Shown: positions 1 to 42,130 of the stretch, piece by piece
How the letters are laid out: the number at the start of each line of letters is the position of its first letter
Position numbering within the stretch: the stretch's first letter is position 1
Assembly: GCA_022510465.1 (NCBI GenBank)
Contig: JAFLTJ010000014.1
Location: 1 to 42,130, forward strand
Length of the DNA: 42,130 bases
Source: Muribaculaceae bacterium
Lineage (GTDB): Bacteria > Bacteroidota > Bacteroidia > Bacteroidales > Muribaculaceae
Reading direction: 5' to 3'
Program-made: the position numbers and the translations under genes
Notes under the pieces: model-generated
Seen by the model: the letters and a program-made list of their open reading frames with translations, nothing else
The model's database searches: none
Told to the model about the DNA's origin: nothing

Positions 1-53
1 CGAGCTGACGCGCGGTGAAAAATCGCTGTGAATGTCGCAGGCTTGGAAGCCTG

Positions 54-93
54 CTATCCGGGCTGACCCGTTACGCCGCGTCAGCCCGGATAG
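54..93 (-). terminator. Hairpin downstream of the leftward DUF5689/TonB operon (also REP-like)
   Basis: Perfect 14-bp inverted repeat ctatccgggctgac (54-67) / gtcagcccggatag (80-93) with 12-nt loop, directly after the TAA of the 826-aa ORF. No clear U-tract, so the terminator role is tentative. Confidence 0.5.
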
Positions 94-98
94 TGGTT

Positions 99-2579
99 TT
101 ATTGGAGGGTGTAGTTGGATGTTGGTGATTTAATTCCGCACACTCCGAAATACTTCTCAAGTTTACCTTCAACAGTTAGTTTCTTTCCCAGGTTGCCGGG
201 GTTATCCATCAGATTAATGGCTGAACGGATGGCCGTACCGGCGACGAGCTGTAGGGGTACGCACTTGTTGTAGTCGGTTTCGGTTGGACTATCGGCAAGG
301 AGCAGATTGGAGGCTCCGGTTGCAGGAGTAGTAAATGTGGCTCCGCTGCTGATAGAGGCTCCGTTGACCCATCCGACAATGTATCCGGTTACGTATTTTG
401 TTGTGCCTGGGTTGTTGAGAGCCAATACTTGGGCGACGGTGTAGGGCGCATCGGCCGTGCCGCCATTGTCGTCGGGCGTGGGCTCGGTTGTACCACCGCC
501 TTCGCCGGTTCCTTCGCCATCAAGCGTGTAGTTTCCGGTGGGCGATTTAACGCCGGGTACACCGAAGTATTTTTCAAGAGAACCTTCCAAGATGATTTCT
601 TTTCCAAGATTCTCAGGGTGGTTAACGAGGTTGACGGCATTACGTATATCGGTCTGAGCAACAAGCTGAACGGGCACGCATTTGGCAATGTTTGTTTCAC
701 CCGGGGTCTCGGCTATCAGGATGTTGGACTGGTTGGTCGCAGGGGTGGTAAAGTGAGCTCCGTCGTTAATTGACGCACCCTCAATCCATCCTACGATGTA
801 TCCCTTGACGTAACTTACCGTGCCGGGATTGTTGAGCGAAATGACCTGAGAAACGGTGTAGGGGTTATCCTTAGTTCCGCCGTCGATGGCCGGCGGGGTC
901 ACGGGGGTGTCGGGTGGAGTTGTACCGGCCCCGTCAAGGGTATAGTCATCGGTAGTCGACTTGACGCCGCAAACGCCGAAATATTTCTCCAATGAGCCTT
1001 GAATAACAAGTTTCTTGCCGAGGTTTTCGGGGTGGTCCATCAAATTGACGGCAGCACGAACAGCAGTTCCCGAAACAAGTTGAACGGCGACGCACCGTGT
1101 ATAGTTTGTTTCGTCGGAAGTCATGGCAATCAGCAAGTTAGATGCCGATGTCGACGGTACGCCAAAATGGGCGCCCTCGGCAATAGAGGCACCTTCAACC
1201 CAGCCCACGATGTAGCCTTGAACATAGGCTACGGTGCCCGGATTATTCATCTCCATAACTTGAGTTACGTTGTAGGGATTTGTTTTGGTTCCGTCACCGT
1301 CGGGTATTGTTCCGCCGCTAACTTCGACGCCATCTATTCTGAATTCGGAGGGCCCTCCGTTCTTGGTAGCTACGCCCCAGCTTCCGAGCTGTAAAGCGAG
1401 AGTTCCGTTGACCCAAATTTGCCGTTGATACAACTCGGGATGGGTTGCAAGCGCACCGTATTCGCGCAGAGCAGAGCCTTGTGGCAGCGGGAGTATCAAA
1501 CAATTGGCAATTGATTTAACTTCGGGCGTGGGTGCTATTACGAGCGTTGTAGGCATGTCGACTTCTTTGCCCCACTGAATATCGGCGTCGCCGCTGACAT
1601 TAGAGACTCCCGGCGCGACGGCACCGACGATATATCCGGTAACCCATCCGGCGGCCTCTTTTCCGTTCATTTCTATTTCAATGGCCTGGTCAACGGTATA
1701 AGGATTGGTTTCGGCTCCCGGACTCAAAGTGGGATTGCCAAAGTTCATGCAGTCATCGGCCGAGCGGAGCGTCAACTGCCAAGCGTTGTTGAAGTATCCA
1801 AGGATACCGACAACGTCACCGTTGCCTTCGGGAAGGGTATTGCTCCAGAAGTTGGCATATCCGCTGTTGCGCACGGTAATAATGGAGCCGTCTTCGAGCA
1901 CGAGGTCTCGATTGGCATTCTCCTTGTGGGCGTCGGTAAAACCGGCTTGGCCTCCGAGTGCAAAATGGCAATTGTTGAATCGAACGAGCTGGCTCTGCCA
2001 CTTTCGCAGAGACTCGGGCAATCCGCTCAGTTCGCTAAAGTTGGTGACGGTAATGGTGTCAACCTTAGATGGCTCGGGGAGCCCGTTGAGCTCGGAATGC
2101 TGCTCAAAGAATGCCAAAGGCATGAATGTTGCCTGCCAGCCATAGCTCTCGCTGTAATCGGGAAATCCCATTTGCTGGAGGCCGCTGTACTTTCCAATGT
2201 ACATTCCGGTGGCGTCAATGACAACTTCTTGCCCAACGCGATATTTGTTGAACATCGAGTTGGCGTTGATAGACAGGGTCAGCGCGCCGGTGTGGTCCTG
2301 AATAACCAGGTTTTTATATATATTGCCGGCGGCGTCGCTCGATATTACGCGGCCAGATATGATGACGTGCTCGTCGCTTCCGGCCACGGTTTCAATGGTG
2401 TCAATATAATTGGTGTTATCGCTCCAGTAGTCAGCTTTCAGCTGGGCAATGGTTGTATTTGGAGTCAGCGATGCAGCGGGCACCTTTACCGACGGGGTGT
2501 TGAAGTCATCCTGGCAGGATGAGGTCAGCGCCAACGCCGCGATGGCGAGCATGCCGAGAGTTGATTTTATAGCTTTCAT
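99..2579 (-). CDS. Lipoprotein with N-terminal DUF5689-like domain and four tandem OB-fold-like (DUF6359/YhcR-OBF-like) repeats
   Basis: ORF of 826 aa; signal peptide with lipobox LALTSSC; repeated motif NPYTVxQVxxLNNPGTxxYVxGYIVGW...LEKYFGVxGVKSPTxxYTL. Confidence 0.8.
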   Translation of the reverse strand: MKAIKSTLGMLAIAALALTSSCQDDFNTPSVKVPAASLTPNTTIAQLKADYWSDNTNYIDTIETVAGSDEHVIISGRVISSDAAGNIYKNLVIQDHTGALTLSINANSMFNKYRVGQEVVIDATGMYIGKYSGLQQMGFPDYSESYGWQATFMPLAFFEQHSELNGLPEPSKVDTITVTNFSELSGLPESLRKWQSQLVRFNNCHFALGGQAGFTDAHKENANRDLVLEDGSIITVRNSGYANFWSNTLPEGNGDVVGILGYFNNAWQLTLRSADDCMNFGNPTLSPGAETNPYTVDQAIEIEMNGKEAAGWVTGYIVGAVAPGVSNVSGDADIQWGKEVDMPTTLVIAPTPEVKSIANCLILPLPQGSALREYGALATHPELYQRQIWVNGTLALQLGSWGVATKNGGPSEFRIDGVEVSGGTIPDGDGTKTNPYNVTQVMEMNNPGTVAYVQGYIVGWVEGASIAEGAHFGVPSTSASNLLIAMTSDETNYTRCVAVQLVSGTAVRAAVNLMDHPENLGKKLVIQGSLEKYFGVCGVKSTTDDYTLDGAGTTPPDTPVTPPAIDGGTKDNPYTVSQVISLNNPGTVSYVKGYIVGWIEGASINDGAHFTTPATNQSNILIAETPGETNIAKCVPVQLVAQTDIRNAVNLVNHPENLGKEIILEGSLEKYFGVPGVKSPTGNYTLDGEGTGEGGGTTEPTPDDNGGTADAPYTVAQVLALNNPGTTKYVTGYIVGWVNGASISSGATFTTPATGASNLLLADSPTETDYNKCVPLQLVAGTAIRSAINLMDNPGNLGKKLTVEGKLEKYFGVCGIKSPTSNYTLQ

Positions 2580-2607
2580 ATTTGTGTTGTATAGATATGA
2601 TTTCTTG

Positions 2608-4362
2608 TTACTCGGTAATCTTCAGATTGCGTATTTCCCATGTGTCGGCCTCGGTTGGGGTGGCGACATACAAGAAACCAATCTCAATTTTCTTGCCTGC
2701 AAAGGCTGTAAGGTCGATGGCACCGGAGTTGACAAAGGTCCAGGCACCGGCCTCAGGCCATGTTGGAATTGTCAACTTTGTCCATTGGGTCTGACCGGTC
2801 TCGCGCACGGCGACACCGCAGGCCGAACGCAGGTTGGTCTGGAACTTGGCGGCATGGTCAAACGAGAGTTTTGCAGATGTTTTACCTTCGAGTGAAATTA
2901 CCGGTGAAACCGCCCATGTTTCAACATTGATGTTCATGCCGTAGGCGCTGGCATTGAGGTAATGCTTGCCGCTATATTCGGTCCACGACCAGACTGACTC
3001 GGTTGTACCGACGTTAATAGACCAGTCGATAGTGGCGTCGCTTTCGCCGAGCCCGCTGTAAATAGCCGCTGCAGTGTCACCGCCACCGGTAGTTCCTCCC
3101 GAGCCTTCCCCCTCAAGGGTGAAATCGTCGGTTGGCGTCTTCACACCCGGTACACCGAAGTATTTCTCGAGCGAGCCGGCCAAAGTCAGCTTTTTGCCGA
3201 GATTGGCGGGGTTGTTGACGAGGTTGACGGCGTTGCGGATAGCAGTGTCGTAAACGAGCTGAACGGGTACGCAATTGTTGACATTGGTTTCACCCGGCGT
3301 TGCAGCAAGGAGAACGTTGGAAGCGTTGGTGGCCGGCACGCTGAATTTGGCGCCTTCGGTTATCGAAGCACCGTCAATCCAGCCTACAATGTAACCGGTA
3401 ACGTAGGCAGGTGCGGCGGCCGAAGCTCCGTTGATGACGTCGGTAACCGAGAATGGATTGGCTTTTGACCCGTCGCCGGTTACTTCTCCAGGCAGTGAGG
3501 GTTCGGGAGCATCTACCCATTCAAAACCGACACATTCGGTATGCGGGTCGCTGAATACCAGCTGCCAGTTGCTGCCAAAGTAGCTCAAGATGGCGCGGAT
3601 TGTTCCGGTTCCGGTTGGAAGTACTGTGCCGGCAAATGTAGATTTGTTGCTTGTAGAGATATCAATCGTTTTGCCGTCTTTGTCTTTGAGCTGTGTAGTA
3701 GTGTAGTTGGCCGCAGCGGGGTCGCCGAAGCGGTCTTTACCGGCGTTTACAAACTCGACATTTTCGAGAGTGATGTAGCGCGTTTGCCATGCGCACATAT
3801 CGGCGGTGGTGTTTTTGTAGCTTTGCAAGTCGGCAATAGTAGTCAGGTAGGGGACCGCGTTGGCTTCAACGGGGAGCCCGTTGACCTGGGCGCGAGCCTG
3901 CATTTCGCTTAGGTCCATGCCTCCAACGCTTCCGTTGTATTCAACGCCAATCATCTGTAAACCGCGATATGTGCCGATAAGAAGGCCGGTAACATCGATG
4001 CGCAGTTCCTGCCCGTAATGATAGCTTGTGCTCAGGTCGGATGAGTAAACGCGAATTGTTATGGCCGATGTTTCATCCTGGATGATAACCCGCTGATACA
4101 CATTCCCGGCATTGTCGTCGGAAACAATGGTACCTCCGATGATTATATGCTTACCATCCTCGGTTGTACCGATAGTTGTCATATAGTCGCTGGCCGGGTT
4201 TTGCCAATAGCGCTCTTTGAGTTCAAGAATGGTTGTATTGACCTCGATGGTTGCTTCGGGGACAATTACCGGAGGCCGGTCAAAGTTGTCGTCACAACCG
4301 GTCAACGCTGCCGATGTAGCGATTGCCGCGGCGGCAAGCAGTGTCTTATATAGTTTCATCAT
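2608..4362 (-). CDS. Lipoprotein with DUF5689-like domain, one OB-fold-like repeat and a C-terminal choice-of-anchor J/cleaved-adhesin-like domain
   Basis: ORF of 584 aa; lipobox SAALTGC; N-terminus paralogous to the 826-aa ORF; one GYIVGWIDGASI...LEKYFGVPGVKTPT repeat; C-terminus WAVSPVISLEGKTSAKLSFDHA...IEIGFLYVATPTEADTWEIRNLKI. Confidence 0.75.
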   Translation of the reverse strand: MMKLYKTLLAAAAIATSAALTGCDDNFDRPPVIVPEATIEVNTTILELKERYWQNPASDYMTTIGTTEDGKHIIIGGTIVSDDNAGNVYQRVIIQDETSAITIRVYSSDLSTSYHYGQELRIDVTGLLIGTYRGLQMIGVEYNGSVGGMDLSEMQARAQVNGLPVEANAVPYLTTIADLQSYKNTTADMCAWQTRYITLENVEFVNAGKDRFGDPAAANYTTTQLKDKDGKTIDISTSNKSTFAGTVLPTGTGTIRAILSYFGSNWQLVFSDPHTECVGFEWVDAPEPSLPGEVTGDGSKANPFSVTDVINGASAAAPAYVTGYIVGWIDGASITEGAKFSVPATNASNVLLAATPGETNVNNCVPVQLVYDTAIRNAVNLVNNPANLGKKLTLAGSLEKYFGVPGVKTPTDDFTLEGEGSGGTTGGGDTAAAIYSGLGESDATIDWSINVGTTESVWSWTEYSGKHYLNASAYGMNINVETWAVSPVISLEGKTSAKLSFDHAAKFQTNLRSACGVAVRETGQTQWTKLTIPTWPEAGAWTFVNSGAIDLTAFAGKKIEIGFLYVATPTEADTWEIRNLKITE

Positions 4363-4385
4363 TTTTTATTTTTCCGAATTAATGA

Positions 4386-7145
4386 TTAAAATCTGACGCC
4401 AACGTTGAAGAATATCTTGATACCCTGCCCGTAAGTGTACTTGTTGGGGTATTTCATGGAGTCGTAGTTGGTGTAATCAAATCGACCTTGCTGATAACCG
4501 TAGGTCATAATGTTGCGGTTGTTGAGCACGTTGTCGATGTTCAAATTGAGGTTTAGCGAAACTTTTCGGTTGACGTATATAATCTTGCCGATGGAGATAT
4601 TTAACACAAAGGCATCGTTGAGCTTGTCTTGCGCTGCAAGTTCCTCCATTTTACTTTCGAGGGCTTCCAGGTCGGGATATTTTTCCCAAAGTTTAGGAAG
4701 AGCCTCGTGGCGTATCGGCGAAAGGTTAACGTATGAGTCACCCATGAAAGACCCGCTTATTCCAAAGAACCACATACCAGGAGCGGCCCAGTCGATTCCG
4801 ATAGTACCGGCCACCTGGGGTGTGCCACCAACGTAGAAGTTTTTCAGGTAAACGACCTGGGCGGTGTCGGGCATCATGCCGTTTTCGTAGGAACGAACGC
4901 CAACGGGCCGGTTTTTGTATTGGTAGCGGGAGTATGTTCCGGCGGCAGTAAGGGTTATTGACGGTGTAATCTTATAGGCCAAACCTATTTCAACGCCTTT
5001 ATGAGTCTTGTGTACTCCTTTGAGAACGTAGTTCATAAAGGTGGAATATTGGTCGTCATAGAAAGATGTACGCTCGGTTTGGTCGTAAAATTCGGTCCAG
5101 AAAGCCGAAACAGAGCCGCGGAAACGGCGGTAGTTCCAGATGTAGGCGATGTCGCCGGCGAGAACGCGCTCGGCCTGCAGGCCGTCAATGGCGGTGTCTT
5201 TGATGCGCGGCGAAATGTAGGCATATTCAAAGAGGGGTGCACGTGTTTCATACTGGCCGTGAATCTGAATGAAATTGCGGCCGTTTATTTTGTATGTGGT
5301 GCCGGCTTTGATTGCACCGGTGTCAAAACGGTGGGTCTCCCCCTTGCCGTAAGAGTTTTCGGGCGCGCGGCCGTTCATCATCTTTCCGTCGCGGTAGAAT
5401 TGTGTGTAGCCTAATTTCAGACCGTAGTTGATATCCCATCGAGGCAGCGTGATTATATTCTGAATCCATGCAGTTGCCTGAATGGCGTTGATGTAGTAAT
5501 TGTATCCGAAGATGTCGTCTACACCCACTTTACGGTTTGGATTGAGCAGGTTGTTCTGCATCATGTCGGGATTGTCGGGGAAATCACGTTCGGAATACTG
5601 GTCAACGTCAAGCCAGTATTCGCCCCCGAGGAGGTCGCGAATGGTCTTGTAGTAGTGAGCCCGAGTGAAATTGGCCGTTACGCCGGCTTGAAGGGTCATG
5701 TAATCGTTCAGACGATGATTGAGGGTGGAGTTGAGAATCATGTTGAACTGGTTGCTGTGGCGGTTTTCCAGGATGTAGCTTGAACCGTGTTCGGTTGCTC
5801 CTGTTTCGGCCCCTCCGGCGCTGTTAAGCATGTTTGTGGCATATATCTGTTCCCAGTTAATCTGACGGAAGCTTTCGGTGCCCCAAAGGGATGAATAAAG
5901 GTCGTAGGCCTCCTGATTGTCTTTATAATAGGAGGGGAGGTAGCGATAATAGTCGGGTCGGGGGTCGGGGGTGTTGTACCAATTGAGGGCGCTTGTAGAA
6001 TAGTTGACGCCCCGGATGGCCAGACCGGTGTTGAGTGTTGTGTTTGAGCCCGACTTGAAAATCCAGTTTAGGATAGCTGTTGGGTCGAATGTTTCAACAA
6101 TTTTGGCCGAACGTTTTTTCCCGTCTTGATATCCCCAATTGGGGTTGTACAGATTTGTTCCTGCGAGCTCGTATGCCTCAAGGTAGGTTGACGATGCTGT
6201 AGCGCGTTGGGTCGGTGCGCCAAAGAGGGTCAGATTCAAAGAGTGCTTATTGTTGAGTATCTTTTGGATAGACATGAATAAACCTCCTGAATTGTAGAAT
6301 GTGCCTTCAATGACCCCCTCGGGAGCATACCGACCGACGGCCGACACGGTGAAAGCCCATCCGCTGGAAGTCAGGCCGGTAGAATAGGTGGCCATAGCGC
6401 GGAGCATGTAGTTGCTGTTGGTATAGGCAACGCTTCCGTTGAAGCCTTTTGCGTAGGATGTCGACAGGGTGTTGATGTCGGTCACGCCGCCAACATCGCC
6501 AAGACCGAATGTAGATGCTCCGAGGCCGATGGCGGTTGTTTTATCGCGGAACGCACGGCTCATACCGCCAAGGGTGGAGTAGTTGAAACGCCCACGGGCG
6601 AGGTCGTTGAAATTGACTCCGTTGATGTAGGTTGTCTGGTATTCATTGTTGTACCCGCGGTAGCGGAAATACATTGCGTTGAAATCGTAGGATGTCGCTT
6701 TATAATAGATGTCGTCGTTGGCCCCTGTTAAAGCTCCGATAGACTGGGCGTTGCTCTCCTCCTCGTCAAGCAGGCTTTCGTCATAATATATTTCCTGGAG
6801 GTCTTCCATAAAGCCTTGAGCGGCGTCGGCGCTTTGCAGCCGTATTGTTCCGGCGTCAAGATAGCTGCCGGGAAGAATGTCGACCGTCATTGAAGCGTCG
6901 TTGTACCCGTAGGCGACAACAACCAATACATCTTCGCCGGGGTCGGCCGTGAGCCGGAACTCACCGGAAGGGTCGGTGGTTACAGAGAGTCCTTTGCCAT
7001 CCAGTATCACACTGGCACCGGCAATAGGGCTTCCGGTAGAGGCATCAATAATCTTGCCAGCTACTCCTGCCTGTTGTGCATGCGTTGGCAACGCCACCGC
7101 CAGCATCATCAGCAGAAATAGGAACAGAAACAGTCTTAGTCTCAT
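4386..7145 (-). CDS. TonB-dependent outer-membrane receptor with carboxypeptidase-like regulatory domain
   Basis: 919 aa; signal peptide; N-terminal GKIIDASTGSPIAGASVILDGKGLSVTTDPSGEFRL; plug-like segment; C-terminal beta-barrel strands ending ...GIKIFFNVGVRF. Confidence 0.85.
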   Translation of the reverse strand: MRLRLFLFLFLLMMLAVALPTHAQQAGVAGKIIDASTGSPIAGASVILDGKGLSVTTDPSGEFRLTADPGEDVLVVVAYGYNDASMTVDILPGSYLDAGTIRLQSADAAQGFMEDLQEIYYDESLLDEEESNAQSIGALTGANDDIYYKATSYDFNAMYFRYRGYNNEYQTTYINGVNFNDLARGRFNYSTLGGMSRAFRDKTTAIGLGASTFGLGDVGGVTDINTLSTSYAKGFNGSVAYTNSNYMLRAMATYSTGLTSSGWAFTVSAVGRYAPEGVIEGTFYNSGGLFMSIQKILNNKHSLNLTLFGAPTQRATASSTYLEAYELAGTNLYNPNWGYQDGKKRSAKIVETFDPTAILNWIFKSGSNTTLNTGLAIRGVNYSTSALNWYNTPDPRPDYYRYLPSYYKDNQEAYDLYSSLWGTESFRQINWEQIYATNMLNSAGGAETGATEHGSSYILENRHSNQFNMILNSTLNHRLNDYMTLQAGVTANFTRAHYYKTIRDLLGGEYWLDVDQYSERDFPDNPDMMQNNLLNPNRKVGVDDIFGYNYYINAIQATAWIQNIITLPRWDINYGLKLGYTQFYRDGKMMNGRAPENSYGKGETHRFDTGAIKAGTTYKINGRNFIQIHGQYETRAPLFEYAYISPRIKDTAIDGLQAERVLAGDIAYIWNYRRFRGSVSAFWTEFYDQTERTSFYDDQYSTFMNYVLKGVHKTHKGVEIGLAYKITPSITLTAAGTYSRYQYKNRPVGVRSYENGMMPDTAQVVYLKNFYVGGTPQVAGTIGIDWAAPGMWFFGISGSFMGDSYVNLSPIRHEALPKLWEKYPDLEALESKMEELAAQDKLNDAFVLNISIGKIIYVNRKVSLNLNLNIDNVLNNRNIMTYGYQQGRFDYTNYDSMKYPNKYTYGQGIKIFFNVGVRF

Positions 7146-7206
7146 AAATTGAATATTGTTTTATAGTTATTATTTCATGCAAAAACGATTGGTGGAGATA
7201 TTCGGC

Positions 7207-8274
7207 TTATTTTCGGGCTACGCGCAGGAATACCTCGGTTGGGAAGTGGTCGGAATATCCATTGAGCCACACTCCGCCCGAATATGTTCTCAGCGGGTAT
7301 CCCTGGCGTGTTCCCTGCTTGTCATAAAGGAAGTCAAAGTTGTTTACTTTTGCTCTCCAATATTGTAGGTCGTATGGCGTGCCTTGATTGCTTTCCAGCA
7401 GGGTGCCTGAGATTATAATCTGGTCGAACAGGTTCCAGGAGCCTTTGTAGGCCAATGTTCCGATGCCGTCGTCAAGCATTTTCCACCAGGGGTTGTAGAA
7501 TCCGTGGGGTTCAACTTTTTCGGGGGAACGCTTGGCGCCGAGGACAACGGCACACGATTTGTCTTGCGGGTCGTCGTTCAAGTCGCCCATGATGATGACG
7601 CCCTGGTCGGGCCGTATGGCCCAAAGGGAGTCGGCGATATGCTTGGATAGCGCCGCTGCCGCTTCGCGCAGATAGGATGATTGTTCCTGCCCGCCAAGTC
7701 TTGATGGCCAGTGGTTTACAATTACACTTACGACTTTTCCACCCATCTCGCCGGTTACACACATCTGGTCGCGGGTTCGGAAAGTGGGGTTACCTTCAAT
7801 CGTAAGAGTGTGGTTTGTGACGTCAAGCACCTTGAACAATCGGGGGTTATAGAGTAATCCGACGTCAACCCCTCGACGGTCGGGTGAATCGTGATGCACA
7901 ATCTGTAATCGCCAGTTTTTGATTGGGTCGGCTTTCACGAGGTCTTGCAAAACGGTGATATTCTCTATTTCGGAAACGCCGATGACGGCGGGGCCGCCGG
8001 GCGTTGTCTTGCCGGTCATCTGGGAGATGCAGTAGGCAAGATTGTTGATTTTAGACCAATATTTGTGCCCGTTCCACTGGCGTGAGCCGGCCGGAGAAAA
8101 TTCCAGGTCGTATTTTCCATTGTTGTTGATGGTGTCAAACAGATTTTCAAGATTGTAAAAAGCAACGCCATATACCATGTATTGCTTTTTGGTCTCGGCA
8201 GTGTTTTTATTTTGAGCAGCAGCTGTCATAATGACGGCGAGCGCCATTAATGGTAGAAGAAAATAACGTTTCAT
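7207..8274 (-). CDS. Secreted endonuclease/exonuclease/phosphatase (EEP) family protein
   Basis: 355 aa; signal peptide; EEP motifs YNLENLFDT, SEIEN, NHWPSR, MGDLNDDP, SDHFP. Confidence 0.88.
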   Translation of the reverse strand: MKRYFLLPLMALAVIMTAAAQNKNTAETKKQYMVYGVAFYNLENLFDTINNNGKYDLEFSPAGSRQWNGHKYWSKINNLAYCISQMTGKTTPGGPAVIGVSEIENITVLQDLVKADPIKNWRLQIVHHDSPDRRGVDVGLLYNPRLFKVLDVTNHTLTIEGNPTFRTRDQMCVTGEMGGKVVSVIVNHWPSRLGGQEQSSYLREAAAALSKHIADSLWAIRPDQGVIIMGDLNDDPQDKSCAVVLGAKRSPEKVEPHGFYNPWWKMLDDGIGTLAYKGSWNLFDQIIISGTLLESNQGTPYDLQYWRAKVNNFDFLYDKQGTRQGYPLRTYSGGVWLNGYSDHFPTEVFLRVARK

Positions 8275-8356
8275 AAGTTGAATATCAATGTTTTAACATG
8301 GCTACAGTACTAAAAGTCACGCGACATTGGTTGCCGGTCATGTCTTCTTTGCGCCG

Positions 8357-8364
8357 TAAAGGTA
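8357..8364 (-). promoter_or_regulatory. Possible -7 box for the leftward nuclease/TonB operon
   Basis: Minus strand reads TACCTTTA (one mismatch to TAnnTTTG), about 83 bp upstream of the EEP start; no convincing -33 element. Confidence 0.3.
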
Positions 8365-8440
8365 ACCAAATTTATTTGTTTGCGAAATAATTGAGCGGTG
8401 TTAAATGGTTATTTGGGATAAAATATTTCGGGAAAATGTG

Positions 8441-8448
8441 TATCTTTG
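8441..8448 (+). promoter_or_regulatory. Bacteroidota -7 box (TATCTTTG) for rlmN
   Basis: Exact TAnnTTTG match 4 nt upstream of the likely ATG at 8453. Confidence 0.5.
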
Positions 8449-8452
8449 CGGT

Positions 8453-9490
8453 ATGAAGAGGGTTTTGATAGGATTGACGCTCAGCCGGCTGCAGGAGGTG
8501 GTAGCCGAGATTGGATTGCCGCGATATGCCGCCGGTCAGATTGCTCGCAGATTATATGTCAACAGGGTTGATTCGATAGACGAAATGACCGAGATTTCAA
8601 AGGCCGGGCGAGAGCGGCTTAAGGCTGAATTCTCGGTTGGCCGGCACGCGCCAATAGCCGAGGCCCGCAGTGCAGACGGCACGGCTAAGTATCTTTTTAC
8701 GGGTGTTGGCGGTCGTGATATCGAGTCGGTGTTTATTCCCGACCGGGAGCGCGGCACAATCTGTGTGTCGTCTCAGGCCGGTTGTAGAATGGGTTGTCGG
8801 TTTTGCGTAACCGGTCGGCAGGGTTTTCACGGAAATTTGACGGCGGCCGATATAATAAATCAAGTTTTGTCAATTCCCGAGAGTGCCGGGCTGACCAATC
8901 TTGTGTTCATGGGGATGGGCGAGCCGATGGATAATCTTGAGGAGGTGTTGGCGGCAATTGAGATATTGACCTCGCCGTGGGGAATGGGGTGGAGCCCCAA
9001 GCGTATAACGGTGTCGAGTATTGGCAAGTTGGATTGCTTGCAGCGGTTGATAGAGCAGACCCGAGTGCATGTCGCTATCAGTGTGCACTCTCCGTTCAGC
9101 GATGAAAGAGCCGATTTGATGCCGGTTGAAAGGGCCTATCCTGTGGCAAAGGTGATGGAAATGATGCGGTCATACGATTTTGCCCATCAGCGCCGGCTGT
9201 CGGTTGAATATATTATGTGGCGCGGCCTGAATGATGACCGGCGTCATGCCGATGCATTGGCGCGTCTGTTGCGCGGCGTGGATTGTCGCGTGAATCTGAT
9301 ACGTTTTCACGCATTTGACGGCTTTGACGCGCAGCCGTCGACAGCGGATGTAATGGAGCGGTTTCGCGACAGGCTTAATGCACTTGGAATAACGGCTACT
9401 ATCCGTGCTTCCCGCGGCGAAGATATTGACGCGGCCTGTGGAATGCTGGCCGGCCGTCGGTCGACAGCTACTGACTCGAGTGTGGAATAA
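8453..9490 (+). CDS. rlmN: 23S rRNA (adenine2503-C2)-methyltransferase, radical SAM
   Basis: CxxxCxxC motif GCRMGCRFC; GMGEPMDN; begins MKRVLIGLTLSRLQEVVAEIGLPRYAAGQIA. The ORF-track start at 8405 is upstream; ATG 8453 fits the family better. Confidence 0.95.
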   Translation: MKRVLIGLTLSRLQEVVAEIGLPRYAAGQIARRLYVNRVDSIDEMTEISKAGRERLKAEFSVGRHAPIAEARSADGTAKYLFTGVGGRDIESVFIPDRERGTICVSSQAGCRMGCRFCVTGRQGFHGNLTAADIINQVLSIPESAGLTNLVFMGMGEPMDNLEEVLAAIEILTSPWGMGWSPKRITVSSIGKLDCLQRLIEQTRVHVAISVHSPFSDERADLMPVERAYPVAKVMEMMRSYDFAHQRRLSVEYIMWRGLNDDRRHADALARLLRGVDCRVNLIRFHAFDGFDAQPSTADVMERFRDRLNALGITATIRASRGEDIDAACGMLAGRRSTATDSSVE

Positions 9491-9557
9491 AAATCGTTGA
9501 TTGTGGTTCAATGCGTGTTTGAGCCATCAGATTGCAGCGAAATATGGAGAAAATGAT

Positions 9558-9565
9558 TAATTTTG
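9558..9565 (+). promoter_or_regulatory. -7 box TAATTTTG upstream of the THUMP methyltransferase
   Basis: Exact TAnnTTTG, about 80 bp upstream of the ATG at 9645. Confidence 0.4.
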
Positions 9566-9644
9566 TAGCCGGAAACCCATGTTGACATTGTGATGAACCA
9601 ACGGTGGGAGAATGGGTTGCCGAAACAAATAAAGCTATATAGCA

Positions 9645-11108
9645 ATGAGCCAAACGTTTGAAATGGTGGCAAAGACTCTTCAAGGCCTGGAAGATGTACT
9701 TGCCGAGGAGTTGCGCAATATGGGCGCGCAAAAGGTTGAGCCCGGTAACAGAATGGTTTCCTTTGAGGGAGACAAGGCAATGTTATACAGAAGCAATTTA
9801 GGATGTCGCACGGCGCTGCGAATTCTGAAGCCAATATACAAATTTATAGCCCGTGATACCGACAGCCTGTATGATATGGTTAAGGATGTGGAATGGAGTG
9901 AAATATTGAATGAACGCACCACATTCTGTATAGATTCGGTTGTCAATTCCAATGTGTTTACAAATTCGCTATATGTTACCTATCGGGTGAAGGATGCGAT
10001 AGCCGACTGGTTTACCGACAGGTATGGGGATGGCGTTCGCCCTGGTGTAAGGCAAAAAGGGGCCGACGTGATGATAAATGTGCATATAGACGGCACTCGT
10101 GTAACGTTGTCGCTCGATTCAAGCGGGGAGTCGTTGCATCGGCGTGGTTATCGCGTGGCTCAGACCGAGGCTCCGATTAATGAGGTTCTCGCGGCCGGCA
10201 TTTTGCTGAAAAGCGGATGGCAAGGCGAGACGCCGCTTGTCGACCCTATGTGTGGCTCGGGTACATTTCTGATTGAGGCGGCTCTGATAGCGGCAAATAT
10301 TATGCCTGGAATATACCGTAAAAATTTTGCGTTTGAAAAATGGCCTGATTTCGACCCTGAACTGTTTGACAGCATATATAACGATGACAGTGCCGAGCGA
10401 ACATTTGACCATAAAATCTATGGCGCGGATATATCGCCTAAGGCGATTGCGATTGCTCGCGAGAATATAAAAAACGCCGGGGTTGCCAAATATATAGAGC
10501 TGGAACAAAAGCCGTTAGCCCGCTGGGATGAGAGTCCGGAGGATGGAATACCCGGTGTAATGGTGACTAACCCGCCCTACGGAGAGCGAATCAATGTTGA
10601 GGACATGGAAGGGCTGTATGCCACGATTGGGGATAGGCTAAAGCATGTGTTTAAAAACTATCACGCCTGGATAATAGGCTATAAGAGTGATTGTTTCAAC
10701 AAAATAGGGTTGGCGGCGTCGTCAAAAACTCCGCTGTTGAACGGTAAACTTGAATGCGAGCTGCGGGAATTTGTAATCTTTGATGGTGCCTACCGCAATT
10801 TCAGGGCCGAAGGCGGCTCGTTGAAAAACGTTGACGAGGATTCGATAAAGTTGCCTGGCGGCAGACGTGCCCGTTTGACCGACAAGGAATGGAAAACCCG
10901 TGCCCGTCGTCAGGGCCACGGAGGGAAGGAGGCCCGTCGCCGCGAGGAGGAATATCGGGGAAGAGGAAAAGAGGAGGGTGGCAGCCGTCATCGCAATCCT
11001 CATGCTCTGAAATCAATTTCCGGGAAACAGCCGTCGTTGCCCAAAAGCGAGGGCCCGTTGATGAGAGAACGAGGTTGGCGTCGTAAAAAAGATAATAACA
11101 GCATCTAA
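9645..11108 (+). CDS. THUMP-domain class I SAM-dependent RNA methyltransferase (RlmL N-terminal-like)
   Basis: 487 aa; N-terminal THUMP-like region; SAM motif DPMCGSGTFLIEAALIA; catalytic VTNPPYGER; basic Arg/Gly-rich C-terminal tail. Confidence 0.9.
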   Translation: MSQTFEMVAKTLQGLEDVLAEELRNMGAQKVEPGNRMVSFEGDKAMLYRSNLGCRTALRILKPIYKFIARDTDSLYDMVKDVEWSEILNERTTFCIDSVVNSNVFTNSLYVTYRVKDAIADWFTDRYGDGVRPGVRQKGADVMINVHIDGTRVTLSLDSSGESLHRRGYRVAQTEAPINEVLAAGILLKSGWQGETPLVDPMCGSGTFLIEAALIAANIMPGIYRKNFAFEKWPDFDPELFDSIYNDDSAERTFDHKIYGADISPKAIAIARENIKNAGVAKYIELEQKPLARWDESPEDGIPGVMVTNPPYGERINVEDMEGLYATIGDRLKHVFKNYHAWIIGYKSDCFNKIGLAASSKTPLLNGKLECELREFVIFDGAYRNFRAEGGSLKNVDEDSIKLPGGRRARLTDKEWKTRARRQGHGGKEARRREEEYRGRGKEEGGSRHRNPHALKSISGKQPSLPKSEGPLMRERGWRRKKDNNSI

Positions 11109-11122
11109 GATATAAAGAAACT

Positions 11123-12409
11123 ATGAAAACAGAGAACGTGAATGTGTTGTTGTTGGGTTCGGGTGGCCGTGAGAGTACTCTTGCCTGGAAATTGAGTCAA
11201 AGCCCACGGTTGGGCAAATTGTGGATTGCACCCGGTAACGGAGGTACTGATGTGTATGGCGAAAATGTGGCGATAAAGCCTACTGATTTTCCGGCAATTG
11301 AGGCATTTGTGAAAGCAAACGGTGTAGACTTGATTATACCCGGGAATGAAGACCCGCTTGTCGAGGGAATTTATGACTATTTTGAAGCCTCGCAGGTTGA
11401 TGTTCTTGTAGCCGGTCCATCAAAGGAGGGCGCTCGCTTGGAGGGTAGTAAGGACTTTGCAAAAGAGTTTATGTCGCGGCATTCAATACCGACGGCACGC
11501 CATCTCAGCGTTACTCCCGAAACCTACAATGCCGGTGTCGATTTTCTCGAAACCTTGCAATCACCCTACGTTCTCAAAGCCGATGGGCTTGCCGCCGGAA
11601 AGGGTGTGCTTATAATAGATAATCTTGACGATGCAAAGCGTTCGCTAAAGGAAATGCTTGACGGAATGTTTGGCAAGTCGTCGGCAACGGTTGTCATAGA
11701 GGAATTTCTGAGCGGTATCGAGTGTTCGGTATTTGTGTTGACCGATGGCAACGGAGGGTATCGTGTATTACCGGTGGCCAAAGATTATAAGCGGATAGGC
11801 GAGGGTGATAAAGGCCTGAATACCGGCGGTATGGGCGCGGTTAGTCCGGTGCCGTTTGCCGATGAAGTGTTTATGCAAAAGGTTGAAGACCGTATCATTA
11901 GGCCAACTGTTGATGGATTGAAAGCCGAGGGTATTGTGTATCGCGGATTCATCTTCCTTGGCTTGATAAATGTAGACGGAGAGCCGATGGTGATAGAGTA
12001 CAACGTCAGGATGGGCGACCCGGAGACCGAGGTTGTCATGCCTCGTTTACAGGGCGATTTGGTGCAGTTGCTTGTCAATGTAGCCCGTGGAGACCTTGCC
12101 GGCGAGCCGCTGACTATCGACCCTGAGGCTGCTGTGACCGTGATGGTGGTATCGGGCGGTTATCCCGGTGATTATGCCAAAGGAAAGGTTATCAACGGGT
12201 TAGAGAATGTATCCGATTCAACGCTGTTCCATGCCGGAACGTCGCGAACTCCGGATGGTGAAATTGTAACCTCGGGAGGCCGTGTGATTGCGGTAACGTC
12301 GCGCGGAGAGACGCTTGAAAAGGCGCTTGAACGCAGTTATCGTTCGGTTGCGCTTATCAATTTTGAGGAAAAATATTTCCGTCGGGATATAGGTAATGAA
12401 TTTATTTAG
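11123..12409 (+). CDS. purD: Phosphoribosylamine--glycine ligase
   Basis: 428 aa; N-terminal NVLLLGSGGRESTLAWKL; PGNGGT; ATP-grasp segments; YNVRMGDPETEVVMPRL. Confidence 0.96.
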   Translation: MKTENVNVLLLGSGGRESTLAWKLSQSPRLGKLWIAPGNGGTDVYGENVAIKPTDFPAIEAFVKANGVDLIIPGNEDPLVEGIYDYFEASQVDVLVAGPSKEGARLEGSKDFAKEFMSRHSIPTARHLSVTPETYNAGVDFLETLQSPYVLKADGLAAGKGVLIIDNLDDAKRSLKEMLDGMFGKSSATVVIEEFLSGIECSVFVLTDGNGGYRVLPVAKDYKRIGEGDKGLNTGGMGAVSPVPFADEVFMQKVEDRIIRPTVDGLKAEGIVYRGFIFLGLINVDGEPMVIEYNVRMGDPETEVVMPRLQGDLVQLLVNVARGDLAGEPLTIDPEAAVTVMVVSGGYPGDYAKGKVINGLENVSDSTLFHAGTSRTPDGEIVTSGGRVIAVTSRGETLEKALERSYRSVALINFEEKYFRRDIGNEFI

Positions 12410-12414
12410 CAATA

Positions 12415-13404
12415 ATGCTGAAAGGAGAGAGACGCATTGACGAAATTCTGCAATCACGGTCACTGTCAATCGTATTGGCGGTGCTGGCGGTACTTGGCAC
12501 GTTGCTTGCCGCCGGTGTCAATGCGATAGATGTTGTGCCCGGCGATAGGGGATTGGGATTCAGGTCAGCCAATAATTGGGTTGACTCGCCCGGCCTGTCG
12601 CTGTATGTCTCTCTGCTTGTATACGTACTTTCGGCATTTGCGATTGTGGCAATCAACCGATTTTACAATCTGCTGCACACGCTGTCGTTGATTTGCGGGG
12701 CGTTTTTCCTTTGGATGCTTGGTGCGTGCCCTATGTCGATGGGGCAGGTTCAGGGCGGAATGTTGTTGCTGATTGTGATGTTGATTTCAATAACGTTGCT
12801 GTTTAACGCTTTTGATAATCCGTCGGATACGCCGCGCGTTTTTCTGGCATTCTTTTTGATGACTGCCGGGGCATTGACCCAGTATGGTTTTGTCCCATAT
12901 CTGCCCATTTTGTTGATGGGCTGCGGCCAAATGCGTATCTTTAACGTGAAGACGTTGCTTGCCGTTGGTACGGGTATTCTGACTCCGCTGTGGATAGTGT
13001 GGGGTGCCGGATTGGTGGATTTTCGCGAGGTGACCAAGCCTGTTTTTGATAGTATATTCAATACTTTTACAGGCCCGAAGATAGTGTGGTTTCTGTCACT
13101 GTCAGGGTTTACGATAATAGTGAATATATTGTTGATAATAGTCAATGTAATAAGAATTTATAGCTATAATCTGATTACAAGGGCAAGAAACGGCCTGCTG
13201 ATTATGACATCGGTTGTTACAATGATAATGATGGCGCTTGACTTCACGAATATCCCGTTTTACTATCCATTGCTCTGTTGTTGTACCGGTTTTCAGCTGG
13301 GACATTTTGCCCATTTTCACCAAGGGCGTCGGTCGGGATATCTGGTGTTGAGCGGAATAGTATTGGCTTATGCCGGATTCTATATATGGAGGATGGTATT
13401 GTGA
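12415..13404 (+). CDS. Uncharacterised polytopic membrane protein
   Basis: 329 aa with many hydrophobic segments; starts 6 bp after the purD stop and overlaps the putative GTG start of pdxB. Confidence 0.75.
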   Translation: MLKGERRIDEILQSRSLSIVLAVLAVLGTLLAAGVNAIDVVPGDRGLGFRSANNWVDSPGLSLYVSLLVYVLSAFAIVAINRFYNLLHTLSLICGAFFLWMLGACPMSMGQVQGGMLLLIVMLISITLLFNAFDNPSDTPRVFLAFFLMTAGALTQYGFVPYLPILLMGCGQMRIFNVKTLLAVGTGILTPLWIVWGAGLVDFREVTKPVFDSIFNTFTGPKIVWFLSLSGFTIIVNILLIIVNVIRIYSYNLITRARNGLLIMTSVVTMIMMALDFTNIPFYYPLLCCCTGFQLGHFAHFHQGRRSGYLVLSGIVLAYAGFYIWRMVL

Positions 13405-14405
13405 AAGTTGTAATTGAAAGCAAAATACCGTTTATCCGTGGAGTGCTTGAGCCGGTGGCCGATGTGGAGTATGTGGCACCAAATGATATAACCGCGTCAA
13501 CGGTTGCCGGTGCCGATGTACTGATAGTCAGAACGCGAACTCGCTGTGATGCAGCTTTACTTGAAGGTTCATCGGTTAAATGGATAGGAACGGCAACAAT
13601 TGGCACCGACCATATTGATGCTGACTATTGCAAGTTGCGGGGAATCAAGGTGGTAAATGCACCGGGCTGCAATGCGCCGGCGGTTGCGCAATATGTTTCG
13701 GCAGCATTGAAATCTTTAATTCCCGGTGGTTTTGAACGCAAGAAGATTGGGGTGGTTGGCGTTGGTCACGTTGGGAGGATTGTGGCCGAATGGGCCGGGA
13801 ACGTCGGGATGGATGTGCTGAAATGTGACCCTCCGCGGGCACGTGTTGAGGGTTGTGCCGAGTTTGTGTCGTTGGCGCAGATAGCGGCTGATTGTGACGT
13901 GATTACATTTCATTTGCCGCTGACAACGGTGGGGACTGATGCAACATTTCATTTGGTAGGTAGCCAGCTGTACGCGCAGTGCCGGCGCGCTCCGATAATT
14001 ATCAATGCGGCGCGAGGAGCCGTATTAGACACGCAGTCAACGGTCGATGCTATCGACTCGGGGCTCATCAGCGGCGCGGTGATTGATTGCTGGGAGGGAG
14101 AACCTAATGTGAACAGGTCGTTATTGCAGCGGGCCACGATTGCAACACCCCATATTGCGGGATATTCATTGCAGGGGAAGCAACGTGCTACGATGATGAT
14201 TGTCAGAGAGTTTGCACGCGAATTTGGCTTTGATGCAGATTTGCTGTCTGGGTTGCCGTTTGAAATTACGCCTGCGATAGATTCTACTGTCGTATCGACC
14301 AATTTTGCCGATTATGATATAATGGCCGATGACCGCGCGTTCAGGGCCGCTCCCCATCTTTTTGAAAGTTTGAGGAATAATTATAATTATCGTTCTGAAT
14401 ACTAA
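13401..14405 (+). CDS. pdxB: 4-phosphoerythronate dehydrogenase
   Basis: D-2-hydroxyacid dehydrogenase fold: [67 protein letters not shown]. Likely GTG 13401 or ATG 13386; the ORF-track start at 13278 overlaps the upstream gene too far. Confidence 0.92.
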
Positions 14406-14415
14406 AGGATTAAAT

Positions 14416-15090
14416 ATGCGAATAGATATACTGACTGTCTTGCCTGAGATGCTTGAATCTCCGCTTAACTGCTCAATTCTGAAACGAGCTCAGGATAAGG
14501 GGCTTGCAACAATTGTGGTTCACAATCTGCGGGATTATACTACCAACAAGCATCGCAAAGTAGATGATTATCCTTTTGGAGGCGAGGCCGGGATGGTGAT
14601 GCAGATAGAGCCGGTTGACCGCGCTATATCTGCCCTTAAGGCAGAGCGCGAATATGATGAGGTGATTTTTACCTCCCCCGACGGCGAAACATTCAATCAG
14701 CAGATGGCCAACAGTATGTCAATGCTATCCAACATCATTATCCTTTGTGGTCATTACAAGGGTGTTGACTACCGTATTCGGGAACATTTGGTAACGCGGG
14801 AAATATCGGTTGGAGATTACGTGTTGACCGGTGGTGAAATTCCGGCAATAATCATTACCGACTCGCTTGTAAGACTCATCCCCGGGGCTATTGGTGACGA
14901 ACAGAGTGCGTTGAGCGATTCCTTTCAGGATAACTTGCTTGCGCCTCCTGTATACACTCGGCCGGCCGATTATAAGGGGTGGAAAGTCCCTCCAATTTTA
15001 TTGTCGGGCCATCAGGCCAAGATAGACGAGTGGCGCCACGAGCAGGCGGTTGAACGCACCCGCCATTTGCGCCCCGATTTGCTGAAATAA
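14416..15090 (+). CDS. trmD: tRNA (guanine37-N1)-methyltransferase
   Basis: 224 aa; [63 protein letters not shown]. Confidence 0.96.
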
Positions 15091-15093
15091 AGG

Positions 15094-15894
15094 CTATTTT
15101 CTGTGTAGGATGTGAAAGGGCATCGCAACAAAGATTGCGCCTCCTATGATATTTCCTATTGTGGCAGGAATCAGGTTGTTGCATATAGCGCAGCCGATTG
15201 TAATGTCGGCTCCGTGTAACATGCCAAGAGGAAGATAGAACATATTGGCAATAGAGTGTTCCATCCCCATAACAACAAAGGCCATGACAGGCATCCACAG
15301 GGCAACAATGCGGGCAAATGGAGTGGGGCAGGTAATGCCGAGCCATATAGCCAGGCACACGAGCCAGTTTGCTCCTATTCCGCGAACCATGACAACGAGC
15401 CATGGCATATTAACCTTTGCCGTGGCAATATTAATGGCGGCGTCACGATAGATTGCCGCGTCGGTCGCTCCTGAATACCACGCTATTGCAGCGGTGAAAA
15501 GAATTGCTCCGATGAAATTGGTGAGATAGATAACAACCCAGTTTATGAGAACTTTAGGAGCTGTGATGCGGCGTTCACACCATCCGGGTATCAGTAGCGC
15601 ATTGTTGCCGGTAAACAGTTCGGCGCCCAGGAATACAACAAGAATCAGCCCGACGGGGAACATTGCCCCCGACAGTAATTTTGCCAACCCCGGATTCCCG
15701 GCCGAAATTTCGGGAAATCCTTGTCCGACTAATAGCGCGAGCAGCCCGCCAAGCGCTATATAAGCTCCGGCCATCGCGCCGGCGATAGTCATTTTGGCAA
15801 TGCCTCGTGCTGAAAACTCTGATGTCAGGTTGGCTTTCCTGCACCCGGTCTCGGTTGCTTTTTCAAGTGCTTGTTGTGGGGAGAGTGGTTGCAT
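15094..15894 (-). CDS. Formate/nitrite transporter (FNT) family protein
   Basis: FNT-like polytopic protein (AGAMAGAYIALGGLL, GAELFTGNN, GMEHSIANMFYLPLGM). ATG at 15894 preferred over the TTG-extended ORF start at 15921. Confidence 0.88.
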   Translation of the reverse strand: MQPLSPQQALEKATETGCRKANLTSEFSARGIAKMTIAGAMAGAYIALGGLLALLVGQGFPEISAGNPGLAKLLSGAMFPVGLILVVFLGAELFTGNNALLIPGWCERRITAPKVLINWVVIYLTNFIGAILFTAAIAWYSGATDAAIYRDAAINIATAKVNMPWLVVMVRGIGANWLVCLAIWLGITCPTPFARIVALWMPVMAFVVMGMEHSIANMFYLPLGMLHGADITIGCAICNNLIPATIGNIIGGAIFVAMPFHILHRK

Positions 15895-15918
15895 AAATAT
15901 TGAAGTTTTGGATGAATG

Positions 15919-15926
15919 CAAAGATA
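15919..15926 (-). promoter_or_regulatory. -7 box TATCTTTG for the FNT transporter
   Basis: caaagata on + strand; 25 bp upstream of the ATG at 15894. Confidence 0.5.
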
Positions 15927-15943
15927 GTGATTATGGTATAAAC

Positions 15944-15975
15944 AAAAAAAATTACTCGTCATCACGACGGGTAAT
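15944..15975 (-). terminator. Intrinsic terminator, leftward
   Basis: attactcgtc-atcac-gacgggtaat (10-bp stem, one G.U), followed on the minus strand by eight T. Confidence 0.75.
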
Positions 15976-16014
15976 CTTCTTAACCTTAAATCTAATACCA
16001 TGAAAAACACAGTG

Positions 16015-16022
16015 CAAAATTA
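16015..16022 (-). promoter_or_regulatory. -7 box TAATTTTG driving a short leftward unit
   Basis: caaaatta on + strand = TAATTTTG on minus, 40 bp before the terminator stem at 15951-15975. Confidence 0.45.
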
Positions 16023-16188
16023 AGTCATTTATGTTATACAACATAATAATTGAGCATAAAAGTTTGCATAATTAACAACATTTTGCATTTGATATATTGT
16101 CTACGTGATAATTTTCAATTTTGTTAACAATTGTGGGCGCTTAAATAAAAAACAAGATGATTTCTGTTAGAGGATGGATGATTTTTAG

Positions 16189-16196
16189 TACTTTTG
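16189..16196 (+). promoter_or_regulatory. -7 box TACTTTTG upstream of the DUF4369-like lipoprotein
   Basis: Exact TAnnTTTG, 4 nt before the ATG at 16201. Confidence 0.5.
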
Positions 16197-16200
16197 CGGA

Positions 16201-17211
16201 ATGATGAAGATGTTCTACAGATTAGCGTTGGCGGCATTTATGCTGGTGGTTATCGCTTGCGGCGGCGAAGATGCGTTTACCGTTGGCGGACAGATTTCTG
16301 ACTATCCAAGCCGAGAAGTGCAGGTTGTGTATATGGCGCAAAACGGTCAGTTTCAATGTGAAACAGTCTTTACCGATGAAAGCGGAAAGTTCAGCATGAC
16401 CGGATATTCCTCTGATTTAACGGCAGTTGAGGTGTTTTTGCACGGAAGCGGGCGTGTGGCGCTTTTGCTTGCAAAGAATGGTGATAAAATCGTGTTTAAA
16501 TGCAATCCCGCTACCGGAGAACTGGTGGTAAAAGGGAATGATGAATCGGCACTGTTGGGGGAATGGATGACGTCAAATAAAAATATATTGGCCGAGCACA
16601 ACAGCGAGGGGATTGACAGGTCTATTGCCGAATTTGTAAGGGCCAATCCAGAGTCGTCGGCGTCGGTTGCTCTGCTGATGACTACATACGACATGCTCAT
16701 AAATCCGTTGCAGGCCGATTCGTTAAGGCGCATGATTGACAAGAAAGCCTACACGGCGCCGTTGGCTGCTCTTGGCGAAATGCTTGACCTTCAAGTTGGT
16801 GTCGCGGCAAAAAAGGCAACTGAGTATATGGTATTGAAAAGCCTTGGAGATACGCTAATTCAGTGGAATTCAGTGAATAGCAAAGTCTCGTTTTTTGCAT
16901 TTGAGGATAATCTGAATTATGCTGACCGCGATACACTACACAGGCTGAATCGAGATTTTAAACGTCGGCAGATGCGCGTTGTGGAGGTTTTCATGGTGCC
17001 CGACAGCGCTGAGTGGAGACGTATGTTGAGCAGCGATACAGCTCGGTGGGAGCGCGGATGGCACCCAGGTTTGACTGGTTCGCAAGCTTTGAGACAGTTT
17101 TTGCCCCCCGCCACGCCCTATTATGTCGTTGTCGATTCGGCCGGAACCCAGTTGTATCGCGGGGTTGACATAAAGGCAGCGGCACAGACCGCAAGACGTG
17201 GAATCAGGTAA
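16201..17211 (+). CDS. Lipoprotein, DUF4369-like N-terminus with thioredoxin-like C-terminus
   Basis: 336 aa; lipobox LVVIAC; FTVGGQISDYPSREVQVVYM; C-terminus TPYYVVVDSAGTQLYRGVD resembles TlpA-like proteins. Confidence 0.7.
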   Translation: MMKMFYRLALAAFMLVVIACGGEDAFTVGGQISDYPSREVQVVYMAQNGQFQCETVFTDESGKFSMTGYSSDLTAVEVFLHGSGRVALLLAKNGDKIVFKCNPATGELVVKGNDESALLGEWMTSNKNILAEHNSEGIDRSIAEFVRANPESSASVALLMTTYDMLINPLQADSLRRMIDKKAYTAPLAALGEMLDLQVGVAAKKATEYMVLKSLGDTLIQWNSVNSKVSFFAFEDNLNYADRDTLHRLNRDFKRRQMRVVEVFMVPDSAEWRRMLSSDTARWERGWHPGLTGSQALRQFLPPATPYYVVVDSAGTQLYRGVDIKAAAQTARRGIR

Positions 17212-17352
17212 TATATTTTGAATTTCAACAGCCTCGTCGGGTAGTTTTTGAAAAAAATATTGGGCGGAGGATTAGATATTGGTAAATTTTTATTATCTTT
17301 ACGGGGATTTATAATAACCTTAGGTTTGTACTAAACTAAAAACACAAGACAG

Positions 17353-19047
17353 ATGTTAGATTTCAAACGAACTGCCTTATCCGTTTTGGTTGCAACGGTG
17401 TCGCTGGCGCCGGTGGTAGCAGCCACAAACGATTCGGTGTCAAAGACATGGGTTGCCGACTTGGGCAATGGAAAATACAAAAATCCTATATTGTATGCTG
17501 ACTATTCAGACCCGGATGTGGTGCGTGTAGGGGATGACTACTACATGACGGCGTCAAGTTTCTGCGATATACCCGGATTGCCTATCCTGCATTCAAAAGA
17601 TTTGGTCAATTGGGAAATTATCGGTCATGCAATAGCCTCGATGCCATCATACGCGCAATTCGCGCCTGACCCCAGTCATGGAAATGCGGTTTGGGCTCCC
17701 TCTATCCGCTATCACGAGGGTGAGTTTTACATCTACTACGGAGACCCCGATTTGGGTATCTTTATGACTAAGACAAAGAATCCGGCAGGGCCGTGGGAGC
17801 CGTTGGTTCATGTTCACAAGGCAAAAGGGATTATCGACACCTGCCCATTCTGGGATGAGGATGGTAAGGCTTACATTGCTCACGGTTATGCCGGAAGCCG
17901 CGCGGGCGTAAAGAGTATTATCGGAATGATAGAAATGACTCTTGACGGAAAGTCGACAATCGGCCCCGACCGCGTGATTTATGACGGTCATATCGAAAAC
18001 GAAACAATTGAAGGCGCCAAAATGTACAAGCGTGGTGACTGGTATTATATCTTCTCGCCCGCCGGCGGTGTTGCTACCGGTTGGCAGGAAGTGCTTCGTT
18101 CAAAGAGCCCGTGGGGGCCTTACGAGGTTCGTAACGTCATGGACCAGGGTAACACGAATATCAACGGTCCTCATCAGGGCGCATGGATTGATACGCCCGA
18201 CGGAAAAGAGGATTGGTTTATACATTTCCAGGATAAAGGCCCGTATGGTCGCGTGGTTCTGCTTGAGCCAATGAAGTGGAACGAGGATGGATGGCCCGTG
18301 ATAGGCGTTGACAAGGATGGAAACGGTCGGGGCGAGCCGGTGACTACCTACACCAAGCCGGCAGTCGGCAAGACTTATCCGGTGATGACTCCGGCTGAGA
18401 GTGACGAGTTTGATGCCGTGACGCTTGGATTGCAATGGCAATGGAAAGGGAATCCAAATGCGCTGTGGTATATCGCCGATGCAAATGCTTCTCAATTGCG
18501 ACTTTTCTCTCATTGTACTCCGGGAGCCGAGCGCATATACGATATGCCCAACCTTATGCTTCAAAAATTCCCTGCCGAGGATTTTACGGCGACTGCCAAG
18601 GTGCAGTTCTGCCCTCGCAAGAATAATGGCAGGGTTATGACGGGCGAACGTGCAGGCCTGGTTGTAATGGGCTACAACTATGGCGGCCTGGTGTTTGAAA
18701 GCCGTGCCGATGGCCTGTATCTTACCGATGTGCAGGGTCTTAAGGCCAACAAGGGTGGCAAAGAAACCGTTGGAGCCGGCGTGAAAGTGCCCGATGACGG
18801 TAATCTGTACCTGCGAGTGTCGGTTAAGCGTGTAGGGGTGAAAAATCCGAAGGAAAAACCCGATTACAAATGTGAGGCTACTTTCTCCTACAGCCTTGAC
18901 GGAAAGAAATATACCGAGCTTGGTGGCAAACTTAGCGTAACCGAAGGCCATTGGATTGGCGCAAAAGTTGGTCTCTTCTGTTCCCGCGATTGGGAAAGCA
19001 ACGACTCGGGATGGTTGAACGTAGATTGGTTTAGAGTAACAAAATGA
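17353..19047 (+). CDS. Glycoside hydrolase family 43 (beta-xylosidase/arabinosidase-like), C-terminal beta-sandwich
   Basis: 564 aa; signal peptide; NPILYADYSDPDVVRVGDDYYMTASSF, GLPILHSKDLVNWEIIGHA, VWAPSIRYHEGEFYIYYGD, ENETIEGAKMYKRGDWYYIFSPAGG. Confidence 0.93.
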   Translation: MLDFKRTALSVLVATVSLAPVVAATNDSVSKTWVADLGNGKYKNPILYADYSDPDVVRVGDDYYMTASSFCDIPGLPILHSKDLVNWEIIGHAIASMPSYAQFAPDPSHGNAVWAPSIRYHEGEFYIYYGDPDLGIFMTKTKNPAGPWEPLVHVHKAKGIIDTCPFWDEDGKAYIAHGYAGSRAGVKSIIGMIEMTLDGKSTIGPDRVIYDGHIENETIEGAKMYKRGDWYYIFSPAGGVATGWQEVLRSKSPWGPYEVRNVMDQGNTNINGPHQGAWIDTPDGKEDWFIHFQDKGPYGRVVLLEPMKWNEDGWPVIGVDKDGNGRGEPVTTYTKPAVGKTYPVMTPAESDEFDAVTLGLQWQWKGNPNALWYIADANASQLRLFSHCTPGAERIYDMPNLMLQKFPAEDFTATAKVQFCPRKNNGRVMTGERAGLVVMGYNYGGLVFESRADGLYLTDVQGLKANKGGKETVGAGVKVPDDGNLYLRVSVKRVGVKNPKEKPDYKCEATFSYSLDGKKYTELGGKLSVTEGHWIGAKVGLFCSRDWESNDSGWLNVDWFRVTK

Positions 19048-20006
19048 AAAAGATACTTACAATATTGTCGCTTGTGTTGATGCTCGGCACGACTGCGGTT
19101 GGTAATGCAGCCGAGTACAAGCGCAACATAACCGTGGCTCAGGATGGGTCGGGCGACTATAAAACGATTACCGAGGCCCTGGAGGGTATACGTGCTTTTA
19201 TGGACTACACCGTTACGGTAAATATCAAAAACGGAGTGTACCGCGAAAAAGTTGTCGTTCCGGCCTGGCTTGAAAATGTTGAATTTATAGGCGAAAGTGT
19301 CGAGAAAACTATTATTACCTGGAACGACCACGCCAACATCAACAAGATGGGAACTTTCCGCACGTACACTCTTAAAGTTGACGGAACCGACCTCGTTTTT
19401 CGTAACCTGACAATTGAGAACAACGCCGAGCAGCTTGGTCAGGCCGTAGCGCTCCACACTGAGGGTGACCGGCTGACATTCATAAACTGCCGTTTCCTTG
19501 GCAACCAAGACACAATCTATACCGGCGGCAAGCGCACACGCCTTTATTTCTCCAACTGCTATGTAGAGGGGACTACCGATTTTATCTTCGGTCCGGCAAC
19601 GGCGCTGTTTGAGAACTGCGAGATTCGCAGTAAGCGCGATAGCTTTGTCACGGCAGCTTCGACTCCCGAGGATGTTCCCGTGGGTTATGTGTTCTACAAT
19701 TGCCGATTGACAGCCGACGCGGGTGTGACGAAGGTTTACCTTGGCCGGCCGTGGAGACCGTATGCCCATACGGTCTTTATCGACTGTGAAATGGGTGAAC
19801 ATATCACGGCTGCCGGATGGGAAAACTGGCGTAATCCGGAGAACGAAAAAACGGCTCGATATGGCGAGATTGGCAGTACCGGTCCAGGTGCCGCGCAGGA
19901 TGGGCGCGTAAAGTGGGCACGTAGTATCTCGCGAGCCGAAGCGGCGGCGCTTCTTGATTACAACTACATTTTCACCACTGCCGACAGTTGGATTCCGGTA
20001 AAGTAA
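19044..20006 (+). CDS. Pectinesterase (CE8)
   Basis: 320 aa; signal peptide; AVALHTEGDRLTFINCRFLGNQDTIYTG; YVEGTTDFIFGPATALFENCEI; YLGRPWRPYAHTVFIDCEM. ATGA overlap with the GH43 stop. Confidence 0.95.
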   Translation: MKKILTILSLVLMLGTTAVGNAAEYKRNITVAQDGSGDYKTITEALEGIRAFMDYTVTVNIKNGVYREKVVVPAWLENVEFIGESVEKTIITWNDHANINKMGTFRTYTLKVDGTDLVFRNLTIENNAEQLGQAVALHTEGDRLTFINCRFLGNQDTIYTGGKRTRLYFSNCYVEGTTDFIFGPATALFENCEIRSKRDSFVTAASTPEDVPVGYVFYNCRLTADAGVTKVYLGRPWRPYAHTVFIDCEMGEHITAAGWENWRNPENEKTARYGEIGSTGPGAAQDGRVKWARSISRAEAAALLDYNYIFTTADSWIPVK

Positions 20007-20065
20007 ATACAAATTAGATAATAAATAATTTCCATAAAATACTAATAATAAAATACATACAAAAA

Positions 20066-21547
20066 ATGAAAGTCTTAAACAGCAAGACTGCACCTAAAGC
20101 AGTCGCTCCCGAGAGAATTATTCAGTTTGGTGAAGGAAACTTCCTTCGTGCGTTTGTTGACTGGATTGTAAAGAACATGAACGACAAGACCGATTTTAAC
20201 TCGTCGGTTGTTGTTCTTCAGGGTATCGAGGATGATTTTGTAATGCAGCTCCTCATCGGTCAGGATTGCATGTATCACGTAAACCTCCAGGGCCGTCTCA
20301 ATGGCGAAATCGTTAACTCATTTACTCGTGTTGACTCTATCAGCCGCGGAGTAAACCCGTTCAAGCAGTTTGACTCATTCTTGGCGCTTGCAGCTCAACC
20401 CGAGATGCGTTTCATTATCTCTAACACAACCGAGGCCGGTATTACATTCAATCCCGAGTGTAAGCTTAACGACCGCCCCGCTTCGGCTTATCCTGCCAAG
20501 CTGACCCAATTGCTGTGGCATCGCTTCAAGACTTTCAACGGTTGCCCGACGAAAGGCTTCATCATCATGCCTTGCGAGCTTATCTTTGAGAACGGCCACC
20601 ACTTGAAAGACTGTGTAAACAAGTACATCGACCTTTGGAAAGAAGACTTTGGCGGCGAATATGAGGCATTTAAGAAATGGTTCAACGAGTACAACTATGT
20701 TTGCGCAACGTTGGTTGACCGTATCGTGCCCGGCTTCCCCCGCAAGGAAATCAACGATATTCAGGCCAAGCTGAACTACAAGGACAACATCGTTGTTCAG
20801 GGTGAGGCTTTCCATGTATGGGTAATCGAGCGCCCCTCAAACATGTCAATAGAGGAACTTGCAGCCGAATTCCCCGCTGAAAAGGCCGGTTTGAACGTTA
20901 TTATTACCGACAGCGAGGCTCCCTATCATGAAAGAAAGGTGACTCTGTTGAACGGTCCTCACACCGTATTGTCGCCCGTCAGCTATCTGAGCGGTGTAGA
21001 CATTGTTCGTGATGCCTGCAACCACCCGGTTCTCGGCAAATATATCCGTAAGGTGCAGTTTGAGGAGTTGATGCAGACTCTGAATCTGCCGATGAACGAG
21101 CTTGAAGAGTATGGTGAAAGCGTGCTCGAGCGTTTCAACAACCCGTTTGTTGACCACCAGGTTACCTCTATCATGCTCAACTCGTTCCCCAAATATCAGA
21201 CTCGTGACCTCCCCGGCGTGAAGACTTATCTCGAGCGTAAGGGCGAGCTGCCTAAGGGTCTTGTTCTTGGTTTGGCTGCAATCATCACTTACTACAAGGG
21301 TGGTAAGCGTGCCGACGGCGCCGACATCGTGCCCAACGACGACGCAGCTATCATGCAGCTGTTGACCGACCTTTGGGCAACCGGCGACACCCGCAAGGTT
21401 GCAGAAGGCGTTCTCGCTGCCGACAAACTTATTTGGAAGGACCACGGTAACCTCAACGAAATCCCCGGCTTGACCGACCTCGTTGTTGAGTATCTTGACG
21501 CCATCCAAAAGAACGGTATGCTTGCAACTGTTGAATCTATTCTCTAA
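20066..21547 (+). CDS. uxaB: Tagaturonate reductase (altronate oxidoreductase)
   Basis: 493 aa; IIQFGEGNFLRAFVDWIV; ISNTTEAGI; KVTLLNGPHTVLSPVSYLSG; mannitol dehydrogenase superfamily. Confidence 0.93.
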   Translation: MKVLNSKTAPKAVAPERIIQFGEGNFLRAFVDWIVKNMNDKTDFNSSVVVLQGIEDDFVMQLLIGQDCMYHVNLQGRLNGEIVNSFTRVDSISRGVNPFKQFDSFLALAAQPEMRFIISNTTEAGITFNPECKLNDRPASAYPAKLTQLLWHRFKTFNGCPTKGFIIMPCELIFENGHHLKDCVNKYIDLWKEDFGGEYEAFKKWFNEYNYVCATLVDRIVPGFPRKEINDIQAKLNYKDNIVVQGEAFHVWVIERPSNMSIEELAAEFPAEKAGLNVIITDSEAPYHERKVTLLNGPHTVLSPVSYLSGVDIVRDACNHPVLGKYIRKVQFEELMQTLNLPMNELEEYGESVLERFNNPFVDHQVTSIMLNSFPKYQTRDLPGVKTYLERKGELPKGLVLGLAAIITYYKGGKRADGADIVPNDDAAIMQLLTDLWATGDTRKVAEGVLAADKLIWKDHGNLNEIPGLTDLVVEYLDAIQKNGMLATVESIL

Positions 21548-21568
21548 TCTATTGAAACCCTTTTCTAA

Positions 21569-23074
21569 ATGAAGGAATATCTGAAAATTAACCCCGCCGA
21601 CAATGTTGCCGTAGCCATCACTCCACTGAGCAAGGGCACTGTGATTACTGTTGACGGTAATGATATTACCCTCGTCAGCGACATTCCCGCAGGTCACAAA
21701 GTGGCCTTGCGGGACATCGCCGAGGGGGAGAATGTGATTAAGTATGGTTTTCCTATCGGTCACACGCTCCATCCGGTAGCCAAGGGTGCATTCCTTGACC
21801 ACAATGACATCAAGACTAACCTTGCAGGTCAGTTGGACTACAGCGACATCAAGATTTCGGGTGAAAACTGTTGCAGCGTGTATCCTGAGGTAAAGCCGCT
21901 GACATTTGAAGGTTATGAGCGTAAGGATGGCCAGGTTGGTATCCGTAACGAGATTTGGGTAATCCCAACCGTTGGCTGTGTTAACGGTATCGTTAAGCAG
22001 ATTGTTGACCGCCTGAATGCCGAGACCGGCGCCGAGGGTGTTGACGGTATCTTCGGATTCCCTCACAACTACGGTTGTTCTCAGCTTGGTGATGACCACG
22101 AGAATACCAAAAAGATACTTCGCGACATGGTGCATCATCCCAATGCAGGAGGTGTGCTTGTTGTTGGGCTCGGTTGCGAGAACAATCAGCCTGCCGTGTT
22201 CAAAGAGTTCTGCGGCGACTATGATACGGAGCGAGTTCGCTTCATGGTTTGCCAGGAGGTAGAGGGCGACGAGGTTGAATATGGACTTGAGATTGCCCGC
22301 GAGCTTTACAAACAGGCTTGTACTTATAAGCGCACAACACAGCCGGCATCCAAACTGAGAATCGGTCTCAAATGTGGTGGCAGCGACGGTTTCTCGGGCA
22401 TTACGGCCAATCCGCTCCTTGGCGAATTCAGCGATTTCCTTTGCTGCTCGCAGGGTGGTACGACCGTTCTGACAGAGGTGCCGGAAATGTTTGGCGCCGA
22501 AACAATCCTCATGGAACGTTGTATCGACAATGATAAACTTGGCGAGACTATCTCGTTGATTAATAACTTCAAACAGTACTTCCTCAGCCACGGCGAGCCT
22601 GTAGGCGAGAACCCCTCACCCGGAAACAAGGCAGGCGGTATCTCGACTCTCGAGGAGAAAGCACTCGGTTGCACTCAGAAGTCGGGCAAGAGTCCGGTTT
22701 ATGGCGTGATGGAGTATGGCGAACGCATCAGCCACAACGGATTGAACCTATTGTCGGCTCCCGGCAACGACCTTGTAGCATCAACCGCATTGGCCTCGGC
22801 CGGATGTCAGATGGTGCTCTTTACAACCGGCCGCGGGACCCCGTTCGGAACTTACGTGCCTACCGTAAAGGTGTCGACCAACAGTAATCTGGCCCGTCGC
22901 AAACCGACCTGGATTGACTTTAACGCAGGAGTCTTGGTTGAAGATGAGGCTATGGACAGCGTTCTTCGTCGTTTTGTAGACTATATCCTTGAAGTTGCCA
23001 GCGGCCGTCAGGTGAACTCTGAAATTGCCGGTATTCACGAAATTTCAATCTTTAAGAACGGCGTAACACTTTAA
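21569..23074 (+). CDS. uxaA: Altronate dehydratase
   Basis: 501 aa; N-terminal SAF-like segment; EGYERKDGQVGIRNEIWVIPTVGCVN; FPHNYGCSQLGDDH; GLKCGGSDGFSGITANPLLG. Confidence 0.95.
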   Translation: MKEYLKINPADNVAVAITPLSKGTVITVDGNDITLVSDIPAGHKVALRDIAEGENVIKYGFPIGHTLHPVAKGAFLDHNDIKTNLAGQLDYSDIKISGENCCSVYPEVKPLTFEGYERKDGQVGIRNEIWVIPTVGCVNGIVKQIVDRLNAETGAEGVDGIFGFPHNYGCSQLGDDHENTKKILRDMVHHPNAGGVLVVGLGCENNQPAVFKEFCGDYDTERVRFMVCQEVEGDEVEYGLEIARELYKQACTYKRTTQPASKLRIGLKCGGSDGFSGITANPLLGEFSDFLCCSQGGTTVLTEVPEMFGAETILMERCIDNDKLGETISLINNFKQYFLSHGEPVGENPSPGNKAGGISTLEEKALGCTQKSGKSPVYGVMEYGERISHNGLNLLSAPGNDLVASTALASAGCQMVLFTTGRGTPFGTYVPTVKVSTNSNLARRKPTWIDFNAGVLVEDEAMDSVLRRFVDYILEVASGRQVNSEIAGIHEISIFKNGVTL

Positions 23075-23100
23075 ATACTAACCATAAAAAACATAGAATA

Positions 23101-24516
23101 ATGAAGCCATTCATGGATAAAGACTTTCTGTTGCTGACTCCTACCGCACAGAAGTTATATCACGAGCATGCGGCAAAAATGCCCATCATAGACTATCACT
23201 GCCACTTGATTCCCAAGATGGTAGCTGATGACCATCGTTTCAAATCAATTACAGAAATCTGGCTCGGCGGAGACCACTACAAGTGGCGCGCAATGCGTTC
23301 AAACGGTGTTGAAGAGCGTTTCTGTACCGGTACTGATACGTCTGACTGGGAAAAATTCCAGAAATGGGCTGAAACAGTACCCTATACGTTCCGTAATCCT
23401 TTGTATCACTGGACCCATCTTGAGTTGAAGACGGCTTTCGGTATCGACAAGCTTCTCAATCCCGAGACTGCACGTGAAATATTCGAGGAGTGTAACGACA
23501 AGTTGCAGAACGACCCCAATATGACGGCTCGCGGGTTGATGCGTCGCTACAATGTTGAAACAGTATGTACTACCGATGACCCTGTTGACTCGCTGGAATA
23601 CCACAAGGCTGTTCGCGATAGCGGTTTTGAAATCAAGATGCTCCCCACATGGCGCCCCGATAAGGCTATGGCTGTTGAAGTGCCTGCCGAATTCCGTGCC
23701 TACGTTGAGAAGCTGGCCGAGGTTTCGGGCGTGGAAATCAACAAGTTTGACGATATGATTGACGCACTTCAGAAGCGCCACGATTTCTTTGAGGAGATGG
23801 GTTGTCGCCTGAGTGACCATGGTATTGAGGAGTTCTATGCAGCCGATTATACCGACGCCGAGGTGCGCGATATCTTCAACAAGGTATATGGCGGCAAGGA
23901 ATTGACTGCCGATGAGATTCTGAAATTCAAGAGCGCTATGCTCGTGATTTTCGGCGAGATGGACTATGCAACCGGGTGGACACAGCAGTTCCACTATGGA
24001 GCTATCCGTAACAACAACTCAAAGATGTTCAAGCTTCTCGGTGCCGACACCGGTTTTGACTCAATCGGCGAGTTTACCACGGCTAAATCATGTGCCAAGT
24101 TCCTTGACACGCTCAACAGCCGCGGCAAGCTGACAAAGACTATTCTTTACAACCTCAACCCGTGTGCCAATGAGGTAATGGCAACCATGCTCGGTAACTT
24201 CCAGGATGGCTCTATCGCCGGCAAGATTCAATTTGGCTCGGGATGGTGGTTCCTGGATCAGAAAGACGGCATGCAGAAGCAGATGAACGCGCTGTCGTTG
24301 TTGGGTCTGCTGAGCCGCTTTGTTGGTATGTTGACCGACTCTCGCTCGTTCCTGTCATATCCGCGTCATGAGTATTTCCGCCGTACGTTGTGTAACCTCG
24401 TTGGTACCGACGTTGAGAACGGTGAAATTCCCTACACCGGCTATGAAGAAGCTCGCGTGAATCAGATGATTGAGGATATCTGCTATAATAATGCTAAAAA
24501 TTACTTCAAATTTTAA
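23101..24516 (+). CDS. uxaC: Glucuronate/galacturonate isomerase
   Basis: 471 aa; FMDKDFLLLTPTAQKLYHEHAAKMPIIDYHCHL; TGWTQQFHYGAIRNNNSKMFKLLGADTGFDSIG. Confidence 0.96.
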   Translation: MKPFMDKDFLLLTPTAQKLYHEHAAKMPIIDYHCHLIPKMVADDHRFKSITEIWLGGDHYKWRAMRSNGVEERFCTGTDTSDWEKFQKWAETVPYTFRNPLYHWTHLELKTAFGIDKLLNPETAREIFEECNDKLQNDPNMTARGLMRRYNVETVCTTDDPVDSLEYHKAVRDSGFEIKMLPTWRPDKAMAVEVPAEFRAYVEKLAEVSGVEINKFDDMIDALQKRHDFFEEMGCRLSDHGIEEFYAADYTDAEVRDIFNKVYGGKELTADEILKFKSAMLVIFGEMDYATGWTQQFHYGAIRNNNSKMFKLLGADTGFDSIGEFTTAKSCAKFLDTLNSRGKLTKTILYNLNPCANEVMATMLGNFQDGSIAGKIQFGSGWWFLDQKDGMQKQMNALSLLGLLSRFVGMLTDSRSFLSYPRHEYFRRTLCNLVGTDVENGEIPYTGYEEARVNQMIEDICYNNAKNYFKF

Positions 24517-24522
24517 GCGATT

Positions 24523-26019
24523 ATGGCAGCACAATCACCTTTACAGGCAGCAAATGCCAAGATGACCAACTTCCGTTGGACTATCTGTCTGTTGCTTTTC
24601 TTGGCAACAACTGTCAACTATATGGACCGTCAGGTTCTGTCGTTGACGTGGAAAGAGTTTATCTCGCCCGAGTTTCACTGGACTGACTCAGACTATGGAA
24701 CAATTACGGCAATTTTCTCTATAATTTATGCTATCGCCAACCTTTTTGCAGGTCGCTTTATCGACTGGATGGGCACCAAGAAAGGTTATCTGTGGGCAAT
24801 CTTCGTTTGGAGTGCGGGCGCGTGCTTGCATGCAGCTTGCGGATGGGCTACCGAGCACACTGTAGGCGTTCATGACTCTCAGGCATTGCTCCAGGCTACC
24901 GGCGACGTGGCTTTAGCCATTGCAACCGTGTCGGTTTACTTCTTTATTGCCGCCCGTACTATCCTGGCGCTCGGCGAGGCCGGTAATTTCCCGGCAGCAA
25001 TTAAGGTAACGGCCGAATATTTCCCCAAGCGCGACCGTGCGTTTGCTACGGCAATCTTCAACGCCGGCTCGGCTGTCGGAGCGTTAGTAGCACCGTTCAC
25101 CATCGGCCCGCTTGCCAAGTATTTCCAAAATATTGGTGTTGGTAACGGATGGGAAATGGCGTTTATCGTAATCGGTGCTCTCGGCTTTATCTGGATGGGC
25201 TTCTGGGTATTCCTCTATAAGGAGCCGTCAAAGAATAAATTTGTCAATGCTGCCGAGTTGGCTTATATCAACCAGGATAACGACGAGGAAGAAGCGGCCG
25301 AGAAAAAAGCAGCTGAACCTCAGGAGGCAACGATTCCATTCCTGGAGGTATTCAAATTTCCGCAGACATGGGCTGTGTTTTTCGGTAAGTTCCTGACCGA
25401 CGGCGTTTGGTGGTTCTTCCTGTTCTGGACACCGGCTTATATCAAGGATGTGTTTGGGCTCTCAACCTCCGAGGGTGAGGGTATGTGGATGATTTTCGTT
25501 CTCTATGCCATTACGATGCTCTCGATTTATGGCGGAAAGCTCCCGGCAATCTTTATAGACAGCGCGGCCAAGCGCGGCGTTAAGGTGGATGCCTACGGAG
25601 CGCGTATGAAAGCGATGTTTATCTTTGCTCTCTTCCCATTGCTTGCACTCGCTGCACAGCCTATGAGCGCTTATTCACAGTGGTGGCCGATTATCATTAT
25701 CGGTATTGCCGGGGCGGCGCACCAGTCGTGGAGTGCCAATATATACTCGGTTGTTGGTGATATGTTCCCAAAGAGTACTATTGCTACCATTATTGGTATC
25801 GGTGGTATGGCCGGTGGTATCGGTTCGTTCCTGATTAACAAGGGTTCGGGCGTTTTGTTCGACTATGCCGACAAGACAAATATGGTCTTCATGGGCTTTG
25901 AGGGCAAACCTTCGGGTTATTTCATTGTCTTCTGTATCTGTGGAGTTGCCTACCTCGTTGGCTGGACAATAATGAAAGTTCTTGTTCCCCGTTACAAGAA
26001 AATCGAATATAAAGGCTAA
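24523..26019 (+). CDS. MFS transporter, hexuronate (ExuT/DgoT-like)
   Basis: 498 aa; VNYMDRQVLSLTWKEF; RTILALGEAGNFPAAIKVTAEYFPKRDRAFATAIFNAGSAVGA; 6 bp downstream of uxaC. Confidence 0.9.
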   Translation: MAAQSPLQAANAKMTNFRWTICLLLFLATTVNYMDRQVLSLTWKEFISPEFHWTDSDYGTITAIFSIIYAIANLFAGRFIDWMGTKKGYLWAIFVWSAGACLHAACGWATEHTVGVHDSQALLQATGDVALAIATVSVYFFIAARTILALGEAGNFPAAIKVTAEYFPKRDRAFATAIFNAGSAVGALVAPFTIGPLAKYFQNIGVGNGWEMAFIVIGALGFIWMGFWVFLYKEPSKNKFVNAAELAYINQDNDEEEAAEKKAAEPQEATIPFLEVFKFPQTWAVFFGKFLTDGVWWFFLFWTPAYIKDVFGLSTSEGEGMWMIFVLYAITMLSIYGGKLPAIFIDSAAKRGVKVDAYGARMKAMFIFALFPLLALAAQPMSAYSQWWPIIIIGIAGAAHQSWSANIYSVVGDMFPKSTIATIIGIGGMAGGIGSFLINKGSGVLFDYADKTNMVFMGFEGKPSGYFIVFCICGVAYLVGWTIMKVLVPRYKKIEYKG

Positions 26020-26050
26020 TAGCCGATAGTTCGGTGCTATAAATAACTTG

Positions 26051-26088
26051 AGGGTGTCTCAGAAACCGGATGTTTTTGAGACACTCTT
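26051..26088 (+). terminator. Intrinsic terminator of the galacturonate operon
   Basis: gtgtctcagaaac-cggat-gtttttgagacac: 13-bp stem with one G.U, followed by tctttg. Confidence 0.75.
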
Positions 26089-26200
26089 TGTTATTACTTC
26101 AGTTCTTTTATTGCGTTCGGTATTTCGGTCATACTTTTTTCAATTTGGGGAAATATAATTGCTGAATTTAGCGAAATTCGGAGAATAGAGGGCAAATTTC

Positions 26201-26208
26201 TATCTTTG
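26201..26208 (+). promoter_or_regulatory. -7 box TATCTTTG upstream of folD
   Basis: Exact TAnnTTTG match, 81 bp before folD. Confidence 0.35.
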
Positions 26209-26263
26209 CAGGCAAAATCGGATTGTTTATGTATAAGATGAGATATAGCGATAGATAATTGAT

Positions 26264-26271
26264 TATATTTG
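26264..26271 (+). promoter_or_regulatory. -7 box TATATTTG upstream of folD
   Basis: Exact TAnnTTTG match, 18 bp before the ATG at 26290. Confidence 0.4.
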
Positions 26272-26289
26272 TGGAAAAATTGGAATATT

Positions 26290-27168
26290 ATGGAATTGAT
26301 TGATGGAAAGATGATTGCAGATACTATCAAGGGTGAGATAGCTGCAGAAGTAGAGCAGATGGTGGCTCGCGGCGAGCGTCGCCCCCATTTGGCTGCGATA
26401 TTGGTGGGCCACGATGGCGGAAGCGAAACGTATGTGGCCCACAAGGTTAAGGCTTGCGAGCAGTGTGGGTTCACGTCAACGTTAATCCGCTATGAGGATG
26501 ATGTGACCGAGGCTGAGTTGCTTGAGGCTGTTGACCGGCTTAACCGGGATGCTGATGTAGACGGTTTTATCGTGCAGCTGCCGTTGCCGCGTCATATCTC
26601 TGAACAAAAGGTAATTGAGGCAATTGATTACCGGAAGGATGTTGACGGTTTCCACCCAATCAATGTTGGCCGAATGTCGATAGGTTTGCCCTGTTTTGTG
26701 TCGGCCACTCCGGCGGGGATTGTGGAGCTGCTGTCCCGTTATGGCGTCGAGACGAGCGGTGCCGAATGTGTAGTGCTTGGCAGAAGCAACATAGTTGGGA
26801 AGCCGGTGGCGACGTTGATGATGCAAAAGGGCAATCCTGGAAACTCGACGGTAACCGTGTGTCATAGCGGAACTCGGAATATCAAGGAGATAACCCGCAG
26901 AGCCGATATAATAATTGCGGCACTTGGTCAGCCGGGGTTTGTGACCGCGGATATGGTCAAGGATGGTGCTGTTATAGTGGATGTTGGCACAACGCGCGTT
27001 CCCGACGCATCTCGCAAGAGCGGGTGGCGTCTTCGCGGGGATGTTGATTTTGAGAATGTTGCGCCCAAATGCAGACTGATAACTCCGGTTCCGGGTGGAG
27101 TAGGTCCCATGACAATTGTGTCGCTGATGCGTAACACGCTATTGGCGGCAACCAGAAAAATTTATTGA
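26290..27168 (+). CDS. folD: Bifunctional methylenetetrahydrofolate dehydrogenase/cyclohydrolase
   Basis: [96 protein letters not shown]. Start at 26290 rather than 26269. Confidence 0.96.
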
Positions 27169-27198
27169 AAGTAGCTGTGGAAGCCTGCCTCGCGCATA

Positions 27199-28557
27199 TT
27201 AGCGGGGCAGCATTCCATTGCGCTGCATCTGTCGCGCCTGACGCATTGCTTTCAGCGGATTTTTGCTGACCGACTGGGTCATCTTCATCATTTTGCGTAT
27301 TTCGCCGAACTGTTTTAGGAGTCGGTTGACTTCCTGAACCGATGTTCCCGAGCCGGCGGCGATTCGGCGTACTCGCGACGAGTTGATTATCTGTGGGTTG
27401 GAGCGCTCTTTGGGGGTCATCGATGAAATCATGGCCTCGATACCTTTGAAAGCGTCGTTGTCTATTTCAACGTCTTTCAATGCTTTACCAACACCCGGAA
27501 TCATTGAAGCAATATCCTTAAGGTTACCCATTTTTTTGATTTGTGCAATCTGGGCGACAAAATCGTTCAGGTCAAATGAGTTTTTGCGGATTTTTTCTTC
27601 GAGTTCCCGCGCGGCTTTTTCGTCGTAAATCTGCTGAACGCGCTCAACGAGAGAAACGACGTCGCCCATGCCGAGAATACGGCTCGCCATACGGTCGGGG
27701 TGGAATGTGTCGATGCCGTCGAGCTTCTCGCCGGTACCGATGAATTTTATGGGTTTGTCAACAACCGTTCTGATTGACAGGGCAGCACCACCGCGAGTGT
27801 CGCCGTCAAGTTTGGTTAGAACAACTCCGTCAAAATCAAGTCTTTCGTTGAATGTTTTTGCAGTGTTGACGGCGTCTTGACCGGTCATCGAGTCGACAAC
27901 AAACAGGGTTTCGTTGGGGTTAACAGCCTTTTTGATGGCCTCGATTTCGTTCATCATTCGCTCGTCGACGGCAAGGCGGCCGGCGGTGTCGATGATTACG
28001 AGGTCGTGATTGTGGGCTTTAGCATATTTTATGGCGGCAGTTGCGATGGCTACCGGGTCGTTGTTGCCTTCTTCGGTGTAAACGGGGGTGTTAATCTGCT
28101 CTCCCAGAACCTTTAACTGGTCGATGGCGGCAGGTCGGTAAACGTCGCAGGCCACGAGGAGCGGATTGGATTTTTTCTTGTCGGTTTTTAGTTTCAGGGC
28201 TAATTTCCCGGAAAATGTTGTTTTACCGGAGCCTTGAAGACCCGACATCAGTATGACGGTTGGGTTGCCGGAGAGGTTGATGTCGGTGGCGATTCCTCCC
28301 ATGAGGGCCGTCAGCTCGTCGTTGACGATTTTCACCATCATTTCTCGCGGTTTTACGGCGAGTAAAACGTTCTGTCCGAGGGCTTTCTGCTTGACGGTGT
28401 CAACGAAAGTTTTGGCTACGGAATAGTGTACGTCGGCTTTAACGAGGGCTTGCCGAACTTCTTTGAGAGTTTCGGCGATATTTATTTCGGTAATTCGGCC
28501 TTCACCCTTCAGTTTTTTGAGTGATGAGGCGATTTTTTCGCTAAGATTTTCAAACAT
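27199..28557 (-). CDS. ffh: Signal recognition particle protein Ffh
   Basis: 452 aa; GLQGSGKTTFSGKLA; VACDVYRPAAIDQLKVL; DTAGRLAVDERMMNE; TKLDGDTRGGAALS; Met-rich M domain. Confidence 0.97.
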   Translation of the reverse strand: MFENLSEKIASSLKKLKGEGRITEINIAETLKEVRQALVKADVHYSVAKTFVDTVKQKALGQNVLLAVKPREMMVKIVNDELTALMGGIATDINLSGNPTVILMSGLQGSGKTTFSGKLALKLKTDKKKSNPLLVACDVYRPAAIDQLKVLGEQINTPVYTEEGNNDPVAIATAAIKYAKAHNHDLVIIDTAGRLAVDERMMNEIEAIKKAVNPNETLFVVDSMTGQDAVNTAKTFNERLDFDGVVLTKLDGDTRGGAALSIRTVVDKPIKFIGTGEKLDGIDTFHPDRMASRILGMGDVVSLVERVQQIYDEKAARELEEKIRKNSFDLNDFVAQIAQIKKMGNLKDIASMIPGVGKALKDVEIDNDAFKGIEAMISSMTPKERSNPQIINSSRVRRIAAGSGTSVQEVNRLLKQFGEIRKMMKMTQSVSKNPLKAMRQARQMQRNGMLPR

Positions 28558-28577
28558 TTGAATTATATTGGGTTGAT

Positions 28578-28925
28578 TTATAGCTTATTGGATTCGGTGT
28601 CGGGGAAGATGACCGCGGGCTTGAAGTCTCGAGCTTCGTCGGGGGTCATTAAAGCGTATGCCATGATTATGATGATGTCGCCAACCTGAACTTTTCGGGC
28701 TGCGGCTCCGTTGAGGCAGATTACACCCGAGTCTCTCGGCCCTGCAATTGCGTATGTATCAAATCGTTGGCCGTTGTTGTTGTCGACGATAAAAACACGT
28801 TCGCCGGGAAATATGCCAGCCGCGTCCATCAAATTTTGGTCGATGGTTATGCTGCCGATGTAGTCAAGTCGGGCCTCGGTTACTGTTACCCGATGGATTT
28901 TTGACTTGAGAATTTGTAACTGCAT
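28578..28925 (-). CDS. panD: Aspartate 1-decarboxylase
   Basis: 115 aa; [24 protein letters not shown], Gly-Ser self-cleavage site, [20 protein letters not shown]. Confidence 0.95.
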
Positions 28926-28965
28926 ACTGTATTGTCGGTGTTGTAAATACGTGATTATTAATGTT

Positions 28966-29820
28966 CTATTTTAGCGGAAATTTTATATTGTCGATTAATC
29001 TGACGTCGCCGCAGAAGACGGCGATGCAGCCGATTGCTTGTGGATTTCCCTCTTTCGGCCATTCGGAGATGGGTTGCAGTGTTGCCGAATCGACAATTGT
29101 AAAATATTCAACATCAAGGTGTTGCACTTGATTTAGCGTCTGAGTTACGAATTGCACAACGCTGGCTACTGTCTCGGAGTAACTTTTTGTAACTGCTTGT
29201 AACAGAGTCTTATAAATTTGCGGTGCAATGGCAATTTTTTCGGGAGAAAGGCGTGCATTTCGACTCGAAAGAGCCAGACCGTTCGAGTCGCGGCAGATGG
29301 GGCAGTCGACGATGTCGATGTCGAAGTTTTCGAGCTCGACGAGTTTTCGGATGACTGCAATCTGCTGGAAGTCTTTTTCGCCGAAATAGGCGCGGTTGGG
29401 CTGTGTCATCCGGAACAGTTTGCTGACAATCTGGGCGACGCCGTTGAAGTGCCCCGGTCTCATTTTCCCTTCCATGACGTCGGCAACCGGCCCGAGGTCG
29501 AATATACGAGTGTCGGGTTCGGGATATATTTCGCTGACCGACGGGATGAAGGCGATGTCGACGTTGGCGTTGCGCAACATGGCGACGTCGGCTTCTTCGG
29601 TGCGGGGATATGTTTCGAGGTCGGATGGGTTGTTGAATTGAGTCGGGTTGACGAAAACGCTGACTATCAGGATGTCGTTTTCGTTGCGGGCGCGGTTAAC
29701 GAGCGATAGGTGCCCGTCGTGGAGCGCTCCCATTGTAGGAACGAGCCCTATTGTTTTTCCGCTTTGCCGGGCGGAATTGACTCGCGATATGAGGTTGCTG
29801 ACTGTTCGGATTATCTCCAT
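28966..29820 (-). CDS. panC: Pantothenate synthetase
   Basis: From [15 protein letters not shown] (284 aa): [68 protein letters not shown]. The ORF-track extension to 30258 is not part of the family. Confidence 0.95.
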
Positions 29821-29917
29821 TTTGGAAGTAATTTTACATTCGGGCGCAAAATTACGTAAAATAAAGTTGAGAATAGCAAAGATGTTGGTAAAAAATGGTT
29901 TTGTGGCGGAAATTGAG

Positions 29918-29925
29918 TATTTTTG
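29918..29925 (+). promoter_or_regulatory. -7 box TATTTTTG for rsgA
   Basis: Exact TAnnTTTG, 30 bp before the ATG at 29956. Confidence 0.45.
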
Positions 29926-29955
29926 CGGGTGTAAAAGCAAAAAGGCGCGAATTGA

Positions 29956-30897
29956 ATGGAACACGGAATTGTGATAAGAAATACCGGGAGCTGGTATGTT
30001 GTGAGGCTTGATGACGGCAACCGTGAGGTAAACTGCAAGGTTAAGGGCAGTTTCAGGATGCGTGGATTGAGGACAACAAATCCGGTGGCTGTTGGCGACG
30101 GGGTGACGTTGAGGCTTAATCCTGACGGGAATGCTTTTATCACGGGGATTGACGAGCGGCGTAATTATATAATCCGCCGGGCGAGCAATCTGTCGAAGGA
30201 GTCGCACATAATAGCGGCGAATGTTGACTGTGCTTTTTTGATTGTTACGTTGCTGCATCCGGAGACGTCGACGACGTTTATAGACCGGTTTTTGGCGACG
30301 GCGGAGGCGTATTCGGTACCGGCGGTGGTGGTTATCAATAAAAGCGACTTGCTGACGGGGGATGAAGATGTTGCCTACAGGGAGGCTGTGGAGTATCTAT
30401 ACCGGAGCATCGGGTATGAAGTGATAGTAGTGTCGGCGACTACGGGGGCGGGGATGGACCGGCTGCGGGAGGCACTTGCCGGCAAGGTTTCGTTGATGTC
30501 GGGGAACTCGGGAGTTGGTAAGACGACGTTGATAAACGGGTTGATACCGGGATTGAATCTGCGTACGGCTGAGATAAGTGACGTGCATGACAGCGGGATG
30601 CATACGACGACGTTCTCGGAAATGTTTGATTTGCCGGGTGGCGGGTCGATAATAGATACTCCGGGAGTGAGGGGGTTTGGTACGATTGATTTTGACCGGT
30701 ATGAGGTTGCGCATTATTTCCCGGAGATATTCAAACTGTCGACGGGCTGCCGTTTCGGAAACTGCACACATACGCACGAACCGGGTTGTGCCGTGCTGGC
30801 GGCGTTAGCAGAGAATAGGGTGGCTCAGTCACGGTATAATTCGTATTTGAGTGTGCTTAATGACGAGGAGCAGGAGAAGTACAGGAAGGGGTATTAG
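29956..30897 (+). CDS. rsgA: Ribosome small subunit-dependent GTPase A
   Basis: 313 aa; N-terminal OB; NKSDLL (G4), GNSGVGKTTLINGL (G1), DTPGVRGFG (G3), C-terminal Zn motif CRFGNCTHTHEPGC. Confidence 0.96.
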   Translation: MEHGIVIRNTGSWYVVRLDDGNREVNCKVKGSFRMRGLRTTNPVAVGDGVTLRLNPDGNAFITGIDERRNYIIRRASNLSKESHIIAANVDCAFLIVTLLHPETSTTFIDRFLATAEAYSVPAVVVINKSDLLTGDEDVAYREAVEYLYRSIGYEVIVVSATTGAGMDRLREALAGKVSLMSGNSGVGKTTLINGLIPGLNLRTAEISDVHDSGMHTTTFSEMFDLPGGGSIIDTPGVRGFGTIDFDRYEVAHYFPEIFKLSTGCRFGNCTHTHEPGCAVLAALAENRVAQSRYNSYLSVLNDEEQEKYRKGY

Positions 30898-30982
30898 AAT
30901 TGCGAATTTTATGTGTAAAATTGCCGACTTTCGTTAAATTTTGTTAAAATTTACCTGGGGGGGGTATTTTTTAGTTAAAAAA

Positions 30983-31015
30983 TTTGGAATCGGGTGGTGG
31001 CTTGTTGTATATTTG
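30983..31015 (+). promoter_or_regulatory. Promoter of the fimbrial operon
   Basis: TTTG (30983-30986), 21 nt, TATATTTG (31008-31015). Confidence 0.6.
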
Positions 31016-31223
31016 TCGGCGAATAAAACGAGCCTGATAGACCTTAAAATCGAAATGAAAGAGTGTTCTAAGCATGTTGGTTGTTGATGGTCGGCATGCA
31101 ACGAGTGGTTTTTTTATTGTTTTTATTGTAGACTCTGTTTTTATTATAGACTTGTAGTGAAATTAACACACGGGATGCGTTCTGAACGGTCGGGAGCATC
31201 TCTTGAAAAATGCATATAATAAC

Positions 31224-31805
31224 GTGAAAAAGAGATTATTACTTCTTTTTATTGCGGTTCTATCTATGAGCGGGTTAGCCTCAGCGCAGAAGGTAGGACT
31301 GAAGACAAACTTGGTTCATGACGGATTCTTGTCGCCCGATTTAGGGATAGAGATAGGATTGGCGCCGAAGTGGACATTGGATGTCAGCGGACAGGTAAAT
31401 TTTTGGACTGTCAACAAACACAAGTGGAAACATTGGTTGGTGCAGCCGGAGGCTCGCTATTGGTTTTGCGAGCGCTTTGCGGGCCATTTTTTGGCGGTAC
31501 ACGCATTAGGCGGGGAGTTTAACTTCGGTAACATATCGAATAACTTCAAGTTTCTGAACAGTGACTTTTCGCCGTTGAGCGATTATCGCTATCAGGGCTG
31601 GGGCGCCGGCGCCGGTGTGGGCTACGGCTATGCCTGGGTTATGAATGAGCACTGGAACTTTGAGGCAGAGATAGGTATAGGCTGGATTTATACGCAGTTT
31701 GACAAGTATCCGTGTGACAATTGTGGTACGAAGATGGAGTCGGGGTTGACTCATAATTATTTTGGGTTGACTAAAGCGGCGTTGAGTTTTGTTTATATGT
31801 TCTAA
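31224..31805 (+). CDS. DUF3575 domain-containing outer-membrane protein
   Basis: GTG start MKKRLLLLFIAVLSMSGLASAQKVGLKTNLVHDGFLSPDLGIEIGLAPKWTLDVSGQVN; upstream TTG (31203) is the alternative. Confidence 0.8.
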   Translation: MKKRLLLLFIAVLSMSGLASAQKVGLKTNLVHDGFLSPDLGIEIGLAPKWTLDVSGQVNFWTVNKHKWKHWLVQPEARYWFCERFAGHFLAVHALGGEFNFGNISNNFKFLNSDFSPLSDYRYQGWGAGAGVGYGYAWVMNEHWNFEAEIGIGWIYTQFDKYPCDNCGTKMESGLTHNYFGLTKAALSFVYMF

Positions 31806-31814
31806 AGCTGAGGT

Positions 31815-33257
31815 ATGAAAATGCATAAACGCGATATATATAAGAGTTTGATGGCGGGCGTAACGTGCCTGCTGATATCGATTCCGGTGTTTGGTGATGC
31901 CGGGGAGGGGATATCAATCAATGGGGCCACGCTGAAACGCGATGGCAACAAGATGAACGTAGGGATGGAGTTGAGTTTCCCGACGTTGAAGGTTGGCAGC
32001 ACCGGCGCTGCCGTTATCACTCCGATGATAGTGGGCGAGGCGGCTGACACGCTGCGGTTGCCGTCGGTAGGGATTTACGGGCGCACGAGTTGGTATGCGT
32101 CTCGCCGTAATGACCGAATGCCGTCGGATGATACAGCGGACCGCCTGTTGCGTTACAACAAGAATATGGCTCCGGTTGAGTATCTCCAGGCTGTGGATTA
32201 TGAGGACTGGATGAATGGGTCGGAGCTTGTGGTAGAATGTGCCGAGTATGGCTGTGCAGGCTGTAACAAGGGTGCAGTGATAACGGAACTGGCCCGATAT
32301 AAGAACATAAAGTATGAGCCGACGCTGATGTATCAGGCTGTGGTTGGCGACGGGGAGAAGGTGCGAGAGCTTTCGGGCCGGGCGTATGTTGATTTCCCTG
32401 TAAACCGCACGGAGCTTTATCCGGATTATCGCCGCAACACGATAGAGATAGCCAAGATTATCGCGACGATAGACTCGGTTCGCAACGACGAGGATATAAC
32501 TGTAACGAAGATAACGATAAAGGGTTATGCGTCGCCCGAGGGTCCGTATGACAACAATATTCGCCTGGCAAAGGGTCGTACGGCCACTTTGACGAAGTAT
32601 GTTCAAAATCTGTATAACTTCCCGAACGGGTTTATCCAGACGGCATACGAGCCGGAGGACTGGGAGGGCTTGCGCGAGTATGTAGTGTCGTCGAACATCG
32701 AGAATCGCGAGGGTATTCTTGCAATCATTGACAGCAATATGGCACCCGACCCGAAGAACAGTAAGTTGCAGTCGACCTATCCGGCGCAGTATAAGTTCCT
32801 GTTGCAGACGGTTTATCCGGGTTTGCGTCACTCGGATTACACGATACAGTACAGTATCCGTTCGTTCAGCGACCCGGAGGAGATACGCAGGCTGATAAAG
32901 ACGGCGCCACAGAAGCTGTCGCTGTCGGAGGTTTATCTTGCGGTTCGCGACCTGGAGCCGGGAAGCGATGAGTACAATGAAATATTTGAGACGGCAGCGC
33001 GCTTGTTCCCGAACGAGCCTGCGGCGAGCCTGAATGCGGCTAACGCGTTGCTTCAGCGCGGCGACACGATAGGGGCAGAGCGTTATCTGGAGCGCGCCGG
33101 CAACAGCCCCGAGGCAACCTACGCCCGCGGAGTTCTCGCGGCGATGAATGGCGACTATGAGGGCGGAATCAAGCTGATGGAGCAAGCCCGCAGCGAGGGT
33201 CTTGCGATAGACGAGTCGGTTCTTGACCATGTCAAGGAGGCGGCGATGTATCGATAA
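31815..33257 (+). CDS. DUF3868-like protein with OmpA-like segment and C-terminal TPR-like repeats
   Basis: 480 aa; signal peptide; ITIKGYASPEGPYDNNIRLAKGRTATL (OmpA-like); PNEPAASLNAANALLQRGDTIGAERYLERAG (TPR-like). Confidence 0.75.
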   Translation: MKMHKRDIYKSLMAGVTCLLISIPVFGDAGEGISINGATLKRDGNKMNVGMELSFPTLKVGSTGAAVITPMIVGEAADTLRLPSVGIYGRTSWYASRRNDRMPSDDTADRLLRYNKNMAPVEYLQAVDYEDWMNGSELVVECAEYGCAGCNKGAVITELARYKNIKYEPTLMYQAVVGDGEKVRELSGRAYVDFPVNRTELYPDYRRNTIEIAKIIATIDSVRNDEDITVTKITIKGYASPEGPYDNNIRLAKGRTATLTKYVQNLYNFPNGFIQTAYEPEDWEGLREYVVSSNIENREGILAIIDSNMAPDPKNSKLQSTYPAQYKFLLQTVYPGLRHSDYTIQYSIRSFSDPEEIRRLIKTAPQKLSLSEVYLAVRDLEPGSDEYNEIFETAARLFPNEPAASLNAANALLQRGDTIGAERYLERAGNSPEATYARGVLAAMNGDYEGGIKLMEQARSEGLAIDESVLDHVKEAAMYR

Positions 33258-33297
33258 AAAGAGAAAAATAAATATAAACCAATTTAATTAACAATTT

Positions 33298-35496
33298 ATG
33301 AATTTCTACAGTAAATCTTTTGCATTCACTGCATTAGGCGTAGCATCAATGCTGCTGGCGTCGTGTAACGAGGATGTTTTAGAAGGAGGGAATACCGGCG
33401 AGGCTTACGATGGCCCGGTTGTGTATATCTCTGCAGGAATTTCGTTGCCGTCGACCGGGACTCGTAGCGCAACTGACGACCCGGATGGCACAGATGGCGG
33501 AAAGACGAACTCGGATGCCACTCCGGACTATGAAATCGGTTATGAGTATGAGAACGACATCCGCTCGATGATTCTTCTCATCGCTACACCGCAGGATGAA
33601 GAGACCCCCGAAAATGGTAATAAGTACATTGCCCACACAATAGTATCGGGTATTACCAAGGCTCCGACAAGCATGAGTGATGAATTCCAGTTTACGGTAA
33701 CCGGAGCAATCAAGCATGCCGATCTTCAGGCTGCATACGAAGATGAGGATTTGTTGAAAACAGCGCAGAAGGTTAATATCTATGCGTTCTGTAACTACAC
33801 TGATGATTTGCTTACAAAGATTAACGCGTTGGAACAGGGCTCTAATGAGTGGACCGACTTTGACGGAGAGGTTGTAGAGACAGCATCGGGTCTGGGTCAT
33901 GCTCCGATTGCCAACACTATCTGGGCAAAGCGTTCGTTCCTGATGTCGAATGCCGAGGTGGTAGAGTTTGAGTTCCCCACTGACCTTGACGGCTGGGATG
34001 ATTATGCCGACAGCAGCACGCCGTTGGAATTGACCTCGAAGCCTATCAAGGTGGAGCGTGCAGCCGCCCGTATCGACTTCCGTGACGGTAGTAAGGATTT
34101 GGATAGTAACAATCCCGGAAATACCTATCACTTGACGGTGCAGGATGAAGAAGGTGCACAGACGACTCACAATCTGTTTGACATCCAGTTGACTCGCATG
34201 TCGCTTGTTAACATGAGCAAGAAGTATTATGTATTGCGTCGCGTAGCTCCCGGAACTGAGAGTGATGGTGATGTTGCCGATGATTCAAAGAAGATTTTCC
34301 TTGGAAAAGAGAAGCCGGGATACTTTGTTGTTGACACAGACTGGAATGAAAAACTTGTGACCGGACCGAATGATGCTCTTAAGGCGATGGATTTGGACAA
34401 GGCTGAGAAGAATTTCAACTTCCCGGTATTTACAAAACCGGCAGCTGACGCAGCAGACCGCGACAAGCATTTGGATTTGGTTGACAATGATGTAAGCTAT
34501 ACCTACAATCGCGCCGGCTGGTACACCGACAATATCAAGGAGATTCTTGATAACGGTGAACAGGATACATGGAGCGATACTCCGGGTCGGTACAAAATAT
34601 GGCGCTATGTGACCGAGAATACACTTCCGTCGGTAAGAAGCCAGAAGAATGTACAGAGCACGGGTGTTGTGTTCAAGGGTTCAATCAAGCCCGGTAGCGC
34701 GATTGACTTGAAGTACACCAACAAGGGGTCGAAAGAAGACCACACCGAGCGTTATGTAACGGTTGAGGTAGAGAAGGCACTTCGTGTTGCCGCCGCACAC
34801 ATTGAGCCGGGAACAAACCTTGCCGACAAGGGTATTAAGCTGGCTGACGAAACACCTGTAACAGATGCAGAATGGCAGTATCCGACGCTCTATATGTTCC
34901 AGAACATACTTTATGCATCGGTTGACGACGTGGTTAGATATGCAGTTCTTGAGGGAACGAACAGCCCGCTGTATGAATCGACCGAGCGCGTTCTGAAAGA
35001 ATGGAAATATGATGAGACAACAAAGACCTACAAGCTTAACGGCAATGGCTCGGATGTGCTTACGGTAGCGAAGTATAACGATATCCTCACGGGTGAAGAC
35101 GAAGAGTCGAAGGTAGACTTCCGCGAGGAGGGTACTGAAAGTGTAGCGGCAGAGGCATTCCGCCTTGCAGCCCCCAAAGAGGGCTTCACCGTTTATCGCG
35201 CATCTAACGAAGAGGATGGCGAAGGCTGGGGTTACTATTGCTATTACTTCTACTGGAACCGTCACAACGACAATGGTCGCAACGGTCAGATGGGCGTAAT
35301 GGAGTTTGCTACGGTTCGTAACAACGTTTACAAGCTTGCAGTAACAGCCGTTGGTCAGCTTGGCCACCCGCGCTTCCCGGGTTATGATCCCGAACCACCG
35401 ACACCTAACACTGATGACGAGGTAGAAACTCGCTACATCCAGGTTAAGGTAGACGTACTTCCATGGGTTGTTCGCGTGAACAATATTACATTTTAA
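33298..35496 (+). CDS. Mfa1-type major fimbrial subunit (fimbrillin lipoprotein)
   Basis: 732 aa; lipobox SMLLASC; TGTR at residues 53-56; C-terminus RYIQVKVDVLPWVVRVNNITF. Confidence 0.8.
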   Translation: MNFYSKSFAFTALGVASMLLASCNEDVLEGGNTGEAYDGPVVYISAGISLPSTGTRSATDDPDGTDGGKTNSDATPDYEIGYEYENDIRSMILLIATPQDEETPENGNKYIAHTIVSGITKAPTSMSDEFQFTVTGAIKHADLQAAYEDEDLLKTAQKVNIYAFCNYTDDLLTKINALEQGSNEWTDFDGEVVETASGLGHAPIANTIWAKRSFLMSNAEVVEFEFPTDLDGWDDYADSSTPLELTSKPIKVERAAARIDFRDGSKDLDSNNPGNTYHLTVQDEEGAQTTHNLFDIQLTRMSLVNMSKKYYVLRRVAPGTESDGDVADDSKKIFLGKEKPGYFVVDTDWNEKLVTGPNDALKAMDLDKAEKNFNFPVFTKPAADAADRDKHLDLVDNDVSYTYNRAGWYTDNIKEILDNGEQDTWSDTPGRYKIWRYVTENTLPSVRSQKNVQSTGVVFKGSIKPGSAIDLKYTNKGSKEDHTERYVTVEVEKALRVAAAHIEPGTNLADKGIKLADETPVTDAEWQYPTLYMFQNILYASVDDVVRYAVLEGTNSPLYESTERVLKEWKYDETTKTYKLNGNGSDVLTVAKYNDILTGEDEESKVDFREEGTESVAAEAFRLAAPKEGFTVYRASNEEDGEGWGYYCYYFYWNRHNDNGRNGQMGVMEFATVRNNVYKLAVTAVGQLGHPRFPGYDPEPPTPNTDDEVETRYIQVKVDVLPWVVRVNNITF

Positions 35497-35526
35497 TTGA
35501 CTATTAAATCACGCTAAAATATAGAG

Positions 35527-36708
35527 ATGATATTGAATAGCGTAAAAATTGACACCCTGCTGAGGAGGGGAGCCGGAAGGCTCCTGCTCCTTGGGGCGGT
35601 GTGTCTAACGAGCGTATTAAGCTCATGTGACTATGTAAAAGATGACCTGCCCGAGTGTGTGATGGGTGTGTCGTTGCAGTTCAGATATGAATATAACATG
35701 TTGCGCGCGGATGCGTTTGGTCCGGAAGTTGACTGCGTGACAGTGTTTGTCCTGGATAAGGACTATAATTTCGTAAAGAGTGTGTCGGAGACGACACGCG
35801 TACTACAGGACCCGGATTACCGGATGCCAGTAGAACTGGAGCCGGGCGATTATCATTTAGTGGTCTATGGCGGCCTGACTTGCGAAAATGCCGCGTTTGA
35901 ATTCGCACCAAACTGGATAACAACTCGTGCCGGTGGCGGTACGATAGACGATATACGGGTGTCGCTTCCCTACGATGCCAATGGTGTCAGCAAAAAGATG
36001 TTGCATGACCTTGACAAGCGCACGGGAGGGTTGTTTTATGGCACTCACGACCTGACGATAGACTATGTTAAGGATTTCAACGGGGTTAAAAACCGCGTCG
36101 ACACGGTCTATATGATGAAGGATAACAACAATATACAGGTAATATTACAGGAGCTTAACGGTCCTGACAAGATAGATGTGGCTGACTATGATTTTGAGCT
36201 TGTTGACGACAATTTCCTGCTTGACGGCCACAATAATATCATCAGCCTGGAGGCGCAGGGGGTGAAGACGTCGTATCTGCCTTTTGCGTCGGAGAATCGC
36301 CTGATGGGTTATGTCGACGTGCCGGCCTATAACGGGGCTCCGGCCGAGGAGAGCGAGGAGAAACAGGTGAAGGTTGCGTGTGTAGAGTTTGCGACTTCGC
36401 GCCTTGTGGAGGCCCATCTGCAGTCGGCCCGCCTGCGTGTTACGTCGCACAAGCAGCATACTGCCGGCGAGGAGCCGAAGGTGATAATCGATATACCGTT
36501 TATCACGTATCTGGCGATGGCTCGCCCGTTCAGCGCCAACTGGATTAAGGGAGATGCCGCGAAGGGAATCACGCCGACGCAGGAGTATCTTGACCGCGAG
36601 AGCAGCTGGACAATGATGTTCTTCCTCCAGAATGACAAGTGGATAAAGACGCATATATGTGTCAACTCGTGGGTTGTCAGAATCAACGACATCGATTTAG
36701 GATTGTAA
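35527..36708 (+). CDS. FimB/Mfa2-type fimbrial anchor/assembly lipoprotein
   Basis: 393 aa; lipobox SVLSSC; CDYVKDDLPECVMGVSLQFRYEYNM...VDCVTVFVLDKDYNFV...LEPGDYHLVVYGGL. Confidence 0.85.
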   Translation: MILNSVKIDTLLRRGAGRLLLLGAVCLTSVLSSCDYVKDDLPECVMGVSLQFRYEYNMLRADAFGPEVDCVTVFVLDKDYNFVKSVSETTRVLQDPDYRMPVELEPGDYHLVVYGGLTCENAAFEFAPNWITTRAGGGTIDDIRVSLPYDANGVSKKMLHDLDKRTGGLFYGTHDLTIDYVKDFNGVKNRVDTVYMMKDNNNIQVILQELNGPDKIDVADYDFELVDDNFLLDGHNNIISLEAQGVKTSYLPFASENRLMGYVDVPAYNGAPAEESEEKQVKVACVEFATSRLVEAHLQSARLRVTSHKQHTAGEEPKVIIDIPFITYLAMARPFSANWIKGDAAKGITPTQEYLDRESSWTMMFFLQNDKWIKTHICVNSWVVRINDIDLGL

Positions 36709-36746
36709 AAAACGAAAATCAATTAACGAAACATTAAGTAAACGAT

Positions 36747-38939
36747 ATGCAAAACCGTATCATATCTCGTCTGTTACACTCGGTCATCGTCGGGTCGATG
36801 TTGACGGCATGTAGCGTGTACGAGTCTGAATACGACCTACTCCCGGACAAGTCGGCTGCGGGCGATTATCAGGTTACGTTTGATATCCGCCAGGTAGCAC
36901 CGACGGGGACTCGCGCCAACACGGAGGGCGAGGGTCACGGGGAGCTTGTTGATGGCGAGGGCTATGAGCATACCATAGGCGTTCGCGGCAATTATGCATT
37001 CTTTTTTGACAGTAACAAACGGCTGCTGGTGACGACGACGCTGGAGTTTAACGACAGTATAGTTAATCCGGAGGATAATGTGGAGATACGTTACTGGGCG
37101 CGGTTTTCGGTAGAAGAGGACCAGGCGTTGCCGTCGTATTGCATGCTGGTGTTGAACGGCGAGGATTTGATTGATGACTTAGTCGGAATAGAGAATAATC
37201 CGAACGCGACTTATCAGGATGTGATGAATCTGGTGTGGCGCACTGCGAATGGCACTCAGGGCCGTAATGCCGACGGGCTTTTTACGATGACCAACGCGGT
37301 TTATAATGACGCGGGTGGCACTGACCAGACGCTGGCGGTTGTTCCGGTAGACGCGATTAGGAAGCCCGGCGACGATGACCCTGACAAGGATGTGATGGTA
37401 AGGGTTGAGCGCATGGTGGCGAAGTTTACGCTTGAGATGCCGAAGGCGAATTATGTTGCCGACGAGGATGTGTATCGTTTTAAGATGACGAAGCCGGGCC
37501 AGGTGCTTGTCTTCACGGGTTTCGAGGAGTATAGTGACGGGTCGGCCTCGCCGGTTTATCAGCCGTGTAACTGGGCGATAGATGTTACGGGGTGGAACTT
37601 GAACGGAATAGAGCGGTCGACGAGACTTTTTAAGGATATATCATCGCGCCCGACGGTTTTCACGGATTATTGGAATTCGCCGGAAAATTGGCGCAATTAC
37701 TGGGCGGTGGATGAGCACTACAGTGATCAGACTTATCCGTGGCAGTACAGGAAGTCGATAGATGTGCACAATGTTCCTTATTATAGTAGCACGACGGTGG
37801 AGAATAATCTGCTGCTTAACCGCTCGTTTAATGAGCTGAATCTCGGGGGCAAGAAGATAAGCGGCGAGAAATTCTGCCGCTATGCGCCGGAGAATACATA
37901 CGATTATGATGTGGTTAAAAACAATCATGACGGGCGGCCCGACTTGCTTGCGGGAACTCACTTGCTGGTTGGCGCGAAATTGCGCATAGACCATAACAAT
38001 GCGTCGAAAAGCGGCGTTGGCGACGGGCAGTTTACCGACGAGGATGAGGTGTTTACGCAGACGTTCTATAATCCGAACCTGAAGCCTAAAGAGAATCAGC
38101 CGGTGGACTGGTATCGTGACCGTGACGGATTTTTCTATCGGTCGGAGATTGACTGTATTCGCGCGAAGGTGTATGGCTTCAACAATATTATGAACTCGCA
38201 GCGTAGGTTGCGCTTTACGTTCTACAACTGGAGCGGGAAGAACAGCGATTATGACGGGCAGGTTATGTATGCCCATATCGTTGGCGATAACAATTATGTT
38301 GACTGGAATTTTTACTGGAAGGAGAACTCGACCGACACGGAGGAACATCCGTTGACTCGTAAAACGATAGGCGACGTGTGTGACGAGTTTTTTGACGTTG
38401 AGCACGGCGACCAGTTGATGGCTCGCGGCGACGTGAAAGATGGCGACGGGCAGCGCTTGCCGTGGTTGAGCCGCGGGTATATGTTTATACGCGGCCATAA
38501 TTATATAACCAATGAGGATTTGAAAATCGCTCTCTCTTATGACAGAGACGGCAATGATGACATAGAGATAGACCAGACAGATTATGATTTCAGAAATGAC
38601 TTGGTGAAGTCGCTGTTGTATGAATGGGCCGGGGCGATAGACCATTATAGCCATGGGTTGATGTATTATCCGGTTGCGCCGGTAGTGAAATATGCCGACG
38701 ACAAGAATGGCGTTGACCATGACGTGTGTGGCGTTGTTCGCAATAATTGGTACCAATTCAATCTGACGGGAATAAATAGAATAGGCACTCCGGTTGACTA
38801 TCCGAACGACCCAATTGTTCCGAATTATGTGGAGCTGTACGATCAATTGAATATATCGATTAATATAATTGACTGGCACCGGATATACACCCATGTTCCA
38901 AGTCTACCGGATGATTCCCAGTCAGGTAGCCCTAATTAA
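36747..38939 (+). CDS. Fimbrial accessory/tip-like lipoprotein
   Basis: 730 aa; lipobox GSMLTAC; TGTR at residues 53-56; position after the Mfa2-like gene. Confidence 0.6.
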   Translation: MQNRIISRLLHSVIVGSMLTACSVYESEYDLLPDKSAAGDYQVTFDIRQVAPTGTRANTEGEGHGELVDGEGYEHTIGVRGNYAFFFDSNKRLLVTTTLEFNDSIVNPEDNVEIRYWARFSVEEDQALPSYCMLVLNGEDLIDDLVGIENNPNATYQDVMNLVWRTANGTQGRNADGLFTMTNAVYNDAGGTDQTLAVVPVDAIRKPGDDDPDKDVMVRVERMVAKFTLEMPKANYVADEDVYRFKMTKPGQVLVFTGFEEYSDGSASPVYQPCNWAIDVTGWNLNGIERSTRLFKDISSRPTVFTDYWNSPENWRNYWAVDEHYSDQTYPWQYRKSIDVHNVPYYSSTTVENNLLLNRSFNELNLGGKKISGEKFCRYAPENTYDYDVVKNNHDGRPDLLAGTHLLVGAKLRIDHNNASKSGVGDGQFTDEDEVFTQTFYNPNLKPKENQPVDWYRDRDGFFYRSEIDCIRAKVYGFNNIMNSQRRLRFTFYNWSGKNSDYDGQVMYAHIVGDNNYVDWNFYWKENSTDTEEHPLTRKTIGDVCDEFFDVEHGDQLMARGDVKDGDGQRLPWLSRGYMFIRGHNYITNEDLKIALSYDRDGNDDIEIDQTDYDFRNDLVKSLLYEWAGAIDHYSHGLMYYPVAPVVKYADDKNGVDHDVCGVVRNNWYQFNLTGINRIGTPVDYPNDPIVPNYVELYDQLNISINIIDWHRIYTHVPSLPDDSQSGSPN

Positions 38940-38956
38940 TGAGTTGAATAGCAGTT

Positions 38957-40903
38957 ATGAGAAATATAAGGATATTATACAGTCTTGTTTTGCTTTTGAT
39001 GAGCTCGGCGGCGCTGACGTCGTGTGTTGACGAGCCGCTTGTCAAGGATGGCGCTGACGGCGAGCCTCATTTTGACGGATATTCGATAAACGTTACGTTG
39101 ACGCTGGACCCGATGGGCGGTACGCGCGACTCGCAGGACCCGCTACTGACGTTAGAGAATTATATCAATCCGGAGTTGCTGCGCATATTGTTTTTTGATT
39201 ACCAGGAGCGTTTTTTGTTTGAGTCAAAGAGCCGCTGGGTGAAGAAACTTAACACTAACGGCGACTACTCGAGCTGGCTTGTATCGGTTCCGTTCTACCA
39301 GGTTGGAAATGACAATGTTCAGGACCCGGACCATAATTATGACTGGAAATGGGATGAAATCAGAACGTTGATGAAAGAGCATCCCTTTAAGGTTGTTGTT
39401 ATGGCCAATCGCCCGACGACTGAGTGCTATCCTGACTTGGCAAAGGAGGCCGGCCTTGGCGGAGGCGGAACTAAGGATTTTGAAAACTCGGGACCTAACT
39501 GGACTCGAGATGACACGGGTGTTAAAAAGCTGATTGACTTGCACCACACGCAGTGGGACCCGATTTATAGTGATAAGGGTTACATGGGTGAAGGAGCTTC
39601 CGAAAATTATTATGATTTTATTTCGGAACGCGGTCCCGTTCCTGCCGTTCAAGCAAGTTTGCCGGAAACGCGCCGCTTGCAGATGAGCTCGACGACGAGC
39701 TGGGTTGACCATGGGCCGACGTTTACGGATGATGGCGAAAAGGATGGCAATGGAAACCGCTATTGGCGTTTGCCTGACGAGAATTATCCAATCCCGATGT
39801 ATGGCGTGCAGGATTTTGACGCGCTGACAAACTGGGAGGAGGGTGTTCCGTTTGACCTGTCGGACCCGACAAACTCGTATGACCCCGATTATAAAACGTA
39901 TAGGTCGATAGCGCTGTTGCGGTCGGTTGTGAAGCTGGAGCTGCTGATAGATAAGGATTTGGGCAGTATCAGCTATATAGGGCATAAGTACCCCAATGTG
40001 TATGCGCGATGTGAGCCGATGGATGTTTGGACACCGACGGATGAGCTGTGGGCCGAGGACCACGAGGGATTGTGCGACATGGATTGTATTATGGCCTATG
40101 GCGCGATATCAAACAAAAATGAGACGAATCAGACTGAAAATTCTAATGCTGCGAGGACATATTTCAGGAAAAAAATGAGTTGGTTCTTCGGAAGATGGAT
40201 GATGGAGGGTCCGGATGGGGAGCCACGATGGAAGTTTGGCGAGGAGCACAAGGAGAAATATGGTTATACGGTTGACTTCAGTATGGACCAGGTGCCTGAG
40301 GGGCCTTATCCGCGAATATTTAACCCGGTAACGCAGCGAAACGGTAATGTGCGAGTTGGCAATAAGAATGAACGCTCAATGTATTACACGGATAATTATT
40401 ATCATTATGTGGTCTACACGGGCGAGCGAAATATGAACCATCCATCTTATCTGTATGCTTTGGCGGGTGACGGCTCGGGCGGCAGCGGCCAGTCGGTGAC
40501 GATGTCGTGGGTGGTTGCGATTGGTGAGGATGTGTATAATATTCCGATAAAGGATTTTAATAATTCGAATGCTTATTTGTATAAGTATTCCGGTTATACC
40601 GGCGAAAATGCGATAACGCTTACGGATGTAAAAGAGGATGCGGTAGAGCTGGCTGGTAAAGAGAAGGACCACAAGGTGCCAAACAACCGCGTTACGTATG
40701 ACTATCAAAAGGATGTGTATAGCGCCCCGTATAATGAGGAGGTGCTGCCGTGGCCGTTGGTGAGAAACCACGTTTACAGGATAGTTATCGGGGGAAGCGG
40801 AGCTCCGTTTGACAACGGGACTCGCTCGGGAAAACGGCAAGCGCCTGTGCTTAAGGTGGTGTCGTCGGAGAACCGGAGTAGCAGGAGTATTAAGTTTAAG
40901 TGA
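38957..40903 (+). CDS. Fimbrial accessory/tip-like lipoprotein
   Basis: 648 aa; lipobox AALTSC; GGTR at residues 54-57; C-terminal LPWPLVRNHVYRIVIGG typical of fimbrillin-like proteins. Confidence 0.6.
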   Translation: MRNIRILYSLVLLLMSSAALTSCVDEPLVKDGADGEPHFDGYSINVTLTLDPMGGTRDSQDPLLTLENYINPELLRILFFDYQERFLFESKSRWVKKLNTNGDYSSWLVSVPFYQVGNDNVQDPDHNYDWKWDEIRTLMKEHPFKVVVMANRPTTECYPDLAKEAGLGGGGTKDFENSGPNWTRDDTGVKKLIDLHHTQWDPIYSDKGYMGEGASENYYDFISERGPVPAVQASLPETRRLQMSSTTSWVDHGPTFTDDGEKDGNGNRYWRLPDENYPIPMYGVQDFDALTNWEEGVPFDLSDPTNSYDPDYKTYRSIALLRSVVKLELLIDKDLGSISYIGHKYPNVYARCEPMDVWTPTDELWAEDHEGLCDMDCIMAYGAISNKNETNQTENSNAARTYFRKKMSWFFGRWMMEGPDGEPRWKFGEEHKEKYGYTVDFSMDQVPEGPYPRIFNPVTQRNGNVRVGNKNERSMYYTDNYYHYVVYTGERNMNHPSYLYALAGDGSGGSGQSVTMSWVVAIGEDVYNIPIKDFNNSNAYLYKYSGYTGENAITLTDVKEDAVELAGKEKDHKVPNNRVTYDYQKDVYSAPYNEEVLPWPLVRNHVYRIVIGGSGAPFDNGTRSGKRQAPVLKVVSSENRSSRSIKFK

Positions 40904-40906
40904 ATA

Positions 40907-40939
40907 AAGGGGCCGTTTCGCGAAAGTGGGGCGGCCCTT
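40907..40939 (+). terminator. Hairpin after the fimbrial operon
   Basis: aaggggccg ... cggcccttg, about 8-bp stem with one G.U, immediately after the last fimbrial stop; weak U tract. Confidence 0.4.
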
Positions 40940-40986
40940 GATATTCGAGGCGGGGAGGCGGGAGGGGGCAGGCGTGAGGTAGGTGC

Positions 40987-41026
40987 GCAGGCCTGGAGCC
41001 CTGCTTTCCGGGCTGACGCGGCGTGG
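40987..41026 (+). repeat. REP-like palindromic unit, related to 37-93
   Basis: ccgggctgacgcggcgt (41008-41024) is the exact reverse complement of 73-89; preceding gcaggcctggagccctgcttt resembles 37-57. Confidence 0.6.
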
Positions 41027-41062
41027 TGGGAGGTATCTGCGTGTTAGTTACCGTGGGGAGTA

Positions 41063-41079
41063 GCACCCCGCCGGGGTGC
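41063..41079 (+). repeat. Short perfect palindrome
   Basis: gcacccc-gcc-ggggtgc, 7-bp arms and 3-nt loop. Confidence 0.6.
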
Positions 41080-41122
41080 GATGTCGTATAGTAGCGCTGA
41101 TCCCCGCACGTCGCTCGTGAAG

Positions 41123-42130
41123 TGAACCCAAAAAGTTGGACTGGTTATTACTATGTTTTACTAATGCGGTAAATCGTTTTCGGAGGCTTTTGTCGGCAAA
41201 ACTGATGTGGGACTCGATGTCCCACTCAGTTTTAACCAATGCGTATAAAACGTATCATCGGCTTTTGTCGGCATTGCAAAGTTAGCAATAATCTTCGAAA
41301 CCATTCTCACGTCTGTACTGATAAGGCGATTTATAACCTAAAGAGGATTTTAATCTTTCCTCATTATAATACCTTCCATACTCTTGAAGAATTACCTTTA
41401 ATTCCTCCAGCGTGTTGACTGCCTCAATCTTTATAGTTTCAACCTTGAAGGTTCCAAAGAAACTTTCCATTAATGCGTTATCATAACAATTGCCACGATG
41501 AGACATGCTTTGGAGTATGTTGTGGGAGGTGATGAAATCGTGGTATCTCACTGTCCTGTAAAGTATTCCCTGGTCAGAGTGGATAAGCATATTGTCAAGT
41601 TGATTCAATATGTTGTCGGGTATATTGTCAAACATTGACATCACAAGATCCGTGTTGTTCTTTAAGGAAAATACCATGGATATTACACTTCCGTCGTATA
41701 GATCCAATATGGCGGAAACATAAACTTTTTGTCTTCCCACATAAAATTCAGTTACATCGGTAACTCCCTTCGTAAAAGGCTTTTCAGCCTTAAACTCCCG
41801 ATTCAATATGTTTGGAGAGGCTGCCAACTCCGGAGACGGCTTGGAGATCCCTTTCCTTTTCTGCCTTATTTTACATACCAGATTCTCTTGCTTCATAAGT
41901 TTACGGACGGTCTTGTGATTGACAACCATATGTTCATTACGCAATGCTGCTGTAAGTCGTCTGTAGCCATATCTGCCCTTATGTCTGTGAAACAAATTTT
42001 TTAAACGGACTCTTATATCGGCATACTTGTCTCGATTCCCCTTCAAGCGGTAATAATAAGTGCTGCGAGCCATTCCTGCCACTTTCAACATTGTTGGCAG
42101 TCCATATTCCGGCTCTAATGCATGAATGGC
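41123..42130 (-). mobile_element. IS3-family insertion sequence (IS150-like), truncated by the window edge
   Basis: Terminal tgaacccaaaaagttggac at 41123 resembles IS3-family ends; encloses an OrfB transposase. Confidence 0.75.
41282..42130 (-). CDS. IS3-family transposase OrfB (DDE), 5' end beyond the window
   Basis: HTH_21-like region, DDE residues in VTDVTEFYVG, LIHSDQGILYRT and ALMESFFGTFKVE. Frame stays open upstream of the listed M (42091) to the edge: AIHALEPEYGLPTMLKVAGMARSTYYYRLK. Confidence 0.92.
   Translation of the reverse strand, partial: AIHALEPEYGLPTMLKVAGMARSTYYYRLKGNRDKYADIRVRLKNLFHRHKGRYGYRRLTAALRNEHMVVNHKTVRKLMKQENLVCKIRQKRKGISKPSPELAASPNILNREFKAEKPFTKGVTDVTEFYVGRQKVYVSAILDLYDGSVISMVFSLKNNTDLVMSMFDNIPDNILNQLDNMLIHSDQGILYRTVRYHDFITSHNILQSMSHRGNCYDNALMESFFGTFKVETIKIEAVNTLEELKVILQEYGRYYNEERLKSSLGYKSPYQYRRENGFEDYC

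Follow-up and report, generated by a model that had tools for sequence, protein, structure and literature searches.

A four-gene operon in the window, by which is meant the whole 42,130-nucleotide stretch of Muribaculaceae DNA that was analysed, very probably represents, in Bacteroidales, an outer-membrane DNA-uptake module that was discovered only recently. The operon encodes a secreted or periplasmic nuclease-type enzyme with the EEP fold, a TonB-dependent receptor (TBDR) and two surface-type lipoproteins, and we consider it fairly probable that it serves as the outer-membrane DNA-uptake module of a natural transformation system of the Bacteroidota type. In such a system the lipoproteins, with their tandem OB folds, would bind extracellular DNA at the surface, the receptor would draw on TonB energy to carry the DNA past the outer membrane, and the EEP-fold enzyme, located either periplasmically or on the cell exterior, would cut or degrade it to yield the substrate of ComEC. 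The TBDR and the DUF5689 lipoprotein have been shown to be required for transformation in Riemerella anatipestifer only; from the genes of the Muribaculaceae organism we infer the same role there, with lipoproteins that would bind DNA, a passage driven by TonB and a processing step by the EEP enzyme.

All four genes lie on the minus strand. The first encodes the EEP enzyme (7207..8274; PF19580, Pfam E 4e-108), a candidate DNA-processing nuclease, and is followed by the TBDR (4386..7145), which has an N-terminal CarboxypepD_reg domain and is identified by homology as an orthologue of R. anatipestifer RA0C_RS04915. Downstream are two homologues of RA0C_RS04920: lipoprotein 2 (2608..4362), composed of DUF5689 (predicted tandem OB), DUF6359 (OB-like) and choice-of-anchor J modules, and lipoprotein 1 (99..2579), composed of DUF5689 and four DUF6359 repeats. 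The successive gaps are 61, 23 and 28 bp, so that the ORF coordinates bear out the first-pass annotation, which had described four same-strand genes with this spacing. Its division of the lipoproteins into DUF5689- and DUF6359-type modules agrees with the Pfam and NCBIfam matches, and its description of a TonB receptor without a SusD-type partner also stands, none of the four proteins having a SusD family match in Pfam or NCBIfam. The operon is flanked by rlmN and the contig end. The terminal hairpin that had been noted is present as an inverted repeat 3' of the last gene (54..93; arms 54-70 and 77-93, 94% complementary, 6-nt loop), but its arms are slightly longer than the reported 14 bp, at 17 nt. 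Since no U-run (T-run) follows it on the minus strand, a classical intrinsic terminator was ruled out; the repeat is possibly a transcription end or an mRNA-stabilising hairpin.

Two outer-membrane-type proteins, to which no functions were assigned, emerged as essential from a transposon screen of natural transformation in R. anatipestifer (PMC8459023). Markerless deletion of either RA0C_RS04915 or RA0C_RS04920 reduced transformation from 5e-5 to below 4e-10; RS04915 was annotated as a CarboxypepD_reg outer-membrane protein with homologues reported in Flavobacteriaceae only, and RS04920 as a protein with DUF5689 and DUF5017/choice-of-anchor J, while RS04910, the gene upstream, is mentioned only for its measured transcription, with no transposon insertion reported in it (PMC8459023). 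The same paper was the only one returned for DUF5689 in the literature. The R. anatipestifer locus was located by the exact ATCC 11845 comEC qPCR primer (PMC8383284), which matched 2/323 family genomes, in a single genus. Genome G998 (a 2,164,087-bp contig) has exact matches to both primers of the ATCC 11845 comEC pair and of the dprA pair, the two genes being some 54 kb apart. The locus reads RecA, four genes, ComEC, two genes, EEP(-), TBDR(+) and DUF5689(+), in agreement with the tags RS04870, RS04895, RS04910, RS04915 and RS04920. The Pfam content of the TBDR and lipoprotein encoded there agrees with the published annotation of RS04915 and RS04920, and the EEP gene beside the TBDR corresponds to RS04910. 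The search for RS02645, a helix-hairpin-helix protein, at the position estimated for it in R. anatipestifer was negative.

The window TBDR shares 28% identity with its G998 counterpart over 942 aa (E 2e-100) and the EEP enzyme 32% over 404 aa (E 2e-62), while lipoproteins 1 and 2 both match the single DUF5689 lipoprotein, at 28% over 281 aa (E 2e-23) and 28% over 276 aa (E 6e-16) respectively. The counterparts are best in both directions and each is the sole counterpart among the ORFs of the fetched region, although identities of only 28-32% count against the DNA-uptake reading. As in RS04910-RS04915-RS04920, a CarboxypepD_reg TBDR is followed directly by a lipoprotein with DUF5689 and choice-of-anchor J (lipoprotein 2, 23 bp from the TBDR), and a PF19580 EEP gene lies beside the TBDR. 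However, the EEP gene is divergent in R. anatipestifer and the co-directional first gene in the window, which also encodes a pair of lipoproteins instead of one, and additional DUF6359 modules. A further difference, which counts against the DNA-uptake reading, is that recA and comEC neighbour the R. anatipestifer locus, whereas the comEC of the window's genome is on another contig (C18) than the operon (C10). In most relatives comEC is not within 10 kb, so that its adjacency does not define the wider family; as a general rule it was rejected, having been seen only in the two genomes with the R. anatipestifer comEC primer. R. anatipestifer tonBA and tonBB mutants transform less, the tonBB effect being ascribed by the authors to iron (PMC8383284). 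Two further points count against DNA uptake: Flavobacterium johnsoniae has homologues yet showed no transformation under the conditions tried (PMC7965970), and no report of transformation in Muribaculaceae was found in the open-licence literature.

The distribution of the genes was tallied by hand in 59 Bacteroidales genomes from 58 families, with a TBDR orthologue defined by E below 1e-80 and a strong DUF5689 match by E below 1e-30. A TBDR orthologue is present in 29/59 genomes, and strong DUF5689 matches were found in all 29 of these vs none of the 30 others; in 27 of the 29 a same-strand DUF5689 gene directly follows the TBDR, the remaining two having the genes on separate contigs. The PF19580 EEP gene adjoins the TBDR in 20/29, mostly head-to-head, and is co-directional with it in the window, G052 and G008. 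For the 80 named Bacteroidales loci, the counts are 27 with the EEP gene upstream and divergent, 11 with it upstream and co-directional and 9 with it downstream and co-directional, the remaining loci being truncated or having no EEP gene. Across the class Bacteroidia, DUF5689 is found at the TBDR in 19/20 loci and a divergent adjacent EEP gene in 15/20, with two more carrying the EEP gene a few kb downstream, and the EEP-TBDR pair recurs without exception in 11 further Flavobacteriales loci, of which ten come from one family (f73). The linkage of EEP, TBDR and DUF5689 thus exceeds chance and, as three arrangements keep the EEP gene at the TBDR, it persists through rearrangements. These counts answer the question of co-occurrence raised by the first-pass annotation. 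Its idea of nucleic-acid capture and uptake holds, with the secreted EEP enzyme, the TonB receptor and the OB-fold lipoproteins inherited together.

In both lipoproteins acidic residues come after a lipobox (LTSSC-QDD in lipoprotein 1, SAALTGC-DD in lipoprotein 2), an arrangement that is shared by 93% of 90 relatives and that we take to resemble the Bacteroidetes surface-lipoprotein export signal. In lipoprotein 1 Pfam recognises DUF6359 in four stretches (E 4e-120) and DUF5689 (E 8e-53); the number of DUF6359 units ranges from one to four among Muribaculaceae loci, as though a binder at the surface were lengthening. Searching the PDB by sequence, with one protein or with an alignment as query, returned no informative match to the lipoproteins. 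An AlphaFold2 model of lipoprotein 2 (62 relatives, pLDDT 88.5) consists of consecutive small beta-barrels, for which the best PDB matches in Foldseek include HIN-200 dsDNA-binding domains (p204, IFI16, AIM2-type) and the telomere single-strand-binding proteins Teb1, Oxytricha TEBP and CST/POT1, with E values for these HIN-200 and telomere-end-binding tandem OB proteins of 5e-6 to 1e-3. The model supports a tandem OB fold of DNA-binding type for DUF5689, in keeping with the earlier description of OB-repeat lipoproteins. Whole-query TM-scores are low (0.13-0.19), with target-normalised values of up to 0.44 for HIN domains, which limits the claim to fold type rather than detailed similarity. Both lipoproteins are acidic (pI 4.5), which counts against the DNA-uptake reading. 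Separately, DUF5689 (PF18942) exceeds its cut-off in the Bacillus subtilis control genome; the match presumably sits in the YhcR nuclease and would tie the module to a nuclease from outside the Bacteroidota.

The receptor model (pLDDT 86.4) has as its best PDB folds in Foldseek the TonB receptors Fiu, PqqU/YncD and FecA (E about 1e-29 to 1e-26). There is a single strong orthologue per genome, the next-best receptor in the window's own genome being far weaker (E 1e-36), and the nearest named relatives are from Muribaculaceae, at 60-75% identity.

The EEP enzyme begins with a Sec-type signal, MKRYFLLPLMALAVIMTAAAQ, without a lipobox. The profile match and the catalytic residues N41, E104, H188, D231, N233, D284, D342 and H343, kept in 98-100% of 96 relatives, place it in PF19580 (Exo_endo_phos_3, EEP superfamily), in keeping with the EEP motifs and signal peptide previously described for the first gene. 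By the curated cut-off it is not a member of the ExeM/NucH family (NF033681), with a score of 18.2 bits vs a cut-off of 300. In extracellular nucleases of the ExeM/NucH type an EEP-type nuclease is likewise associated with OB-like modules; the window differs in having these parts as separate proteins, with a TonB receptor as partner.

Strand degradation to single-stranded DNA in R. anatipestifer was left to "an unidentified protein" (PMC8459023), and Streptococcus pneumoniae, in which the ComEC beta-lactamase domain is inactive, uses EndA (PMC12455585). ComEC is encoded in the window's genome, and the HxHxDH/HxDxDH nuclease motif occurs in 0/43 Bacteroidia ComECs, those of the window's genome and of R. 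anatipestifer included; nor was a ComEC nuclease domain found with Pfam in the two ComECs tested. The lack of the motif in all 43 makes a separate nuclease plausible, as with EndA, which resembles the EEP enzyme in the proposed role, strand degradation that the inactive ComEC domain does not perform. The folds of EndA and EEP are unrelated. Given its conserved catalytic residues and ComECs without the motif, the EEP protein is a good candidate for the strand-degrading or entry nuclease. Motif loss was rejected as a correlate of the operon, which it does not track (motif in 0/20 with and 0/20 without), and ComEC presence was uninformative as a phylogenetic marker, 188/192 genomes having the gene. 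Some of the sampled Bacteroidia ComECs are truncated, at about 500-600 aa.

The assignment of the EEP enzyme to DNA processing has a rival that we regard as somewhat unlikely but still serious, namely that it is a co-located housekeeping phosphodiesterase, acting for example on lipid or inositol phosphates, and that the DNA-uptake machine consists of the TBDR and lipoproteins only. PF19580 is spread more widely than the TBDR (56/59 Bacteroidales genomes, often in two copies, vs 29/59), and in 9/29 genomes the EEP gene is not beside the TBDR, two of these being at contig ends. Against this, the gene is attached to the TBDR in three arrangements, is the sole PF19580 copy in the window's genome, and adjoins the transformation genes of R. 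anatipestifer.

An improbable alternative for the operon as a whole is nutrient scavenging, in which the same parts would capture DNA or RNA, the EEP enzyme would cut it and the oligonucleotides would be imported as a source of P, N or nucleobases, transformation being a by-product or a lineage-specific use. The same list of parts fits this, and the predicted TBDR fold resembles small-solute importers. In addition, F. johnsoniae has phosphate-starvation-induced TonB receptors with lipoproteins, among which the low-phosphate-induced Fjoh_3841, a possible orthologue, is annotated with only pf13620, like the window receptor family (PMC8115612). However, the homologous genes are essential in R. 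anatipestifer for transformation, a process scored with intact marker DNA (PMC8459023), and no phosphatase, nucleosidase or inner-membrane transporter is encoded inside the operon, with only rlmN and the contig end at its sides. The dedicated scavenging system is not supported as first proposed, DNA uptake for natural transformation being the best-supported role in view of the transformation phenotype of the homologues, the only experimental data found on them.

A reading of the operon as SusCD-like or as an adhesin system, its ligand being a glycan or a protein and its OB-like and choice-of-anchor J modules binding glycans, is very improbable: the choice-of-anchor J part of lipoprotein 2 does match jelly-roll, MAM and gingipain adhesin domains in Foldseek and a gene cluster for pectin utilisation is found 9 kb away, but the operon has neither a SusD partner nor a glycoside hydrolase, its nuclease-type partner is conserved and its homologues have a transformation phenotype (PMC8459023). 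SusC/SusD importers and BtuB-BtuG-like TBDR/lipoprotein pairs are alike in combining a TonB receptor with a co-encoded surface lipoprotein; the window differs in its OB-fold lipoproteins and nuclease-type enzyme, with no lipoprotein of the SusD family.

The DNA-uptake reading bears on how Bacteroidota carry DNA across the outer membrane. It extends the reach of the module from Flavobacteriaceae to the whole class Bacteroidia, gut Muribaculaceae included, gives DUF5689 a predicted fold of DNA-binding type and names the EEP enzyme as a specific candidate nuclease. No earlier mention of a linked nuclease-type enzyme in the DNA-uptake module was found in the open-licence literature, and later work may exist elsewhere. 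More tentatively, and with rather less confidence than for the operon itself, transforming DNA may enter throughout the Bacteroidia, gut Bacteroidales included, by way of a TonB-powered receptor and OB-fold lipoproteins rather than a type IV pilus, the linked EEP enzyme being the missing nuclease that replaces the ComEC activity. If the reading is true, the locus marks gut and environmental Bacteroidota possibly able to take up DNA, with relevance to the spread of resistance genes and to genetic tools for recalcitrant strains.

Elsewhere in the window, the pectin/galacturonate utilisation cluster (17353-26019, plus strand) comprises genes for GH43, pectinesterase, a mannitol-dehydrogenase-family (tagaturonate reductase-like) protein, altronate dehydratase, UxaC and an MFS transporter. 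A protein with a fimbrillin C-terminal domain is encoded at 33298-35496 (plus strand) and is followed by several large same-strand ORFs, the whole (33298-40903) being a possible fimbrial operon.
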